Source: Paraburkholderia acidisoli
Lineage (GTDB): Bacteria > Pseudomonadota > Gammaproteobacteria > Burkholderiales > Burkholderiaceae
Direction: 5' to 3'
Length of the DNA: 64,000 nucleotides
Assembly: GCF_009789675.1 (NCBI RefSeq)
Contig: NZ_CP046915.1
Span: 1,240,001 to 1,304,000, forward strand
How positions within the stretch are numbered: the first letter of the stretch is position 1; every line of letters begins with the position of its first letter. The position numbers were made by a program, and so were the translations under genes. Below, one piece after another: positions 1 through 64,000 of this stretch. The notes beneath the pieces are model-generated. The model was not told where the DNA came from, ran no database searches, and worked only from the letters and a program-made list of their open reading frames with translations.

Positions 1-1
1 C

Positions 2-352
2 GCATCCCTGGCTTTTCTCGCACTGCTCGCCACCGCCACCGAAGTTCAGGCGCAGCCCGCTTCCACCGCGCAACACGCTCCGCATTCGAAACGTCCCGCC
101 GATCTCGCGAAGGCGACGCGTCTCGTCGATCAAAGCCGTCAACTCGTGAGCCATGCGCATCGCCGCGATCCGCACGCCTATGGCGGCCATGAAGCGCGCG
201 CGGCGGCACTCTTGCGTCGCGCGGCGCTCGAACTGGACGAAGCCAGCGTCTATCAACGCTACAACCAGCGCAAAGGCGCGCCGAAGGCGTCTTCCCCGGC
301 GCATCGTGCGCCGGTGGTCGCGCGGCGCGGGCACAGCGCGAAAGCCGCGTAA
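2..352 (+). CDS. Exported hypothetical protein, 3' part only
   Basis: The reading frame is open from the window edge to TAA at 350-352, so the start lies outside. The first visible residues (ASLAFLALLATATEVQAQP) look like the hydrophobic core and AxA cleavage site of a Sec signal peptide, so little of the N-terminus is missing. The mature part of about 100 residues is rich in Ala, Arg and His (DPHAYGGHEARAAALLRRA). It shows no domain I recognise. It is followed by a methyltransferase gene on the same strand after a 154 bp gap. Export is inferred from the leader; the function is unknown. Confidence 0.55.
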   Translation, partial: ASLAFLALLATATEVQAQPASTAQHAPHSKRPADLAKATRLVDQSRQLVSHAHRRDPHAYGGHEARAAALLRRAALELDEASVYQRYNQRKGAPKASSPAHRAPVVARRGHSAKAA

Positions 353-506
353 GCGCCCCGGCACCACGGCGCGCAGGCGCGCGCACGATTGGCGAGAAAT
401 CCCAATCGTCTGGCCGCTTGCAGCAATGCGTTTGGCGGCTCGCGTGCTTACCATGCTTCGAACGGCGTACGGAATTCCCCGCGCCGATTCTTTCGGAGTA
501 CCAGGC

Positions 507-1202
507 ATGAATTCGTTGCACACGGTGCGCGTCGCACAAACCTTGGGGCGTCTGTTCGCGCAAGCCGAACACGCCGACCGGCAACTGATGGAAAGTTTCG
601 CCGATGCCGCATCCAACGGCCAGTTCGAAGCGCGTCTCGCCGAGCATCTCGCCGACGAACAACGCGACGTGCGCGCCACCTACCGCGCGGTGGCCGACAA
701 CTTCCTCAACGTCTCGCAGGCCTACGGCCGCTTTCTTTATCAATGCGCCCGCGCGCGCCGCGCCACGCGTATCGTCGAGTTCGGCACCTCGATGGGCATC
801 TCCACGCTGTATCTCGCGGCCGCGCTGCGCGACAACGGCGGCGGGCGCTTGATCGGCACGGAACTGGAGGCGGGCAAGGCGGCGCGCGCCCAGGCCAATC
901 TCGACGCAGCGGGGCTCGGCGATCTCGTGGAGATTCGCGTGGGCGACGCGCGCGAGACGCTGGCGGATCTGGCGGCCGAGATCGATTTCGTGCTGCTCGA
1001 CGGCGCGTTCAGCCTGTATCTGCCCGTGCTGAAGCTGCTCGAACCGAAGCTGGCGAGCGGCACGCCCGTCCTCGCGGAAAACGCCATCGACATCGACAAT
1101 CCGTATCTCGCCTACGTGCGCGATCCCGCGGGCGCTTATCTCTCGCAGCCGCTCGCCATTGACGAAGGACGCGGCAACGAGTTCAGCGTTTTCACGGGCT
1201 GA
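507..1202 (+). CDS. Class I SAM-dependent O-methyltransferase
   Basis: A 231-residue soluble protein of the O-methyltransferase (caffeoyl-CoA/catechol OMT-like) family. It has the SAM-binding motif I (VEFGTSMGISTLYLAAAL, about residues 88-105), an acidic end of strand 2 (IGTELE) and the motif IDFVLLDGAF at about 160-170, where the Asp would help hold the metal or SAM. The ATG at 507 is chosen because GGAG sits at 495-498 and the product then has normal family length; a longer frame from 153 is open but its N-terminus is Arg-rich and unlike the family. The methyl acceptor cannot be told from sequence. Confidence 0.85.
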   Translation: MNSLHTVRVAQTLGRLFAQAEHADRQLMESFADAASNGQFEARLAEHLADEQRDVRATYRAVADNFLNVSQAYGRFLYQCARARRATRIVEFGTSMGISTLYLAAALRDNGGGRLIGTELEAGKAARAQANLDAAGLGDLVEIRVGDARETLADLAAEIDFVLLDGAFSLYLPVLKLLEPKLASGTPVLAENAIDIDNPYLAYVRDPAGAYLSQPLAIDEGRGNEFSVFTG

Positions 1203-1244
1203 CTTCGCGAGACTCGCCCGCCGCGCGTGATCGCGATCACGCGA

Positions 1245-3056
1245 TCACGCCGGCGCCTGGCGAGGTTCGGCGGGATCGCGCAGCGGCATTTCGCCGAATT
1301 GCAGCGCCGCCAGTTGCGCGTAGAGCGGCGAACTTCGCAGCAGATCCGCGTGACGGCCTTGCGCGACGATCCGGCCTTGCTCCAGCACGACGATGCGATC
1401 CGCCTGCTGCACGGTCGCGAGCCGGTGAGCGATCACGAGCGTGGTGCGGTTGTGGGCGGCGTTGTCGAGCGCCGTTTGCACGAGCCGCTCGCTCGCGGCG
1501 TCGAGCGCGCTGGTGGCTTCGTCGAGCAGCAGGATGGGCGGGTCCTTGAGAATGGCGCGCGCGATCGCGATACGCTGGCGCTGGCCACCCGAAAGCCGCA
1601 CGCCGCGCTCGCCGAGGAAGGTGTCGTAGCCTTGCGGCAACTCGGCGATGAACCCGGCGGCCGCGGCCATTTCGGCGGCGCGCTGCACCTGCGCGAGCGT
1701 GGCCTCGGGCATGCCGTAGCGAATGTTGTCGAGCACGCTGCCCGAGAAGATCACCGATTCCTGCAACACCACGCCAATGGCCTGGCGCAGCGCGGCGAAC
1801 GACACCTGATGGGTCGGCACGCCGTTGATGAGAATGCGGCCCGCTTGCGGGTCGTAGAAGCGCAGCAGCAGCTGGAACAGCGTGGTCTTGCCCGCGCCCG
1901 ACGGGCCGACCAGCGCGACGTGCTCGCCGGGCCGCACATCGAGCGAAAAGCCTTCGAGCGCGGCGATACCGGGCCGCGACGGATACGAAAAACTCACGTG
2001 GTCGAAGCGGATGCCGTCGCCGCTCGCGGAGCTGGGCAGCGGCAGCGGCACGGGCCGCTCCGCTTCCGCAACGGGCGAGCGCGCCGCCAGTAGTTGCAGC
2101 AAGCGTTCGGTCGCGCCCGCCGCGCGTTGCAGATCGCCCCAGACTTCGGCGACCGCGCCCACCGCGCCCGCCGTGAAGACCGCGTAGAGAATGAACTGCG
2201 ACAGCTGGCCGGCCGTCATGGTGCCGGCCAGCACCGCCTGCGCGCCGAGCCACAGCACGAACACGACCGCCGCGAATACGAACACGATCACCACGGCCGT
2301 GAGCCCGGCGCGGGCGCGAATGCGCGTGAGCGCCGTGTCGAACGCCGCTTCCACCGCGCCGCCGAAGCGCCGCGTTTCGTGCGTTTCCTGCGTGTACGAC
2401 TGCACCGTGGGCATGGCATTGAGGATTTCGCCCGCCAGCGCGCTCGCGTTCGCGACCTTGTCCTGGCTCGCGCGCGAGAGCTTGCGCACGCGCCGTCCGA
2501 AGATGACGATGGGCGCGACCACCACGATCAGCGTCGCGATGATGTAGCCCGAGAGCACGGGGCTCGTCGCGATCAGCATGGCCACGCCGCCGATCGTCAG
2601 CAGCATGTTGCGCAAGCCGAGCGAGAGACTCGTGCCCACCACGGCCTGGATCAGCGTGGTGTCGGTGGTGAGGCGCGAGAGCACTTCGCCCGTTTGCGTG
2701 GTTTCGAAGAACTGCGGACTCATGCGCATGACGTGGGCGTAGACGGCGCGGCGCAGGTCGGCGCTCACGCGCTCGCCGAGCCACGAGACCCAGTAAAAGC
2801 GTAGCGCCGTCGCGGCCGCGAGGATCAGCGAGACCACGAACAGGGCGATGAAGTAGCGGTCGATATGCGCGCGTTCGCCGCTCGCGAAACCGCGGTCGAT
2901 CAGGTAGCGAAACGCCACCGGCAAGCCGAGCGTGGCGCCCGCCGAGGTCACGAGCGCGAGGAACGCGAGTACCCAGCGTCCGGCGTAGGGCCGCAGAAAA
3001 GGCAGCAGGGCAAGGAGCGGCGTGACGCGCGGCGCGCGGGCGGCGGTTTCAGGCAT
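1245..3056 (-). CDS. ABC exporter, MsbA/ABCB-type half transporter
   Basis: A 603-residue fusion of an N-terminal six-helix ABC transmembrane domain (about residues 20-310) and a C-terminal ATPase. Walker A is GPSGAGKTT (about 382-390), the ABC signature LSGGQRQRI (about 487), and Walker B ILLLDEATSALD (about 508), with the H-loop in VIAHRLATV. It should act as a homodimer in the inner membrane exporting a lipid or other hydrophobic compound; the cargo is not evident. Start chosen at the ATG at 3056 (PETAARAP); an upstream ATG exists at 3137 but gives an Arg-rich extension. It is the last gene of the minus-strand series that includes two fatty-acid methylation genes, so a lipid substrate is possible. 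Confidence 0.9.
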   Translation of the reverse strand: MPETAARAPRVTPLLALLPFLRPYAGRWVLAFLALVTSAGATLGLPVAFRYLIDRGFASGERAHIDRYFIALFVVSLILAAATALRFYWVSWLGERVSADLRRAVYAHVMRMSPQFFETTQTGEVLSRLTTDTTLIQAVVGTSLSLGLRNMLLTIGGVAMLIATSPVLSGYIIATLIVVVAPIVIFGRRVRKLSRASQDKVANASALAGEILNAMPTVQSYTQETHETRRFGGAVEAAFDTALTRIRARAGLTAVVIVFVFAAVVFVLWLGAQAVLAGTMTAGQLSQFILYAVFTAGAVGAVAEVWGDLQRAAGATERLLQLLAARSPVAEAERPVPLPLPSSASGDGIRFDHVSFSYPSRPGIAALEGFSLDVRPGEHVALVGPSGAGKTTLFQLLLRFYDPQAGRILINGVPTHQVSFAALRQAIGVVLQESVIFSGSVLDNIRYGMPEATLAQVQRAAEMAAAAGFIAELPQGYDTFLGERGVRLSGGQRQRIAIARAILKDPPILLLDEATSALDAASERLVQTALDNAAHNRTTLVIAHRLATVQQADRIVVLEQGRIVAQGRHADLLRSSPLYAQLAALQFGEMPLRDPAEPRQAPA

Positions 3057-3154
3057 GAGCGATTCGCGGTGATTCGAAGGGAGGGTGGGCGGATGACCGC
3101 GCCGAGCCTGGCGCGCGGCGCGGTGAGCGCCGGTCACAGCGGATTATCCGCTTA

Positions 3155-3397
3155 TCACGCGTGCGGTTCGCGCGAGTGCGCCGCGTCGAGCCGCGCGGCG
3201 GCGTCGAGCAGGCGCAGGCCCGCGGGCGTCAGCACCAGACGGCGCCACGCGCCGGAGCGCTCGGCGCGCGCGGGTGCGCCGTCCAGCGCGATCAGCTTGC
3301 TGTCCAGCAGCGCGTCGAGTTCGACGCGCGTCATGTCGATCTGTTCGGGCGCGGCGCGCACGAGCATCAGCGTGGCCAGTTCATGGGGGCTCAGCAT
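3155..3397 (-). CDS. Small hypothetical protein, winged-helix-like
   Basis: An 80-residue protein (MLSPHELATLMLV...) with a good ribosome site, AGGAGAG, seven bases before the ATG. The pattern of alternating helices followed by LVLTPAGLRLLDAAARL resembles the final helix and wing of small MarR/ArsR-like winged-helix proteins, in which LTPAGxxLL is a common phrase. It is too short and divergent for a firm family call. It lies 98 bp upstream of the ABC exporter on the same strand and may be co-transcribed with it. Confidence 0.6.
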   Translation of the reverse strand: MLSPHELATLMLVRAAPEQIDMTRVELDALLDSKLIALDGAPARAERSGAWRRLVLTPAGLRLLDAAARLDAAHSREPHA

Positions 3398-3434
3398 GGG
3401 ACTCTCCTCAACCGGTTCCTCGGGCGCCGTTCGC

Positions 3435-3770
3435 TCACTGGGTTTGCGCGTTGCCCGACTCGCCCGTGCCGCTCGCGCGCGGCGGCGTGTCGTTGCGCAG
3501 GTGGTCGCGTTCCTGTTGCGTCATGCGCTGCCATTGCTGCCAGTGTTGCCATTGACGGCGTTTCGAGCAGCCGCGATGGCCACGAAAGCCGCCGAACAGA
3601 ATGCGGCACAGCACCAGCAAGCCGATCGCATGCGGAAAGTCGATCGCGTGCGCCTCGATGCCCAGACCCGGGATCACCCAGTTCCACAGCCGCATGACGA
3701 CCCAGCCCATCAGCGCGATCAACACGACGAACAGCAGCGCCTTGGCGAAAAATTTACGGCGAAATCTCAT
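3435..3770 (-). CDS. Hypothetical inner-membrane protein
   Basis: 111 residues. A basic start (MRFRRKFFAK) is followed by a transmembrane helix (about 11-30, ALLFVVLIALMGWVVMRLW) and a second weaker hydrophobic segment (about 48-62, IGLLVLCRILFG). The C-terminal half is polar and His/Gln/Arg-rich (KRRQWQHWQQWQRMTQQER), likely cytoplasmic. GGAG lies seven bases upstream of the ATG. It sits directly after the ECF sigma gene (96 bp gap), the place where small membrane anti-sigma factors are often found, but nothing in the sequence shows such a role. Confidence 0.65.
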   Translation of the reverse strand: MRFRRKFFAKALLFVVLIALMGWVVMRLWNWVIPGLGIEAHAIDFPHAIGLLVLCRILFGGFRGHRGCSKRRQWQHWQQWQRMTQQERDHLRNDTPPRASGTGESGNAQTQ

Positions 3771-3866
3771 GATTGGCTCCTTCGATTCAATTCAGTCAAT
3801 GCGCGGTTCAATGCGCAGTTCAATGCGGGTTCCGCGCGTGATTCAAGTTCGATTCGGGCGGCGCGC

Positions 3867-4454
3867 TCACGGCTCCAGCCCGTCGTAAGACGATCGCAAG
3901 CGTTCGCGCAGATGCAGCACCGCATAGCGCTTGCGTGCGAGCAGCGTGTTGACGCTCACGCCGGTTTCGGCCGCCATCTCCTTGAAGCTGCGGCCGTCGA
4001 GTTCGTGCGCGACGAAAACGTCGCGCTGGTTCGCGGGCAATTCGTCGAGCGCGGCGCGCAGCGTGTCGAGCAGCGCGGCGCGCGCGTAGGCGGCTTCGGG
4101 GCCGGCGTCGGGCGAGGGCAGCGCGAGATCGAGGCGGTATGCTTCGTCGCTTTCGTCGGGCGTGGCCGACTCGGCAGGCTCGTGCAGCGGCACCTCCTTC
4201 TTCTTGCGAAAGCGGTCGACGATGCGATTGCGCGCAACCCGGAACAGCCACGCGCCCACCTGCTCGATAGGGTCGGTCAGGCGCCAGGCACCCACCAGCT
4301 CCTCGAACACGTCCTGAAGAATGTCCTCGGCTTCGTCCTGGTCGATCACGCGGCGGCGAATGAAATTGCGCAGGCGCGGCCGCTCGCGAGCGACGGCGTC
4401 GGCGATCTCACGGTCCTGCCCGGTGAGCGTGGTCGGGGTGTGCGGCGGTTCCAT
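3867..4454 (-). CDS. ECF RNA polymerase sigma factor
   Basis: 195 residues with region 2 (DQDEAEDILQDVFEELV, then WLFRVARNRIVDRFRKKKE) and region 4 (LPANQRDVFVAHELDGRSFKEMAAETGVSVNTLLARKRYA). The linker is rich in acidic residues. The protein should direct core RNA polymerase to a small stress regulon. The start at 4454 (EPPHTPTT) is preferred over the ATG at 4505 because the extra 17 residues are not sigma-like, but neither start has a strong ribosome site. No anti-sigma of a recognisable family adjoins it; the small membrane protein at 3435-3770 is a candidate. It lies downstream of the CFA synthase gene. Confidence 0.88.
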   Translation of the reverse strand: MEPPHTPTTLTGQDREIADAVARERPRLRNFIRRRVIDQDEAEDILQDVFEELVGAWRLTDPIEQVGAWLFRVARNRIVDRFRKKKEVPLHEPAESATPDESDEAYRLDLALPSPDAGPEAAYARAALLDTLRAALDELPANQRDVFVAHELDGRSFKEMAAETGVSVNTLLARKRYAVLHLRERLRSSYDGLEP

Positions 4455-4549
4455 ACCCGTGAAGACGAATCGGGAAGGGAAATATTGTGGCCCCGGCGGC
4501 CACATCGGCGAAATTTTTTAATTGTCGATGAATGCCGATGTCGCGAACC

Positions 4550-5764
4550 TCAGTCCGCCGCGCGCACGACGAAGTGCACGACGTCGGTGCGGTCCTCGTC
4601 GAAGGCGGCTTCGCAGTAGGCGAAATAGAGGCGCCAGATGCGGATGAACGCTTCGTCGAAGCCCAGCGCCCGCACCTGGTCGAGATGGGCGTCGAACGCC
4701 GCGCGCCACAGCCGCAGCGTGTGCGCGTAGTCGCGGCCGAAGGCGAACACGGCTTGCGCGTCGAGCCGCGCGAGGCGCGCGGCGCTCACGAAACGCCCGG
4801 GGCTCGGCAGCATGCCGCCCGGAAAAATCGTCTCGCGGATAAAGTCGCTCGACGCGCGATAGCGCTCGAACTGCGCGTCGGCAATGGTGATCGACTGCAC
4901 GAGCGCACGCGCGCCGGGCTTCAGCAAGCGCCGCAGCGTAGCGAAATAAACCGGCCAGAACATCTCGCCCACGGCCTCGAACATTTCCACCGACACGATC
5001 GCGTCGTACTGGCCTTCGAGTTCGCGGTAGTCGCGCAAACTCACCTCCACGCGCTCGCCGAGATCGGCCGCCATCACGCGTTCCACCGTCATGGCGTACT
5101 GCGCCTGCGAGATCGTGACCGCGTGCACGCGCAAGCCGAGCCGCGCCGCATGCAGCGCGAAGCCGCCCCAGCCGCAGCCGATTTCCAGCACGCGCATGCC
5201 GCGCGCGAGCCCGAGCGTTTCGACGATGCGCTGATACTTCGCGGCCTGCGCCTCGGCGAGCGGGCGATGCGGGCGCCCCTCGAAGCAGGCGGCCGAATAG
5301 GTCATCGTCGGGTCGAGCCAGAGGCCGTAGAACGCGTTGCCCAGATCGTAATGCGCGTGAATGTTGCGGCGGCTGCCTTCGCGCGTATTGCGCCGCAACC
5401 GGTGCCGCAGCGCATACCAGAGCCGCGCGAACGGGCCGCCGTGCAGCGTGGTCGCGGCGGCCGCCTCGTTGCGGATCGCGAGCCGCATGAGCGCCGTTAG
5501 ATCGGGCGAATCGAGCCATTGCGCGCGCAACGCATCCGCAAAGCCGATGTCGCCCGCGCGCAGGATCGCCTGACACGCGCGCCAGTCGTGCAAGTGCAGC
5601 GTCGCGGCCGGTGCGTCGTGCGGATCGCCGTACACCTGGCGCGTGCCGTCGGGCAGCGTGAGCGTCAGATGGCCATGGCGGATCTTGCGCAGCAACGCGA
5701 GAAAGAGCCGGGACGAAAGCGGCATCGGCGGATGCGAAGCCGAAGGCAGGCGTAGCAGCGTCAT
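4550..5764 (-). CDS. cfa: Cyclopropane-fatty-acyl-phospholipid synthase
   Basis: A 404-residue enzyme that transfers the methylene of S-adenosylmethionine to the cis double bond of phospholipid acyl chains at the inner membrane. Family marks are HYDLGNAFYGLWLDPTMTYS (about 136-155), the SAM site VLEIGCGWGGFA (about 190-201), EMFEAVG (about 258) and the C-terminal RIWRLYFAYCEAAF. Length fits bacterial Cfa. The start ATG at 5764 overlaps the stop of the DUF1365 gene by four bases (ATGA), so the two are probably translationally coupled. A second, different member of the superfamily is at 8966-10165. Confidence 0.93.
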   Translation of the reverse strand: MTLLRLPSASHPPMPLSSRLFLALLRKIRHGHLTLTLPDGTRQVYGDPHDAPAATLHLHDWRACQAILRAGDIGFADALRAQWLDSPDLTALMRLAIRNEAAAATTLHGGPFARLWYALRHRLRRNTREGSRRNIHAHYDLGNAFYGLWLDPTMTYSAACFEGRPHRPLAEAQAAKYQRIVETLGLARGMRVLEIGCGWGGFALHAARLGLRVHAVTISQAQYAMTVERVMAADLGERVEVSLRDYRELEGQYDAIVSVEMFEAVGEMFWPVYFATLRRLLKPGARALVQSITIADAQFERYRASSDFIRETIFPGGMLPSPGRFVSAARLARLDAQAVFAFGRDYAHTLRLWRAAFDAHLDQVRALGFDEAFIRIWRLYFAYCEAAFDEDRTDVVHFVVRAAD

Positions 5765-6810
5765 GAACGGACCTCGTGATCGGGATGACGTGTGAGCGAT
5801 GCGTCGGGTGTGTCGGGCGTGTTGGACGCCGATCCGGCCGATGAACGCGGCGACGCCTGCGCCCGCCGCGGCGCGGGCGGCGTCTTGCCGAAGAACGGCA
5901 CGCGCAGGCGCCACAAACGCAGCGCCTGCCAGTGAATGCGTAGCACCACGGCGAGCGCGTTGAACGGTTGCAGCGCGACGGCCTGAAGCGCGCGCGCCGC
6001 GTCGAGCGGGTCGGCGCGCAGTGCCACGGACGTGCGCAGCAGCGGGCCCGCGCCGGGCCCGTGGTCTGCGTCGTCGCTATCGTCGCTATCGTTGGTGTCG
6101 TCGTGGTAATCGATCGCCACGGTCAGATGCGCCTCGCGCTGGCGCACGCGAAACGTGTAGCGTCCTTCGACACGGCAAAACGGCGAAACATGAAACGTCT
6201 TGCGGCAGCGCAGTTCGGTGTGTTCGTCGATGGGCGCGTGTCCCGGCGCGCTCAGCAAATAGCCGTGATACGCGCCGAAGGTGTTGCGCACGTCGGCGTA
6301 CAGCGCGCGCAGGCGGCCGTCGCGGTCGTAGCAATACCAGAACGCGACCGGATTGAACGCATAACCGGCAATGCGCGGAATCGCCTGCAGCCAGATTGCG
6401 CCATCGGCGGGAATGCCGGCTTCGGCGAGTTGCGCGCGCATCCACGGCGCGAGCGCGCGGCCGTCGCGCGGGCCGTAGTCGCGTGTGTCGAGCGAGAGCA
6501 GGCGTCTGCGGTTCACGCCAAACCAGCGGTTGTCCGCCGCGTCGAGCCGGTCGAGATCGCAACACACCTGGAACAGCGCGTAGGTGAACGCATGGCGCAC
6601 GGGGCGGCGGCGCTCGTGATACACGAGGCCGGTGAGCCAATACGCGGCCGGGGGCTGGAGCGCGGCGCGCGCGAACGGCGGCGCCTTGACGGCGTTCGCG
6701 CGGGCGTTCTTGCCGGCGTGCGAATCGAGGTCTGCATCGGCGTTCGTTTCGGCATTCGAAGCGTTTCCGGCGGCGTCGATCTCCGCGTCGGGACCGGCGG
6801 CGCGCATCAT
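5761..6810 (-). CDS. DUF1365 family protein
   Basis: 349 residues. After a low-complexity Ala/Asp/Asn start (about 1-40) comes the DUF1365 core: LVYHERRRPVRHAFTYALF (about 60-78), RIAGYAFNPVAFWYCYD, and LRALYADVRNTFGAYHGYLL. The family is routinely found between an FAD-dependent oxidoreductase and a CFA synthase and is linked to modified fatty acids, but its reaction is not established to my knowledge. Its start overlaps the stop of the upstream oxidoreductase gene (ATGA at 6807-6810) and its stop overlaps the cfa start. An Asp-rich insert (NDSDDSDDADHG) near residue 263 is probably a surface loop. The Pro/Ala/Ser-rich tail is probably disordered. Confidence 0.88.
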   Translation of the reverse strand: MMRAAGPDAEIDAAGNASNAETNADADLDSHAGKNARANAVKAPPFARAALQPPAAYWLTGLVYHERRRPVRHAFTYALFQVCCDLDRLDAADNRWFGVNRRRLLSLDTRDYGPRDGRALAPWMRAQLAEAGIPADGAIWLQAIPRIAGYAFNPVAFWYCYDRDGRLRALYADVRNTFGAYHGYLLSAPGHAPIDEHTELRCRKTFHVSPFCRVEGRYTFRVRQREAHLTVAIDYHDDTNDSDDSDDADHGPGAGPLLRTSVALRADPLDAARALQAVALQPFNALAVVLRIHWQALRLWRLRVPFFGKTPPAPRRAQASPRSSAGSASNTPDTPDASLTRHPDHEVRS

Positions 6811-8162
6811 GGCTGCGCCCACGGCGGCGACACGCCGAAGTCGCGCGCCACGCGCAACGCCGACTTCAGGCCGTCTTCGTGAAACCCGTAGCCGGTCCAC
6901 GCGCCCGCGAACCACGTCGAGCGGCGCCCTTGCAGCGCGGGCAGACGTTGCTGCGCGTCGACGGCGGCGAGATCGAGCAGCGGATGCTCGTAGGTGTAAC
7001 GCCCGAGCACGCTCTCGGGCGCGGGTTCGGCAACAGGATTGAGCGTGACGACCACGGGCGTGCGAAACGGCAGCGGCTGCAACTGGTTGATGAGATAGCT
7101 CACGCAAACGGGCTGCTCGTGGCGATCCGCGTGGCTCGCTTTGCCCGTGCCATCGTCGTCACGATGGCGGCTCAGATAATTCCACGCCGACCACACGCGG
7201 CGGCGGCGCGGCAGCAAGGCGGTGTCGGTGTGGAGCAGGGCGAGATTGCGCTGATACCGCACGGCGCCGAGCACGTCGCGTTCGGCGTCGTCGGCATCGG
7301 CGAGCAGGGCCAGCGTCGTGGGCGCGTGGCTCGCGAGCACCACGGCGTCGAAGGGCTCGGCACCGCCCGCGTCGGTGACCACGCTCACACCGCCGCCCGC
7401 GCCCTCGCCATCGACAGGATCGTGACGCCGCACCGCGCGCACGGGCGTGTTCAGGCGCACGTCGTCGAGCGTCGCGGCCATGCGCGCCACGTATTCGCGC
7501 GCGCCGCCCGCCACCGTCTTCCACGGCGGCCGGTTGTTCACCTGCAGCAGCGCATGGTTGAGGCAGAAGCGCAGAAAGGTCGCGGCCGGAAAGCGCAGCA
7601 CGTCGCGCGCGGCGCTCGACCAGATCGCGGCCGCCATCGGCAATAAATAGTGGCGTTGGAACGGCGCGCCGTAGCCGCCCGCCACCAGCAGTTCGCCAAC
7701 CGAAAGCCGCTCGCGCCGCGCCGTTTCGAAGTTGCTTTCGGCGGCGGCGTTGAAGCGCAGGATGTCGCGCAACATGCCGATAAAGGTGGGCGAAACCAGG
7801 TTGCGGCGCTGCGCGAACACGGTATTCAGATTGGTGCCGGCCCATTCGAGCGCGCCGCCGTCCACGGAAACCGAAAACGACATGTCGCTCGTGTGCGTGC
7901 GCACGCCCAGTTCCGCGAACAGCGCGACGAGATTCGGATAGGTGCGGTCGTTGAAAACGAGAAAGCCGGTATCGACGGGATGACGCGTGCCGTCGAGTTC
8001 GACCTCCACCGTGTGCGCGTGCCCGCCGAGGTAATCGGCGGACTCGAACAGCGTCACGCGATGGCGGCTCGCAAGCCAGTAAGCGCTCGCGAGCCCGGCG
8101 ATACCGGCGCCAACCACGGCCACGCGCTGGCCGGGCGGCAAGACCGCAAATTCAGGCTTCAT
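6807..8162 (-). CDS. FAD-dependent amine-oxidase-like oxidoreductase
   Basis: 451 residues with an N-terminal Rossmann dinucleotide site (VAVVGAGIAGLASAYWLASRH, then the acid in LFESADYLGGHA) and the conserved TGFLVFNDRTYPNL segment of flavin-containing amine oxidase/desaturase-like proteins. The C-terminus WFAGAWTGYGFHEDGLKSAL is the second FAD contact. In bacterial clusters with CFA synthase and DUF1365 such proteins are thought to dehydrogenate or otherwise modify methylated acyl chains; that role is inferred here. GGGAG precedes the ATG. The stop overlaps the DUF1365 start by four bases. Confidence 0.9.
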   Translation of the reverse strand: MKPEFAVLPPGQRVAVVGAGIAGLASAYWLASRHRVTLFESADYLGGHAHTVEVELDGTRHPVDTGFLVFNDRTYPNLVALFAELGVRTHTSDMSFSVSVDGGALEWAGTNLNTVFAQRRNLVSPTFIGMLRDILRFNAAAESNFETARRERLSVGELLVAGGYGAPFQRHYLLPMAAAIWSSAARDVLRFPAATFLRFCLNHALLQVNNRPPWKTVAGGAREYVARMAATLDDVRLNTPVRAVRRHDPVDGEGAGGGVSVVTDAGGAEPFDAVVLASHAPTTLALLADADDAERDVLGAVRYQRNLALLHTDTALLPRRRRVWSAWNYLSRHRDDDGTGKASHADRHEQPVCVSYLINQLQPLPFRTPVVVTLNPVAEPAPESVLGRYTYEHPLLDLAAVDAQQRLPALQGRRSTWFAGAWTGYGFHEDGLKSALRVARDFGVSPPWAQP

Positions 8163-8354
8163 CTTGTCAGGCTCCCTGATTCGTGCGTTGTCGTTATGGT
8201 CCTGTGGTCTTGTGATCGTGGTCCCTTGCCATGCGGTAGGCGGTGGTCTCGCTCGCGCCGTTTTGCCCCGTTTTTTGCGTCGCTTGTGCGTTTCTGTTAC
8301 TCCACTCGTACGGATATACGGTCGATAGCCGCGTTCGGATGCAGCGCGCGCGCA

Positions 8355-8969
8355 TCAAGGCGTGGCAAACCCCGGTTGCCCCACTTGCGACGGCAGTTGC
8401 GGCACGCGCCGGAAGCGCGTGGTGTCGTAGCCCATGGCGTCGAGCCGCGCCAGCAACGAGCGGTAGGTGGCGTCGTCCATGGTCGGTTCGCGCGCGAAGA
8501 TCCAGCCGAGCGACTTGCCCGGATAGCCGAGGATCGTGTAGCGGTAGTCGGGGTCGACATAGAGCGTGAGCTGCGTCACGTGAATGGGCCAGAAGAGCCG
8601 CACGCGCCACTCGCCGCCGCCGCTGCCGGGCGCGACGGTATCGACGAAATGAAAGTGCTTTTCGGGCGCGTCGAAGCCTTTGCGGCCGAAAAAGGCGTCG
8701 TCGATCCGGCCGTCGTCGCGCAGCGTCCACTCCGCGCGGCTCGCGACGAAACCGCGCTCCGCGAAGTACGGAATATTGGCGATCACGTACCAGCGCCCCA
8801 TGTAGCGCGGCAGGTCCACGCTCACGGGTTCGAGCGGGGCGCTGGCGCGCGGGTTGGGATTGGGCGGCCCGTTGCTGCAACCGCTCAGCGCGAGCGCGAC
8901 GAGCGCGGCCGAGGCCACGAGCGCGGGCAGCGCGATGCGGCGTACGCGGCTTGACGGCGAGCGCTTCAT
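8355..8969 (-). CDS. blc: Outer-membrane lipoprotein, lipocalin family (Blc-like)
   Basis: 204 residues. A lipoprotein signal ends in LALSGC (Cys about 30). The mature protein starts its beta barrel with the lipocalin signature region DLPRYMGRWYVIANIPYFAERGF (GxW motif, about 53-75) and continues with VRLFWPIHVTQLTLYVDPDYRYTILGYPGKSLGWIFAREP, closely matching bacterial Blc proteins, which bind lysophospholipids or fatty acids. The ATG at 8969 overlaps the TGA of the methyltransferase gene (ATGA). The context suggests it handles the modified acyl chains made by its neighbours or their lysophospholipid by-products. Confidence 0.92.
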   Translation of the reverse strand: MKRSPSSRVRRIALPALVASAALVALALSGCSNGPPNPNPRASAPLEPVSVDLPRYMGRWYVIANIPYFAERGFVASRAEWTLRDDGRIDDAFFGRKGFDAPEKHFHFVDTVAPGSGGGEWRVRLFWPIHVTQLTLYVDPDYRYTILGYPGKSLGWIFAREPTMDDATYRSLLARLDAMGYDTTRFRRVPQLPSQVGQPGFATP

Positions 8970-10165
8970 TGCGCGCCTCCGCGATGCCCCGCCACAGCAG
9001 CCGCCGATGCCACCGATGCCACCGATGCCACCGGAACGGCCGCGCGCTTGCGCAACGCATAATGCGCGACGCCCCATTCCTGCCCGCGCGCGTAACCGAA
9101 CAACTCGGCCACGGCCATATAGAACATGCGCCAGCGCTGCAACGCGAGACCTGCGTTACCGCTGGCCGCGAGCAAGGGCAGCGCCCGCCCGCGCGCCGCA
9201 TCGAGCGCGGCGAGCCACTGGTTCGCGGTGCGCGCGTAATGCGTGCCGTCGATCCACCATTGGCGCGTGATCTGCAAATCGTCCTGAAACCGCAGCAGCA
9301 GGTTCGCCGAGGGCATCGTCCCGCCCGTGAAGAAATGGCGGGACATCCAGTCGCTTTCGTCGCGGACGTTGAAGTGATACGCGAGCAGCCGGTGCGCGAA
9401 GAGATGCACGAACACCTGGCCGTCGTCGGCGAGCCAGCGCGAGATTTTTTCGAGCAGCAGGCCGTAGTGCTTCATGTGCTCGAACATTTCGATGGAGATC
9501 ACGCGGTCGAACTCGGGCTCGCCGGGCGCGAACTCGAAGCTCGCGACATCGCCGGTTACGATGCGCAGGTTCGACAGACCGAGTTCGTTCGCGCGCCGCT
9601 CGATGAACGCGCGCTGTCCGTGCGAATTCGACAAACCCACGATCTGCAACTGCGGATAACGCTGCGCGAGCCATAGCGTGAGCGCGCCCCAGCCGCAACC
9701 AAGGTCGAGAATGCGCTGGCCCGCGCCGAGCTGATCGAGCTGGGCGCGTTCGGCGTAGAGCGCGAGCATCGCGTCTTCGGCTTGCGCGAGGGTTTCGTCG
9801 CCGCGCGGGTAATACGCGCACGAGTACTTGAGGCGCGGTCCGAGATGCGCCGCGAAGAACTCGCCGGGAATCTCATAGTGCTGCGTGTTGGCGGCCTGGG
9901 TTTCGATGGCGATAGGGCTCGCGCGCAGTTGCGCGATCAGCGTTTCGAGCGCTTCGGCGCGGCGCGCGCCGTCGTTCGCGTGCTCGGCGGCGAGACGCTG
10001 GCGCATGAGCGTGCGCATGCCCGCGCGGATCAGCCAGTCGGGCAGCCAGCCGCGTTCGCAGCAACGAATCGCGAAGTTTTCGTCGTAGCCGGAACCTGTG
10101 GCGGCAGGGGACGCCGATGGCGATGCGCTGGCGGAACGGCTCGGCGGCGGTGCGGCGACGGTCAT
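8966..10165 (-). CDS. CFA-superfamily methyltransferase, coclaurine N-methyltransferase-like subtype
   Basis: 399 residues. Motifs are HYEIPGEFFAAHLGPRLKYS (about 103-122), the SAM site ILDLGCGWGALTLWLAQRYP, GLSNSHGQRAFIE and IEMFEHMKHYG. This arrangement matches the coclaurine N-methyltransferase/plant CFA-like branch rather than classical Cfa at 4550-5764. The acceptor may be a lipid or a small amine. The protein ends in a VAS-type low-complexity tail encoded by a 9 bp tandem repeat. AAAGGAG precedes the start, and the start overlaps the DUF1295 stop (ATGA at 10162-10165). Confidence 0.88.
   Translation of the reverse strand: MTVAAPPPSRSASASPSASPAATGSGYDENFAIRCCERGWLPDWLIRAGMRTLMRQRLAAEHANDGARRAEALETLIAQLRASPIAIETQAANTQHYEIPGEFFAAHLGPRLKYSCAYYPRGDETLAQAEDAMLALYAERAQLDQLGAGQRILDLGCGWGALTLWLAQRYPQLQIVGLSNSHGQRAFIERRANELGLSNLRIVTGDVASFEFAPGEPEFDRVISIEMFEHMKHYGLLLEKISRWLADDGQVFVHLFAHRLLAYHFNVRDESDWMSRHFFTGGTMPSANLLLRFQDDLQITRQWWIDGTHYARTANQWLAALDAARGRALPLLAASGNAGLALQRWRMFYMAVAELFGYARGQEWGVAHYALRKRAAVPVASVASVASAAAVAGHRGGAQ
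9004..9030. repeat. Three 9 bp tandem repeats in the 3' end of a methyltransferase gene
   Basis: CCGATGCCA occurs three times head to tail at 9004-9012, 9013-9021 and 9022-9030. On the minus strand it encodes part of the VASVASVAS tail of the CFA-superfamily methyltransferase. The length is a multiple of three, so copy-number change would leave the frame intact. Confidence 0.85.
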
Positions 10166-11004
10166 GATGATTTGCTCCTTTCCTGGCGGTTTTCGTGGGC
10201 GGCGTGCGCGTGTTCGTGACGCTCGAGGCGGCCGCGCGGCGGCCACGGAAAGAAGGCGCTCGTCGTTGCCATGTAGTCGCGGTAACCGGCGCGCGTGTGT
10301 ACGAGGCGCGCTTCGAGCAGCGGCACGCCGGAGAGCTTGAGCAGCATGAAAGCCATCGCGCAGGGCGGCACGAGCGTGGCCCAGCCATAGGGCATGCCGA
10401 TCGACCAGACGGTGTAGGCGCACCAGTGCAGCGACTCGAAAAAGTAGTTCGGATGACGCGTGTAGCGCCACCAGCCGCTCGTGCAGACGTGGCCGCGATT
10501 GGCTGGGTCGGCGAGGTAACGGCGCAGCTGGCGGTCGGCGCTGCCTTCGCCCGCGATGGCCGCGAAGCCGATACCCAGTGCGACGACAATGGCCGGAATG
10601 GACGGCGTTTGTGTTTGCCACGCGGGCACGAAGAACGCTATCGACAGGACGATGGACACGACCGCTTGCAGCACGAAGAACGCGAGCATATTGCGCGGCG
10701 CGGCGGCGCCCCAGCGTTCGCGCAACGCGGCATAGCGCGGGTCTTCCGGGCCGCCGTAGTTGCGTTTCCACAGATGCACGCCGAGCCGCAGACCCCACGC
10801 GCCGCCGCCCAGCGCGACGGCGGTGCGGTTGAGCGCGGCGCCCGGCCCGACGGCGGCGGCGAACACGGCCACCGCGCCGAGCGACGCGGCCCAGACCGGA
10901 TCGATCATGCCCGCGTTGCGGGTGCGCAGTTGCACCAGCCAGACGCAGACGACGGTGACGACGAGCGCGGCGAAGGCCAGCGCGACGGCGGTGACGATCG
11001 GCAT
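10162..11004 (-). CDS. DUF1295 membrane protein (steroid 5-alpha-reductase-like)
   Basis: 280 residues, six to seven hydrophobic segments. The C-terminal half carries the signature of DUF1295/isoprenylcysteine methyltransferase-like and steroid-reductase proteins: GWWRYTRHPNYFFESLHWCAY (about 180-200), then PLLEARLVHTRAGYRDYMATTSAFFPW. Such proteins bind NADPH or SAM next to a membrane lipid. The likely role is reduction or methyl transfer on a lipid made by the neighbouring methyltransferases. The His/Arg-rich tail (ERHEHAHAAHENRQERSKSS) overlaps the next gene. A possible alternative start ATG lies 12 bases upstream. Confidence 0.88.
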   Translation of the reverse strand: MPIVTAVALAFAALVVTVVCVWLVQLRTRNAGMIDPVWAASLGAVAVFAAAVGPGAALNRTAVALGGGAWGLRLGVHLWKRNYGGPEDPRYAALRERWGAAAPRNMLAFFVLQAVVSIVLSIAFFVPAWQTQTPSIPAIVVALGIGFAAIAGEGSADRQLRRYLADPANRGHVCTSGWWRYTRHPNYFFESLHWCAYTVWSIGMPYGWATLVPPCAMAFMLLKLSGVPLLEARLVHTRAGYRDYMATTSAFFPWPPRGRLERHEHAHAAHENRQERSKSS

Positions 11005-11217
11005 GCGGACTCCATGACGAGGCGAATACCGATAGATACGCAGGCCGCCATCGACCGGATGCAGAAAAACGTGGTGGGGAGCGAAAAATTTATCGCGAGG
11101 GCAATGCGTGCGCGGGTATGCGACGTGCGCGCGGCGGCGCGCTCAAAGGGCGTGGGTTGCGATGCGCGTAACGAGCGCCGCTGGTGGGCGCCGCCGCTAG
11201 GCCACCGGCGGATACGA

Positions 11218-11979
11218 CTAGGCGGCCGCGTGCATTGGCCCGGTCGCGACGACCGGTCCCGTGGGCTGGCCCGTGGTGGAACCGCCTTCGGGCTCGATCG
11301 AGACGGCGAGGATCGCCTTCGCGCTCAGGCGCGCGACCACGTTCGCGGGCAGCGTCATGTGCGCGGGCGCGTCGGCGGGGAAGACACCCAGCGCGATGGG
11401 CTTCTCGCCGGGAGGAATCAGCCACAGTTCGGTCGCGCGGCCCGCGGCGATGGTGGGCTTGACGGCGGGCACCACCACCATTTCGTGTCGGCTCAGGTCG
11501 ACGGTGGCGGTCCAGTGCGCGATGCCGTCGGGGCGCGCGATGGTCGCCACCATATAGCCTTCGGACGCGTTCTGAACCTGCGCGGGCGCCTGCGCGACCT
11601 GTTCGGTCTGCTGCGCCTCGCGCAGTTCGACCACGCTGACCACGGCGAGCGCGATGGCCGCCGCGCTCGCGCCCAGGCCCACGAAGCGCCACACACGCAG
11701 GTTGTCCCACCACGTTCCGGGCGGTGCGTCGGCGGCGCGGCGCGCGGGCAGCCAGCCCAGATCGCGTTCGATGCGGGTCCACACGCGCGCGGGCACCGCG
11801 AGCGGGCGCACGTCTTCGGCGAGCGGCGCGAGACGCCGCTGCCAGGCGTCGAGCGTGGCCGCGAGCGACGGATCGGCGCTGGCCTCGCGTTCGAGCGCGC
11901 GACGCTCCACGGCGTCGAGGACGCCCAGCGCGTATTCGGCGCAGCGCAGTTCGGGGTCGCGTTCGGCGGGTGTGCTCAT
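11218..11979 (-). CDS. Anti-sigma factor, RskA type
   Basis: 253 residues. The cytosolic N-terminal anti-sigma domain (about 1-90, including RCAEYALGVLDAVERRALEREASADPSLA) has the helical pattern typical of ZAS/RskA proteins but lacks the zinc-binding HxxxCxxC. A single transmembrane helix follows (about 98-118, FVGLGASAAAIALAVVSVVEL). The periplasmic C-terminal domain matches RskA (ATELWLIPPGEKPIALGVFPAD). It should hold the sigma factor encoded immediately upstream at the membrane and release it after regulated proteolysis. The start overlaps the sigma stop (ATGA at 11976-11979). The gene directly precedes the lipid-modification series. Confidence 0.88.
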   Translation of the reverse strand: MSTPAERDPELRCAEYALGVLDAVERRALEREASADPSLAATLDAWQRRLAPLAEDVRPLAVPARVWTRIERDLGWLPARRAADAPPGTWWDNLRVWRFVGLGASAAAIALAVVSVVELREAQQTEQVAQAPAQVQNASEGYMVATIARPDGIAHWTATVDLSRHEMVVVPAVKPTIAAGRATELWLIPPGEKPIALGVFPADAPAHMTLPANVVARLSAKAILAVSIEPEGGSTTGQPTGPVVATGPMHAAA

Positions 11980-12554
11980 TGCTCGAGGCAGGTCTTGAGT
12001 TGCATGAGGCTGCGGCGAATCCAGCTTTTCAGCGTGCCGAGCGGGACACGCAGACGTTCCGCGAGTTCGCTATAGGTCGCGCCGCTGAAGAACGCCTCGC
12101 GCACCGCGCCGCGCTGTGCCGCTTCCAGCCGCTCCATGCAGCGTTCGAGGCGCGCGCGTTCCTCGCTCGCCTCGGCGGCGGCGGCGGGCGTGGGATCTTC
12201 GTCGGGAATTTCGGCGGCGGCGGCTTCGTCGAGCGGCGCTTCGCGATGCTGACGCAAACGGTCGATGGCGCGATTGCGCGCGAGTGTGACGAGCCAGGTC
12301 ATGGCGCCGCCGCGCGTTCCATCGAAACTGTCGGCGCGGCGCCAGGCGCTCACGAACACGTCCTGCAACAGGTCTTCGGCTTCGCCACGGTCGTGCACCA
12401 TGCGCACGATCACCGCGAACACGTGCCGCGAGGCCAGGCGGTAAAGCTCGGCGAATGCGGCCTGGTCGCCGCGCGCGGTCGCGTCGAGCAGGGCATTGAG
12501 GCGCGCGCGCGAGGCGGCGTCATGGTCGTCGGTAGTGCCGGACGGATCGCTCAT
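11976..12554 (-). CDS. ECF RNA polymerase sigma factor, SigK type
   Basis: 192 residues with region 2 (DRGEAEDLLQDVFVSAWRRADSFD, then WLVTLARNRAIDRLRQHRE) and region 4 (LEAAQRGAVREAFFSGATYSELAERLRVPLGTLKSWIRRSLMQLKTCL). The motif VPLGTxKSxxRR and pairing with an RskA anti-sigma mark it as a SigK-like ECF factor. The start at 12554 (SDPSGTTDD) is chosen because upstream in-frame codons are low-complexity; the ribosome site is weak. It is the first gene of the sigma, anti-sigma and lipid-modification array, so those genes are the natural candidates for its regulon. Confidence 0.9.
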   Translation of the reverse strand: MSDPSGTTDDHDAASRARLNALLDATARGDQAAFAELYRLASRHVFAVIVRMVHDRGEAEDLLQDVFVSAWRRADSFDGTRGGAMTWLVTLARNRAIDRLRQHREAPLDEAAAAEIPDEDPTPAAAAEASEERARLERCMERLEAAQRGAVREAFFSGATYSELAERLRVPLGTLKSWIRRSLMQLKTCLEQ

Positions 12555-12878
12555 GCAGGGAAAGGGGCTTCGGGCGCCCACACGCAAGGGGTCGGCCGAA
12601 TATAGCACCGCCCGCGAAAACGGGGCGAGAGAGCGTCGGCCGACTGGCGGGTATCGATCTCGATCGGCGAGCGTGGCGGGAAAAGCAAGCATGGGGCGGT
12701 CTGCCTGGGCGGCCTGGTGCCGCGTCTGTCGTAAATACGAACGAAGCGCGGCCGCGGACGCAGGCATCGGCACAAAAAAAGCGCGCCGGCCCTCGCGGGT
12801 TGCGGCGCGCTCCTTCCTGCGCGTCACGTTGGCGTGGGGCGCGGTGTGGTCACCGCGCGCGCCAACCGGTTGCGTCGA
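12555..12878. other. Intergenic region holding the sigK promoter region and a terminator
   Basis: 324 bp between two minus-strand genes. It must contain the sigma/anti-sigma promoter, but I cannot identify -35/-10 boxes with confidence. A rho-independent terminator for the upstream small lipoprotein gene lies inside it at 12774-12811. No further gene is supported. Confidence 0.6.
12774..12811 (-). terminator. Rho-independent terminator of the WXXGXW lipoprotein gene
   Basis: On the minus strand, AGCGCGCC (12811-12804) pairs with GGCGCGCT (12787-12780) and is followed by seven T residues (12780-12774). It lies about 70 bp after the stop of the lipoprotein gene at 12879. Confidence 0.8.
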
Positions 12879-13094
12879 TCAGTAAGCCTCCACCCAGTGG
12901 CCGGGCACCCAGCCCCAGTGGTTGCCTTCCCAGCGGTAATGGCCCTTGACCCAGTGATAGCCGGGCGCGGGCGGCGGCGGCGCGACCTCGACGCGCGGCG
13001 CGGGCTGCGGCGGCCGCGCGGGTTCGACCACGCAGGCGGAAAGCAGCGCGCTGCCGGTGACGAGGGTGGCGAGAAGTATCGGCTTCATTTTCAT
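12879..13094 (-). CDS. Small lipoprotein with WXXGXW-type repeats
   Basis: 71 residues. The signal peptide ends in ALLSAC (Cys about 21), so the product should be lipidated. The mature part is a Pro-rich linker and two aromatic repeats, YHWVKGHYRWEGNHWG and WVPGHWVEAY, of the YXWXXGHW class found in small beta- and gammaproteobacterial envelope proteins of unknown function. AGGAGAGG precedes the ATG. A related protein with four repeats is encoded at 17944-18243. Confidence 0.85.
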   Translation of the reverse strand: MKMKPILLATLVTGSALLSACVVEPARPPQPAPRVEVAPPPPAPGYHWVKGHYRWEGNHWGWVPGHWVEAY

Positions 13095-13182
13095 GGTGGT
13101 GTCCTCTCCTTGATGGTGCGGATGTGTAGTTGGCGTTGGTCTCGTCGCGCCGCATCCGTCGTTGCTGGGTATTACGTTGCGA

Positions 13183-14343
13183 TCACGCCTTGACGAGGCC
13201 CGTCATGGGTTTCGCGTTGCCCGCTTCCGCGAACAGGGCTGCGTGCGTGCGTTCCGGATCGAGCCGCAAGCTCTCGGCGGCGGCGCCCGCAATGAGCGCG
13301 TCGAGCGACGCCGTGGGTTTGAGGTCGCGGCCTTCGTAGAGATCGGCGTGACGCAGGCCCGGCCAGTCGGCGACCACGCGGCCGCCCGCCACCGCGCCGC
13401 CCATCAGCATGGCGACGGAGCCCTGGCCGTGGTCGGTGCCGCCCGTGCCGTTGGCCGCCGCCGTGCGGCCGAACTCGGTCGCGACCAGCACCGTGGTCTT
13501 GTCCCACGCCGGGCCGAGGCCGTCGCGCAGCGCCGCGACCATCGTGTCGAGCGCTTTCAGCTGATTGGCGAGGCGCGGGTTCTGCGCGCTGTGCGTGTCC
13601 CAGCCGCCGGTTTCGATCATGGCGATGCGCGGGCCGTCGGGGCGCGCGAGGAAGTCGGCGGCGAGCTTGCCCACGCCCGCCGGGTCCTGTTTGGCGCGCG
13701 CGTCGCCGGCGAGGCCGCGCGCGTTCATCGCCGAGGCCCACAGGCCGCGCAACTGCGCGTCGCCGTCGTAGAGCGCGGAGACGCGCGTGAGCAGATCGTC
13801 GGAAGCCGCGGGCAGCGCGGAGGCCGCGTACGAGGTCGCGCGCGCCGAACCGCGCAGCGCGAGCGGCATGGTCGGCGCGAAAGCGATGGCGCGGTCGTTG
13901 CCGCCTTCGCGTGGGGCGCCGAGTTGCGCGACGAGCCGGTTGAGCCAGCCGTCCTTGACCTGATACGGCGCGCGGCCGCCGGTTTCGAGCACGTTCTGGC
14001 CGTCGAAGTGCGAACGGTCGCGATACGGCGAGGCGATCGCGTGCACGAACAGCGCCTGGCCCGAGCGATACAGTTGCGCCGTTTGCGGCATCGACGGATG
14101 CAGCGCGAACGTGCCGTCGAGTTTCGCGGCCTTTGTCGTGTCGATGGCGAGCGCGCCGCGCAGGCCCGCGTAAGCGGGATCGGCGTAGGGCACGACGATG
14201 TTGAGACCATCGGCGGCGCCGCGCTGGATCACGAAAACGAAGCGGCGGTCGGTGGCCGCGCTCGCGAACACGATCTGCGGCGCGACGAGCATCGCGCCCG
14301 CGCCGGAGGCGGCGACGCGCAGGAATTGGCGACGGGAGAGCAT
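13183..14343 (-). CDS. DUF1501 family exported protein
   Basis: 386 residues. The N-terminus MLSRRQFLRVAASGAGAML is a twin-arginine-type leader (RRQFLR). The core has the DUF1501/sulfatase-superfamily features FVFVIQRGAADGLNIVVPY, HFDGQNVLETGG, WDTHSAQNPRLANQL, VLVATEFGRTAAANGTGGTDHGQGSVAMLMGGAVAGGRV. The conserved Asp/His set implies a metal site. These proteins are almost always encoded beside a DUF1800 protein, as here (three bases apart), and are presumed to form a periplasmic pair; no reaction is established. Confidence 0.93.
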   Translation of the reverse strand: MLSRRQFLRVAASGAGAMLVAPQIVFASAATDRRFVFVIQRGAADGLNIVVPYADPAYAGLRGALAIDTTKAAKLDGTFALHPSMPQTAQLYRSGQALFVHAIASPYRDRSHFDGQNVLETGGRAPYQVKDGWLNRLVAQLGAPREGGNDRAIAFAPTMPLALRGSARATSYAASALPAASDDLLTRVSALYDGDAQLRGLWASAMNARGLAGDARAKQDPAGVGKLAADFLARPDGPRIAMIETGGWDTHSAQNPRLANQLKALDTMVAALRDGLGPAWDKTTVLVATEFGRTAAANGTGGTDHGQGSVAMLMGGAVAGGRVVADWPGLRHADLYEGRDLKPTASLDALIAGAAAESLRLDPERTHAALFAEAGNAKPMTGLVKA

Positions 14344-14346
14344 CGG

Positions 14347-15855
14347 TTATCTCCTCAGAAAATCGGGCGAAACGAGCAGGAGCGCCACGGCGGTCTGCGC
14401 GCTTTCGGCGTGCGTGACGGCGGCGGCGGTGGGCGCGCTCAACGCGCCCGGCAACACGCTTTGGCCGAGCGTGCGCGGATCGAGCCGGTCGCCCACGCGC
14501 GAGGCGAAACGCTGCGCGACTTCCACGCGGCGCACGAGCGCGTCGGGCGCGGCCCAGCTCGCGGCGATGTCGTCGTAACCAGCGGGCGAACCGGGCCGCC
14601 ACACGGGCTGACCCAGTTGCGTGAGCAGCGGCGCCGCGTTCAGGTCGCCGTGGTCGCGCCAGCCGAGCGCGCGCATCGACGAAACGGTCCAGTCCCACGG
14701 CGTTTTGAACTTCGTATCGGCGGCTGTCCACGCTTGCGGCGACGCCACGAGCGCGCGATACACCGTGGGCAGATCGCCGCCGCTTTGCTCGAAGGCTTGC
14801 GCGAGCTGGGCGGTGAGCGCGGGCGGCGGATCGTCGGCGACGAAGTGGCGCGCGAGCTGGAACGCGACGTGTTGACTCGTGGCGTTCGCGTGCGCGAGAT
14901 CGTGCAGGATCGCGAGCGCCTGACGTTCGCCATTGGCCGCGTCCGGCTCGGGATATTGACGGCCCATGACCGTGCGCGCGCCGGGTTCGTGCAGCGCGGG
15001 GCGAAACACGAACGCGCCCGGCGCGGCGTTACCGGGCTGCGGGCCGCGCACGCCCGCCACGCTCCAGCCCGTGAGCGCGCGCGCGAATTCGGTCACGTCT
15101 TCCTGCGTGTAGCCCGTGCGCGCGCCGAGCGTGTGCAGTTCCATGATCTCGCGCGCGAGATTTTCGTTGAGGCCGCGCGCGTGGCCCGGATCGCGCGCGT
15201 CGGCGCGCAGCGCGGCGCGGCTGTTCGGGCCGACCGAGCGCACCTGATCGAGAAACACCTGCATGGCCGCGTGCTGCTCGACGGCCACCAGCATGTCTTC
15301 GAATTTGCCGAGCACGTGCGGGCGGATCGCTTCCATCTCGAACGAGCCCGCGAGACCGGCGAGCGCCGGTTTGTCGACGGACACCGCGAAGTGATTCGAC
15401 CAGAAGTGCACGAGGCGCTCGACGAACGGCGTGTCGGTTTGCAGCGCGCTGGCGAGCCGCGCGTTGACGGCGCTGCGATACACGTCCACGCCCTCGCGCC
15501 GGATCGTGCGGTTGACCGCCTGGCGCTGAGCCTGTTTGTTCGTCGCCGTCGACGTGGACGATTGGGGCGCTGGTGTCGATTGCGTCGCTTGCGTCGATGC
15601 GGACGACGCCGGCGCGTTCGCGCTCGCGGCCGTATCGACGCCATTCAAGCCCTGCATGCGCTCCTCGCCGAAACGCGTGGTGAGCGCGACCGCGCCGGGC
15701 TCGTCGCGCCAGGCGGCGGGCAGCGGTTCGTAGCGGCTCAACTGGTCGAGCAGCCAGTGCTGGGGATTGTCGGGCGGCGCCTCGTCGGGGCGCGCGCCCA
15801 GGCCGAAGCGATTCAGTGCGATCGCGGCGGCGCGGGTGGTTGGCGGGTGGTCCAT
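14347..15855 (-). CDS. DUF1800 family protein
   Basis: 502 residues. Family features are AAIALNRFGLGARPDEA at the start, VERLVHFWSNHFAVSV (about 174-189), NENLAREIMELHTLG, YTQEDVTEFARALTGW, HDLAHANATSQHVAFQLARHFVADDPP and a C-terminal VALLLVSPDFLRR. An Ala/Ser/Thr-rich stretch around 85-115 is probably a linker. No signal peptide is visible, so export may depend on the Tat-leader partner encoded three bases downstream. The start at 15855 has GAGGA upstream. Confidence 0.92.
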   Translation of the reverse strand: MDHPPTTRAAAIALNRFGLGARPDEAPPDNPQHWLLDQLSRYEPLPAAWRDEPGAVALTTRFGEERMQGLNGVDTAASANAPASSASTQATQSTPAPQSSTSTATNKQAQRQAVNRTIRREGVDVYRSAVNARLASALQTDTPFVERLVHFWSNHFAVSVDKPALAGLAGSFEMEAIRPHVLGKFEDMLVAVEQHAAMQVFLDQVRSVGPNSRAALRADARDPGHARGLNENLAREIMELHTLGARTGYTQEDVTEFARALTGWSVAGVRGPQPGNAAPGAFVFRPALHEPGARTVMGRQYPEPDAANGERQALAILHDLAHANATSQHVAFQLARHFVADDPPPALTAQLAQAFEQSGGDLPTVYRALVASPQAWTAADTKFKTPWDWTVSSMRALGWRDHGDLNAAPLLTQLGQPVWRPGSPAGYDDIAASWAAPDALVRRVEVAQRFASRVGDRLDPRTLGQSVLPGALSAPTAAAVTHAESAQTAVALLLVSPDFLRR

Positions 15856-16006
15856 GCGCGGTCCTCGTGGCGTGGCGGATATCACGTTAAACGCCGCTCG
15901 CGCCAGGATCCGTCGCACGATTTTCAGTTTTTTTCGCTGGCGCGATTTCGCAACATAACGGGCGATGACGCGCGGCGAAGCACGTTCAAGCGTGCCTGGC
16001 GGCGCG

Positions 16007-16540
16007 TCATTCGGCCTCGCTGGCCGTGTTCGGGTCCGGGTCCCTGTTCTTGCGTGGCGGCGCGAGCGGCTGGCGCCACTGGCCGCTGCGCTTCAGGCCT
16101 TCGGCGAACTTGAGGCGCTCTTCGGGCGTGAGCGTGGCGGCATAGTCGGCGACGCCGGTTTCCACCTTCGCGCGCAACGCGCTGTCGGCGGCGCGGGTGC
16201 GGGCGAGCGCGGCGTCGAGCGCGGCGCGGTCGAGCGTGGGCGCGGCGAGCAGATCGAGTACGGCGCGACGGTCTTCGCGGGCCTCGCGCGCGTCGGCGCG
16301 GCCGTTGCGGCGCGCGTCGCGCAAGGCTTCGACGAACTGCTGGCGGCGTTCGGGCGGGAGTTCGTCGGTGGCGAACCGCAACGCCACGCGCGGTCCCGGC
16401 CGCGCCTCTTTTTGAGTGAGCGCGGCCAGCGTGCCGTGCGTGGCGAACCAGCGCCACGCGCCGCCCGCGATGCCGCCCAGCAGGAACACGTTGAGCAGCA
16501 CCGAGCCCACGATCAGCGCTTTCCAGGAACGGCCGTTCAT
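16007..16540 (-). CDS. Periplasmic heavy-metal-sensor-like (CnrX/Spy-type) protein
   Basis: 177 residues with an N-terminal membrane anchor (about 8-29, ALIVGSVLLNVFLLGGIAGGAW) and a helical periplasmic domain with LPPERRQQFVEALRDARR and ATLTPEERLKFAEGLKRSGQW, the repeated LTxxE/R pattern of Spy/CpxP/CnrX-like metal-resistance proteins. The gene order sigma, anti-sigma, sensor resembles cnrYXH-type systems, so it probably modulates release of the sigma factor encoded at 16998-17558. The start overlaps the anti-sigma stop (ATGA at 16537-16540). Confidence 0.75.
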   Translation of the reverse strand: MNGRSWKALIVGSVLLNVFLLGGIAGGAWRWFATHGTLAALTQKEARPGPRVALRFATDELPPERRQQFVEALRDARRNGRADAREAREDRRAVLDLLAAPTLDRAALDAALARTRAADSALRAKVETGVADYAATLTPEERLKFAEGLKRSGQWRQPLAPPRKNRDPDPNTASEAE

Positions 16541-17001
16541 TCGTCGCTCCCGTCGTCGAGCGAGCCAAGGAAGCTGCTTTGATGCGCGGTGTCGTATCCG
16601 CTGTAGGCTGGGTCGCTGGCGGTGTGCGTCGCGCCCGGCGCGCCTGCGAGCAGCGCGAACGACATGGCGAACGCGCCGGCCAGCGCGCCCGCGAGCCCGA
16701 CGCCCGCGAGGCCCACGCCGGACCACCAGAAGCGGCGGCGCGAGGCGTCCTTGCGGCGCGGCAACGGCGGCGTGAGCGAGGGCGCGCTCGTCACGATGCG
16801 TTCAACGAGCGTGCGCGACGGCGGCTCGATGAAATCGCGCGCGAGCCAGGCGTCGAGTTCGAGCGCGGCGGCGAGTGCCGCGTCGGCTTCGTCGCGATGC
16901 GCGCGCGCCCACGCGAGCGCGTCGGCGCGTTCTTGCTCGGGCCAGCGGCGCGGGTCGGCGCCCCACGCATCGACGAGCGTGTGGAATCGTTCGGGTGTCA
17001 T
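16537..17001 (-). CDS. Putative transmembrane anti-sigma factor
   Basis: 154 residues: a cytosolic helical part (MTPERFHTLVDAWGADPRRWPEQERADALAWA, split here for length), a basic stretch, and one transmembrane segment at about 97-120 (WWSGVGLAGVGLAGALAGAF). The short periplasmic tail ends in SSFLGSLDDGSDE. Its place between an ECF sigma gene and a sensor-like gene, with four-base overlaps on both sides, is the main reason for the call. No zinc motif is present. Confidence 0.7.
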   Translation of the reverse strand: MTPERFHTLVDAWGADPRRWPEQERADALAWARAHRDEADAALAAALELDAWLARDFIEPPSRTLVERIVTSAPSLTPPLPRRKDASRRRFWWSGVGLAGVGLAGALAGAFAMSFALLAGAPGATHTASDPAYSGYDTAHQSSFLGSLDDGSDE

Positions 17002-17558
17002 GCTGAATCCTTGCCGGCGGGGCCGCCGGCCAGTTGTGCGCGCAAGGTGCGCCGGGCGCGCGCCAGCAGGCTTTCGAGCGCGTCGACCGAAATGCCCATC
17101 AGGCCGGCGGCTTCCAGATTCGAAAGCTCCTGATAATACGTGAGCACGAGTGCCTCGCGCTGACGCACGGGCAGCGCGGCCAGCGCCGTGCGTACGTGTT
17201 CGTCGCGCGAGCGCGTCTCGAGCCGAAGATCGGGCGCGGGGGCGGGATCGGCCTCGTCGGGCAGGGTATCGACGGGTTCTTCGCGGCGGCCGCGCAAACG
17301 GTCGTAACAGAGATTGAGCGCCACGCGGTGTAGCCACGTGTCGAACTTCGCTTCGCCGCTGCGCCATTGCGGCGCCTGTTTCCAGATCCGCATGAACGCC
17401 TCCTGCGCAATGTCCTCCGCCTCCATGCGGTCGCCGAGCAGGCGCGTGGCGAGCGCGAGCAGACGCGGCAGCTTGCGCGCGACGAGCGTGCGCACCGCGC
17501 CCGCGTCGCGTTCGCCCACGCGGGCGACGAGTTCGGCGTCGGGGTCGCGCTCGCTCAA
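16998..17558 (-). CDS. ECF RNA polymerase sigma factor, probable TTG start
   Basis: About 186 residues from TTG at 17558. Region 2 is DRMEAEDIAQEAFMRIWKQ with FDTWLHRVALNLCYDRLRGRRE; region 4 is LPVRQREALVLTYYQELSNLEAAGLMGISVDALESLLARARRTLRAQL. No ATG occurs in frame between the unrelated small lipoprotein gene at 17798-17902 and region 2. The strongest ribosome site (AGGGAGGA) serves an ATG at 17650 that is out of frame and whose TGA overlaps the TTG. Either the TTG is used by coupling to that leader or there is a frameshift in the sequence. It is probably controlled by the anti-sigma encoded next. Confidence 0.8.
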   Translation of the reverse strand: MSERDPDAELVARVGERDAGAVRTLVARKLPRLLALATRLLGDRMEAEDIAQEAFMRIWKQAPQWRSGEAKFDTWLHRVALNLCYDRLRGRREEPVDTLPDEADPAPAPDLRLETRSRDEHVRTALAALPVRQREALVLTYYQELSNLEAAGLMGISVDALESLLARARRTLRAQLAGGPAGKDSA

Positions 17559-17650
17559 GGCACGGGCCTGGCGGTCGTGGGCGGGCGCGGACCGCGCGCC
17601 GGCGGCGGGCAGGACAGGCGGTCCAGCGAGTGTCGCGGCGCGCGTGTCAT
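17555..17650 (-). other. Possible leader peptide ORF upstream of a sigma factor gene
   Basis: An ATG at 17650, eight bases after AGGGAGGA, opens a 31-codon frame (MTRAPRHSLDRLSCPPP...) whose TGA shares bases with the TTG start proposed for the sigma factor (TTGA at 17555-17558). It may be a coupled leader peptide or the true sigma N-terminus put out of frame by a one-base change. Confidence 0.4.
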
Positions 17651-17797
17651 CGTCGTGTCCTCCCTGGCGTTCGTGGTTCGCATCATGGCCCGTATCGAGC
17701 GCCGCCGAATGACTCGGTGACTGGCTCGAAGGATGGCTCAATTCGCCAGCCGCTTCCCCGGCAACCGGAGAAGCGGCGTCGGCCGGTTCGCGAACGT

Positions 17798-17902
17798 TCA
17801 ATATACGACGACCGCCGGCCGGTAGTAGGCAGGCCGCGCCGGCACCACCACGCAGCCACTCAGAATGACCGCGGCGAGGGTCAGGATAACGAGCGTTTTC
17901 AT
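17798..17902 (-). CDS. Very small lipoprotein, 34 residues
   Basis: MKTLVILTLAAVILSGC is a complete lipoprotein signal (lipobox ILSGC, Cys 17), followed by VVVPARPAYYRPAVVVY and TGA. The mature chain is only 18 residues, rich in Tyr, Val and Pro. GGAG lies nine bases before the ATG. It resembles the mature start of the neighbouring small Pro/Tyr-rich lipoproteins. The function is unknown. Confidence 0.65.
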   Translation of the reverse strand: MKTLVILTLAAVILSGCVVVPARPAYYRPAVVVY

Positions 17903-17943
17903 GGCTGCGCTCCATCTTCGCTATTCCGGTTCATCGGCGCGCC

Positions 17944-18243
17944 TCAGGCCCAGTGGCCCGGCATCCAGCGCCAGTTCGGCCCGTGCGCGATCCAGTGGCC
18001 CGGCACCCAGCGGTGTCCCACGCGCACCGTTTGCCAGTGGCCGGGCGCCCAGACATAGCCGCCGTGCGCATAGCGCCAGTGGCCCGGGTCCCACGCGTAG
18101 CCGGCGCGCGGCGGCGGCACGGTTTCCACGCGCGGCGGCGGCGGCGCGCTCGGCGCGATGATCACGGTCTGTGCGAACGTGGCGCCGCTGGCGAGCGCGA
18201 AAACGGCTGCGGCGAGCAGCGTGCGGATGGATGACTTCGGCAT
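17944..18243 (-). CDS. Exported protein with four WXXGXW-type repeats
   Basis: 99 residues with a Sec signal peptide cleaved after ATFA (about residue 24). The mature part has a Pro-rich linker and four copies of the aromatic repeat: YAWDPGHWRYAHGG, YVWAPGHWQTVRVG, HRWVPGHWIAHGP, NWRWMPGHWA. There is no lipobox Cys, unlike the two-repeat relative at 12879-13094. The repeat family is common in envelope proteins near stress sigma factors, but its biochemical role is not known. GAGG precedes the ATG. Confidence 0.85.
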   Translation of the reverse strand: MPKSSIRTLLAAAVFALASGATFAQTVIIAPSAPPPPRVETVPPPRAGYAWDPGHWRYAHGGYVWAPGHWQTVRVGHRWVPGHWIAHGPNWRWMPGHWA

Positions 18244-18592
18244 GTTGACCTCCCGTTGTTCGTTGCCGGACGCCGTCGCGCGTGAGTCTGCGCGCGGCCT
18301 GTATGACTTGAACGGGGGAGGCGGTGGAAATCCGTCGCGGAAATCGCGATTTTTTTCGGGCGGCGTTTTGTGCTGCTCTTTTTGCGGATTGTTTTGGTGG
18401 GCGTGCGGGGCCGGGCGCGGGCTTTTCCCGCTCGCTACGGCTGATCTAGCGCCGGTTCGAGAGTGGGTGCGCCTACCTGAAGATCAACCGCGAACGCGTG
18501 TAACAAAACCACACCATGCTTGCGCCCTGTCAAAAATACTGTATAAATACACAGTATGGATGTGCATACAGTAGTCCTTGACGGGAGGTCTT
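18244..18592. other. Divergent intergenic region with LexA-controlled promoter
   Basis: 349 bp between a minus- and a plus-strand gene. It holds the LexA box at 18537-18556 and a probable promoter TTGCGC (18520-18525) with TATAAA (18542-18547), spacing 16, facing the plus-strand gene. A short hairpin (TCGCG/CGCGA, 18335-18349) is followed by seven T residues but has no plus-strand gene to terminate. No other gene is supported. Confidence 0.6.
18537..18556 (+). promoter_or_regulatory. LexA (SOS) box
   Basis: TACTGTATAAATACACAGTA contains CTGT-N8-ACAG and differs from the consensus TACTGTATATATATACAGTA at two positions. It overlaps the -10 element (TATAAA at 18542-18547), so LexA binding would block the promoter. 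It lies 37 bases before the ATG of the orphan gene at 18593. Confidence 0.85.
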
Positions 18593-18874
18593 ATGGCACC
18601 GCTGATTCGCATTGTGAACGACGAGGATCGCCGCTCGGTCGAGTGGCTGATCACCAACGTGGGCGAGGCGCGCGTTACCGCTGCCGCGCAGCGGCTGAGC
18701 CGCGGCGGCCGTGGGCCGTTCGTCTCGGCGGTATGCCGCTATCTCGGGGCGTGGCCGCCGCCGTCGCGCGCATCCGCGGCGGAGAACTCGCGCTACCGCG
18801 TTGGCGACGAATATCTGGCGCGAATTCGTGAGTTGCTGGCGCGCCGCCACGGGCCCACGGCGCCTGCGCATTGA
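18593..18874 (+). CDS. LexA-controlled small protein of unknown function
   Basis: 93 residues, basic and Arg-rich (MAPLIRIVNDEDRRSVEWLI...RYRVGDEYLARIRELLARR). The ribosome site GGGAGG is at 18583-18588. The predicted fold is mostly helical; a helix-turn-helix is possible around 22-50 (VGEARVTAAAQRLSRGGRGPFVSAVCRYL) but I recognise no family. There is no signal peptide or membrane segment. Its promoter carries a near-consensus LexA box, so it should be induced by DNA damage. SOS-induced small proteins include division inhibitors, repair accessory factors and phage or toxin regulators; nothing in the sequence picks one. Confidence 0.7.
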   Translation: MAPLIRIVNDEDRRSVEWLITNVGEARVTAAAQRLSRGGRGPFVSAVCRYLGAWPPPSRASAAENSRYRVGDEYLARIRELLARRHGPTAPAH

Positions 18875-19089
18875 GGGCGAGGGCGCGAATCATCGGGTAG
18901 CGCAGCGCAAGGCTTTAGAAAAGGCGCACCGTTTTGCAAGGCGGGCCGCTTCGGCCCGTACGCATCACGCGCCGGCGTGGGGCGTACGTCGGCGGTCGGC
19001 CATCGGTGAAAAGAGCGGGGCGGCGAACTCGAGCGCCATGCCGGCCATCGGCCGGCCACGACCTTCCTCCCTGGCCGCCACGGCCTTTC

Positions 19090-19596
19090 TCATGCCTCGA
19101 CCGACGCTTCGCTTTCCATATGCCGAAGCACGGAATGGAACGTTTTGAGTAGCTTTCCATCGGGCATGCCGGTCTCGCCGAACAGGCGCTTCTGAACGGC
19201 AATCACGAGCGGCAGCGCCTTGCGCATGCGAGCCAGTCCAACCTGGGTGACGGTCACGTTCTTCGCCCGCACATCGATCGAGCTCGTTTTTCGCGTCACC
19301 ATGCCTTTTTCGTCGAGCGCTTTGAGCATTTGCGAGAGCTGGACTTTGTGAATGTCGCTGAAGCGGGCGAGCGTTGTCTGCGTGACTTCGTCTCCGTCCT
19401 TCGAGAGCCACGCAACCAGCGTCAGGGTGGTGAACTGCAGGTGCGTCAGTTCGAGTGCCTCCAGCGCCCGGTCGATTTCCCGCTGGTACAGGTGGAACAT
19501 CTTCCAGAGAACGAACCCGATGGCGCGATCCGGTGCGCCCAGCGAGAGGCTCGTGAAGGCTTTCTGAAGTTCCTTGGGTTTGACATCGACATCCAT
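19090..19596 (-). CDS. MarR family transcriptional regulator
   Basis: 168 residues. Helices FVLWKMFHLYQREIDRALEAL and LTHLQFTTLTLVAWL lead into the winged helix: TQTTLARFSDIHKVQLSQMLKALDEKGMVTRKTSSIDVRAKNVTVTQVGLARM, where the wing has the usual D-x-R-x-K pattern. GGAGG precedes the ATG. It is divergent from the decarboxylase-like gene at 19714, with a near-palindrome between them (19658-19671), and probably represses that gene until an aromatic or acidic ligand binds. Confidence 0.88.
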   Translation of the reverse strand: MDVDVKPKELQKAFTSLSLGAPDRAIGFVLWKMFHLYQREIDRALEALELTHLQFTTLTLVAWLSKDGDEVTQTTLARFSDIHKVQLSQMLKALDEKGMVTRKTSSIDVRAKNVTVTQVGLARMRKALPLVIAVQKRLFGETGMPDGKLLKTFHSVLRHMESEASVEA

Positions 19597-19657
19597 GGGC
19601 TGCAGCCTCCGCAAAAAAGAGTGACAGCGTCGTGCGAAATCACGTGCCTTGCATATT

Positions 19658-19671
19658 GTAAATGCATTAAC
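19658..19671. promoter_or_regulatory. Putative MarR operator
   Basis: GTAAATGCATTAAC is a 14 bp imperfect palindrome (12 of 14 positions symmetric) centred on TGCA in the 117 bp between the divergent MarR gene and its neighbour. MarR-type sites are usually AT-rich palindromes of this size. Confidence 0.5.
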
Positions 19672-19713
19672 TATTATCGGGTAGTGCTTCATCCAACCCA
19701 AAGGAGGATGCCG

Positions 19714-20715
19714 ATGAATCAACTACCGCTGGATATCGCTTTCTGGAACTACGATCGGGTTCAACCCCTGATCGACGGTACTGTCGAGATCAAGAACGTT
19801 AGCGCGTCTTTTCATACGGCGCGCATCGTGACCGAAATCTTCAAGGGAATGATTGCCGAGCGGCAATACGACGTAGCGGAATTGGGCATGACTTATCTCC
19901 TGCGCACGATCGATCAGCCCAATGCGGAGTTCGTTGGCATTCCTGTTTTTCTGAACCGGGCATTCCGGCACTCGGCGATCTATATCAACAAGTCGAAGGG
20001 GATCGAACGCCCGCAAGACCTTGCCGGCAAGCGTATCGGTGAACTGGCGCTCTACGGGCATGACTCCGGCATCATGTCCAAAGGCGTGCTGGCGGATGAG
20101 TTCGGCGTTCAGCCGGCATCCGCGCAATGGCTCGTTGGCGCGATCGATTTTCCCATGGAGCCGGTCGATTTCGTGACGCATCCGCATCCCGCCAATGTGC
20201 AGGTGGAATGGGCATCGAAGGAGGCCGATCTGGGCACGATGCTGGAAGAGGGCGAACTGGACGCGTTGATCTCAGCCGATATCCCGAAGTGCGTGCTCGA
20301 AGGCTCGCCGAAGGTCGGCCGGCTATTCCCGAATTACGTCGAACTCGAACAGGCGTATTTTGCGCGTACCCGGGTCTTTCCGATCATGCACACCGTTGCG
20401 GTGCGCCGCACGCTCGCCGAGGAGCGGCCGGACATCGTGAAGGCGGTGTATGACGCGTTTTGCGAGGCCAAAGCCAGCACGATGAAGAACCTCGCGATGG
20501 GCATGACGTTCAACAATATGTCGCTGATGGTTCCATGGCTGACGCATCGGCTCGAAGAGAACCGGAATACGCTGGGCAACGACTGGTGGCCCTATGGCAT
20601 TGCGGGAAATCGCGTCGCGCTCGAAACGATACTGCGCTACCACTACGAACAGGGGATTACGTCGCGGCAGTTGTCGGTGGACGAGGTCTTCGTGCCGTAC
20701 CTCATGGACACTTGA
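19714..20715 (+). CDS. 4,5-dihydroxyphthalate decarboxylase-like protein (periplasmic-binding fold)
   Basis: 333 residues from the ATG at 19714, which follows AAGGAGG (19701-19707). The sequence has the substrate-binding-protein fold of the Pht5/4,5-dihydroxyphthalate decarboxylase group: LDIAFWNYDRVQPLIDG, YDVAELGMTYLLRTIDQ, FVGIPVFLNRAFRHSAIYIN, LAGKRIGELALYGHDSGIMSKG, and DALISADIPKCVLEGSPKVGRLF. No signal peptide is present, so a cytosolic enzyme is more likely than an ABC binding protein. The substrate is probably an aromatic or other polycarboxylic acid. Three 15 bp repeats overlap its stop codon. The divergent MarR gene is the likely regulator. Confidence 0.75.
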   Translation: MNQLPLDIAFWNYDRVQPLIDGTVEIKNVSASFHTARIVTEIFKGMIAERQYDVAELGMTYLLRTIDQPNAEFVGIPVFLNRAFRHSAIYINKSKGIERPQDLAGKRIGELALYGHDSGIMSKGVLADEFGVQPASAQWLVGAIDFPMEPVDFVTHPHPANVQVEWASKEADLGTMLEEGELDALISADIPKCVLEGSPKVGRLFPNYVELEQAYFARTRVFPIMHTVAVRRTLAEERPDIVKAVYDAFCEAKASTMKNLAMGMTFNNMSLMVPWLTHRLEENRNTLGNDWWPYGIAGNRVALETILRYHYEQGITSRQLSVDEVFVPYLMDT

Positions 20716-20747
20716 TTCATGGGCACTTGACTCATGGTCACTTATGA
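20703..20747. repeat. Three 15 bp tandem repeats spanning a stop codon
   Basis: CATGGACACTTGATT, CATGGGCACTTGACT and CATGGTCACTTATGA follow each other head to tail. The first contains the TGA of the decarboxylase-like gene, the second adds another in-frame TGA, and the third has diverged. The pattern suggests slippage duplication. Confidence 0.8.
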
Positions 20748-20852
20748 AAGCAACACGGTTATGCCGCGTTGCTTAGCCGGCGGCGTACCCGAAGCACAAC
20801 GAGCTTGCCCGGTTGCGCTTCGCCATTCACGGCGCTTCGGGCATCGCCGCGA

Positions 20853-21746
20853 TCACCGATCCTCGTGCGGCTCCATGAGGGGATATTCATCGCCATTGCG
20901 CACAAAACCGGGCATCTGCGAAAAGTCCATACGTGGCGGCCCGAAAATGTCCACGAGCCAGCAACCGGCTTCCAGCGCCTGACTCGTATGGATCAACCCG
21001 GCGGGCAAGGAGATCGCGGCGGGACTGTCTATCTCCAGATGCTCGTCGGCTTGCCATTGCGTCGAATCCGGCCCCCAGGGGGTACGCAGATGATGCGCGA
21101 ATCGACCCGCGTAAGTCAGCGTGATCTGCTCGAAATCGTCGTGTGAGTGGGGCTTGAGTTTCTTGCTGTCGCGCTTGCCCGGATAGATATCGGTGATATT
21201 GACCATCAGATTGGTGCAGCGAAACGCGCGGCCGGGCTGCGTGGCATCGACATAGTCGTCCAGCCGGTAATGCCGCAATTTGAAGCCGTTCACCGGATCG
21301 GGCCATGCACGGCATTCGCTCAATTCGGGCGCGCCAGCCGCGTAGTCGGCTGCATTGAGCGCCGCGCCCAGCGTTTCTCGCGACGTCGTGCCGACGATGT
21401 GCGCGAGCAGGCCGTTGCCTTCGACATCGACCTGGCTCTCCCCGGGTGGCAGGATAAAGAGGGTATCCCCTTCGCTTGGCGCCTGTTGCTGCATCGTATC
21501 CACGCGAACGCGCACGCGTAGTGCTGCTGGCGCGACGATCATCGATTCCGCCGTTTCGCGAATGTCGATCGTTGCGCGTCCTTCGATTCGCGTCATCGCA
21601 AGGGCGAAGTGCGCGGTGCGCAGAACCCAGCGTTGATTGCCGTGGCTATCGAGTTGCGGTGGCGTGTCGAACCTCGTGATGGTGCGGCTGCGAGCGGGAA
21701 CGACGATGCCGCGCTTGCGCGGCCGCGTGCGGGTTTCGGCGTTCAT
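20853..21746 (-). CDS. Bicupin-like protein
   Basis: 297 residues that fold as two beta-barrel halves. The second half has the cupin metal motif in KLKPHSHDDFEQITLTYAGRFAHHL (HxH...E) and LPAGLIHTSQALEAGCWLVDIFGPPR for the closing His. The first half (LRTAHFALAMTRIEGRATIDI) lacks the His pair. GGAGTGAG precedes the ATG. The gene begins five bases after the stop of the RraA-type aldolase gene, so they form an operon. The likely role is isomerisation, dioxygenation or lactone handling of a carboxylic acid intermediate; the substrate is unknown. Confidence 0.75.
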   Translation of the reverse strand: MNAETRTRPRKRGIVVPARSRTITRFDTPPQLDSHGNQRWVLRTAHFALAMTRIEGRATIDIRETAESMIVAPAALRVRVRVDTMQQQAPSEGDTLFILPPGESQVDVEGNGLLAHIVGTTSRETLGAALNAADYAAGAPELSECRAWPDPVNGFKLRHYRLDDYVDATQPGRAFRCTNLMVNITDIYPGKRDSKKLKPHSHDDFEQITLTYAGRFAHHLRTPWGPDSTQWQADEHLEIDSPAAISLPAGLIHTSQALEAGCWLVDIFGPPRMDFSQMPGFVRNGDEYPLMEPHEDR

Positions 21747-21751
21747 CGTGC

Positions 21752-22579
21752 TCACTCCGCGCGCTGGGGAATGGCCGGGCGGCCGTCGGCGACCCATTGC
21801 CGGAATTCCTCGCGCGTTTTCTCGTTCGCCGGGAACACGCCCCACAGCGCGTCGCCCGCACCGATGCGCAGGCTGATGTACTGCTCGATATCGTCCTGTG
21901 CCTCGCAGGCGTCCGCGAGTTCGGCGGCCAGATGGGGGGGGATCACGGTCACGTTGTTGCGGTCGCCGTGGATGATGTCGCCGGGATAAACCGCCACGCC
22001 CGCGCAGCCGATCGGCACTTGCAGATCGGCGACATGGTGATACGCGAGCCGCGACGTGGCCGTCACTTCCTTGCTCCAGGAAGGAATGGCCATATCGCCG
22101 ATTTCGTCGCCGTCACGAAACGCGCCGTCGGTAACAACGGCGGCTGCGCCGCGCAGCATCATGCGCTTGACGAGCACGTCGCCCATGGCGGCGGCACGAC
22201 CGTCGCCGCGGCTGTCGATCACGAGCACGTCGCCGCGTTGTACCTGTTCGACGCCGAACCATTGCAGGTTATCCGCGTTTGGCTCGGTGGTGACGGTCGC
22301 AAGGGTATCGACATGTTCGCGCGCCGGTATGAAGCGCATGGTGTAAGCGCGGCCCGCAAACGGCTTCAGATCCCGGTTGAGCGGCTTGATGCCCACCATC
22401 ACCGGCTGAATGTAGCCGCGCTTGAATAGTTGCGTGGTGAGTGTGCCGCTCGACGCTTTCGCGAGGCGTTCGAGCACCGAGTCGGGAACGTAGTGCGGGT
22501 TGTTGCTTCGTTCGCTCAGTTCTTCTAGAGTGGGAACGCGCGCGTTCGAGGGAGAGAGCGGCTCGATGGTTGTGTTCAT
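21752..22579 (-). CDS. RraA/4-hydroxy-4-methyl-2-oxoglutarate aldolase-family protein
   Basis: 275 residues. The active-site segment GAAAVVTDGAFRDGDEIGDM carries the Arg-Asp pair that binds the substrate carboxylate and metal in HMG/CHA aldolases, with PIGCAGVAVYPGDIIHGDRNNVTVIPPHLA downstream. An N-terminal extension of about 35 residues precedes SVLERLAKASSGTLTTQLFKRG. The enzyme would cleave or decarboxylate a 4-hydroxy-2-oxo-dicarboxylate to pyruvate or oxaloacetate-type products. It is divergent from the IclR/SMP-30 fusion gene. A close relative at 36776-37582 has the same arrangement with a second fusion regulator. Confidence 0.85.
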   Translation of the reverse strand: MNTTIEPLSPSNARVPTLEELSERSNNPHYVPDSVLERLAKASSGTLTTQLFKRGYIQPVMVGIKPLNRDLKPFAGRAYTMRFIPAREHVDTLATVTTEPNADNLQWFGVEQVQRGDVLVIDSRGDGRAAAMGDVLVKRMMLRGAAAVVTDGAFRDGDEIGDMAIPSWSKEVTATSRLAYHHVADLQVPIGCAGVAVYPGDIIHGDRNNVTVIPPHLAAELADACEAQDDIEQYISLRIGAGDALWGVFPANEKTREEFRQWVADGRPAIPQRAE

Positions 22580-22645
22580 GCAGGAATCCTGATCGGTTGA
22601 CGGTGTGCGCCGAGTGTCTTGCGGCGGTGATGACCGCGAGTGCGC

Positions 22646-22660
22646 TAGTTCGAATAACTA
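22646..22660. promoter_or_regulatory. Putative IclR-type operator, copy 1
   Basis: TAGTTCGAATAACTA has perfect 5 bp inverted arms (TAGTT/AACTA) around CGAAT. It lies between the divergent RraA gene and the IclR/SMP-30 fusion gene. Its reverse complement recurs with one mismatch in front of the porin gene at 26121. Confidence 0.6.
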
Positions 22661-22749
22661 TCCCATAGAACCTACCCACGAAAAACCGCAGCGAACGGCT
22701 TTGCGTTGGCATACGGTGCGAAGTGTTCCAGATGGTGAGACACGAAAAG

Positions 22750-24333
22750 ATGAGCAAGAGCAGCAACACAGGTGAGGGAACCGCGTCGCTCGAAAAGGCG
22801 ATCGATGTGCTGGATGCAATCAGCGCTGCCCCGGAAGGCATCAGCCAGTCGGAGCTTTCGGAGCAGGTTGCGTTGCCGCGCACGACGCTGTATCGCATTC
22901 TCGCGACGCTAAACGCACGCGGGCTGGTGCGCCGCGATCCGTCGCGGCATGTCTATTGCCTCGGATTCCGCTGCGTGGAGATGGCACGGCAGGCGTATGC
23001 GATGCCCGAACTGGTTTCCGCCGCGTCGCACGAGTTACGGGCGTTGCGCGACCTGACTGGAGAAACCTCGTATGTCGGCACGCTGGAAGGCATCGACGTG
23101 GTTTCGCTGGAGCGCTACGACAGCCCGCACACGCAGCGCTCGCGCACCTCGCACGGGCACCGGAAGCCCGTGTATGCAACGAGCCAGGGCAAGGCGATTC
23201 TGGCCGCGCTGCCTGCCGTCGAGCGCGACGCCATCGTGGCCGCGGTGCGGCTCAAAGCGCACACGGAAATGACGATCACCGACCGTCGCCGTCTGGTGGC
23301 GGAGCTGCGCGTGGTGGCCAGCCGCGGTTACGCCATCGACGACGAAGAAAACGTGCTGGGCACGCGTTGCGTGGGCGCGGCCATCACAGACGCGCACGGG
23401 GTGGTGCGGGGCGCGATCAGCGTGGCGGGACCGGCGTATCGGCTCACGCATCATCGGCTCGAACTGCTTGGCCCGGAACTGGTTGCGGCCGCCAGGCATA
23501 TTGGCGCGCTGCTGACGCCGCTTCGACGCGCGGGCGAAAGCACGGGCGATGCGGTCACGCCCACTTCGGCGCCCACTGCGCTATACGGTGCGCATCCGGT
23601 GTGGTCGCCCGAGCGTCAGGCGCTGATCTGGGCAGATACCTTGGCGCCCGCGCTGCGCATATCGAGCGAGAGCGGAGGGGAACAGCGCGTGCAGATTTCG
23701 CATCCCATCCGCTGTTTGCTGGTCACGGCGCAGGGCATACGCGCATTTCACGAAGCAGGCAGCACTCTGGTGGATGCCGATAAAAAACGCCCGCCGCCCG
23801 ACACCGATCGCGTTTTGCTCGCAGCCTGCGTGGGCGCCGAGGACATCATATGGGTGTCGAGCTTGCAGGCGCGTAAGTTCCAGATTGGCATCTTGCACGA
23901 CGATGGCGCGTTTACGAGCAAATGGTCCTTGAATCATGCCGTCGATGGCTTGCGCTTTGATCGCACTACGGGCCTGTTATTCGGCACGATGCCGGATACC
24001 GGCGACATCATCGTGCTGAATCCGTCGCGAAAGGAAGTGCGCACCTTTGCGCGCGTGCCGAAGAGTTCGGGCGTGCTCAGCGGTCTCGATGTCGATAACG
24101 AAGGCGGCGTTTGGGTCGCGTTGCGGGACGGCTGGAGCGCGATGCGCTTCGCCGCAGACGGCAATCTCGATCAAACGGTGCCGCTGCCGGTGCCGTGCCC
24201 GACCGGTATCGCCGTGGGCGGCGTGGATGGCAAGACGCTATTTATCGCTACGGCGCGCCAGCCGGTTCCGCTCGACGTGCTCAAGAAAGCGCCGCTTTCC
24301 GGCAGCCTGTTCAGGCTAGCGCTCACGGCGTAA
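22750..24333 (+). CDS. IclR regulator fused to an SMP-30/gluconolactonase-like beta-propeller, copy 1
   Basis: 527 residues, twice the usual IclR length. The first 260 are a full IclR protein: winged helix GISQSELSEQVALPRTTLYRILATLNARGLVRRD and effector domain with LRALRDLTGETSYVGTLEG, SQGKAILAALP and VGAAITDAHGVVRGAISVAGPAY. From about 278 (LYGAHPVWSPERQALIWADT) a six-bladed SMP-30-like propeller follows, ending SGLDVDNEGGVWVALRDGWS and PTGIAVGG. The metal-ligand Glu of GEGPxW is replaced (GAHPVW), and the Asn and Asp positions also look altered, so the propeller is probably a sensor and not a lactonase. The ATG at 22750 is chosen by analogy with the paralog at 35015-36616. Confidence 0.85.
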   Translation: MSKSSNTGEGTASLEKAIDVLDAISAAPEGISQSELSEQVALPRTTLYRILATLNARGLVRRDPSRHVYCLGFRCVEMARQAYAMPELVSAASHELRALRDLTGETSYVGTLEGIDVVSLERYDSPHTQRSRTSHGHRKPVYATSQGKAILAALPAVERDAIVAAVRLKAHTEMTITDRRRLVAELRVVASRGYAIDDEENVLGTRCVGAAITDAHGVVRGAISVAGPAYRLTHHRLELLGPELVAAARHIGALLTPLRRAGESTGDAVTPTSAPTALYGAHPVWSPERQALIWADTLAPALRISSESGGEQRVQISHPIRCLLVTAQGIRAFHEAGSTLVDADKKRPPPDTDRVLLAACVGAEDIIWVSSLQARKFQIGILHDDGAFTSKWSLNHAVDGLRFDRTTGLLFGTMPDTGDIIVLNPSRKEVRTFARVPKSSGVLSGLDVDNEGGVWVALRDGWSAMRFAADGNLDQTVPLPVPCPTGIAVGGVDGKTLFIATARQPVPLDVLKKAPLSGSLFRLALTA

Positions 24334-24335
24334 CG

Positions 24336-24373
24336 AAAAAGCGCGCCGTGGGAACGATCCACCGCGCGCTTTA
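24336..24373. terminator. Bidirectional terminator between convergent genes
   Basis: Arms AAAAAGCGCGC-CGTGG (24336-24352) and CCAC-CGCGCGCTTT (24359-24373) form a long GC-rich stem with A and T tracts on the two outer sides, between the IclR fusion gene (stop 24333) and the convergent MFS gene (stop 24391). Confidence 0.75.
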
Positions 24374-24390
24374 TATTAAAACGAATTTTA

Positions 24391-25695
24391 TTAGTTATAC
24401 GAAACAGATGGGGAGCGCGTACGCGGCGAATGCAGCAACAGCGCAATTGCGAGCGCTGAGCACAGCGCAAGACCGGCGGCAACGGCGAACGCCATCGGGT
24501 AGCCGCCGCCATATTGCACGAACCAGCCCGTCAGCCCCGGCGCGATCAAACCGGCAAGATTGGCGACCAGATGCACGAAGCCGCCCGTCACGCCCACTTT
24601 CTCTTGCGGCACGACTTCACGCACCAGCACCCAGCAATTTTGCGGAATCATGAACGAGCAGATGCTCGAGCCGGAGATCGCGAGCACGGCCAACACCGCG
24701 CTTTGCGAGCGCATCGTTACCACCATCAGCACCGCCGCGCCTGCGAGCGCGACCAGCAGCAAGGTCTTGCGGGCCGCCACGCTGTCGCGCGAGCGCTTGA
24801 CCATGCTGTCGCTGATCCAGCCGCCCGCGCCCAGTCCAATTGCTGCGCCCAGCCACGGAATCGCGCCAACCACGGCCATTTCGCGCACGTTCAGATGCTG
24901 GAAATCGACCAGATAACTGGGCAGCCACGAGAGGAGAAAATACAGCAGATAGTTCGAGGCGAAAAAAGCGATGCAGATGGCCAGCACGCGCTTCGAGAGC
25001 AGATGGCTCCAGATACCGCGCGACGGCGAGGCATTTTCGGCAAGCGCGGTTTCGCGCTGCAACACCGCCGCGCGTTCGTGGCTCGCCGCGATCTGCTCGC
25101 GCTCGACCGGCGACACACGCGGATGCTGCTCCGGCGTATCCCGGAAGAATCGCAGCCACGCCAGCACCCATACGAGACCCAGCACGCCCGTCACGATGAA
25201 CGCCACGCGCCAGCCGTAGTTGAGCGCAAGAAAGCCGATCAGCGGCGCGGCGATGGCGGCTCCGAGCGGTTGCCCAATGGCGATGAAACCCACGGCGCGC
25301 GCCGCTTCTTCGCGGGGAAACCAGTGGGTGATGGACTTGTTGATGGTCGTGCCCATCGGTCCTTCGCCAATGCCGAACAACACACGCACGGCCAGCAGCC
25401 CGGAAAAGCTCGACATTGCCGCGGTGGCGGCGCAGAACAACGACCAGAACGAAGCGGCGGCGGCAAACACGCGGCGCGGGCCGAAGCGGTCGGCGCACCA
25501 CCCGCCGACAAAGCAGAACACGCAATAGCCGGTGAAGAAGGCGCTGAATAACAGCCCCATCTGATAGTCGGTGATATGGAGTTCGGAGCGGATAAACGGC
25601 GCGGCCACGGACATGGCGGCGCGGTCTACGTAATTCAGTCCGCCGGCGCAGAAGAGCAGGATGCCGACGATCCATCGATAGCGATGTTGACCCAT
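24391..25695 (-). CDS. MFS transporter, anion:cation symporter family
   Basis: 434 residues, 12 predicted helices. ACS-family marks are LNYVDRAAMSVAAPFI in helix 1, the loop 2-3 motif GGWCADRFGPRRVF, RVLFGIGEGPMGTTINKSITHWFPREEAARAVGF and the central loop with FFRDTPEQHPRVSPVERE. Such permeases import hexuronates, aldarates, galactonate or phthalate-type acids with protons. It is convergent with the IclR fusion gene and divergent from the porin gene; together they suggest an uptake pair for an acidic substrate. Confidence 0.9.
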   Translation of the reverse strand: MGQHRYRWIVGILLFCAGGLNYVDRAAMSVAAPFIRSELHITDYQMGLLFSAFFTGYCVFCFVGGWCADRFGPRRVFAAAASFWSLFCAATAAMSSFSGLLAVRVLFGIGEGPMGTTINKSITHWFPREEAARAVGFIAIGQPLGAAIAAPLIGFLALNYGWRVAFIVTGVLGLVWVLAWLRFFRDTPEQHPRVSPVEREQIAASHERAAVLQRETALAENASPSRGIWSHLLSKRVLAICIAFFASNYLLYFLLSWLPSYLVDFQHLNVREMAVVGAIPWLGAAIGLGAGGWISDSMVKRSRDSVAARKTLLLVALAGAAVLMVVTMRSQSAVLAVLAISGSSICSFMIPQNCWVLVREVVPQEKVGVTGGFVHLVANLAGLIAPGLTGWFVQYGGGYPMAFAVAAGLALCSALAIALLLHSPRTRSPSVSYN

Positions 25696-26120
25696 AAAAG
25701 CAGGTGTCTCCGTGGAGTTTTTAGTGTGGTTATGACTTATGTGCCCATGCTACGCAGATGAACGCGCTTGTCGATAGGCGCAACGCCGCGTGCGGAAGCG
25801 CTGTTCTCACATCTTGAGACTGGCGGCGGTGGCGCTTGCATCTCGGGCGCACGCTTGTGCACAACTCGCCGCGCTGGCATGCGCGAAATCCCGCGGATAT
25901 GGGTCGGAATCTCAGGCTTTGGGATTGGAGGCGTCGGTCGCTCGTGGCCCGGGATTTCCAGACGCGCAGCGCCTCAGTAGGATGCGATTCCTGTTGAACG
26001 TGACTTGCCTGCCTGACTTACCTGCCATGTCAACACATCGGCCGAAACGTCGGCCAGCAAGTCGCGAGAAAAACAATCGTTTAGTTATTCGAAATAAAAA
26101 TCCATCCCAGGAGACACTCA
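25696..26120. other. Divergent intergenic region between permease and porin genes
   Basis: 425 bp. It holds the putative IclR-type operator at 26082-26096 and the ribosome site AGGAGA before the porin GTG. Short frames in it have no recognisable product. The promoters of both genes must lie here, but I cannot place their boxes with confidence. Confidence 0.55.
26082..26096. promoter_or_regulatory. Putative IclR-type operator, copy 2
   Basis: TAGTTATTCGAAATA matches the reverse complement of the site at 22646-22660 (TAGTTATTCGAACTA) at 14 of 15 positions. It ends 24 bases before the porin start, where a repressor would block transcription or initiation. Confidence 0.55.
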
Positions 26121-27284
26121 GTGAAGCATGTGAAGAAATGCGTTGTGCTTTCCGCGGCGCTTGCGCTGCCGGCGATCGGCCACGCGCAAAGCAGCGTCTC
26201 GCTGTACGGCGTGATCGATACGGGTTTTCTCTACGCCAATAACGTGAACGGCGGCCATCTCTACACGAGCCAGGCGGGCTGGTATCAGGGCAATCGCTGG
26301 GGCTTGCTGGGCGCCGAAGATATCGGCGGCGGCTATCAGGCGATTTTCCGGCTCGAAAGCGGATTTTCCGTGCTGAACGGCTCGATGGGCCAAGGCGGCG
26401 CGCTGTTCGGGCGTCAAGCGTACGTGGGCATTTCCGGCCCTTATGGTGCGGTCACGGCCGGTCGTCAATACGACGCGATCGTCGAATACGCGGAACCCGC
26501 GCGCGCCAACACAGCGCTGCTGATCAACCATCCTGGCGAATTCGACAACCTCGGCAACGACTATCGCCTGAATAACACGCTCAAGTTCGCCAGCGCCAAT
26601 TTCCACGGCTTCAAGTTCGGCGGCATGTTCAGCCTGGGCGGCGTGGCGGGTAGTTTCGACCGAAATCGCGCGTATTCATTCGGCGCTTCCTACAATCAAG
26701 GGCCGCTGTTTCTCGGCGTGGCGTATCTCGACACTCGCGACCCCAACTTTTCGTACTACGGCAACAACCCGTCGTCGAGCACCACCGGCAACAACATGTC
26801 GGCGTATCGCATCTTTTCGGGCTATGCTTCGGCGCGCACGCTGGACACGCTCGCGGCCTCGGCGGGCTACACGCTCGGCGAGTTGAACGTGGCGGCCACC
26901 TACACGAACGTGCGCTACAGCGGGCTGGGCGCGTTCGCCTCGCTGAATCCGTCCGGTTATCAGGGCGTGGCGGCGTTCAACACGGCCGAACTCGCGCTTG
27001 GCTACGCGCTCACGCCTTCGCTGAAGCTGGGCGCGTCGTATCAGTACATTCACGGTGCGCCGGTGCGCAACGGCGACATCGGCAAGGTCACGTACCATGA
27101 GGCCGACGTTTCGCTCGACTATTTCTTCACGAAACGCACCGACGTGTACGTGATGGTGATGGGCCAGATCGCCTCCGGGAAAGACTCGACGGGGCAGGCG
27201 GCCGTGGCGCAACTCTGGGCGCTCGGACCTTCGTCGACCAGCCGCCAGATCGGCAGCGTGGTCGGCCTGCGCCACAAATTCTGA
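26121..27284 (+). CDS. Gram-negative trimeric porin
   Basis: 387 residues starting at GTG 26121, with AGGAGA upstream. A signal peptide (KHVKKCVVLSAALALPAIGHAQ) is followed by the Burkholderia-type porin start SSVSLYGVIDTGFLYANN, then RWGLLGAEDIGGGYQAIFRLESGF and GRQAYVGISGPYGAVTAGRQYD on the barrel and constriction loop. The last residue is Phe (VVGLRHKF), the outer-membrane assembly signal. It should allow small acidic or sugar-like solutes through the outer membrane for the nearby permeases. Confidence 0.95.
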   Translation: MKHVKKCVVLSAALALPAIGHAQSSVSLYGVIDTGFLYANNVNGGHLYTSQAGWYQGNRWGLLGAEDIGGGYQAIFRLESGFSVLNGSMGQGGALFGRQAYVGISGPYGAVTAGRQYDAIVEYAEPARANTALLINHPGEFDNLGNDYRLNNTLKFASANFHGFKFGGMFSLGGVAGSFDRNRAYSFGASYNQGPLFLGVAYLDTRDPNFSYYGNNPSSSTTGNNMSAYRIFSGYASARTLDTLAASAGYTLGELNVAATYTNVRYSGLGAFASLNPSGYQGVAAFNTAELALGYALTPSLKLGASYQYIHGAPVRNGDIGKVTYHEADVSLDYFFTKRTDVYVMVMGQIASGKDSTGQAAVAQLWALGPSSTSRQIGSVVGLRHKF

Positions 27285-27482
27285 TTGCAGCGCTCGCTTA
27301 AGCCCGCCTGGGCCTGCTAACGCCTACCCAAGCCCACTTAAACCGTGCGAGTCTCAGCGCTTGGGACTCGCCAGTGACTTCGAAACCCGGGGCCATTTCC
27401 CGAAACGAAGGCTGGCGCTACGATCCAGCCTACCGAGCCCTCGAACCATACGGGCGGCCAGGCAACATGGAGACATGAAGCA

Positions 27483-28760
27483 ATGAAATTCCGCGGACAG
27501 TACCGCTCGACGATTCTGGCGATGTTGTTGCTCGCCACCGTCATCAACTATATCGACCGCTCCGCGCTGTCGATCGCCATGCCGTTCATCACGCACGACT
27601 ACCATCTTTCCGCGAGCGAGAAGGGCATTATTTTCGGCGCGTTCTCGGTCGGCTATGCGATGTTCAACTTTCTCGGCGGCTACTTTTCGGATCGCTTCGG
27701 CGGCCGCAGCGTGTTGAGCTGGTCGATGAGCGGCTGGTCGGTCGCGTGCGCGCTTACGGCGGCCGTTTCCGGCTTCTGGTCGATGCTGGTGCTGCGTATC
27801 GTGTTCGGCATGGGCGAAGGCCCGAACGCGGCCACCTCGAACAAGGTCGTGAACACGTGGTATCCGATCGGCGAACGCGCGAGCGCCGCCGGCATCGCGC
27901 AATCGGGCGGTCCGATCGGCGGTGCGCTGGCGGGACCGGTGGTTGGTTTTCTCGCGCTGGCGTTCGGCTGGCGTGCCGCGTTCATGGTGATGGGCGTGCT
28001 GGGGATCGGCTGGGTGCTGCTGTGGCGCCGCCTTTCTACCGAACTCCCCGCGCAGCACGAGCGCGTGAGTCCGGCGGAACTGGCGCAGATCGAGGCAGGT
28101 CAGGAACCGGCTCGCGTCAAGCACGGACAGAAAGTGTCGATCCGCGAAGTAGTGACGAAGCGCGCGGTGCTCACGACCGGCATTTCGCTCTTTTGCTACA
28201 ACTACGTGCTGTTTTTCTTCATCACGTGGTTCCCGAGCTACCTCGTGGATGCGCGCCATATCAGCCTGAAGAACATGAGCCTCGTCAGCTCGCTGCCGTG
28301 GATCACCGGCGCGATCGGCTTTATGACGGGCGGTTTGATCGTCGACGCCATTTATCGCCGCACGGGCCGCCGCATGATGTCGCGCAAGATCGTGCTCGTC
28401 ACGTCGTTCCTGATCGCGGCGGCGTGCGTGGCGCTGACCGGCATCGTGGATGAAGTCTGGACCGCCGTGGCAGTGATGACGATCGCCATCGGCTTTCTCA
28501 TGCTCGCCGGTCCCGCCTACTGGGCGATCATTCAGGACAGCGTGCCGCGTCATCAAGTGGGCACGGCCAGCGGTTTCATGCACGGTCTCGCGAATTGCTC
28601 GGGCATCGTCGGTCCCGCGATCACGGGCTTTCTGATCCAGAGCACGGGCAGCTTCGTGAGCGCCTTTGTGCTCGCGGGTGCCGTCGGTTTGATCGGCTCG
28701 CTGATTCTGGCGTGCTTCGTCAGCAGCAAGGAACAGATGGGCGTGCCGACGCCCGCGTGA
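27483..28760 (+). CDS. MFS transporter, anion:cation symporter family
   Basis: 425 residues, 12 helices. It has the ACS motifs INYIDRSALSIAMPFI, GGYFSDRFGGRSVL, RIVFGMGEGPNAATSNKVVNTWYP and SQGGP-like SGGPIGGALAGPVVGFLAL. GGAG lies about ten bases before the ATG. It follows the porin on the same strand (198 bp gap) and precedes an alpha/beta hydrolase. A terminator at 28787-28825 separates it from the latter. The substrate is probably a sugar acid or other carboxylate. Confidence 0.92.
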   Translation: MKFRGQYRSTILAMLLLATVINYIDRSALSIAMPFITHDYHLSASEKGIIFGAFSVGYAMFNFLGGYFSDRFGGRSVLSWSMSGWSVACALTAAVSGFWSMLVLRIVFGMGEGPNAATSNKVVNTWYPIGERASAAGIAQSGGPIGGALAGPVVGFLALAFGWRAAFMVMGVLGIGWVLLWRRLSTELPAQHERVSPAELAQIEAGQEPARVKHGQKVSIREVVTKRAVLTTGISLFCYNYVLFFFITWFPSYLVDARHISLKNMSLVSSLPWITGAIGFMTGGLIVDAIYRRTGRRMMSRKIVLVTSFLIAAACVALTGIVDEVWTAVAVMTIAIGFLMLAGPAYWAIIQDSVPRHQVGTASGFMHGLANCSGIVGPAITGFLIQSTGSFVSAFVLAGAVGLIGSLILACFVSSKEQMGVPTPA

Positions 28761-28786
28761 TTGAGCGTGGTAGCTCTCAACGCAAC

Positions 28787-28825
28787 GGCGTATGTCCGCA
28801 AGGGCATACGCCTCTTTCATTTTTG
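28787..28825 (+). terminator. Rho-independent terminator after the MFS gene
   Basis: GGCGTATG (28787-28794) pairs with CATACGCC (28805-28812), followed by TCTTTCATTTTT. It lies in the 72 bp before the alpha/beta hydrolase gene, so that gene may be expressed by read-through or from its own promoter. Confidence 0.75.
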
Positions 28826-28832
28826 GAGTGTC

Positions 28833-29780
28833 ATGAGTGAGTTCAGCCCTGCCCTCAGTGAGGGCATGCGCGAGTTTGTCGATACCGCCGCGACGTTCCG
28901 CAGCGCGAGTGACGACTGGGCGGCGCGCCGCGCGGCGTTCGCGCGTCAATGTGCGCATTTCACGCCGCTGCCCGCGCGCCCGCTCGTCGTGGAAGATCGA
29001 ACGATAGGCGGCGTGACGACGCGCGTGTACCAGCCCGCGCACGAAGCGCCCGAATGTGGCTGGCCGGTACTGGTTTACTTTCACGGCGGCGGCTGGACGA
29101 TGGGCGATCACAGCACGCACGACTGGTTCGCACACGCGTTGCTGGCGCGCGCGGATCTGGCGATTGTCGCGGTGGATTATCGGCTTGCGCCCGAGTTCAG
29201 CTATCCGGCGCCGCTCGACGACGGCCTCGCGGTTTGGAACGCGATTGCCGCTTCTGCGTGGCCGTTCGATTCCGGGCGCGCGGCGGTATCGGGCGACAGC
29301 GCGGGCGGGACTATCGCCGCCGCGTTGTGTATGGCGTTGCGTGCGCGCGGCCAGGCGCAACCGCGCGCGCAGGCGTTGCTCTATCCGGTATTGAGCGCCG
29401 ATACGGCGTTTGCGTCGATGCGCGAGCACGCGCTCGCGCCGATGCTGAGCGCGCAAGGTCTCGCCGATTCCATCGCGCTTTATTTGCCCGACGAACGCAC
29501 GCGCCATACGGAAGAAGCGATGCCGCTCGCAAGCAAGGACTTCGGCGGACTTGCGCCCGCATTGCTGATCGTGGCGACGGAGGACGTGCTGCGCGATCAA
29601 GCCGTCGATTACGCGGCGCGCGTGCGGGAAGCGGGTGGCACGGCGGAAGTGCTTCTGGCCGAGGGTTGCGTGCATGGCGCACTGCGCGCGACCTATCTGC
29701 CGGAAGCCGTGGCGTGCTACGAGCGCATCGCCGAATTTCTGATCGCGTACGACGCTGCCGGGCGCACCGTGCAGAACTAA
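28833..29780 (+). CDS. Alpha/beta hydrolase, hormone-sensitive-lipase (GDXG) family
   Basis: 315 residues. The oxyanion-hole motif HGGGWTMGDHSTHDW (about 89-103), the nucleophile elbow GDSAGGTIAAAL (about 158-169), the acid in LIVATEDVLRDQA and the His in EGCVHGALRA complete the catalytic triad of an HSL-type carboxylesterase. There is no signal peptide, so it acts in the cytosol on a short-chain ester or lactone. GGAG precedes the ATG at 28833. Confidence 0.92.
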   Translation: MSEFSPALSEGMREFVDTAATFRSASDDWAARRAAFARQCAHFTPLPARPLVVEDRTIGGVTTRVYQPAHEAPECGWPVLVYFHGGGWTMGDHSTHDWFAHALLARADLAIVAVDYRLAPEFSYPAPLDDGLAVWNAIAASAWPFDSGRAAVSGDSAGGTIAAALCMALRARGQAQPRAQALLYPVLSADTAFASMREHALAPMLSAQGLADSIALYLPDERTRHTEEAMPLASKDFGGLAPALLIVATEDVLRDQAVDYAARVREAGGTAEVLLAEGCVHGALRATYLPEAVACYERIAEFLIAYDAAGRTVQN

Positions 29781-29814
29781 AAACGGCGGGCCAGCTTGAC
29801 GCTGCCCGCCGCCT
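29779..29814. terminator. Bidirectional terminator
   Basis: GGCGGGC (29785-29791) pairs with GCCCGCC (29804-29810), with AAAAA on the left (29779-29783) and TTTT on the right, between the convergent hydrolase and enolase-superfamily genes. Confidence 0.75.
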
Positions 29815-29838
29815 TTTCCCGGCTGAAAACGCGAACGC

Positions 29839-30936
29839 TTAACGAGCGCGTGCGAATCGCGAAACGACCGCTTCGTCGGGTGCGAGACCGATGCCGGGTG
29901 CGTCGCCGAGACGAAGCTGGTGGCCGGGCCCGATCGATGAAAGATCGATCAATTCCGCCGCCGGTTCGACATAGAGCCATTCGACCTGCAACATGTCGCG
30001 ATGCGCGGTGGCCAGATGCAGCGTGGTCAGAAAGCCCGGCCCGAAATACGGGCTATGCGGCAGCACGCCCGTTTGCGCCGCGCGCGCCAGTTCGACGATC
30101 TCCAGAAACTCCGTCACGCCGCCGACCTTGCTCACGCTCGGTTGCAGATAATCGACCGCTTGCGCCGCCACGGCCTGCTGAAATTGCAGCGACGTGCACC
30201 AGTTTTCCCCGGCCGCGATCGGCACGCCGTGGTGGCGCAGGCGCGCGAGACGCGCGAAGTCTTCGGGCGGGAAAATGGGTTCTTCGAGCCACGAGATGCC
30301 TTCCAGCGCTTTCAACTGCTCGATATTCGCGAGCGATTGCGCGTCGGTCCACGCGCAATTCACGTCGACGGAAACGGGCGCGCGGCCATCCACGGCGGCG
30401 TGCGCCGTTTCGATTACCGCCATGTCGATTTCGTGCAGCTTGATGTCGGCGTAACCTTCGTCGAGCGCGCGGCGGCAGATCGCGGCGGCGGCGTCGCCTT
30501 CGCCGTAACGCACGAGGCTCGCATACGAGCGCAGCGTGACCGGTTCCGCGCCGCCCAGCGTTTTCCACAACGGCTCGCGCTTGCGCTTCGCGGCCAGATC
30601 CCACAGCGCCATGTCGACGCCCGAAATCGCGAACATCGTGATGCCGTAGCGGCCGAAGATATGCAACGCGCGCTGCGCGGCTTTGGTCCACGCCGGAATC
30701 GATTCGACCGTCGCGCCTTCGATCAGCGGCTTCAGACGCGTTTCGACCACGCTGAGCGTCGCGTCGGCCACGAAGTAACCGAACGCTTCGCCCCAGCCCA
30801 CGTTGCCGTCGGTGTCTTCGACGCGGATCAGCACCGTTTCCATCGACTTCCACGCGGAAGGCGTGATGCCGAGTCCGCGGCCGCGATCTTCGAACGGCAC
30901 TTCAACCACGCGCGCTTCAAGGGAACGGATTTTCAT
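29839..30936 (-). CDS. Mandelate racemase/muconate lactonizing enzyme-like enolase-superfamily enzyme
   Basis: 365 residues. The N-terminal capping domain (MKIRSLEARVVEVPFEDRG) is followed by the barrel with YADIKLHE (catalytic Lys plus His, a KxH pair), metal ligands in SVDVNCAW, ISWLEEPIFP and PIAAGENW, and the later base His in GVLPHSPYFGPGF. The arrangement fits sugar-acid dehydratases or aldarolactone cycloisomerases. Its start overlaps the stop of the epimerase/dehydrogenase gene (ATGA at 30933-30936). With that gene and the aldehyde dehydrogenase it outlines an oxidative uronate/aldarate route. Confidence 0.88.
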   Translation of the reverse strand: MKIRSLEARVVEVPFEDRGRGLGITPSAWKSMETVLIRVEDTDGNVGWGEAFGYFVADATLSVVETRLKPLIEGATVESIPAWTKAAQRALHIFGRYGITMFAISGVDMALWDLAAKRKREPLWKTLGGAEPVTLRSYASLVRYGEGDAAAAICRRALDEGYADIKLHEIDMAVIETAHAAVDGRAPVSVDVNCAWTDAQSLANIEQLKALEGISWLEEPIFPPEDFARLARLRHHGVPIAAGENWCTSLQFQQAVAAQAVDYLQPSVSKVGGVTEFLEIVELARAAQTGVLPHSPYFGPGFLTTLHLATAHRDMLQVEWLYVEPAAELIDLSSIGPGHQLRLGDAPGIGLAPDEAVVSRFARAR

Positions 30937-31733
30937 TGCGGTGTCCTGACGATAAGCGGCTTCGGCACATACGGGCCGCCCACAAAATCGGGGCCTTCGG
31001 AAGCTGGCATCGCTTCGCGCGCAACAAATGCGGGCGAGAGATTATCCTGCGCCGAATCCTGCGGCACGTAGCCGAGTTCGGTGGCGCGCGCGTTGTCGAA
31101 GAAGGGCGCGGCGCAGCGCGACACGCCGTACACGACTTCGTTCGACACGTCCGCGTGCTCGAGACCGACGCGGATCAGTTGCGCGAGATCGCGTCCACTC
31201 ACCCAGATATGCTGACGGCGGCCGTCGCCGATCGTGTCGGTTGCGCTGCCGATGCGGATCGACATCGTCTTGATGCCGTGACGATGCGCGTAGAGCGCGC
31301 ACGCGGCCTCACCGAACACTTTGGAGAGCGCGTAGAAGCCGTCCGGCGCAATGCTCGCGTGGTCGCCCGCGAAGCCGTCCACGCGATGCTGCCCGAGCAC
31401 GTGATGGCTGCTGGCGAACACGAAGCGGCCGATGCCGTGTTCGCGCGCGGCGTCGAGCAGATAAAGCTGCGCGCGATAGTTGGCGTCGAGCGTGGCTTCG
31501 AAGTCGATGTCCAGGCTGTACGCGCAGGCGAGGTGCAGGATCGCGTCCGCGCCTTGCGCCGCGCGCAGCACGGCGTCGCGGTCGGCGATATCGCCCACGA
31601 TGGCCGTTTCGTTGGCGGCCAGATCGCACGCCTCGCGCAGATCGAGCAGACGCAGGTTGTAGCGCTCGCGCAGGTACGGGCGCACGCGGGCGGCGACGCC
31701 GCCGGCCGCGCCGGTCACAAGTATCGTTTTCAT
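30933..31733 (-). CDS. NAD-dependent epimerase/dehydratase-family protein, uronate dehydrogenase-like
   Basis: 266 residues, extended short-chain dehydrogenase. The NAD site is TILVTGAAGGVAARVRPYL, with the acid in LRLLDLRE selecting NAD, and the catalytic YALSK (about 136-140) with Ser in FASSHHVLG. Sequence and length match bacterial uronate dehydrogenases, which oxidise D-glucuronate or D-galacturonate to the aldarolactone. The gene is in an operon with an enolase-superfamily enzyme that could process such a lactone. Confidence 0.82.
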   Translation of the reverse strand: MKTILVTGAAGGVAARVRPYLRERYNLRLLDLREACDLAANETAIVGDIADRDAVLRAAQGADAILHLACAYSLDIDFEATLDANYRAQLYLLDAAREHGIGRFVFASSHHVLGQHRVDGFAGDHASIAPDGFYALSKVFGEAACALYAHRHGIKTMSIRIGSATDTIGDGRRQHIWVSGRDLAQLIRVGLEHADVSNEVVYGVSRCAAPFFDNARATELGYVPQDSAQDNLSPAFVAREAMPASEGPDFVGGPYVPKPLIVRTPQ

Positions 31734-31752
31734 CGCACTGTCTTCATGGTTT

Positions 31753-32046
31753 TCAACGAGTGTAGTCGCAGGCGACCCATTCGAAGTAGGTTTTCAGATC
31801 CGCGATGAGGGCCTGATGCGCCGGGTGCGGAAGATAGCGCTCGACGGCTTCGGCGTCGTCGAAGCTCGCTTCGAGCAGATAGTCCCAGCAGATCGGGCGC
31901 GCCAGTTCGTTGGCTGAGACGCGCCACGCGCGGATAAAGTCGATCTCGCCTTCGAGATTGCGCATGCGCTCGACCAGCGCGGCTTCGCGATGCATATCCT
32001 CGGCCACGTGTTCGAGACGGCGGAACATCACCACGTGCTGCATCAT
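31753..32046 (-). CDS. Dabb (dimeric alpha-beta barrel) stress-responsive-type protein
   Basis: 97 residues beginning MMQHVVMFRRLEHVAEDMHREAAL, the typical first strand of Dabb proteins (HVVxFR), with YLLEASFDDAEAVERYLPHPAHQALIADLKTY later. The ATG pair at 32046/32043 overlaps the ALDH stop and follows GGAGGG. Dabb proteins form dimers that bind small carboxylic or aromatic compounds; in catabolic operons they often act as isomerases or mutarotases. The function here is inferred from position. Confidence 0.82.
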   Translation of the reverse strand: MMQHVVMFRRLEHVAEDMHREAALVERMRNLEGEIDFIRAWRVSANELARPICWDYLLEASFDDAEAVERYLPHPAHQALIADLKTYFEWVACDYTR

Positions 32047-33476
32047 CGCGTGATCCCTCCGGCGTTGGCGTCCAGCGCCCATTGCGGCGCGTCTTGCAGC
32101 GCGACCGGGCGCAGGAAGCGTTCGATGGCCGCATAACCCACGGACGTGGTTTGCGGCTGCGTCGAAGCGGGCCATGGGCCACCGTGCTGTTGTGCGTCGC
32201 ATACGGCTACGCCAGTGGGCACGCCGCCGAACAGCACGCGTCCGGCGATGCGCTGCGCGGCAGCGGCGAGCGCGCGGTTCGCGGGCGTGTCGGCTTCGGC
32301 GCCCCAGAGCGTGGCCGTGAGTGTGCCTTCCACGGCGGCGAGCACGTCGAGCGCCTGGGCTTCGTCGCGCACCTTCACGATTAGCGCGGCGGGGCCGAAC
32401 ATTTCCTCGCGCAACGCAGCGTTGGCGATAAAGGTGGCGGCGTCGGTTTCGTAGAGACGCGGCGCGGGCGTGGTCGCTGCCTCGTTTTCCGCCGATACCG
32501 CGAGACGCACGCGCACGCCCGCCTGCTCGGCGATATGTGCAGATGCCTTCTCGAAGCCGCCGCGCATCGCCTGCGTGAGCATCGCGTGCGGTTGTTGCGC
32601 GGCCAGCGCCTGGGCGAGCGCCGCGACGAAACGTTCGCCGTCTACATCGTCATACACGACGATCAGGCCAGGGCTGGTGCAGAACTGGCCGCAGCCGAGC
32701 GTGATCGACGCGGCCAGCGCAGCGGCGGGCGCATCGACGCCTTGCGCGAGCGCGGCGGGCGTGACCACGAGCGGGTTGATCGAGCCGAGTTCGCCGTAGA
32801 ACGGAATCGGCAAACGTCGTGCATTGGCCGCGCGCCACAACGCCACGCCGCCCTGATACGAGCCCGTGAACGCAACGGCGCTCACGTCGGCGTGACTCAC
32901 CAGATGTACGGCGGCGTCGCGCGAAGCCTGATCGACGAAACCGATCACGCCTTCGGGCAAGCCTTGCTCGCGCAGCACGTTGGCCGCGAGCGCATGCACG
33001 CGGCGCGAGAGTTCGGGATGGCCCGAATGCGGCTTGACGATGACGGTGCAACCGGCCGCGAGCGCCGAAGCCGTATCGCCGCCGAGCACCGAGAACGCGA
33101 ACGGGAAGTTGCTGGCCGAGAACATGGCCACCGGGCCGAGCGGTGCGAGCACGCGCGTGAGGTGCGGTCGTCCCGCGGGCGGCGCGCCGGGCACCGCGGC
33201 GTCGTCGATCTGACGATGTGCGATGCCGCTATCGACGCGATCGGCGAAACCGCGCAACTGGAACGCGGTGCGCGCGAGTTCGCCATTCAGGCGACCCGCC
33301 CCGAGCGAGGTTTCTTCGTCGGCGACGGAAACCAGTGCGGCCTGGTTCGCTTCGAGTGCGTCGGCGAGACCGCGCAGCAGTCGAGCGCGCACGGCGGCGG
33401 GTGCGGCGCCGTATTGCGCCTGCGCGGCGTGGGCGCCTTCCACGGCGCGATCGATGATGGAGAATTGCGTGCTCAC
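32043..33476 (-). CDS. Aldehyde dehydrogenase, alpha-ketoglutaric semialdehyde dehydrogenase-like
   Basis: 477 residues from GTG 33476, with GGAGG upstream; GTGA overlaps the stop of the SnoaL gene. The sequence has the Rossmann part FSASNFPFAFSVLGGDTASALAAGCTVIVKPH, the substitution YGELGSINPL for the usual ELGGKSP, and the catalytic Cys in LGCGQFCTSPGL. This pattern (SASNFPFAFS, FYGELGSINP, GQFCTSPG) is that of NADP-type 2,5-dioxovalerate dehydrogenases. It would convert alpha-ketoglutaric semialdehyde to 2-oxoglutarate at the end of a sugar-acid pathway. Confidence 0.9.
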   Translation of the reverse strand: MSTQFSIIDRAVEGAHAAQAQYGAAPAAVRARLLRGLADALEANQAALVSVADEETSLGAGRLNGELARTAFQLRGFADRVDSGIAHRQIDDAAVPGAPPAGRPHLTRVLAPLGPVAMFSASNFPFAFSVLGGDTASALAAGCTVIVKPHSGHPELSRRVHALAANVLREQGLPEGVIGFVDQASRDAAVHLVSHADVSAVAFTGSYQGGVALWRAANARRLPIPFYGELGSINPLVVTPAALAQGVDAPAAALAASITLGCGQFCTSPGLIVVYDDVDGERFVAALAQALAAQQPHAMLTQAMRGGFEKASAHIAEQAGVRVRLAVSAENEAATTPAPRLYETDAATFIANAALREEMFGPAALIVKVRDEAQALDVLAAVEGTLTATLWGAEADTPANRALAAAAQRIAGRVLFGGVPTGVAVCDAQQHGGPWPASTQPQTTSVGYAAIERFLRPVALQDAPQWALDANAGGITR

Positions 33477-33925
33477 GATTTGGCCTCCAGGTGGTAGCCG
33501 CGTCCTTCGTAGTCGAAATCGACGAGTTCGTTGATCGCCACGGTCTTGTCGGCGGGCGAGGCGTAGTACGCGCGAATCTCCTTGATGCGGACGGTTTCCG
33601 GGTCGAATACGTACCACTCGTCGCCGCGCAGCGCAGTGTTGAGCTTTGACTTCCAGTGCGTCCACTCGATCACGGCTTCATGCGAGTCGTGCGAGACGAG
33701 GATCTTTTCGATGGTCCATTGCGAGCCGAGTTCGGCCACGCACCATTGCCATTTGCGCGCGATGGTGTCGGCGCCGCGCCACGGAATGTCGGGCAGCCCG
33801 GCCGGGAAATAGTGCACGGCATCGGGCGTGAAGCACGAGACGAGTTTGTCGTAGTCGGCCTCGTTGCAGGCGTCGAAGTAGCGGCGAATGAGCGCTGCGT
33901 AGCGGTTCGGATCGTGATCGGCCAT
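33473..33925 (-). CDS. SnoaL/NTF2-like protein
   Basis: 150 residues. The cone-shaped NTF2 fold is recognisable from NRYAALIRRYFDACNEADYDKLVSCFTPDAVHYFPAGLPDIPWRGADTIA and the later YVFDPETVRIKEIRAYYASPADK. The ATG at 33925 is chosen because AGGAGG is then ten bases upstream; the ATG at 33934 sits too close to it. Such proteins act as isomerases, cyclases or dehydratases on small ligands. Its operon with sugar-acid genes suggests a lactone or keto-acid substrate, but no catalytic residues can be assigned. Confidence 0.8.
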   Translation of the reverse strand: MADHDPNRYAALIRRYFDACNEADYDKLVSCFTPDAVHYFPAGLPDIPWRGADTIARKWQWCVAELGSQWTIEKILVSHDSHEAVIEWTHWKSKLNTALRGDEWYVFDPETVRIKEIRAYYASPADKTVAINELVDFDYEGRGYHLEAKS

Positions 33926-34083
33926 GAGTGGCATGCCTCCTGTTGGGTGCCCGGCGCGCGAGGCGGCCAGGCATGATGGACTCTGGCCCACAGTGTAGAA
34001 GCGTCGGCTTGCGGCGTAGACGGGTAAGCGGGATTCGAGTCGGGGTGAGTCTCAGCATCTGGAATCGCACGCGAATCTGACTG

Positions 34084-34992
34084 CTAGCGGTTCGCTTTCC
34101 AGGAGAGCGTTACCTGCGCCGCGAAATTCGCGCCGGGTTCGAGCACATGCGTGCCCGTGCCTTCGATGTCTTGCGCCGCGAAATTGAAACCGTTCGCCAC
34201 GTGACTGACAGGTTCGATGCAGCAAAAGCTTCCAGAGCGGGGCGCATAGGCCACGAGGTGCGTAAGCGGTGCTGCCGTGGCGAGACGCACGGTGCCGCCC
34301 GTGCGCGTGATGCTGGCCGAGCCGTTCCATTCGCTCGCATAGATCGCGCAGTCGCGGTCTTGCCAGTCGTTCGGCGTCAGCTCAGTGACGCCCGAGATGG
34401 GGAATGACGCGCCGGTGGGAACAAAGGCCGGGTCGAGTTGCCAGCGGCGGCTCGCCTGGAAGTGCACCGTTGAAGTGCTGTCGACGGCAAGAAACGGATG
34501 CCAGCCAAGCCCGGCCGGCATCGCGCGCGTGCCGGTATTGCGCAGCGCGAGCGTCACGTCGAGCGCTGCCGCATTCAGGGTGAAGACGATGCGCGCCTCG
34601 AACGGCCACGGCCAGTCTTCGCTCGCCTCGCTGTGCAGCACGAGTTCGGCGCGTTGAACTGTGTGCGAGGCGAGTTGCCACGCGCGGCGCTGCGCGTGGC
34701 CGTGCAGGCTGTTCGGCAGATCGAGCGGATGTGGCTTGAGCGCGTGGATTTCATTGCCGAAATTCAGGCGTGCGCCCACGATGCGGTTCGAGTACGGGAT
34801 CAGCGGATACGCGCCGGCCTTCGGCCAGCCGTGCTCGGGCGCGTCCCACTTGTGCAGCGGCACGAGGAGATCGACGTTGCCGTCGTGCGCTTTCAGCGTG
34901 CACACGCGCGCGCCGAGTTGCGGCGCGATTTCGGCTTCGAGAATGCCGTTGTCGAGCGTGATACGGTGGTCTGGCAAGGTGAATTGCGTCAT
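34084..34992 (-). CDS. Aldose 1-epimerase family protein
   Basis: 302 residues with the galactose-mutarotase fold: LEAEIAPQLGARVCTLKAHDG, IPYSNRIVGARLNFG (the Asn-Arg substrate contact), NSLHGHAQRRAWQL (His general acid) and GLGWHPFLA (second His). The C-terminal CIEPVSHVANGFNF supplies the Glu base region. It would interconvert anomers of a sugar or uronate before oxidation. The ribosome site before the ATG at 34992 is weak. It lies between the IclR fusion gene and the SnoaL gene on the same strand. Confidence 0.88.
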   Translation of the reverse strand: MTQFTLPDHRITLDNGILEAEIAPQLGARVCTLKAHDGNVDLLVPLHKWDAPEHGWPKAGAYPLIPYSNRIVGARLNFGNEIHALKPHPLDLPNSLHGHAQRRAWQLASHTVQRAELVLHSEASEDWPWPFEARIVFTLNAAALDVTLALRNTGTRAMPAGLGWHPFLAVDSTSTVHFQASRRWQLDPAFVPTGASFPISGVTELTPNDWQDRDCAIYASEWNGSASITRTGGTVRLATAAPLTHLVAYAPRSGSFCCIEPVSHVANGFNFAAQDIEGTGTHVLEPGANFAAQVTLSWKANR

Positions 34993-35014
34993 CGCTAAAG
35001 TTGTGAGGGAGCAA

Positions 35015-36616
35015 TCAGGCGTCGAATTGCAGTCGCAGCAAATGCCCGGAGAGCGGGGCGCTCGCGAGCGATTCGATCGGTTGGTGATTGCGGTCGCTGG
35101 TGATGTAGAGCGCCGCACGCGCCTCGCTGTGGCGCACGAAGACGAGGCCCGTGGGCGCGGCCACGGGCAGACTCACGATGCGGTCGAGCGCGCCTTCCTC
35201 GGAGAAGCGCATGAGGCTCCAGCCGTCGCGCAACGCGGTCCACACACCGCCGCGATCGTCGAGCGCGACGGCCGATAGACGGCCCGATCCCGGCGGCATG
35301 GCCGCAAAACGGCGCACGCTAGACGAGCCCTGCCGAAGCATGTAGACGGTGCCGGATGCCGATGCCGCCGCATAGGCGTGCGTGCCGTCGGCGGACCATG
35401 TCATCGAGTCGATGACTTCGCTGAACTTCCACACGGCCTCGAAACGTTGCGACGCGTTCACGAAGCCGAGATGTCCGTGACTGCCACGCTGGAACCAGCC
35501 CCACGTGTGGCCGTGCGGATCGGTGCAGAGCAGCGTGATGTCGGGTTCGCTCCAGACGCTCGCGCCTTCATGCACGGTGAGGGTTTCGTCGGCGGCAAGC
35601 AGTAAATGGCGGCCAGCCTGAGCGAGTAGCAAGCCCTCGGGACGCAACTGCATGCCGGAGATGGGCGCGTCGAGCTGGCATACGATGCGGTCGGTCCCGA
35701 CGCCGTCGGCGCCGGTTTCGAACGCATGCAGCGCGGGCGCGAGCGTGTCGGCCCAATAGAGCGTGCCGCGCGCGTTCCACCACACGGGAAACGCGCCGTG
35801 AAACGCCCACGCGGGACTCACCGCCGAAACCTCCTCGGTTTCCGTCGCGCGGCCGCCGCTTTGCAATTGCGCGCCCACGCGCCGCGCGGCCTCGACGAGC
35901 TCGGGACCGAGCAGTTCGAGCCGAGCGAGCGACATGCGGTAAGCCGGTCCCGCGACACTCAACGCGCCGCGCACGTGCCCCGCGTTATCGACGATGGGCG
36001 CCGCCACGCAACGCACGCCGAGCACGATCTCTTCGTCGTCGACGGCATAGCCGCGCGCGGCCGTGATGCGCAATTCCACCTGAAGGCGGCGGCGGTCGGT
36101 GATGGTGCGCGGCGTGAGCGCCGTCATCGTCACGTTGCGTAGCAGCGTGTCGCGTTCGTCGCGCGGCATGCGCGAGAGAATCGCCTTGCCCTGGCCTGTG
36201 CAATAGACGGGTTTGCTGCGCCCGAGCGCGGAGGCCGAGCGTTGCGAATGCGCGCCGTCGCAGCGCTCGAGCGAGATGACTTCGCTGCCGTCGAGCGCGG
36301 CGAGGTACGTCGTTTCGCCGGTGAGATCGCGCAGCGCGCGCAGCTCGGCGGTAGCAGCTGCGACCAGATCGGGCATCAGATACGAGTTGCGCACGAGTTC
36401 CAGATAGCGGAATCCGAGACGATAGACGCGATGCGTGGCGTCGCGCCGTAGCAGGCCGTGCTCGATCAGCGTGGCAAGAATGCGATAGAGCGTTGTTTTC
36501 GGCAGGCCGGCTGCGTCGAGCAGTTCCGCGTTCGTCATGCCATGCGGCGTCGCGCCCACCATTTCCAGCACCGTGAGCGCCTTCGATAGCGCTGCAGTTC
36601 CGTCTCCGACACTCAT
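35015..36616 (-). CDS. IclR regulator fused to an SMP-30/gluconolactonase-like beta-propeller, copy 2
   Basis: 533 residues. Residues 1-262 are a complete IclR protein (winged helix MTNAELLDAAGLPKTTLYRILATLIEHGLLRRD; effector domain GQGKAILSRMP and VAAPIVDNAGHVRGALSVAGPAYRM), strongly similar to the copy at 22750. From about 274 (GAFPVWWNARGTLYWADT) a propeller of SMP-30 type follows, with SAVALDDRGGVWTALRDGWSLMRF and PTGLVFVR near the end. The Glu of GEGPxW is again absent (GAFPVW), so lactonase activity is unlikely. It starts the sugar-acid operon on the minus strand and is divergent from an RraA gene. Confidence 0.87.
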   Translation of the reverse strand: MSVGDGTAALSKALTVLEMVGATPHGMTNAELLDAAGLPKTTLYRILATLIEHGLLRRDATHRVYRLGFRYLELVRNSYLMPDLVAAATAELRALRDLTGETTYLAALDGSEVISLERCDGAHSQRSASALGRSKPVYCTGQGKAILSRMPRDERDTLLRNVTMTALTPRTITDRRRLQVELRITAARGYAVDDEEIVLGVRCVAAPIVDNAGHVRGALSVAGPAYRMSLARLELLGPELVEAARRVGAQLQSGGRATETEEVSAVSPAWAFHGAFPVWWNARGTLYWADTLAPALHAFETGADGVGTDRIVCQLDAPISGMQLRPEGLLLAQAGRHLLLAADETLTVHEGASVWSEPDITLLCTDPHGHTWGWFQRGSHGHLGFVNASQRFEAVWKFSEVIDSMTWSADGTHAYAAASASGTVYMLRQGSSSVRRFAAMPPGSGRLSAVALDDRGGVWTALRDGWSLMRFSEEGALDRIVSLPVAAPTGLVFVRHSEARAALYITSDRNHQPIESLASAPLSGHLLRLQFDA

Positions 36617-36720
36617 ATTTCCACCTCTTGGGATTCACGGGCTAGCACGCCTGGATGGCCCGATCGATGCCCACGACTTTAGCAGTAGGATCGATCTCGT
36701 TGGGGCAGCAAACGCCTCGC

Positions 36721-36739
36721 AGTTCCACAAGTTGGAACT
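36721..36739. promoter_or_regulatory. Perfect palindrome, putative operator of the second IclR fusion regulator
   Basis: AGTTCCACAAGTTGGAACT has 7 bp arms (AGTTCCA/TGGAACT) around CAAGT, in the 159 bp between the divergent IclR fusion and RraA genes, 37 bases before the RraA start. Size and position suit an IclR dimer site controlling both directions. Confidence 0.6.
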
Positions 36740-36775
36740 AAAGCCAGTTTTTTCGAAACCGTAACAGGAAATCCC

Positions 36776-37582
36776 ATGACACTTCACGCTTACGCCGAGG
36801 GCCTCGACCATGAAGTCGACCGCGCCGTGCACGTCAGCGACGAAACGCTCGCACGTCTCGCCAAAATCAGCAGTGGCTCGCTCACCACGCAATTATTCAA
36901 GCGCGGCTTCCGTCAGCCGGCGTTGGTTGGCCTGCGCGCCGTCAATCGCGAAGTGAAGCCGTTCGCGGGCCGCGCGTTCACGATGCGCTTCATCCCTGCG
37001 CGCGAGGACATCGACACTTACGGCACGATGACCACCCGTCCGAACACCGACAATCTGCAATGGCAAGGCGTGGAGCAGGTACGCGAAGGCGACGTGCTGG
37101 TGATCGACAGCCGCGACGATCCGCGCGCGGCTTCGGCGGGCAATATCCTCATCACGCGTCTGCTCGCACGCGGCGCACGCGCGATCGTCACGGACGGCGC
37201 ATTGCGGGACGGCACCGAAATCGCTCAAATGGCGCTGCCGGCCTACGCGCGCGAGATCACGGCGACCACGCGCATTTCGTATCACCATGTCGCGGACTTG
37301 CAGGTGCCGATCGGTTGCGCGGGCGTGGCGGTCTATCCCGGCGACGTGATCGTCGGCGATGCGGATGGCCTCACGGTGGTGCCCGCGCATCTGGCTGAGG
37401 AACTCGTGGAGATCTGCGAGAAGCAGGACGACATCGAGCACTATCTGGCGATGCGGATCGCCGCGGGCGAGGCGCTTTGGGGCGTGTATCCGCCGAGCGC
37501 GCAGTCGTATGCCGACTATGAGGCCTGGGTTGCCGGCGGCCGGCAAAAGATCGAAGCGCTGCCGCGCGTGGCAGGTCACTAA
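36776..37582 (+). CDS. RraA/4-hydroxy-4-methyl-2-oxoglutarate aldolase-family protein
   Basis: 268 residues, closely similar to the product of 21752-22579 along its length (SSGTLTTQLFKRG/ISSGSLTTQLFKRGF, TMRFIPAREDIDTYGTMTT, GCAGVAVYPGDVIVGD). The active-site segment RAIVTDGALRDGTEIAQM keeps the Arg-Asp pair. It should be a metal-dependent aldolase or oxaloacetate-decarboxylase-type enzyme for a short hydroxy-oxo-dicarboxylate. AGGAAA precedes the ATG. It is divergent from the second IclR/SMP-30 regulator. Confidence 0.87.
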   Translation: MTLHAYAEGLDHEVDRAVHVSDETLARLAKISSGSLTTQLFKRGFRQPALVGLRAVNREVKPFAGRAFTMRFIPAREDIDTYGTMTTRPNTDNLQWQGVEQVREGDVLVIDSRDDPRAASAGNILITRLLARGARAIVTDGALRDGTEIAQMALPAYAREITATTRISYHHVADLQVPIGCAGVAVYPGDVIVGDADGLTVVPAHLAEELVEICEKQDDIEHYLAMRIAAGEALWGVYPPSAQSYADYEAWVAGGRQKIEALPRVAGH

Positions 37583-38103
37583 CGCGATCGACAGAGGGCG
37601 AGCGTGGCACGAACCGGCGGCGGTTGCGCCGCAAAACTCGCTCGCCCCATACCGGGTGGCGGCGGGGAACGCGCTAGAGCCTGAAATGGCGAGCGCTCAT
37701 CTTGGTGCTTGTCAACAGCGCGTGAGCAGTTGCTTTGGCTATCGTGTTGCGGAGGTGATTCTCGACGATCGTGGCCGGCGAGTCGATGAGCGGACGGCGA
37801 TACTAGCCGTTTCTGCGTAGCAATTGTACGGAGAAGCTGCCTTCGGAGTCGGCCCGATTAACGCGGTCGCGGGATAGCGATCCTCATTCGGCAAGCGCGC
37901 AAGAATGCAACCACGTCGCTTGTCTGTCCACTAAAGGGCAGTCATCTATATCGTCGCAACGCGGCCGTGGAGAACCCTTGCAAATTTGCCCCGTTGCAGT
38001 TCATTTGCCATCGGACTGCCTGCGATCTACGGCGTTGCACGGCTGATTGTCCCGGAGCATTGGAAGGCGCGGCGGTTGACGGAACCCACCGCGCCCGGCG
38101 TCG

Positions 38104-38266
38104 TCAGGAATGCGGACGCACGGAGACGAGTTGCGGATGCGCTTCAAGTGCCTTGCGCGCTTTCGTCGCTTCATCAACGGTCACGGCGGGTGCCGCGTTG
38201 CTCCACTGATTGCGTACGGTAAGTCACGACGGCCGCAACTTGCGCGTCGGAGAGACTGAACGGACC
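38104..38266 (-). pseudogene. C-terminal remnant of a c-type cytochrome, frameshifted
   Basis: Reading leftwards, PFSLSDAQVAAVVTY is in one frame and, after one extra base near 38218, RNQWSNAAPAVTVDEATK continues in another and ends at TGA 38104. Together they give the usual C-terminal helix of a membrane-anchored cytochrome c (LSDxQVAAVVTYVRNxWGNxAPAVT). The haem motif and the rest of the gene are missing. It is the decayed end of a dehydrogenase cytochrome subunit. Confidence 0.7.
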
Positions 38267-38355
38267 GGGGCTTCTTCATTGCGCTTCGAACGCGCCGCAT
38301 CCCTGCGACGTTTGCGCCCACTTTTCCCCGTTTCCTGTTCCCGCCGAGCGCTTTT

Positions 38356-38369
38356 CTGATCTACATCAC
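38356..38369. promoter_or_regulatory. FNR/DNR-like box upstream of hcp
   Basis: CTGATCTACATCAC matches the core TGAT-N4-ATCA of the FNR/CRP-family site TTGAT-N4-ATCAA. It lies 140 bases upstream of the hcp start, a place that suits activation under low oxygen. Confidence 0.55.
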
Positions 38370-38401
38370 GGCAAAACTCGCTTCGCCAAGCGACGATAAA
38401 A

Positions 38402-38424
38402 AAGATGCATTGAGATTGCATCTT
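38402..38424. promoter_or_regulatory. NsrR-type nitric-oxide-responsive operator
   Basis: A 23 bp palindrome with perfect 8 bp arms AAGATGCA (38402-38409) and TGCATCTT (38417-38424), matching the NsrR consensus half-site AAGATGYAT. NsrR is the usual repressor of hcp genes and is relieved by nitric oxide. It lies 85 bases before the hcp start. Confidence 0.8.
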
Positions 38425-38508
38425 ACAAGAATGGCGCACCGATCCGTCAGTCGATCCTGAATCTGGACGCGTTGCGCCATCGACGTCACCCACGAAAAGG
38501 AGCAAGCC

Positions 38509-40197
38509 GTGTTTTGCTATCAATGTGAACAGACCGACCGCACTCAGGCCACGCCCGGTTGTGCATCGGCGAAAGGCAACTGCGGCAAGGACGCCACGAC
38601 CGCCGACCTGCAGGATCTGCTGATTCACGCCGTGAAGGGCATCGCGCAATACGGCGCGCTCGCGCGCGGGCTCGGCGCACCCGACCGCGAAGCCGACCGT
38701 TTCGCGCTCTACGCGCTGTTCACCACGCTCACCAACGTCAACTTCAACGCCGGTCGCTTCGTCACGATGCTGCGCGAGGCCGGGCAGCATCGCGATCGCG
38801 TGAAGGCCGCCTATGAAACGCTCGTGTTCGCGCAAGGCGTGGCCGTGGAAGCGCCGCGCGGTCCCGCGCAATGGCAGCCGGGCAACGATCTGCCCGAATT
38901 GCTCGCGCAAGCCGCGCTCGTCGGCATTCTGGCCGGGCAGGCGGGTGCGGGCGGCGGCGTGAGCGACGACATTGTCGGCTTGCGCGCGCTCGTGCTCTAC
39001 GGGCTCAAGGGCGTGTGCGCTTACGCGCATCACGCGCGCGTGCTCGGCTACGAGAGCGAGGTGGTCTACGAAGGCGTGGAAAACGCGCTCGTGTTCCTCG
39101 CGAGCGAGCCCACGGAGGCAAATGCGCTGCTCGAACACGCGCTCGCGCTCGGCAACCTGAACCTCACGGTGATGGAACTGCTCGACGCCGCGAACACGGG
39201 CCGCTTCGGCATTCCCGAGCCCACGGCGGTGCGCATGACGCCGCGCGCGGGCAAGGCGATTCTCGTTTCCGGCCACGACATGGGCGACCTCGAAGCGCTG
39301 CTCGAAGCCACGGCCGGCACCGGCGTGCAGATCTACACGCACGGCGAACTGCTGCCCGCGCACGCGTATCCCAGGCTCAAGGCGTATCCGCATCTGGCCG
39401 GCAACTTCGGCGGCGCGTGGCAGGATCAGCATGCCGATTTCGCGAACTTCCCCGGCCCGATCCTGATGACGTCGAATTGCCTGATCGAGCCGCTGCCGCA
39501 GTATCGCCAGCGCATCTTCACGACCGGGCCGGTGGGCTGGGCGGGCGTGCGCCATCTCGATCACCACGCGCATCCTGCCTTCGCGCCGCTCGTGCAGGCC
39601 GCGCGCGCGCTGCCGGGTTTTCATGCGGACGCGCCCGAGGAAACGGTCACGATCGGCTTCGCGCGCAACGCGGTGCTCGGCGTGGCCGACAAGGTGATCG
39701 ACGCCGTGAAGGCCGGCCAGATCCGCCACTTCTTCCTGATCGGCGGCTGCGACGGCGCCGCGCCCGGCCGCAACTACTACACCGAGTTCGCGCAGGCCAC
39801 GCCCGCCGACACCGTCGTCATGACGCTCGGCTGCAACAAGTACCGCTTCAACCGCCACGCGTTCGGCGAGATCGGCGGCATTCCGCGCCTGCTCGACGTG
39901 GGCCAGTGCAACGACAGCTATTCGGCCATCCAGATCGCCATCGCGCTCGCCAACGCGTTCGAGTGCGGCGTCAACGACCTGCCGCTCACGCTCGTGGTTT
40001 CGTGGTTCGAGCAGAAGGCCGCGGCCGTGCTGCTCACGTTGCTCGCGCTCGGCATTCGCAACATCCATCTCGGTCCCACGTTGCCGGCGTTCCTCACGCC
40101 CAATGTGCTCGACATTCTCGTTGCGCAGTTCGGCATCAAGCCGATCGGCGATGCGCAAACCGATCTCGCTGCCGCGCTCGCGCGCCAGGCCGCGTGA
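38509..40197 (+). CDS. hcp: Hybrid-cluster protein (hydroxylamine/NO reductase)
   Basis: 562 residues from GTG 38509, with AAAGGAGC upstream. The N-terminal Cys set C3, C6, C18 and C25 (FCYQCEQT...GCASAKGNC) binds the first Fe-S cluster. Hybrid-cluster ligands follow: [66 protein letters not shown] and WFEQKAAA. Hcp reduces nitric oxide, and hydroxylamine in vitro, in the cytosol and counters nitrosative stress. The following gene encodes the likely electron donor. Control by NsrR and an FNR-type protein is predicted from the upstream sites. Confidence 0.96.
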
Positions 40198-40249
40198 TGG
40201 CATCGACCGATCGAATGGATAACCTGCCGACAGGGACGAAGCGAACACC

Positions 40250-41311
40250 ATGAGTTATCGAATCGAGTTGATGACGCGCGACGGCGAGGCATTCGGCTTT
40301 GCCTGCGAGCCGGGCCAGGACGTGCTGGCGGCGGCCGCGGCGGCGGCGATCCGGTTGCCGTCGCAGTGTGGCCGCGGCAGTTGCGGCGCGTGCCACGCGA
40401 GCGTGACCGAAGGCGAGTTCACGCTCGGCGACCACAGCGCCGACGCGCTCGCGCCCGGCGACCGCCACGCCGTGCTGCTGTGCCGGACAACGCCGTCGAG
40501 CGACCTGCGCATCGTCGCGCCGTACGACCGGAGCAAGGTGCTGCTGCAACCGGTGGCGGTGCGCCGCGCGCGCATCGTCGCGCTGGAAACCGTCGCGCAG
40601 GACACGCGCCGTCTCGAACTGTTGCTCGATGCGGACGAGGCGAACGGCAGCGCGGCGGAATTCGAAGCGGGCCAGTTCGTCGAGCTGGCGTTGCCCGAGG
40701 CGGATGCCGATGCGCATGCCAAAGGATCGGTCGATGATGAACCGCTGCGCCGCCCGTTCTCGCTCGCCAACACGAGCAACTGGGAAGGGCGCCTCGAGTT
40801 CCTGATCCGGCTGCGGCCCGAGGGCGTGTTTTCCGCGTATCTGCGCGAGCGCGCGCAACCCGGCGACGTGCTCACGGTGCACGGCCCGCAAGGCGGCTTC
40901 GGCCTGATCGCCGGCAGCCTGCGGCCGCGCTGGTTCGTGGCGGGCGGCACGGGTCTCGCGCCCGTGCTCTCGATGCTGCGCCGCATGTCCGAGTGCGAAG
41001 AGATGAACGAGGCGCGGCTCTTTTTCGGCGTGAATCGCGCGAGCGAGCTTTGCATGATCGACGCGCTGCGCGAGTTGCAGGTGTCGCTGCCGCAACTGCG
41101 CGTGGAGTTGTGCGTGCGCGAGCCGCACGATCGCGACGACGCCTGGCTCGGCACGCCCGTCGATGCGCTGGCCGCCGCGCTGGCGGGTTGCACGGCGTCG
41201 CCCGACATTTACGTGTGCGGGCCGCCCGGCATGGTGAGCGCGGCGCAGGCAGCGGCCGCGGCGGCGGGCGTGCCGGCGGCGCAGTTCGTCTGCGAGCGTT
41301 TCACCGCCTGA
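40250..41311 (+). CDS. hcr: Hcr-like NADH oxidoreductase with N-terminal 2Fe-2S ferredoxin domain
   Basis: 353 residues. Residues 1-95 form a plant-type ferredoxin domain (CGRGSCGACHASV, then Cys in VLLCRTT); about 100-230 is the FAD domain (RRPFSLAN, the RxxS flavin motif) and the remainder the NADH domain (FVAGGTGLAPVLSMLRRM, IYVCGPPGMV). This order resembles benzoate dioxygenase reductase; E. coli Hcr has the ferredoxin at the other end. Its place 52 bp after hcp and before a shared terminator makes it the probable reductase for Hcp. Confidence 0.88.
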   Translation: MSYRIELMTRDGEAFGFACEPGQDVLAAAAAAAIRLPSQCGRGSCGACHASVTEGEFTLGDHSADALAPGDRHAVLLCRTTPSSDLRIVAPYDRSKVLLQPVAVRRARIVALETVAQDTRRLELLLDADEANGSAAEFEAGQFVELALPEADADAHAKGSVDDEPLRRPFSLANTSNWEGRLEFLIRLRPEGVFSAYLRERAQPGDVLTVHGPQGGFGLIAGSLRPRWFVAGGTGLAPVLSMLRRMSECEEMNEARLFFGVNRASELCMIDALRELQVSLPQLRVELCVREPHDRDDAWLGTPVDALAAALAGCTASPDIYVCGPPGMVSAAQAAAAAAGVPAAQFVCERFTA

Positions 41312-41368
41312 GCATGCCGGCCGGGAAACGCTGCGGCGTTCGAGCGATTCCCGCCCGTGGTTTTTTCG

Positions 41369-41394
41369 ACCTCACTGGCGCGGGAGGTTTTTTT
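41369..41394 (+). terminator. Rho-independent terminator of hcp-hcr
   Basis: ACCTC (41369-41373) pairs with GAGGT (41384-41388), followed by a run of seven T residues to 41394, 58 bases after the hcr stop. Confidence 0.7.
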
Positions 41395-41429
41395 GCCTGA
41401 CGATTCAACGATCTCTCATGTCGATTCAG

Positions 41430-42251
41430 TCAGTGCGAGGCGGGCGCGGCCAGCCGGCTCGCGCCGCTCTGTTCGCGGCCCCGCATATAGATCTGCGGGC
41501 TGCGGCCCATTTCCAGGCGAAATGCGTAGATAAACGCGGACGTAGAGCCGTACCCAAGCTCAAGCGCGGTGCGGGTGACATCCATCCCGCCGCCCAGCAG
41601 TTCGACCGCCCTGAAGAGCCGCATGCGTCGACGCCACGTGCGCAGGCTCATGCCCGTCTCCGCCAGGAACCTTCGCGCGAGCGTGCGTGCCGACATGCCT
41701 AACACGTTGCCCCATTCATCAGGGCCGCGCGGGTCGGCCGGATCGGCATACAAGGCTTCGCAGAGGCGGGCGAGCGTGTCGTCGCGCGGCCACGCCAGCG
41801 CGGCGGGTAGGGGCCTGGCGCGGGCGAGCTGGTCGAGGATGAGGCGCGTAATCCTGCTCACGTACCCGTCCTCGTCCGGCTGGCCTTCGATGGCAGCGGC
41901 TTCGACGATCAGCGCCTTGAGCAGCGGCGACACGGCAAAGACCATCGGGCTTTCGCCTGCCAGCGCGCGGCCGGTGGCGTCGTCGATCCAGAGGCTGCGG
42001 AATTCCGCGCCCAGCAGCGAGCCGACGCGATGGCGCAAACCCGTGGGCAACCACACGGCCTGTTCGGGCGAGATGACCAGTGATTCGCCTTCGGATATCA
42101 CGGTCAAGGCGCCCGAGATCGCATACACCATCTGGTGCCAGCGATGGGCGTGTTCCGGGAAGGAGTGCCGCGCGGGGATCGACTGGACGCGGACTTTCAG
42201 CGGCTGTGGGGGTAGGAGACCTGCGGGTGCCTCAATGGTTTTCCAGTTCAT
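41430..42251 (-). CDS. AraC family transcriptional regulator with cupin-type N-terminus
   Basis: 273 residues. The N-terminal AraC binding/cupin half includes RHSFPEHAHRWHQMVYAISGALTVISEGESLVISPEQAVWLPTGLRH. The C-terminal pair of helix-turn-helices is WGNVLGMSARTLARRFLAETGMSLRTWRRRMRLFRAVELL and VTRTALELGYGSTSAFIYAFRLEMGRSPQIY. The type resembles regulators that control a nearby transporter or their own gene. A palindrome at 42257-42274, just in front of the start, may be its own operator. It is divergent from the TPR gene. Confidence 0.92.
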   Translation of the reverse strand: MNWKTIEAPAGLLPPQPLKVRVQSIPARHSFPEHAHRWHQMVYAISGALTVISEGESLVISPEQAVWLPTGLRHRVGSLLGAEFRSLWIDDATGRALAGESPMVFAVSPLLKALIVEAAAIEGQPDEDGYVSRITRLILDQLARARPLPAALAWPRDDTLARLCEALYADPADPRGPDEWGNVLGMSARTLARRFLAETGMSLRTWRRRMRLFRAVELLGGGMDVTRTALELGYGSTSAFIYAFRLEMGRSPQIYMRGREQSGASRLAAPASH

Positions 42252-42256
42252 TTCAG

Positions 42257-42274
42257 TCTGCCTGATTTGGCAGA
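42257..42274. promoter_or_regulatory. Palindrome at the araC-family gene start
   Basis: TCTGCCTGATTTGGCAGA has 6 bp arms (TCTGCC/GGCAGA) with a 6 bp spacer and begins five bases upstream of the regulator ATG, where it would overlap the leader of the mRNA or promoter. It may be an autoregulatory site or an RNA hairpin. Confidence 0.4.
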
Positions 42275-42417
42275 TATTCTATACATTGTGGCAACGAGTC
42301 GAAAGGCAGTCATCTCGATAACTGGTTTAATTGACAACCGTCTTTTGAGCCACGACTCGCGCCACAGGCATTTTGGCGACGCGAAGGCCTTGGGGAATAT
42401 TTGGAGTTTTACGTGTT

Positions 42418-43740
42418 ATGGCCCGTTTTGACCGCTACGACCTGCCGCTTTCGACAACCTCCGATCTTGCTGCTGAGCGTTATCGCGCCGGCGTAGATCT
42501 GCTGCTGTCGCTCTGGCCTGGTGCGGGTGAGGCGCTCGACGAAGCGATTGCTGCCGATCCCGATTTCGCGCTCGCGCATGCCGCACGTGCACGTCTGCAT
42601 GCGATCAGCGCCCAGCCGGCAGATGCGCGCGCGAAGATCGCGATCGCGCTCGAAGTCGTCGGCCGCTATGGGACCGAGCGCGAGCGTAGCCACGTGCAGA
42701 CCCTTTCGTATGCGATCCACGGCCAGTCTGCGAAGGCCCTTGCCAGTGCACTCGAGCACACCGACAAGTGGCCGCGCGACATCGTGATCCTCTCCATGCC
42801 GCTAGGCGCGTTTGGGCTCTTCGCTTTTTCCGGCATGGCCGACCACGACCAGGCACGCGTCGATCTGTGCGAGCGGCACGCCCGTCATTTCGGCAACGAC
42901 GACTGGTGGTTCCTGACCTACCGTGGCTGGGCGCATGGCGAAAACGGTAACGTTGCGCTGGGGCGCGAAATGACGCAGCGAGCACTGGAACTGCGTCGAC
43001 ATAACGTCAACGCCGTGCACGCCGTGGCCCACGTTCTTTACGAAACCGGCGCGAACGACGACGCGCAGACCGTCATCACAGGTTGGCTGCCGGAATACCC
43101 GAAGTCCGGCGTGCTGCATGGCCACATCGCGTGGCATTCCGCGCTGATTGCGCTGGAGCGGGGCGACACCGCGCGTGCACTCGCGGTGTATGACGAGCAT
43201 GTCGCACCTTCCGCGTCTCAAGGCACACCGGTCAATATCGTCAGCGACACCGCCTCTTTCCTCTGGCGCATGCAGGCCTACGGTCACGCCGTACCCGCAG
43301 GCAAGTGGGACGAGGCGGCGAACTACGCTTCTGGCTATTTCAAGGATGCCGGGTTCCCCTTTGCCGATTTCCATATGGCATTGCTCGCCGCGGCGACCGG
43401 CGATCACGCAGCCGTGGCCGCTCGCGTAAGCGCACTGAACCAGTTGATCGAGCAGGGCGGCTTGCCGGGAGGATCCATGGTCCCCGCAATTTGCCGGGCA
43501 GCGGTGGCGTTCGCCGACGAACAGTATGGCTTGGTTGCCGAAATTCTCGAACCGGTGGCGCATGAGGTAGTGCGGATCGGCGGCAGCGGCGCGCAGCGCG
43601 AGATCGTTCAGGACACCTTGCTGGTGGCATTGATGCGCAGTGGCGAAGCCAGGAGGGCGCGCGATCTGCTCGACCGGCGTTTGCGTCGCCGCCCCTCGCC
43701 GCGCGATGCGCGCTGGCGCGAACAACTGTCGGTAGCCTGA
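42418..43740 (+). CDS. TTC38-like tetratricopeptide repeat protein
   Basis: 440 residues, almost all helical. Segments such as FALAHAARARLHAISAQPADARAKIAIALE, NVNAVHAVAHVLYETGANDDAQTVITGWL, and LHGHIAWHSALIALERGDTARALAVYDEH match the TTC38 type of TPR protein, which has conserved His residues in place of some TPR consensus positions. There is no signal peptide. The bacterial members have no known activity; the His-rich repeat pairs (HAVAHVLYE, HGHIAWH) suggest a metal or ligand site. It is divergent from the AraC gene, which may control it. Confidence 0.85.
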   Translation: MARFDRYDLPLSTTSDLAAERYRAGVDLLLSLWPGAGEALDEAIAADPDFALAHAARARLHAISAQPADARAKIAIALEVVGRYGTERERSHVQTLSYAIHGQSAKALASALEHTDKWPRDIVILSMPLGAFGLFAFSGMADHDQARVDLCERHARHFGNDDWWFLTYRGWAHGENGNVALGREMTQRALELRRHNVNAVHAVAHVLYETGANDDAQTVITGWLPEYPKSGVLHGHIAWHSALIALERGDTARALAVYDEHVAPSASQGTPVNIVSDTASFLWRMQAYGHAVPAGKWDEAANYASGYFKDAGFPFADFHMALLAAATGDHAAVAARVSALNQLIEQGGLPGGSMVPAICRAAVAFADEQYGLVAEILEPVAHEVVRIGGSGAQREIVQDTLLVALMRSGEARRARDLLDRRLRRRPSPRDARWREQLSVA

Positions 43741-43784
43741 ATTCTGGCGGGCGAATGGTCTGCTGAATTAGCAGCGCTTGCCGG

Positions 43785-44113
43785 CCGTTGATCGAACCGC
43801 AGGATCGGCTCGACGAAAAACTGATTACGGTGCCGGTCAACAAGGAGCGACTCGATATCTACACGCGTTTTCTGCTGCCGGCTCAGTGCACGCCGAATTT
43901 TCACCGCACGGCCGAGCAGATCGAGTTGATGCTGCAACTCGTGGCGGCGCGACGCGGGGTAGCGGATACGCGATCCGCACGGTGTGGCTCGGCGAACAAG
44001 GTATTCACAAGCAGATTCACCTTGGCGTGCGCCACGGTGACGAAGAGATTGCCTGCATCGCAGGATTTTTTGATCTGGCTCGTCGAACGGGATTTGAAGC
44101 AGGTCGGCAGTGA
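43785..44113 (+). pseudogene. C-terminal remnant of a MetR-like LysR regulator, frameshifted
   Basis: One frame reads ITVPVNKERLDIYTRFLLPAQCTPNFHRTAEQIELMLQLVAARRGVA, a good match to the effector domain of MetR-type LysR regulators. Near 43975 homology moves to another frame, giving TVWLGEQGIHKQIHLGVRHG and DEEIACIAGFFDLARR before TGA at 44113. The DNA-binding half is absent. The gene has lost its 5' part and acquired a frameshift. Confidence 0.75.
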
Positions 44114-44155
44114 AGCGTGTATCACCGCAGTTTGTGAGTGAAAGGAGCGATTGAA

Positions 44156-45361
44156 GTGAGTCTTGAAGGCGTGGAAGCGGTGCCAGTATCTGGCACGAGT
44201 CGCTCGCGGGGGAACATCGCGCGATTGACGATCGCGCAGGCGTTGGCCGGTGCAAACTCCACCGTCATTTTTGCAACGGGGGCGATCATCGGGAATCTGC
44301 TTGCCCCCAGTCCGGAATTGGCGACATTGCCGATCTCGGTGTTTGTGGTCGGAATGGCGGCGCTGTCACTCCCCGCCGGGTTGATGTCCGAGCGCCATGG
44401 TCGGCGTCCGGTCTTTCTCGCCGGTACGGCGTGTGGCGTTGTCGTCGGATTGCTGGCAGCGATAGCCGTCGTGCTCAGTTCGTTCTGGCTGTTTTGCACT
44501 GCGATGTTTTTTGGTGGTGCCTACGCCGCAGTGGTGCTGTCGTTTCGCTTTGCCGCCGCTGATTGCGCCGAACCCGACCAGCGCGCACGCGCATTGTCGC
44601 TGGTCATGGCCGGAGGTGTGGTTGCGGGGGTCATCGGGCCGCAATTGGTGACCTACACGATGAATCTGGCGCCGCCTCACACGTTCTCAGCGACGTTTCT
44701 GGCGCAGGCGGCCGTCGCTGCTCTCGCTGGCGTTGTGCTCGCAGGTGTGGATATTCCAATGCCATCGGTGGCGGATAGGGCGCGGGGGCGTCCGATTCTC
44801 ACGATTGTGAGGCAGCGATCCTTCATGGTCGCTGCCGTGTGCGCAATCGTGTCCTATCTGCTCATGAACTTCCTGATGACGGCGGCACCGCTTGCCATGC
44901 AGATGTGCGGTCTGCCTCAGATTTCATCCAACCTGGGTATCCAGTGGCATGTCATCGGCATGTACGCACCCGGTTTCGTTACGGGAAGATTGATCGCGCG
45001 ATTCGGTGCGCGTCGTGTCGTAGCGGCCGGATTGGTCTTGACAGCAATGGCGGCATTGACGGGGCTGCACGGCGTTGATGCGAGTCATTTCTGGGTGGCG
45101 TTGATACTGCTCGGCGTCGGGTGGAATTTCGGATTTGTCGGCGCTTCGGCAATGGTGCTTGAGTGCCATCGCGAGGAGGAGAAAGCGAAGGTGCAATCGC
45201 TTAACGATTTTATCGTGTTCGGCACGATGGCGATGGGCTCATTCCTCTCAGGCAGTCTATTGACGTCTTATGGATGGAGTGCTGTTTTGCGGCTCACGTT
45301 CATTCCCATCGCACTGGCAGCTTTTGTGTTGCTGGTGGCAGGGAGGAGTCGGGACGCGTAA
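44156..45361 (+). CDS. MFS transporter
   Basis: 401 residues with 12 predicted helices. Loop 2-3 carries the MFS motif LMSERHGRRPVF, and helix 5-6 PQLVTYTMNLAPPHTFSATFL. The GTG at 44156 is preferred because AAGGAG (44142-44147) lies eight bases before it; another in-frame GTG is at 44138. The family is that of small drug or metabolite exporters of the YfmO/YdhP kind. The gene follows a decayed LysR gene, which may once have regulated it, and the substrate is unknown. Confidence 0.85.
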   Translation: MSLEGVEAVPVSGTSRSRGNIARLTIAQALAGANSTVIFATGAIIGNLLAPSPELATLPISVFVVGMAALSLPAGLMSERHGRRPVFLAGTACGVVVGLLAAIAVVLSSFWLFCTAMFFGGAYAAVVLSFRFAAADCAEPDQRARALSLVMAGGVVAGVIGPQLVTYTMNLAPPHTFSATFLAQAAVAALAGVVLAGVDIPMPSVADRARGRPILTIVRQRSFMVAAVCAIVSYLLMNFLMTAAPLAMQMCGLPQISSNLGIQWHVIGMYAPGFVTGRLIARFGARRVVAAGLVLTAMAALTGLHGVDASHFWVALILLGVGWNFGFVGASAMVLECHREEEKAKVQSLNDFIVFGTMAMGSFLSGSLLTSYGWSAVLRLTFIPIALAAFVLLVAGRSRDA

Positions 45362-45744
45362 GACTTGTTCCGCGGGCTCAGAGCAGCTCCTTTCCCCTTT
45401 GACCATCAGACGATGGCACTCCTCGATCTCACGGTGGATTGACTATTTGTTCTGTGCGACCTGCCCACTGTCGCGATGACTGTCGCATATCGACGGCAGA
45501 TTCAACCGGTCGATGCAACAGCTGGAATCTGCGTGAGCAGCGGAGCTGTTGCAAATGAAGCAGGATAATTTGCCCCCCGCCGGTCGTATTGACAAATAGC
45601 GGCGGCTCAAGCCGCAGAAAATGAATAGGCAACTCACCTCTCGGCGTCACGAGTCTGCCGCAGAATTGGATTCTGGCTGGCTCCACAGAGGGCGGCATAA
45701 ATCGAGCGTCAACCATCCCCGTCAAGCCGGTGTCGGCCTGGTTT
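45362..45744. other. Intergenic stretch between convergent genes
   Basis: 383 bp between the MFS gene and the LysR gene. The frames present are short and give no recognisable protein. I see no clear terminator with a T-run. Confidence 0.5.
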
Positions 45745-46665
45745 CTAGCGACGAGCTTTCGAGCTGTTCGGCATCGTGCCGTCGATGGATCTGAGAATGT
45801 CGATTAAACGCGTCGCTAGCGGAGAAACAAAACCGCCCGACCGGTGAATCGCGCAGACCTCGCGCTTGAGGTCCAGTTCGGTGTCGGCAAGCGGCAGATG
45901 AATGACGCCGCGTTGCGGATTCTCGGGATCGTGCCCGGCGATGCACAGCATCTGCGATCCGCGCACGAGTTCGAGAAGCGCTGGAATGGCGAAGTCGGTC
46001 TGAACCCGGATCGACGGTTCCGGCAATCCCTGACGTTTGAATGCGCTCGACACCAACTGCCGTATGGCTGCGTTGGAGCCGGGGAGTAGCCATTCCTGTC
46101 CCAGCAGATCTTTTAATTTCACCGACGACTTTTCCCCTAGCGAATGGTTCTTGTCCGCCATGAGGTATAGCCGGTCGTTGAATAGCGGGGTGGTTTCGAA
46201 GTATTCGATTGAGACAGCGGGCGCGGGTGCAATGGCCAGATCGAGTTCGCCCGCCGAAATTTGCCGGAACAGATCGGTCGCGATATTTCGCCGAAGCCGC
46301 AGCTTGGCCGCCGGCCGTTCGTTGAGCAGACGTCGACAGCTCCTTAGGATAAGCGTATCCGGAATGGACGGCGAATAGCCCACTCTCAGAACGCCAAGCT
46401 CGCCCGAGTGAATGGCGGCTAACTCCTTCAGTGCGTCGTCGAAATCGAGCGTGATGCGCCGTGCACGCTCGATAAAGGCTTTCCCATAGGGCGTCAACGC
46501 AACCCCGGTCGGGTTGCGCATGAAAAGCGGCACGCCGACCTCCGCCTCGATACGCTTGATCGCCTTGGTCAGCGCCGGCTGGCTCATGCTCAGCGCTTCC
46601 GCCGCTTTGCCTACGCCGCCACAGCGCTCGACCTCCAGCAGATACTCCAGATCCCGTGTCTCCAT
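45745..46665 (-). CDS. LysR family transcriptional regulator
   Basis: 306 residues. The winged helix is METRDLEYLLEVERCGGVGKAAEALSMSQPALTKAIKRIEAEVGVPLFMR (split motif) and the effector domain begins LGVLRVGYSPSIPDTLIL. It is divergent from the acyl-CoA synthetase gene at 46758, with 92 bp between them, and is the natural regulator of the eight-gene alkyl-sulfate-type cluster. LysR proteins usually activate such a divergent operon when a pathway intermediate binds. Confidence 0.92.
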   Translation of the reverse strand: METRDLEYLLEVERCGGVGKAAEALSMSQPALTKAIKRIEAEVGVPLFMRNPTGVALTPYGKAFIERARRITLDFDDALKELAAIHSGELGVLRVGYSPSIPDTLILRSCRRLLNERPAAKLRLRRNIATDLFRQISAGELDLAIAPAPAVSIEYFETTPLFNDRLYLMADKNHSLGEKSSVKLKDLLGQEWLLPGSNAAIRQLVSSAFKRQGLPEPSIRVQTDFAIPALLELVRGSQMLCIAGHDPENPQRGVIHLPLADTELDLKREVCAIHRSGGFVSPLATRLIDILRSIDGTMPNSSKARR

Positions 46666-46757
46666 GTCATTCCTGATGGTTATGACTTTATTCCATTCGC
46701 TTAATTGCGATGATGACCCTCATGTTACACAATGAATCAAACACATTGGAGACAGGC

Positions 46758-48311
46758 ATGAGCTTCGCGTATTTTCTGCGCCGTGCGGCGACCTATTGGG
46801 GCGATCACGCGGCTGTCATGCAAGCCGATCGGGCCATCACGTATCGGCAGTTGGACGAACGGTCGAATCGACTCGCCAACGCGCTGCTAGGCCTTGGATT
46901 GCGGCAGGGCGACCGGGTGGCCGTGCAGTCGCGCAACTGCATCGAACTCGTGGAAATTGAATGTGCCTTGTATAAGGCGGGGCTCGTCAAGGCCGCCTTG
47001 AATCCGCGCTTTACCGCGGCCGAGGCAACGGACGTCGTCTCGAACTGCCTGCCGCGCGTCATCATCGCGGGGCAAGGCTTCACGCATTATTCTCCTCAAA
47101 CGGAAGGCTTCGATTCCATCGAAACCTTCGTGGCGATCGGGCAGGGCGCCGAAGGTTACAACGGCTATGAGGCGCTGCTCTCGCGCGCTTGCGCATCGAT
47201 GCCGGACGTCCAGACGTCGAACGACGATTTGGCCGTTCTGCACTTTTCTTCAGGCTCCACGGGCAAGATCAAAGCCGCGATGCATTCGGTCGGCAACCGG
47301 CTCGCTTCGCTGCGCAAATTGCTGGTCGGCATGGACGCATTGCCGCGTCCGGGCGACCGGCTCGCGCTGGTCGGTCCCGTCACGCACGCATCGGGCATGC
47401 TGATGCAGCCGTATCTTTTCTGTGGCGCGACGCTCGTGCTGTTCGACCGGTTCGAGCCGGCGAATTTCCTTGCCGATCTCCAGCGACTCAGGATTACGCA
47501 TACGTTCCTCGTGCCGGCAATGGTCAACATGCTGTTGCAGGAACCCAGCCTCGCTCGCACGGACCTCGGCGCACTCAAGCAACTCGCCTACGGCGCCGCG
47601 CCGATGGCTCCGGCGCGGATTCGCGAAGCCTGGGAGCGTTTTGGGCCCGTGCTGTCGCAAGGCTACGGCGCGAGCGAATCGACATCCGGCGTGACCCGGC
47701 TCACGAAGGCGGATCATGCGCACGCCATCGCGCATCAGCCGGAGTTGCTGGCGTCGTGCGGACGCCCGCTCGGCGAAACGGAGGTGTCCGTAGTGAACGA
47801 ATCGGGCGAGCCGGTTTCCGGCGACGATATCGGCGAGATCGTCATTCGCGGCGACGACGTCTTCCAGGGCTATTGGGGCGCGCCCGAGCTGACGGCCGAA
47901 GTTCTCGTCGACGGCTGGCTGAAGACCGGCGACCTCGCTCGTGTAGACGAGCGAGGCTATATCTATCTCGTCGACCGGAAGAAGGACATGATCATTTCGG
48001 GCGGCTTCAACGTGTATCCGACCGAAGTGGAAGCCGTGCTTTATCAGCATCCGTCCATCATGGAGGCCTGTGTATTCAGCATTCCTGACGAACGCTGGGG
48101 AGAAGGCGTGAAAGCCGCCATCGTGCTGAAGCCTGCCGCAAGCGTGACGGCCGACGAGATCGTGTCCTACTGTCGCGAACGGCTCGCCGACTACAAGCTG
48201 CCGCGTTCGATTTCGTTCGTCGCCGAACTGCCGCGCAACCCGAGCGGCAAGATCGCGCGCAAGGTCGTGCGCGAGCAGTACTGGACCGGTTCCGATCGTC
48301 GCGTCAATTGA
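46758..48311 (+). CDS. AMP-binding acyl-CoA synthetase
   Basis: 517 residues. Class marks are the P-loop-like HFSSGSTGKIKAAMHS (Ser/Thr/Gly-rich, about 170-185), YGASES, the hinge TGDLARVDERGYIYLVDRKKDMIISGG and the catalytic Lys in NPSGKIARK near the C-terminus. It activates a carboxylate to its CoA ester through an acyl-AMP. The ATG at 46758 is chosen because GGAG lies six bases upstream; three ATG codons further 5' (46710-46722) are possible. The acyl-CoA dehydrogenase gene begins ten bases after it. Confidence 0.92.
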   Translation: MSFAYFLRRAATYWGDHAAVMQADRAITYRQLDERSNRLANALLGLGLRQGDRVAVQSRNCIELVEIECALYKAGLVKAALNPRFTAAEATDVVSNCLPRVIIAGQGFTHYSPQTEGFDSIETFVAIGQGAEGYNGYEALLSRACASMPDVQTSNDDLAVLHFSSGSTGKIKAAMHSVGNRLASLRKLLVGMDALPRPGDRLALVGPVTHASGMLMQPYLFCGATLVLFDRFEPANFLADLQRLRITHTFLVPAMVNMLLQEPSLARTDLGALKQLAYGAAPMAPARIREAWERFGPVLSQGYGASESTSGVTRLTKADHAHAIAHQPELLASCGRPLGETEVSVVNESGEPVSGDDIGEIVIRGDDVFQGYWGAPELTAEVLVDGWLKTGDLARVDERGYIYLVDRKKDMIISGGFNVYPTEVEAVLYQHPSIMEACVFSIPDERWGEGVKAAIVLKPAASVTADEIVSYCRERLADYKLPRSISFVAELPRNPSGKIARKVVREQYWTGSDRRVN

Positions 48312-48321
48312 GGGCGTTACC

Positions 48322-49497
48322 ATGTTCGAATATGTCTCGACTCCGGAATTCGACGCGACGCGCGGCGGAATTCAGGCATTCCTGAAAGACGAACTGATAC
48401 CGTTGCAGCAGGAGCTTGGCCTCGACACCGAAGATGTCTGGCCGCGCGAGGTGTTGCGCAAGGTGTGGCGACGTTCCGCCGAACTCGGTTACTACGCGGC
48501 ATGTTTGCCCGAAACACTCGGCGGGAAAGGCTTCAACGTGCTGCAGCAATGCGCGCTCAAGGCGGATCTCGCGGCCAGCGGCGCGGCGCTCGCGCCGCAC
48601 GTGCTCGGCGATCTGGGTGGGCCGCCGCGCATCGGCAGCATGATCAAGTCCGCGACCGAGGACCAGTTGGCGCGCTATTTCCGGCCGATTATTCGCGGCG
48701 AGAAGTCGATTTGTTTCGCGTTGACCGAGCCGCATTCCGGCTCCGACGCGCAGAGCATTCGGACTTCCGCTGTGAGCGACGGCGACGACCTGATCATCAA
48801 CGGACACAAGCATTACATCAGCGGCGCGCCGTTCGCGGACGTGGCGATCGTGATGTGCGTCACCGACGATACTGGCGACGCGCCCTCCATTTCGGCCGTA
48901 TTGGTCGACCTGGACTTGCCGGGCGTGCGCGTGGAGGAGCAATACGTGCCGATGTCCGGTCAGCATATCGACGCCGATATCCTGTTCGACAACGTGCGCG
49001 TGCCGCGCGCGAACGTGCTCGGCGGCTTCGGCAATGGCTTCAAGCTGGGCATGTCGCGCATCAACGTCAACCGGCTGCTGCATTGCCCGACGATGCTCGG
49101 CCTCGCGACTTCGGCCTACCGCGCCTCGCTCGACTACGCGAAAACCCGCAAGCAGTTCGGCGGCCCGATTGCCCGCTTTCAGGCGATTCAGCACATGCTT
49201 GCCGATATGGCGTCCGCGTTATGGGCGTGCGAGTCGATGATCGCGCAAACTGCCGCGCTCGCCGACTCGGGCGGCGATCTGCGGATGCGCGCAGCGGCGT
49301 GCAAGCTCTTCGTCTCCGAACGCTGCTTCGAAGTCGCCGACAAGGCAATCCAGATACACGGCAACGTGGGCGTCACGCGTCATCATCCCGTCGAACAGAC
49401 GTTCCGCAAACTGCGCATGTTCCGCGTTTTCACCGGCACGAGCGAGATTCAACGCAACACCATCGCCAAGGTCATTCTGGCGGATCAGGCAACATAG
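48322..49497 (+). CDS. Acyl-CoA dehydrogenase
   Basis: 391 residues with the FAD/substrate segment CFALTEPHSGSDAQSIRTSAV (about 133-153), RKQFGGPIARFQAIQHMLADMA, and the C-terminal IQIHGNVGVTRHHPVEQTFRKLRMFRVFTGTSEIQRNTIA. The catalytic base region is in the last segment (GTSEIQR), which retains Glu. It introduces the first double bond in an acyl-CoA made by the preceding ligase, passing electrons to ETF. Confidence 0.93.
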   Translation: MFEYVSTPEFDATRGGIQAFLKDELIPLQQELGLDTEDVWPREVLRKVWRRSAELGYYAACLPETLGGKGFNVLQQCALKADLAASGAALAPHVLGDLGGPPRIGSMIKSATEDQLARYFRPIIRGEKSICFALTEPHSGSDAQSIRTSAVSDGDDLIINGHKHYISGAPFADVAIVMCVTDDTGDAPSISAVLVDLDLPGVRVEEQYVPMSGQHIDADILFDNVRVPRANVLGGFGNGFKLGMSRINVNRLLHCPTMLGLATSAYRASLDYAKTRKQFGGPIARFQAIQHMLADMASALWACESMIAQTAALADSGGDLRMRAAACKLFVSERCFEVADKAIQIHGNVGVTRHHPVEQTFRKLRMFRVFTGTSEIQRNTIAKVILADQAT

Positions 49498-49571
49498 ACG
49501 CAGTCGATAGCCCATACCGGGTCCACCCGTAACCACAAATCAAAACACGGACCCGGATACAAGGAGACACT

Positions 49572-50855
49572 ATGCTGGCGAATCAGAACGAGTACGAACC
49601 CAGACGCGCGTGGGTGATTGCCATCATGCTCGCATGCATGATGACCGTGAATTTTCTCGACAAGGTCGTGCTGGGCATGGTCGCCGTGCCGCTCATGCGC
49701 GACTTGAGCGTGACGCCGACGGAGTTCGGCCTGATCGGCGGCAGTCTGAACTGGCTGTTCGCGATCTTCGCGATTGTCGGCGGCCTGGCAAGCGAGCGGT
49801 TCAAAACGCGGCATCTCATCATGATCATGGCGCTGGCGTGGTCGGTCCTTCAACTGCCGATGATGGTTGCCAGCTCCGCGCTCACCGTGCTGATCCTGCG
49901 TGTGCTTCTGGGTGCCTCCGAGGGGCCCGCTTCGCCGCTTTCGCTGCACGCGCTGTCGAAATGGTTTCCCAACGAGAAGCGCGGTTTGCCTTCCGCCGTT
50001 CTGTATCAAGGCAGCGCGCTCGGATTGTTGCTCGCAGGCATTCTGATTCCGGCGATCACCTTGAAATGGGGCTGGCGTTCCAACTTTCTGGTGCTCGCCG
50101 TCGTGGGGCTGGTGTGGTGCGTGCTGTGGCAATTCATCGGTGGCGAAGGCACGCTCAGACAGTCGAAAGACAAGGGGTGCGGCCGCCGGCTTCCGTACCG
50201 CGTCCTGCTGGCCGACAAAACGATTCTCGGCGTGTTCTGCGCGCACTTCGCGGCTTACTGGATGCTCGCGGTGACGTTGACCTGGTTGCCGCACTATCTT
50301 CAGGCCGGCTTGGGATTTCCCGCTGCGCGATCCGGTCATCTGTTTTCGCTGATCGTTGCGGGAGCTACGTTGATCGCTTTCGCGCTGGCGTGGCTTTCAC
50401 AAAAGCTGTTGCTTTCGGGCGTGCCGTCGCGGAAATCACGCGGAGTTTTTATCGCAATTTCGCTAATTGTCGCCGGATTATTTCGCGCGTCGGTGGCGCT
50501 TCCATTGACGCCTATCGAAAAGATTCTGCTTCTGATGATCGGCAACGGCATGGGCCAGGTGATGTTCTCGGTAGGCGCGACCATGATCGGCGAAGTGACG
50601 CCGGACTCGCAGCGCGGCACTATTCTCGCCTTGAGCAATGCGATCGGTTCGGTATCGGGATTAATTGCACCGGTTATTACCGGAATGATGATCGAACACG
50701 CCGCCGGCTTCGCCGCGAATGGCTTCGAAGCTTCCTGCGTGCTCACTGCGGCGGTATTGGTCCTTGCGGGATTGGTCTGCATACGCTGGCTGAATCCCGC
50801 GGCGTCGCAATGGACAAAGCACAAGACGCCGCTCGCCGGCACCGCGGAATCCTGA
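49572..50855 (+). CDS. MFS transporter
   Basis: 427 residues, 12 helices. Features are TVNFLDKVVLGMVAVPLMRDL in helix 1, GGLASERFKTRHLIM in loop 2-3 and LRVLLGASEGPASPLSLHALSKWFPNEKRGLPSAV. It belongs to the ACS/phthalate-permease-like MFS group. GGAGAC lies seven bases before the ATG. In this operon it should import the sulfate ester or a related organic acid. Confidence 0.92.
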   Translation: MLANQNEYEPRRAWVIAIMLACMMTVNFLDKVVLGMVAVPLMRDLSVTPTEFGLIGGSLNWLFAIFAIVGGLASERFKTRHLIMIMALAWSVLQLPMMVASSALTVLILRVLLGASEGPASPLSLHALSKWFPNEKRGLPSAVLYQGSALGLLLAGILIPAITLKWGWRSNFLVLAVVGLVWCVLWQFIGGEGTLRQSKDKGCGRRLPYRVLLADKTILGVFCAHFAAYWMLAVTLTWLPHYLQAGLGFPAARSGHLFSLIVAGATLIAFALAWLSQKLLLSGVPSRKSRGVFIAISLIVAGLFRASVALPLTPIEKILLLMIGNGMGQVMFSVGATMIGEVTPDSQRGTILALSNAIGSVSGLIAPVITGMMIEHAAGFAANGFEASCVLTAAVLVLAGLVCIRWLNPAASQWTKHKTPLAGTAES

Positions 50856-50940
50856 CGTAATCGCGATCCTGCGCAAAGCGGACTGGCCTCGCTGATACGA
50901 GCGCCAGTGACCGCGCTCACCCATTCGAGAATTGGCATTC

Positions 50941-52872
50941 ATGCAGAAAACCGGTACGCACTTTCAACCCGTCGAGAACATTCTTCACGCCCCTACGGCT
51001 TCCACCATCGCGGCACATCGCGCCGCACTCGAGTCGCTTCCGTTAGAAGATGGTCTGGACGAAAAAGAAGCGCGGCGCGGTTCCGTCGCGACAGTGCCGG
51101 ACGCCGAAGTGCGCGATGAATACGGACGACTGATCTGGAGTCTCGCGGAATACGGTTTCCTTGACCCGCAAGACGCGCCGCCGACCGCGCACCCCGCCCT
51201 GTGGCGGCAGGCCAGATTGAACCGCATTCATGGACTCTTCAAGGTCACCGAACGAATCTATCAGGTGCGCGGATTCGATCTCGCAAACATGACAATAGTA
51301 GAAGGCGATACTGGCATTATCGTCATCGACCCGCTCACGGTGAAAGAAACGGCCAGTGCCGCGCTCGATCTTTACTATGCTCACCGACCGAAGCGGCCGG
51401 TGATTGCCGTGATTTACAGCCATAGCCACACCGATCACTTTGGCGGCGTGAAGGGCGTAACGTCGGTGGAAGACGTTCGCGCGGGGAGGGTGGCGGTAAT
51501 TGCACCGGCAGGCTTCATGGAAGAGGCCGTGTCCGAAAATGTGCTCGCGGGCCGGGCGATGGATCGCCGCGCGCAGTTCCAGTTCGGGCATACGCTGGCT
51601 CGCGGCGCCTGTTGTCAGATCGACTCGGGTCTCGGCAAGAACATGCCGAGCGGCACTGTGACGCTCATCGAGCCTACCGTCCTCATTGAACAGGAAAGCG
51701 AAACCCACGTAATAGACGGCGTGGAAATCGTTTTTCAGTTGACGCCGGAAAGTGAAGCGCCTGCGGAGATGCATTTTTTCTTTCCGCAATTCCGTGCGCT
51801 CAATCTCGCGGAAAATGCCACACGTACGCTGCATAACCTGTGTCCGCTGCGCGGCGCACAAGTGCGCAATGCGCGGCTCTGGTCGCACTATCTGAACCTC
51901 GCGTTGGAGCGCTACGCGCCGCATGCCGACGTGGTGCTCGCGCAGCATCACTGGCCGACGTGGGGCAACGAACGGCTGACGCGCTTTCTCGAGCAGCAGC
52001 GCGATCTGTACAAATACCTGCATGACCAGACGGTAAGGTTGATGAACCAGGGTCGCACCGCGCCCGAGATCGCCGAAGAGATGATGCTGCCCGATTCGTT
52101 GCGCGCACAATGGCACACGCACGGCTACTACGGCACCGTCTCGCACAATGTGAAGGCGATCTATCAGCATTATTTGAGCTGGTACGACGGTAATCCTTCA
52201 CATCTTCACGCGTTGCCGGATGAACAGTCCGCGCCGCGATACGTCGAATACATGGGCGGCATTGCCGCGATCATGGAGCGCGCGCGGCGCGATTTCGACA
52301 ACGGAGACTACCGGTGGGTGGCGGAAGTCATGAACCGCGTCGTGTTCGCCGATCCGCAGTGTCGCGAGGCGCGCGAACTCGGCGCCGCCGCACTCGAACA
52401 GATGGGCTTTCAGGCGGAATCGGCTACGTGGCGAAACGCGTTCCTGCTCGGCGCGCGCGAGTTGCGCGAAGGCGTCGGCGACGGATCGAGACATTCCACG
52501 CGCGGCGGCGATCTGCTGCAGGCCATGACGCCAGGTCAGTTCTTCGATTTCCTCGCCGTGACCGTCAACGGGGAAAAAGCGCAAGTTCTCGATCTGCGTA
52601 TCGACTGGGTGTTTACGGAACGCGATCAACGATACGCGTTGCGAGTCGCAAACGGCGCTCTGACGTGGTCGAAGACGCCACATCGCGCGGCTGTCGATTT
52701 CGTCGTGCATATGAACGATGCCGCGCAAGTGCTCGTGTTGATGGGCGAGACGGGATTTCTCTCGGCAATCGAAAAAGCGTTCGTGAGCGTTGAAGGAAAT
52801 CGAACATGGTTCGACGCTTTCGTGGCCACGTTGGAACGCGGCAACGGCCGCTTCAATGTCGTGGAGCCGTGA
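50941..52872 (+). CDS. Alkyl sulfatase, SdsA1/BDS1/YjcS type
   Basis: 643 residues, three domains. The metallo-beta-lactamase catalytic domain has the binuclear zinc motif SHSHTDHFGGVKG (about 160-172), further ligands in ENVLAGRAMDRRAQFQFGHTLARG, and HHWPTWGNERL. A helical dimerisation domain follows (about 370-500, VSHNVKAIYQHYLSWYDGNPSHLHALP) and an SCP2-like C-terminal domain. These enzymes cleave primary alkyl sulfates to alcohol and sulfate. No signal peptide is visible, so it should act in the cytosol, unlike secreted SdsA1. Start at ATG 50941; ribosome site weak. Confidence 0.95.
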   Translation: MQKTGTHFQPVENILHAPTASTIAAHRAALESLPLEDGLDEKEARRGSVATVPDAEVRDEYGRLIWSLAEYGFLDPQDAPPTAHPALWRQARLNRIHGLFKVTERIYQVRGFDLANMTIVEGDTGIIVIDPLTVKETASAALDLYYAHRPKRPVIAVIYSHSHTDHFGGVKGVTSVEDVRAGRVAVIAPAGFMEEAVSENVLAGRAMDRRAQFQFGHTLARGACCQIDSGLGKNMPSGTVTLIEPTVLIEQESETHVIDGVEIVFQLTPESEAPAEMHFFFPQFRALNLAENATRTLHNLCPLRGAQVRNARLWSHYLNLALERYAPHADVVLAQHHWPTWGNERLTRFLEQQRDLYKYLHDQTVRLMNQGRTAPEIAEEMMLPDSLRAQWHTHGYYGTVSHNVKAIYQHYLSWYDGNPSHLHALPDEQSAPRYVEYMGGIAAIMERARRDFDNGDYRWVAEVMNRVVFADPQCREARELGAAALEQMGFQAESATWRNAFLLGARELREGVGDGSRHSTRGGDLLQAMTPGQFFDFLAVTVNGEKAQVLDLRIDWVFTERDQRYALRVANGALTWSKTPHRAAVDFVVHMNDAAQVLVLMGETGFLSAIEKAFVSVEGNRTWFDAFVATLERGNGRFNVVEP

Positions 52873-52990
52873 CTTTGGAATTGGGCGCTGAAGAGTTGTC
52901 GAGCGCGGCGGGCAATGTAGTCAGTCGGTGAGAAGGGAATCGGTTTGGAGTGTTCTAAAAAAATCAGCAAATAATAAACAGGAGTACGAA

Positions 52991-54163
52991 ATGGAGACGA
53001 AACTGGTTGGTATTGGTGCGTTGGTATGTGCCTCGGTTTGTCATGCGCAAACCTCGGTTACGTTGTACGGCCTTGTCGATACCGGTGTGGCTTACGTGAC
53101 CAACGCGGGCGGTGCGCATCAATATTCGATGGCGAACGGCGCGCACTCGGGCAGCCGTTGGGGTTTGAGAGGGCGCGAAGACCTCGGTGGCGGCAACGAT
53201 GCGATCTTCGTGCTCGAAGCGGGTTTCAACAGCGCGAATGGTGCGATCGGACAGAACGGCACGGAATTCGGCCGCCAGGCATTCGTCGGGTTGTCGCGCG
53301 CGGAGGGTTCGGTCACGCTGGGCCGCCAATACTCGCCGACATTCGAATTGTTCTTCCCGTTTCTCCCCATTTCCAACGGTTCGGCGGGGTCGGGGTTCGG
53401 CATTCATCCCGGCGACGTCGACAACCTCGACACGTTCAACCGCATTGCCAACTCGCTGAAGATAACGACTGCCGACTATCACGGGCTGAAGGGCGAAGCG
53501 CTGTACAGCTTCGGCGGCCAGCCCGGATCGATTGCCCGCAATCAGATCTGGAACGTCGCGGTTCGCTATATGCAAGGTCCGCTGGGACTCGCGGCTTCGT
53601 ATCAATCGACCGATCGCCCCAACTATTCGTTCTGGGGCGACAAGGCCAACGACAGCACGACCGGCAGCAATATTGCCAGCCCGATTCTTCGCGGCTACGC
53701 CACGGCCGGCAAGCAGGACATCTTCGCGGCCGCCGCCTCGTGGAAGGCCGGCCCGGCGCGTTTCAACCTGATCTACACCAACACGCGCTTCGATCATCTC
53801 GGCACGGTTGCGGTCAGCGGACTCACGCCGGCCATGGCCGCCAACCGCGGCGTGGCCAGCATCAACGTGTACGAAGCGAACGCCGGTTACTTCGTCACGC
53901 CGTTCCTGCTGGTCGGCGCGGCGTTTTCCTATACACGCAACGGCGGCACCAACGGCCGCGAGGGCGCGGGCTACAGTCAGACCAATGCGGGCATCGACTA
54001 CTTCGTGTCCAAGCGGACCGATCTCTATGGCCTCCTCGTGCATCAGGTCGCTTCGGGTGTCGATTCCACTGGCAACCGGGCCGTAGCGATCGTGCCCGGC
54101 AACACGGCTTCGACCAGCAACCAGCAAACGCTCGTCACGGTCGGTATTCGTCACAAGTTCTGA
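52991..54163 (+). CDS. Gram-negative trimeric porin
   Basis: 390 residues. The leader METKLVGIGALVCASVCHAQ is short but ends in AQ before TSVTLYGLVDTGVAYVTN, the porin start. RWGLRGREDLGGGNDAIFVLEAGF and GRQAFVGLSRAEGSVTLGRQYSP follow, and the chain ends VTVGIRHKF with the terminal Phe. AGGAG precedes the ATG at 52991. It differs in sequence from the porin at 26121 and, from its position, should pass the substrate of this operon. Confidence 0.95.
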   Translation: METKLVGIGALVCASVCHAQTSVTLYGLVDTGVAYVTNAGGAHQYSMANGAHSGSRWGLRGREDLGGGNDAIFVLEAGFNSANGAIGQNGTEFGRQAFVGLSRAEGSVTLGRQYSPTFELFFPFLPISNGSAGSGFGIHPGDVDNLDTFNRIANSLKITTADYHGLKGEALYSFGGQPGSIARNQIWNVAVRYMQGPLGLAASYQSTDRPNYSFWGDKANDSTTGSNIASPILRGYATAGKQDIFAAAASWKAGPARFNLIYTNTRFDHLGTVAVSGLTPAMAANRGVASINVYEANAGYFVTPFLLVGAAFSYTRNGGTNGREGAGYSQTNAGIDYFVSKRTDLYGLLVHQVASGVDSTGNRAVAIVPGNTASTSNQQTLVTVGIRHKF

Positions 54164-54257
54164 GGCGGCGCGCGAAAAGGGTGACTGCCCGTGCGTGGCC
54201 CACGCCGCTATCGCGATCGTCGAGCGACCGTTTTCGATTTTTCAAGGAGAGTTATTG

Positions 54258-55328
54258 ATGCTCAGTTACGACGTCGTCGAGCACGGCCAACCGCTGCAAG
54301 CGCGCCTTCGCGAGACGCCTGTGCCAGGCCCGCGCGAGGTAGTGATCCGAATCAGCCATTCGGGTCTCTGTCATTCCGATATCCATCTCTGGAAAGGCTA
54401 TTTCGAACTCGGCCCGGACAAAAAGCAGAGGCTGGGCGACGCGGGCTTGCAACCGCCGCTCACGCTCGGCCACGAGGCGCTGGGCACGGTCGTCGCGGTG
54501 GGTGCGGAAGTCGATGAGGTCGGTGTGGGCGAAACGCGCCTCGTATTTCCCTGGATCGGCTGCGGTAGCTGCTGGGCGTGCGACGCCGGGCGCTCCGACC
54601 TGTGCGCGAAGCCGAGGAACATCGGCATTGCGCTGCCCGGCGGATTCGCCACGCACATGGTCGTGCCCGATGCAAAGTATCTCGTCGACGTGACCGGACT
54701 CGACGCCGGATTCGCCGCCACCCTGGCTTGTTCGGGCGTGACGTCGTATGCGGCGGTCGGCAAGCTGCCGACACTGCGCGCCGACGACTGGGTAGCCGTG
54801 ATCGGTTGTGGCGGCGTCGGCATGACGGCGATTTCGATTCTGAAAGCGCTCGGCATTGCGAACATCGTCGCGCTGGACGTGGACGATAACAAGCTGCAAG
54901 CGGCGCAGTCGCTGGGCGCTACAAAGACCTTGCGTGCGGATGCCGACGGCGCGGCCAGGGCGCTGTTCAAGGCGGCCGGCGGTATGCTCGCGGCGGCGAT
55001 CGACTTTGTCGGCATGCCTAAAACCTTCAACCTCGGCTATGGCGCGTTGCGCAAGGGCGGCACGCTCGTTCTGTGCGGCTTGCACGGTGGCGAGTGGACG
55101 ACGCCGCTGCCGCTGCTCTCGCAGCGCTCCATTTCGATCATGGGCTCCTACGTCGGCACGCTGGAAGACCTCAAGGCGACGGTTCAGCTTGCGAAGGACG
55201 GCAAGCTTGCGCCCACGCCGGTGCGGGTGCGTGACGCCGCCGAAATCAATGAAGCGCTCGACGATCTCAACAGCGGGCGCATTCTGGGTCGAACGGTTCT
55301 GGACTTCAGCGGAGTGGACGCGCAATGA
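54258..55328 (+). CDS. Zinc-dependent alcohol dehydrogenase (MDR family)
   Basis: 356 residues. Catalytic-zinc ligands are in GLCHSDIH (Cys 38 region) and LGHEALG; structural zinc is in [15 protein letters not shown]. The NAD site is [17 protein letters not shown], followed by VALDVDDNK, whose Asp indicates NAD. It should oxidise the alcohol set free by the sulfatase to the aldehyde. AAGGAGAG lies before the ATG, and its stop overlaps the ALDH start (ATGA at 55325-55328). Confidence 0.92.
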
Positions 55329-56785
55329 CGACGACTCATACCATCGTCGCCGAGTATCCGGCGGTGCGTCTGCTGATTGCCGGCGAATGGCGTGCCGCCG
55401 CCGATGCGGGCACCCTGGACGTGCTGAATCCCGCGAGTGCGGAGGTCGTCGGTCAGGTCGCGCGCGCCACGAGTGACGACGTCGAAGACGCGGCCAACGC
55501 GGCGGCGGACGGGTTTCGCGTCTGGCGCGCGATGTCCGCGGTCAAACGCGCGCTCATCATGCGAGCCGCGGCGAAGCTGCTGCGCGAACGATCGACGCAG
55601 ATCGCGCAACTCATGACGCTGGAGCAGGGCAAGCCGCTCGCCGAATCGAGAGGCGAAATTCTCGCGGCGGCGGATATTGTCGACTGGTTCGCGGAAGAAG
55701 GCAGCCGGATTTATGGACGGATCGTGCCGTCGCGAAGCGCGAAGGCACAGCAACTGGTTCTGCGCGAGCCAGTTGGTCCGGTGGCCGCGTTTGCGCCGTG
55801 GAATTTCCCCGTGAATCAGGTAGTCCGCAAGTTGGCGGCCGCGCTGGCGGCTGGCTGCTCGATCGTGGTGAAGGCGCCGGAAGAAACGCCGGCCTCGCCG
55901 GCGGCGCTGATCGAGACGTTCGTCGACGCGGGCGTGCCGGCGGGCGTCATTGGGCTGCTTTACGGCGATCCCGCGCGGATTTCGCGCCAGCTCATCGCGC
56001 ATCCGGTCATCCGCAAAGTCACCTTCACGGGCTCCACGGCGGTCGGCAAGCAACTGGCCGCATTGGCGGGCGGCCACATGAAGCGCGTGACGATGGAGCT
56101 TGGCGGCCACGCGCCGGTGATCGTCGCGGAGGACGCGGATATTGAGCGCGCCGTCAAGGCGACCGCCATCGCCAAGTTCCTGAATGCCGGGCAAGTCTGC
56201 ATTTCGCCGACGCGCTTTCTCGTGCACAACAGCCTGCGCGCGCAATTCGTCGAAGGTCTCGCGCGCTACGCGGGCAAGCTCGTGGTCGGCGACGGTCTGC
56301 ACGACACCACCACGTTGGGACCGCTCGCGAACGCAAGACGGCTGGAAGCCATGGAAACGCTCACGCTGGATGCGGTTGCGAAGGGCGCGCGCGTGGCGGC
56401 GGGCGGCGCGCGCTTGCACGACACAGGCTACTTTTTCGCGCCGACCGTGCTCGACGACGTGCCGCGCGACGCCTCGATCTTCAACGACGAACCATTCGGC
56501 CCGGTCGCGGCGGTGAGCGGTTTCGACCGCCTCGACGACGCCATCGACGAAGCGAACCGCCTGCCATACGGCCTCGCCGGTTACGCGTTCAGCCGCTCGT
56601 TCGGCACGATTCACCGGCTGATGCACGGCGTCGAAGTCGGCATGCTCTGGATCAACCAGCCCGCGACGCCGTTTCCTGAACTGCCGTTCGGTGGCGTCAA
56701 GGATTCGGGCTATGGGTCCGAGGGCGGTCCCGAGGCGCTGGATGCGTATCTCGTGGCCAAAGCCGTCTCGATTACCGCGTATTGA
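55325..56785 (+). CDS. NAD(P)-dependent aldehyde dehydrogenase
   Basis: 486 residues of the succinate-semialdehyde/broad aldehyde group. Features are [48 protein letters not shown], the catalytic Glu in [12 protein letters not shown] and Cys in [12 protein letters not shown]. The C-terminus has [15 protein letters not shown]. It would turn the aldehyde from the overlapping alcohol dehydrogenase into the acid that the acyl-CoA ligase activates. Confidence 0.93.
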
Positions 56786-56839
56786 GCGGTTTGATTTGGC
56801 GGGCGTACGAGCCCATGGCGGTTGATTCGGGAGAGTGCG

Positions 56840-57895
56840 ATGTCAGTCAGTTGGTCTTGCCTGAAAGGCGCGAAGATTCTCGACCTGAGCCAGTTGCTGC
56901 CCGGGCCGCACGCAACGTCGATGCTGCGCGACATGGGCGCGGATATCGTCAAAGTGGAACCGCCGGATGGCGGCGATTCCCTGCGAACGTTTGCGCCTGC
57001 GCTCTTCGAGACGTTGAATCGGGGCAAGCGCATCGTCACGCTCGACCTGAAAACGTCGGCGGGGCGTGCGGAACTCTTGTCGCTCGTTGAAACCGCTGAT
57101 GCACTGGTCGAAGGGTTTCGTCCAGGCGTGATGTCGCGCTTCGGCCTCGATCATGCCGAACTCGCGCGGTTCAACCCGGCGATCGTCACGTGTTCGATCT
57201 CGGGATTCGGGCAGTGGGGTCCCTATGCTGCGCGCCCGGGTCACGACCTCAATTTTCTTGCGCTCGGCGGATACTGGGCGATTCCGTCGGCGATGGACGA
57301 GGACGTATCGCGGCCGCGCCTTCGCGTCGCGGATTTCGCCGCGTCGAGCTATGCCGCGTTCTCGCTGGCTGTCGCGATAATGAGCGCGCGGGAAAGTGGC
57401 ATGGGCCAGCATCTCGACGTGTCCATCCACGAGTGTCTCACGGCATGGACGGCGCCGTTCGCGTCGATGATGATCGACAGGCAGGGTGCGCCCGCCGCCC
57501 CGCCCGCGGTGAGGGCGGAAAACGGTCTTTATCGCACGGCAGACGGCCGCCACATCGCACTCGGAATTCTGGAGAACAAGTTCTGGTGCCATTTCGTTGG
57601 CGCCGTTAAGGCACATGCGCCTTTGCTCGCCGACGCGCGATACGCCACGGTCGACGGCCGCCAACGGCACCGTACCGCGTTGCATGAACTACTCACGCGG
57701 ACCTTTGCGGCCGCCCCCCTCGCGCGATGGATCGAACTGCTTTCAGGAGCCGACGTTCCGTTGACGCCCGTCCTGGACGCTTCCGAGCTATTTGCCGATG
57801 CGCATCTGAACGCACGAAGAATGTTTACGGACGCTGACGATGGTGCGGATATTCGCTTTCCGGTGCTTTTTTCGCTTTCGAATACTTCATTGTGA
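56840..57895 (+). CDS. CaiB/BaiF-type CoA transferase (class III)
   Basis: 351 residues. Family marks are GAKILDLSQLLPGPHATSMLRDMGADIVKVEPP, NRGKRIVTLDLKTSAGRAEL, VEGFRPGVMSRFGLDHAEL, and ARPGHDLNFLALGGYW, in which the Asp of GHD is the nucleophile that carries the acyl group. It transfers CoA between carboxylic acids. The ATG at 56840 follows GGGAGAG. Within this operon it offers a second, ATP-free way to activate the acid product. The gene is at the 3' end of the series. Confidence 0.9.
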   Translation: MSVSWSCLKGAKILDLSQLLPGPHATSMLRDMGADIVKVEPPDGGDSLRTFAPALFETLNRGKRIVTLDLKTSAGRAELLSLVETADALVEGFRPGVMSRFGLDHAELARFNPAIVTCSISGFGQWGPYAARPGHDLNFLALGGYWAIPSAMDEDVSRPRLRVADFAASSYAAFSLAVAIMSARESGMGQHLDVSIHECLTAWTAPFASMMIDRQGAPAAPPAVRAENGLYRTADGRHIALGILENKFWCHFVGAVKAHAPLLADARYATVDGRQRHRTALHELLTRTFAAAPLARWIELLSGADVPLTPVLDASELFADAHLNARRMFTDADDGADIRFPVLFSLSNTSL

Positions 57896-58069
57896 AACAA
57901 GGCTGTAGCGGTGGGACCAACATCTCATGAAGATGCCGAAGCGACCCGAAAACGTTATTCGGCTTGAAACCCGCGGGTGACCGCTCTCGACCCTAAGCGG
58001 ACCGACGCCGGTTCTGGATGCGGCCACTCAGAAGTGCGCAGATTGCGAATCCACCGCGTCGCCAAACTT
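57896..58069. other. Intergenic region, no gene
   Basis: 174 bp between convergent genes. It contains short GC-rich inverted segments (GACCGCTCTCGACCC and its neighbourhood at about 57978-57996) that recall small dispersed repeats seen in this order, but I cannot define a unit. No terminator with a T-run is visible. Confidence 0.35.
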
Positions 58070-58615
58070 TTACATCTGCTCCCAGACTTCGTCTTTGGGA
58101 GAGCGGCTACCTGCACCATAAGAATAAAGGCCATCTGCTCGTACAGAAAGTACGTCGCCGGAATCCCGTTCATAGAGAAGCCATTGCTCAACTGACAAGT
58201 CATTGTCATAGGGCCAGGTTCTCAACACACCGCTCAGGTCGAAAGCGAACACCCATGAACTGGGCGTCGAGCCACGCGCGACAGACAGCAACTTTTGACC
58301 GTCAAGTCGCTGTGCCGCAAACGTTATATCATCGTCCGGTGACTCGTTGTGGGCGACCTCTTTGCCGCCCAGTTCAATTGACCAATTGCAGCAATAAATC
58401 CACAAGCGCCAGTTTCCGGTCACCGTCACCTGTCTGCGGCCCAAGAGTTCACGGACCTTTTCGGACGCATCGGGCGAGGCGAGTCCCGGTTCCCTTATCC
58501 GAAGCGAAGGCGGTCCAAACTCTAGCGTAAGAAAGCTCCCGTGCCCCTTCTTCACCGACCAGGCAGGATGCCCATAGACTGCGGACCAGATCCGCTCGAA
58601 TTCGGTGAAATCCAT
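58070..58615 (-). CDS. Hypothetical protein, immunity-protein-like context
   Basis: 181 residues, soluble, moderately acidic, Trp-rich (MDFTEFERIWSAVYGHPAWSVKKGHGS...YNDNLSVEQWLLYE pattern, QM end). No domain is recognised. GGAG lies nine bases before the ATG. Its lower GC and less biased codon use than the operons to the left, and its place beside toxin/immunity-like genes, suggest a horizontally moved immunity protein; that is an inference only. Confidence 0.6.
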   Translation of the reverse strand: MDFTEFERIWSAVYGHPAWSVKKGHGSFLTLEFGPPSLRIREPGLASPDASEKVRELLGRRQVTVTGNWRLWIYCCNWSIELGGKEVAHNESPDDDITFAAQRLDGQKLLSVARGSTPSSWVFAFDLSGVLRTWPYDNDLSVEQWLLYERDSGDVLSVRADGLYSYGAGSRSPKDEVWEQM

Positions 58616-58941
58616 TTTTCTCCATCTTCGTTAGGACTTTCCTAGACCAGCAGCTTGTCATTGCCGGAAAGCAGGTTCGATAAACTGTTTCAAATTGTCG
58701 GTAATTTAGACTGCAAAGTCGAGCGACTGAAGCTGGCCGGGTTGAGGCAGTACTCCCAGCAATTTGCTCGCCGGAAACCGGCCATTGAGGGAGCGCGGGC
58801 GAGACCCTAGCTATTCAAACTGGACGGCGGCCCCGACCGGCGGCTTCTGGCCGCATTGTGTCTCATGGTTATGGTAGCCATCGTAGTGGGAACCTGCGGA
58901 CGGTATCGCCGCTGCATAGGTTACTCCGTTTAGCCTTGAGT
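58616..58941. other. Intergenic region within the toxin/immunity-like island
   Basis: 326 bp with GC lower than the surrounding operons. I see no gene, no clear promoter and no terminator. The stretch around 58690-58720 (AAATTGTCGGTAATTTAGACTG) looks like non-coding debris of an old mobile element, without a definable end. Confidence 0.35.
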
Positions 58942-59370
58942 TCATTGATAAACTTCGTCTACAAGAAAGAAGTGATGGCCGAAAGATCGGACGGATAGTT
59001 GCGCGCCTTCGTGTCCGCGCTCTTTAAAACGATCAAGAGGGGCGTCGGTTTCGTCGTAGACAAGTGTGTAAAAGACGTTGGCTGTGGCTGCACCTCCCGT
59101 GCCTCCCCAATCCCACTCACCATATTTTGGAGGTGCCCCTGGTAGATCATGCGCTAGCTTCGAATAATAATCCTGTTCAACCTGAAATCGGATCCAACTC
59201 GGATCAATTGCGAGTTGGCGAGCGACGATGAGCAAGCCGATGACTATTAGCGGTGTCGCAATGACTAGAGGCAAGCTCACCCAACGGTGCGCACGAAGAT
59301 GGGTAACCAGACTCCAGAAAAGAGTGAAAATGGCGATCAGAGCGGGAATTGCCGTTAATGGAACAAGCAA
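58942..59370 (-). CDS. Hypothetical membrane protein, probably 5'-truncated
   Basis: 142 residues from a TTG at 59370. Two transmembrane helices (about 5-22 and 32-50) precede a soluble domain (SWIRFQVEQDYYSKLAHDLPG ... FGHHFFLVDEVYQ). The same frame stays open upstream to TAG at 59530-59532 and reads FWRFRITACHAYAWLTAGG and FYLGDELDRLFNLD, plausible coding sequence without ATG, GTG or TTG. The true start was therefore probably lost. The gene overlaps nothing on its strand but the upstream open part overlaps the toxin-like frame at 59475. Confidence 0.5.
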   Translation of the reverse strand: MLVPLTAIPALIAIFTLFWSLVTHLRAHRWVSLPLVIATPLIVIGLLIVARQLAIDPSWIRFQVEQDYYSKLAHDLPGAPPKYGEWDWGGTGGAATANVFYTLVYDETDAPLDRFKERGHEGAQLSVRSFGHHFFLVDEVYQ

Positions 59371-59474
59371 AATATCCAGGTTAAAAAGCCGGTCTAACTC
59401 ATCGCCTAGATAAAAGATTCCACCGGCGGTCAGCCAGGCGTACGCATGGCAAGCGGTGATCCGGAATCTCCAAA

Positions 59475-60095
59475 ATGCCCGTGTTTGGGGCTCAAAGGGT
59501 CTACAAGGACATCGCCTCGTTTCACGGTGCTATCACAGCGGTAACGTCTCGCGAGTTGGCGGGGAAGAAAATTTATCGAGCATTTGGCAACGCAAGTCGA
59601 GTGACGCCGGCCAGTGAATCGTTCGCCGGCGGGTTTTGGGCGGCGGCATACTGGGGCGTTGGTGAAGTGCCGAAAACGGCGAAAGCGTGGCGTGAGAGCG
59701 CTGCCGTGCTCGACGACTGGAATGCCAACGGCTTCATGGTTGTCGCCCATCTGCCCGACAATCTGGCGGAACTCTGGCCTGAGGCGAAAGCGTGGATCGG
59801 ACGGATCGCCGAGCAATATAGCCCCGATTCACCCTTTCAATATCTCGAAGGCGGCGGCGAGCAACTTGTCGCCAATTTTGGCAAGAATCTCGTAGAGCAA
59901 ATCACTGCCATTGGCAACGAGGTCAAGGCAGCGGGCTCGAACGAGGTGCGAACCGAAATGATCGACGGCGTGCGTTTCGACTTCTTCAAGACCAACTGGA
60001 AAGACGTGGAACGTGTGCATGGGTATGGCGAGGCCTCGAACAAGCAGGCCGCAACAACACGCAGGCTCACCGAAGACGAAGTACGTGAGAAGTGA
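59475..60095 (+). CDS. Toxin-like C-terminal domain protein, probably truncated
   Basis: 206 residues. It reads KIYRAFGNASRVTPASES, FWAAAYWGVGEVPKTAKAWRES, VLDDWNANGFMVVAHLP and YLEGGGEQLVANFG. An Arg in a YRxFG strand and a later ExxxE-like EGGGE recall ADP-ribosyltransferase-type toxin domains; I regard this as a weak resemblance. An in-frame TGA lies six codons upstream and there is no good ribosome site, so it looks like the 3' end of a larger polymorphic or T6SS effector cut off by recombination. The immunity-like gene follows 55 bp later. Confidence 0.5.
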   Translation: MPVFGAQRVYKDIASFHGAITAVTSRELAGKKIYRAFGNASRVTPASESFAGGFWAAAYWGVGEVPKTAKAWRESAAVLDDWNANGFMVVAHLPDNLAELWPEAKAWIGRIAEQYSPDSPFQYLEGGGEQLVANFGKNLVEQITAIGNEVKAAGSNEVRTEMIDGVRFDFFKTNWKDVERVHGYGEASNKQAATTRRLTEDEVREK

Positions 60096-60150
60096 GAGCG
60101 AGGATGAAAGGCTTATTTAGCGCGTTTAACGGGCAACGGTGGAGCAACTG

Positions 60151-61233
60151 ATGCAAGGCGTCGATATGCAAGACGAAGGGGTACGTCGCAAGATTTTCTG
60201 GCTCCTCAAGCGCCTCACGAGCTACACGCTCTGGTCCCGCAAACGCGAGGCTTTCCGGATATTTGCCGCAGCCTACGAGACGGCCGTCAAGACGTGGTCG
60301 CCGAACGATCCCGAAATGGTGTCCGCCGACTACCTTGCGAAGATCTACGAGGTGGTCGGCCTGTATGACACGGGGCTCGACGATCTGGCGCACGGGCGCC
60401 GTTTTGTCTGGCGCACGAATGAGGCGCTCGAGCGCGTGGTCGCGCTCAGTAGCTATCTATCGGATTATTTTTACAGGAATCCGAACTATTGGGAGCGTGG
60501 TGCACAATTCTTGCCGTACCCGCCGAAGGTCGATGCGCTTGCACGACTGCTACGCGCGTCGATGTACCAGGGAGAGGAGGCACCGTTGGAGGTGGCTGGC
60601 ACCAGTGATCGATTCGCTTCGATCGAGTCCCCGGCATGGTTGCTCGACAAAAACAAGTATAACTACAACTTCTACGAGCTTGAGTTCCCCGCATTCCCAC
60701 ACGATTTGCCAGAGATGCCAGAACCGCGTGGGTTGATGGTTCGTTCCGGTGAAGAGGTACCTTGCGACGGTATTTGGGAACCCATGCTGATCGAATCTGC
60801 CCGGCTGACCCATGCGCTGCCGCTGAATGTGGAGGTGATGCGCAATGGGGGCTGCTTTAATTACTTTGTTGCGCAGACTCTCGCTCCCAATTTGTCGCAA
60901 TTGTCGGACGACCAATGGGACGTCGTCCCGGTTCCGACGCATTGGAGATTGTTGTGGGAGGACACTCGCTACAAGGACGGCACGATTCCGGATGAGTCCT
61001 CCTACTTTCTCGCTTCACGTCGTGAAAATCCGTTGCGTGAGCCAGTCTCCACACGAACCGAGGTCCGCACGGGTGAGCTCTGCCCAGCGTCAGGAGAATG
61101 GCACACGGAGGAATTCGGCGGCAAAACCGTGAAGATGGAGGAGGGGCAAGTCATGCCGGATTTGCTCGCTGTCGACAATCTCGGCGACCGCGTGGTGCAT
61201 TGGGTTACGTGGGCACTGGTGCGCGCGACGTAG
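60151..61233 (+). CDS. Imm71/Imm72-like immunity protein
   Basis: 360 residues. The N-terminal half is helical (MQGVDMQDEGVRRKIFWLLKRLTSYTLW, then FRIFAAAYETAVKTWSPNDPEMV and PNYWERGAQFLPYPPKVDALARLLRASMYQGEE). The C-terminal half is beta-rich with a repeated GE/Trp pattern (SGEEVPCDGIWEP; GELCPASGEWHTEE). This two-part design resembles immunity proteins of the Imm71/Imm72 group found beside T6SS effectors in Burkholderia; recognition is from memory and moderate. The ATG at 60151 follows GGAG by six bases. It would neutralise the toxin encoded upstream. Confidence 0.6.
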   Translation: MQGVDMQDEGVRRKIFWLLKRLTSYTLWSRKREAFRIFAAAYETAVKTWSPNDPEMVSADYLAKIYEVVGLYDTGLDDLAHGRRFVWRTNEALERVVALSSYLSDYFYRNPNYWERGAQFLPYPPKVDALARLLRASMYQGEEAPLEVAGTSDRFASIESPAWLLDKNKYNYNFYELEFPAFPHDLPEMPEPRGLMVRSGEEVPCDGIWEPMLIESARLTHALPLNVEVMRNGGCFNYFVAQTLAPNLSQLSDDQWDVVPVPTHWRLLWEDTRYKDGTIPDESSYFLASRRENPLREPVSTRTEVRTGELCPASGEWHTEEFGGKTVKMEEGQVMPDLLAVDNLGDRVVHWVTWALVRAT

Positions 61234-61240
61234 CATTGGG

Positions 61241-61580
61241 CTAAGCGCTGCATCGATATCCCCTTGACTCAGCAGCGAACATCGGCGGTTGCCCGGATTT
61301 GCGGAAGGTCGGCAAGCGCATGGTGGACGCGTGGGCTTTCAGACTCGAAGGCATCCAGCTCGATGCTAACGCGGGGTGCTTTCCACCCATCGACACTCCA
61401 CGCGGAGTGACCTGAACGTTGGGATAGACGCCGCCACATTTTGGGCAAGAAACCAGCTCGCCCAGCCGCGTGACGGCCTTGCCGTGAACCACTTGTTCGA
61501 ACGACCGTCGCATTGCTCAAGCGAGCGGCAAAGCGGGGCGGCCGACCCGCGAACGCCAATCAATCGCTCGACAAGATAGG
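61241..61580 (-). pseudogene. PAAR-domain remnant
   Basis: On the minus strand one frame reads SFEQVVHGKAVTRLGELVSCPKCGGVYPNVQVTP, similar to the second half of PAAR proteins that cap the T6SS spike (HGKAVxRLGDxVxCPxCGG). The expected N-terminal PAAR half (GDxTxHGG) and the closing half are not in frame; neighbouring frames hold open stretches without the motif. It is probably the broken 5' part of the effector whose tail lies at 59475. Confidence 0.5.
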
Positions 61581-61602
61581 GATCGACGAACAGGTCGACC
61601 CA

Positions 61603-62106
61603 TTACGCTTGCGCACGCGCTGGTAGGGAGAGCCAGTTTGCTGCGTGCCCGACATGGGCGAGAAAATCGTCCAGCCCGCTTCTGGAAAGCGATACGCTCG
61701 CGGTGTTCTCCAGAGGGTGAAACAGGAAACGCGTTTCGCCATTCAAGTGCGCGTCGATAACCAGTGTCACGCGCTTAGCTTCGTCATTGACCAGCGCGAG
61801 TGGGCTCAGCGAGCCGGTCCGAATTCCCAGTAGATCAAAGAGTTTGTCCGCCGACGCAAACGACAGGCGTTTGCTGCCGAGTATCGCGGCCGCCGCCGCC
61901 AGATCGAGCGATTTGTCGGCTGTGGTGACGACCAGAAAAAACTGTCCTGCCTTGTCTTGCAGAAGCAGATTCTTGCAGCGCGCACCGCTGACGGAAAGCG
62001 TCAACGTTCCCGATTCGGCCATGTTGAGCACCGATTCGTGTTCTTCGCACTCGTACGCAATCTGCCATTCGTCGAGCCTTTTCAGGACTTCGGTTTTTCC
62101 CAGCAT
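61603..62106 (-). CDS. Prolyl-tRNA deacylase-type (YbaK/ProX) protein
   Basis: 167 residues of the YbaK/ProX family. The sequence has SGARCKNLLLQDKAGQFFLVVTTADKSLDLAAAAAILGSKRLSFASADKL and LLGIRTGSLSPLALVND, typical of free-standing domains that hydrolyse mischarged Ala-tRNA(Pro); the conserved Lys is in the KNLLLQDK strand. It acts in the cytosol to keep translation accurate. It lies 78 bp downstream of aspA, beyond a stem-loop. Confidence 0.9.
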   Translation of the reverse strand: MLGKTEVLKRLDEWQIAYECEEHESVLNMAESGTLTLSVSGARCKNLLLQDKAGQFFLVVTTADKSLDLAAAAAILGSKRLSFASADKLFDLLGIRTGSLSPLALVNDEAKRVTLVIDAHLNGETRFLFHPLENTASVSLSRSGLDDFLAHVGHAANWLSLPARAQA

Positions 62107-62131
62107 TCGGTTTTTCTCTTCATCAAATCAG

Positions 62132-62160
62132 GCCGGCCCCGGCAATGCACCGGGGCCGGC
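62132..62160 (-). terminator. Stem-loop after aspA
   Basis: GCCGGCCCCGG (62132-62142) pairs with CCGGGGCCGGC (62150-62160) with a 7-base loop, between the aspA stop and the deacylase start. The stem is very strong but no T-run follows, so it may act as an mRNA stabiliser or a weak terminator. Confidence 0.6.
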
Positions 62161-62184
62161 TTCAATCGCGTACGCGCAAGCGGA

Positions 62185-63597
62185 TCAGCCGCCGAACACG
62201 GGGTGCGACGCCGCGCGGATTGCCGCAAGGGTCTCGTCACGAGAGAGCAGTCCCGACTCGTCCAGAATCGCGATCAACGGACGACCTTCGGCGACGGACT
62301 GGCGCGCGAGCTTGCTCACGCGAGCATAGCCAATCTTCGGCACGAGCGCAGTGGCCACGGCCATGGATTCCATGAGGTGCGTTTCATTGCGGTCGATATC
62401 GGCCTCGATGCCTTGCACGCACTTTTCGCCGAAGCGGTGGATGCCGTTGACCAGCAGCGAGATGCTGTCGAACACGCGCGATGCCACCACCGGCTCGAAA
62501 TGGTTGATCTCCAGTTCGCCATACTGAACTGCCTGCGCGACCGCGACGTCGTTGCCGACCACCGCGAAACTCAACTGGATGATCGCCATCGGCAGGACCG
62601 GATTGACCTTGCCCGGCATGATCGACGAGCCGGCCTGAGCCTCGGGAAGTTTCAGTTCGCCGAGGCCGCCGACCGGACCGGAGGAAAGCACGGTCAGATC
62701 CGAAGCGATCTTGGCGAGCGATACCGCACAGGTGCGAAGTTCCGCCGACACGCGCGAGAACACGTCCATGTTCTGCATGGCGTCGAACGGATTGGCGGGC
62801 GCTTCGTAGGCCACGCCGGTCACGCTTTGCAGATGGGCGTAGACCGCGGCGCGGTAGCCGGCCGGCGCGCCGAATCCGGTGCCGATCGCCGTGCCGCCTA
62901 GCGGCAGCGTGCGCAGCTTGTCGCGTACCGTGGTCAGTTCTTGCGCGAGGCGCTCGGTCAGCGCCGCATAGCCGCCGAAAACCTGGCCGAGCCGCATGGG
63001 CTGCGCGTCTTGCAGGCAGGTGCGGCCGAGATGGAGGATGTCGGCGAACGCGCTCGCCTTGGCGGCGAACCGCGCGGCAAGCTGCGTGACTTCCTCGATC
63101 AGCGCGCCCAGCATGGCGTGGGTAGCGATCTTCAGCGCGGCGGGGTAGGCATCGTTGGTCGATTGCGAGCGGTTCACGTGATCGTTCGGATGGACGATCT
63201 CGTAGTTGCCGGCGGCGTGCCCCAGAATTTGCTGGGCGCGATTCGCGATGACCTCGTTGAAGTTCATGTTGGTCGAGGTGCCGCCCGAACCTTCCATGAG
63301 ATCGACGACCAGCGAAGCGTCGAAGTCGCCCGCGATGACTTCCTGGCAGGCGGCCACGATGGCGTCGCATTGCGCGGCGGTAATCACCTCGTTGTCGCGA
63401 TTGGCCAATGCCGCCGCCCATTTCACCTGCGCGAACGCGTCGCGAAACGCCGGGTAGTAAGCGATGTTCAACGGCGAGACCGTGAGATTTTCCACGCCGC
63501 GAACCGTGTTGACGCCATAGAGTTTGTCGCCGGGAATGACGACTTCGCCGACATAGTCGCGTTCGGTGCGAACTTCGCTCGGTGCAGGCTTATTCAT
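62185..63597 (-). CDS. aspA: Aspartate ammonia-lyase
   Basis: 470 residues of the fumarase/aspartase superfamily. Substrate loops are GSGGTSTNMNFNEVIANRA and HPNDHVNRSQSTNDAYPAALK, and the signature loop is GSSIMPGKVNPVLP (about 316-329), which carries the catalytic Ser. It converts aspartate to fumarate and ammonia in the cytosol. The ATG at 63597 follows GGAAGGAATC; an in-frame start six codons upstream is weaker. It overlaps the stop of the LysR gene by eight bases. Confidence 0.93.
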   Translation of the reverse strand: MNKPAPSEVRTERDYVGEVVIPGDKLYGVNTVRGVENLTVSPLNIAYYPAFRDAFAQVKWAAALANRDNEVITAAQCDAIVAACQEVIAGDFDASLVVDLMEGSGGTSTNMNFNEVIANRAQQILGHAAGNYEIVHPNDHVNRSQSTNDAYPAALKIATHAMLGALIEEVTQLAARFAAKASAFADILHLGRTCLQDAQPMRLGQVFGGYAALTERLAQELTTVRDKLRTLPLGGTAIGTGFGAPAGYRAAVYAHLQSVTGVAYEAPANPFDAMQNMDVFSRVSAELRTCAVSLAKIASDLTVLSSGPVGGLGELKLPEAQAGSSIMPGKVNPVLPMAIIQLSFAVVGNDVAVAQAVQYGELEINHFEPVVASRVFDSISLLVNGIHRFGEKCVQGIEADIDRNETHLMESMAVATALVPKIGYARVSKLARQSVAEGRPLIAILDESGLLSRDETLAAIRAASHPVFGG

Positions 63598-64000
63598 GAG
63601 GATTCCTTCCGCCAACGGTAATGAGTTTTTCGATGCCCCCGCCGAGCGCGTCGAGTCTCGGCAGGAACGAGGTTTCGATGACTTCGCGCGCGGTATCGCA
63701 GGCGTCGTCGAAAAAAGCGTTGTATTCGTCGCGGCGCGCTACCAGATACAGCGAGCGCTCCAGGCCCAGGGGTTCGACGACATGCGTGGCCACGTTGCCA
63801 ACATGCGCGGCGGCCTGAAGAAAGCACATCGGCGAGGTAATGGCCCAGCCGATACCTTCCGCGACCATCGACGTCAAGGCATCCGCGTTGTCCAGTTCGA
63901 GTCGCGCGGGCGCGCGGATGTCGATGCGCCGCAAATATCGCTCGATCTGCATGCCCACTTGCGACGTGCGGTTGAAGCGCACAATGGGCAAACGGTTGAT
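63590..64000 (-). CDS. LysR-type regulator, C-terminal part; continues outside the window
   Basis: The last 136 residues of a LysR effector-binding domain (INRLPIVRFNRTSQVGMQIERYLRRIDIRAPARLELDNADALTSMV region, then EGIGWAITSPMCFLQAAAHV and VVEPLGLERSLYLVARRDEY). The frame is open at 64000, so the DNA-binding half lies beyond the window. It is upstream of and overlaps aspA on the same strand, so it probably regulates amino-acid use together with aspA. Confidence 0.8.
   Translation of the reverse strand: MNRLPIVRFNRTSQVGMQIERYLRRIDIRAPARLELDNADALTSMVAEGIGWAITSPMCFLQAAAHVGNVATHVVEPLGLERSLYLVARRDEYNAFFDDACDTAREVIETSFLPRLDALGGGIEKLITVGGRNPHE

Follow-up and report, generated by a model that had tools for sequence, protein, structure and literature searches.

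A propeller of the SMP-30 lactonase family with an altered metal site, fused to an IclR regulator in Paraburkholderia acidisoli

Introduction

IclR regulators and SMP-30 lactonases are well known, each separately. The IclR regulators (KdgR, AllR, IclR, PcaR, and the Thermotoga IclR structure 1mkm) combine an HTH_IclR domain with an IclR_C effector domain, and both domains, the fold, and conserved sequence are common to them and to the fusion protein described here. In several enzyme-derived regulators (ROK repressors, MocR/PdxR, SorC, and RpiR) and in trigger enzymes such as PutA, an enzyme fold acts as the sensor or is joined to it. Such a change from enzyme to sensor is usually inferred from its end points. 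To our knowledge, no regulator pairs an SMP-30 lactonase with a second, complete IclR-type effector domain. Our full-text search of the open-access papers of one library returned no paper treating an IclR-SMP-30 fusion. In the portions available, PMC5507952 names IclR regulators in galactose loci and makes no mention of a lactonase on them, while PMC8222616 contains “lactonase” once, in its reference list, and “propeller” nowhere.

The nearest known kin of the propeller half is the SMP-30/gluconolactonase family, including human SMP30 and Caulobacter xylonolactonase. According to excerpts of PMC3551927, the metal of human SMP30 is held by Glu18, Asn154, and Asp204, and both the metal and Asn103 are critical. 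Here, we describe two IclR-propeller fusions in a 64,000-nt stretch of Paraburkholderia acidisoli DNA (“the window”; GCF_009789675.1, NZ_CP046915.1, positions 1,240,001 to 1,304,000 of the forward strand).

Results

Copy 1 (22750..24333, + strand) encodes 527 aa in a single frame. Its parts are an HTH_IclR winged helix-turn-helix at residues 13 to 64 (22786..22941, +; PF09339 model, E 1.7e-14; 53.7 bits, above the Pfam cut-off of 22), an IclR_C effector domain at residues 87 to 251 (23008..23502, +; 129.3 bits, above the cut-off of 24), and a six-bladed SMP-30-type propeller, its metal site lost, at residues 264 to 527 (23539..24330, +). The SGL profile matches residues 428 to 503 with 72 bits (above the cut-off of 26.3), and the six-bladed fold is seen in the predicted structure. 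Pfam and the predicted structure show both folds to be complete, confirming the initial annotation of a complete IclR regulator joined to a whole SMP-30-like propeller. That annotation had also called for a search for this domain architecture; in our protein search, 7999 candidates were scored and 760 passed, and IclR and SGL domains were found together in all 120 listed matches, query included. A sequencing or frameshift artefact joining two genes is ruled out, since 120 of 120 listed relatives have both domains and the frames are long at 77 of 80 loci. The database names of some members already cover both halves.

Copy 2 (35015..36616, − strand) is a second IclR-propeller fusion of 533 aa, 45% identical to copy 1, and it adjoins a fuller set of sugar-acid genes than copy 1 does. 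The two copies also lie close together in “Candidatus Burkholderia humilis” (locus L014) and in genome G665 (locus L110); in both, copy 1 is broken and the nearby copy 2 is open.

The initial annotation held that the Glu of the GEGPxW motif had been altered and that the other two metal positions also looked changed. Our alignments bear this out: A281 (codon 23590..23592, +) occupies the place of Glu18, D399 (23944..23946, +) that of Asn154, and S444 (24079..24081, +) that of Asp204, with L357 (23818..23820, +) additionally at the place of Asn103. In direct alignment with human SMP30, the A281 and S444 replacements are visible as well, A281 within a weak stretch. In copy 2, Glu18, Asn103, Asn154, and Asp204 are replaced by A, T, D, and S, and in the propeller alignments E, N, N, and D are present in eight of eight standalone SMP-30 references. 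An alignment of 200 propellers combined copy 2 with the 120 listed proteins, one of which is the query, and with the long frames of 79 fetched loci; 11 rows were repeats (each window copy had been entered twice), and their removal left 189 distinct sequences. None of the four site residues is present in 180 of these and only one in the other 9 (“dead type”). In their place stand mostly Ala, Leu, Gln or Asp, and Ser, which make up no metal site known to us. By these four residues, copy 1 is no functional SMP-30 lactonase; an intact catalytic site beside a DNA-binding domain, the criterion for a trigger enzyme, is absent in copy 1 and copy 2. These alignments support the view that the lactonase metal site is gone in dead-type fusions, copies 1 and 2 included.

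The dead-type propeller is nevertheless under purifying selection. Its median dN/dS is 0.197 over 107 pairs, against 0.083 for the IclR half in the same pairs (in-house NG86 script; pairs with unsaturated synonymous sites, not independent of one another), and the propeller is thus the faster evolving of the two. In the 120-row alignment, 50 of 252 propeller positions show at least 90% conservation. We consider it very improbable that the propeller is now without a role, the decaying remnant of a once useful enzyme domain: loss of the active site, evolution faster than that of the IclR half, and the broken copy 1 genes of L014 and L110 would fit such decay, but the low dN/dS, the highly conserved positions, and the long open frames at 77 of 80 dead-type loci speak against it.

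Structural Gly, Trp, and Pro account for many of the conserved propeller residues. At the places of the former ligands, dead-type proteins differ from one another, which points to a cavity floor without strong constraint and counts against reading the propeller as a sensor. Both observations, together with the faster evolution of the propeller, favor an alternative in which it binds no small molecule and gives an ordinary IclR regulator a platform for structural purposes or protein contacts, such as oligomer assembly or docking to RNA polymerase or to an enzyme of the pathway. A ligand role is the better fit, however, to the sister group described below, in which the same fusion retains the whole sugar-lactonase site, and to the sugar-acid pathway neighborhood, and we regard the platform as unlikely, if the strongest of the alternatives.

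A genome scan gave 129 places, of which 80 were kept; those listed fall mostly in Burkholderiales and Pseudomonas, with one in Acetobacteraceae. The fusion is rare: it was found in 13 of 299 genomes of the host's family and in 2 of 369 genomes of its class (host counted in each), and among the 13, G388 and G525 match as the intact type (see below) and G583 gives a partial match. In quick trees of 27 rows, the dead type forms one branch, with support of 100 for the propeller and 99 for the IclR half. A search for a standalone source of the dead-type propeller returned 13 matches, the first 7 of which look like pieces of fusions, and hence no close standalone source was found.

In a large sister group of the same architecture, the metal site is intact in 117 of 120 listed proteins. 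These 117 have an intact catalytic site together with a DNA-binding domain, as in a trigger enzyme, and judged by their site residues, members of the intact group are very probably enzymes. The existence of this group means that the fusion architecture alone is no sign of a dead enzyme; neither the group nor the neighboring pathway figured in the initial annotation. Its named members are mostly alphaproteobacterial, and it also occurs in some Burkholderiaceae. Sugar-pathway genes are present at all five sister-group loci with annotated neighbors, no second SMP-30 gene was found at the six loci examined, and some loci share the predicted operator (see below).

In Sulfitobacter mediterraneus (L183:7911-10423), the fusion gene is directly followed by a separate SMP-30 gene. 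From this adjoining annotation, we expected the site of the fusion to be damaged, and in this one case it was: Asn154 is replaced by Lys and Asp204 by Asn, with Glu18, Arg101, and Asn103 kept, while the separate SMP-30 gene keeps all site residues. The L183 fusion gene has a perfect predicted operator. It is possible that this fusion represents an intermediate between the intact and dead types. A single origin of the two groups was not rejected by AU tests of each half (p 0.60 and 0.63, on quick trees with long branches); the predicted operator of the dead type recurs at L144, L145, and L183 and speaks for a single origin, but neither result is proof.

The predicted operator was found through a search for gapped inverted repeats in 61 of 69 divergent regions, those shorter than 450 bases. 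The top repeat, TTCCA-N5-TGGAA, occurs in 7 regions; in 20 plain shuffles, no motif occurred in more than 2. Allowing up to 2 mismatches in 12, GTTCCA-N5-TGGAAC is present in 43 of 69 divergent regions versus 0.9 expected from dinucleotide shuffles, the regions that yielded the motif being those in which it was counted; the remaining 26 exceed 2 mismatches or are too short. In the window, the predicted copy 1 operator, GTTCCAGATGGTGAGAC (22725..22741, +), lies just upstream of the ATG with 2 mismatches to the perfect repeat, and the predicted copy 2 operator, GTTCCAACTTGTGGAAC (36722..36738), is a perfect inverted repeat, the only such in the genome. The 7.9-Mb genome has 4 matches to the form GTTCCA-N5-TGRRAC, against 1 for the reversed control, and two of the 4 are in the promoters of copies 1 and 2. 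Because this form was fitted partly on both window sites, loci outside the window carry more weight. The other two genomic places lie in or near frames without evident kinship and are likely due to chance.

Of ten additional loci, L144, L145, L179, and L183 have a promoter site within 1 mismatch of the repeat (perfect at L179 and L183), and L181 has a 2-mismatch site in the operon promoter; L176, L177, L178, L180, and L182 have no promoter site within 2 mismatches. The predicted operator was not found at the Agrobacterium and Sinorhizobium intact-type loci. Two intact-type fusions have a porin gene beside them with a 1-mismatch copy at its start (L144:10559 and L145:8451), which suggests that the porin belongs to the regulon.

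In the window, copy 1 is divergent from an RraA-like aldolase gene (PF03737; 21752..22579, −), which adjoins a conserved gene without a Pfam match (20853..21755, −; cluster 22, 6 loci) whose product looks cupin-like by eye. Farther out, the product of the open reading frame at 19330-20715 (+) has no Pfam match; its later part presumably resembles 4,5-dihydroxyphthalate decarboxylase-like proteins. On the other side of copy 1 lie two genes for galactonate-transporter-like MFS transporters, both under the model cut-off (24391..25695, −, and 27483..28760, +), with a Gram-negative porin gene (26121..27284, +) between them, and an alpha/beta hydrolase gene (Abhydrolase_3; 28761..29780, +). The neighborhood of copy 2 holds the full gene set: an enolase-superfamily (MR/MLE) protein whose nearest models are acid-sugar dehydratases, under their cut-offs (29839..30936, −), an NAD-dependent epimerase/dehydrogenase whose nearest NCBIfam model is the Azf sugar dehydrogenase, under its cut-off (30933..31733, −), a Dabb-domain protein (31753..32082, −), an aldehyde dehydrogenase family protein (32043..33476, −), a SnoaL-like protein (33473..33991, −), an aldose 1-epimerase family protein (34084..34992, −), and, divergent from copy 2, a second RraA-like aldolase (36776..37582, +).

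Neighborhoods were compared over 80 loci and the window with our own open reading frame caller and BLAST clusters, plasmid records excepted, each cluster being named from one representative. Six of the 80 loci have no gene in the fusion cluster, and the following counts refer to 75 loci (74 plus the window). An RraA-like gene is the immediate divergent neighbor of 49 of 76 fusion genes. Within seven genes, the most frequent clusters are RraA-like (53), SnoaL-like (47), aldehyde dehydrogenase (40), and Dabb (29), followed by the TctC receptor and the Azf-like NAD epimerase (21 each), MR/MLE (20 and 12, two clusters), MFS (18), aldose 1-epimerase and IlvD/Edd (13 each), GD_AH (11), and UxuA (6 and 5, two clusters). 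Acid-sugar dehydratases near dead-type fusions therefore come from four unrelated families (MR/MLE, IlvD/Edd, GD_AH, and UxuA). The regulator and the RraA-like, SnoaL, aldehyde dehydrogenase, and Dabb genes form the more constant part, and the entry enzyme varies between loci; such an arrangement would be a plan for degrading 2-keto-3-deoxy sugar acids. SnoaL-like (47/75) and Dabb (29/75) proteins can be seen to travel with the regulator.

A standalone SMP-30 gene is located near only 3 of 80 dead-type loci, which counts against a lactone as the sensed ligand. Since many dead-type loci have dehydratases and acid transporters as well, the ligand may be an acid and not a lactone. The three standalone neighbors all keep Asn154 and Asp204; Asn103 is His in one, and Glu18, readable in one, is kept there. 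Weaker propeller matches occur at L024, L028, and L074. A rule that a dead site is always paired with a separate lactonase is, with 3 of 80 loci, not general.

The same scarcity bears on whether the propeller still works as a lactonase, its site rebuilt or able to do without metal, and supplies the enzyme missing from most operons: a sugar dehydrogenase-like gene is present at 21 of 75 loci and a separate SMP-30 gene at 3 of 80, and the intact sister group is very probably enzymatic. Yet the Glu, both Asn, and the Asp are all gone in copy 1, the replacing residues form no metal site that we know of, and SMP30 depends on its metal (PMC3551927). Residual lactonase activity thus seems improbable to us, though less so than a propeller with no role.

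Discussion

The initial annotation proposed that a lactonase fold had been recruited into a one-component regulator as a second ligand-sensing domain, a view that our data support in part. The best reading of our data is likewise a recruited, non-catalytic lactonase fold, as indicated by the loss of the metal site, purifying selection, acid-sugar neighbors, and a conserved predicted operator. In mechanistic terms, the IclR half would bind the predicted operator GTTCCA-N5-TGRRAC, which lies in the region separating the fusion gene from the divergent operon, and the regulator would thereby control that sugar-acid catabolic operon. The propeller, as a former SMP-30 sugar lactonase without metal, would be unable to hydrolyze its ligand; its central cavity probably still takes the pathway's sugar lactone or sugar acid, a signal that would then be relayed to the half contacting DNA. 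For the IclR effector domain, a second and smaller acid is a possible ligand, as in KdgR and IclR. Because the IclR half is akin to KdgR among others, a keto-deoxy acid is a fair guess for this second ligand.

As for its origin, the dead type most likely descends from an ancestor with an active fused lactonase, as in the sister group, and the comparisons of sequence are best read as a bifunctional lactonase-regulator having become a sensor in which a dead lactonase detects sugar lactones or acids. Taken as a whole, a one-component regulator of sugar-acid operons, with a dead lactonase as probable sensor and an active fused ancestor, is the account we lean toward. A complete graded series, from regulators with an active built-in lactonase that works for the operon under their control, through the half-lost site of Sulfitobacter with its separate lactonase alongside, to a dead clade (both window copies included) in which the propeller is a second, non-catalytic sensor, is more tentative, and we would place it just short of an even chance.

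The acid-sugar neighborhood, the predicted common operator, the intact sister group, and the half-lost site of Sulfitobacter are new. For the change from enzyme to sensor, present-day bacteria seem to preserve both end points together with one possible intermediate. All share one architecture, and some the predicted operator, so that the steps can be tested singly. Many proteins labeled as IclR regulators or gluconolactonases gain a common, testable role, and the predicted operator and the RraA-like, SnoaL-like, and Dabb neighbors are brought to notice for sugar-acid breakdown.

Compared with known systems, copy 1 scores far under the curated cut-offs of the models for KdgR (NF011671; 126.5 bits, cut-off 275), PcaR/PcaU/PobR (TIGR02431; 138.6 bits, cut-off 284.75), and BhcR (NF045644; 178.1 bits, cut-off 350). 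As is usual for IclR regulators, the fusion gene is mostly divergent from its neighbor with a palindromic site, here the predicted operator, between them. The solved IclR relatives that we compared consist of the HTH and effector domains only, whereas the fusion adds a propeller of 264 residues. The intact-type fusions, such as ATU_RS26100 of Agrobacterium fabrum C58 (annotated as an SMP-30/gluconolactonase/LRE family protein), have the same domain order as the dead type and 29 to 37% identity to it; they differ in that their metal site is complete and that several of their genes sit inside an operon, not divergent from it as in the dead type.
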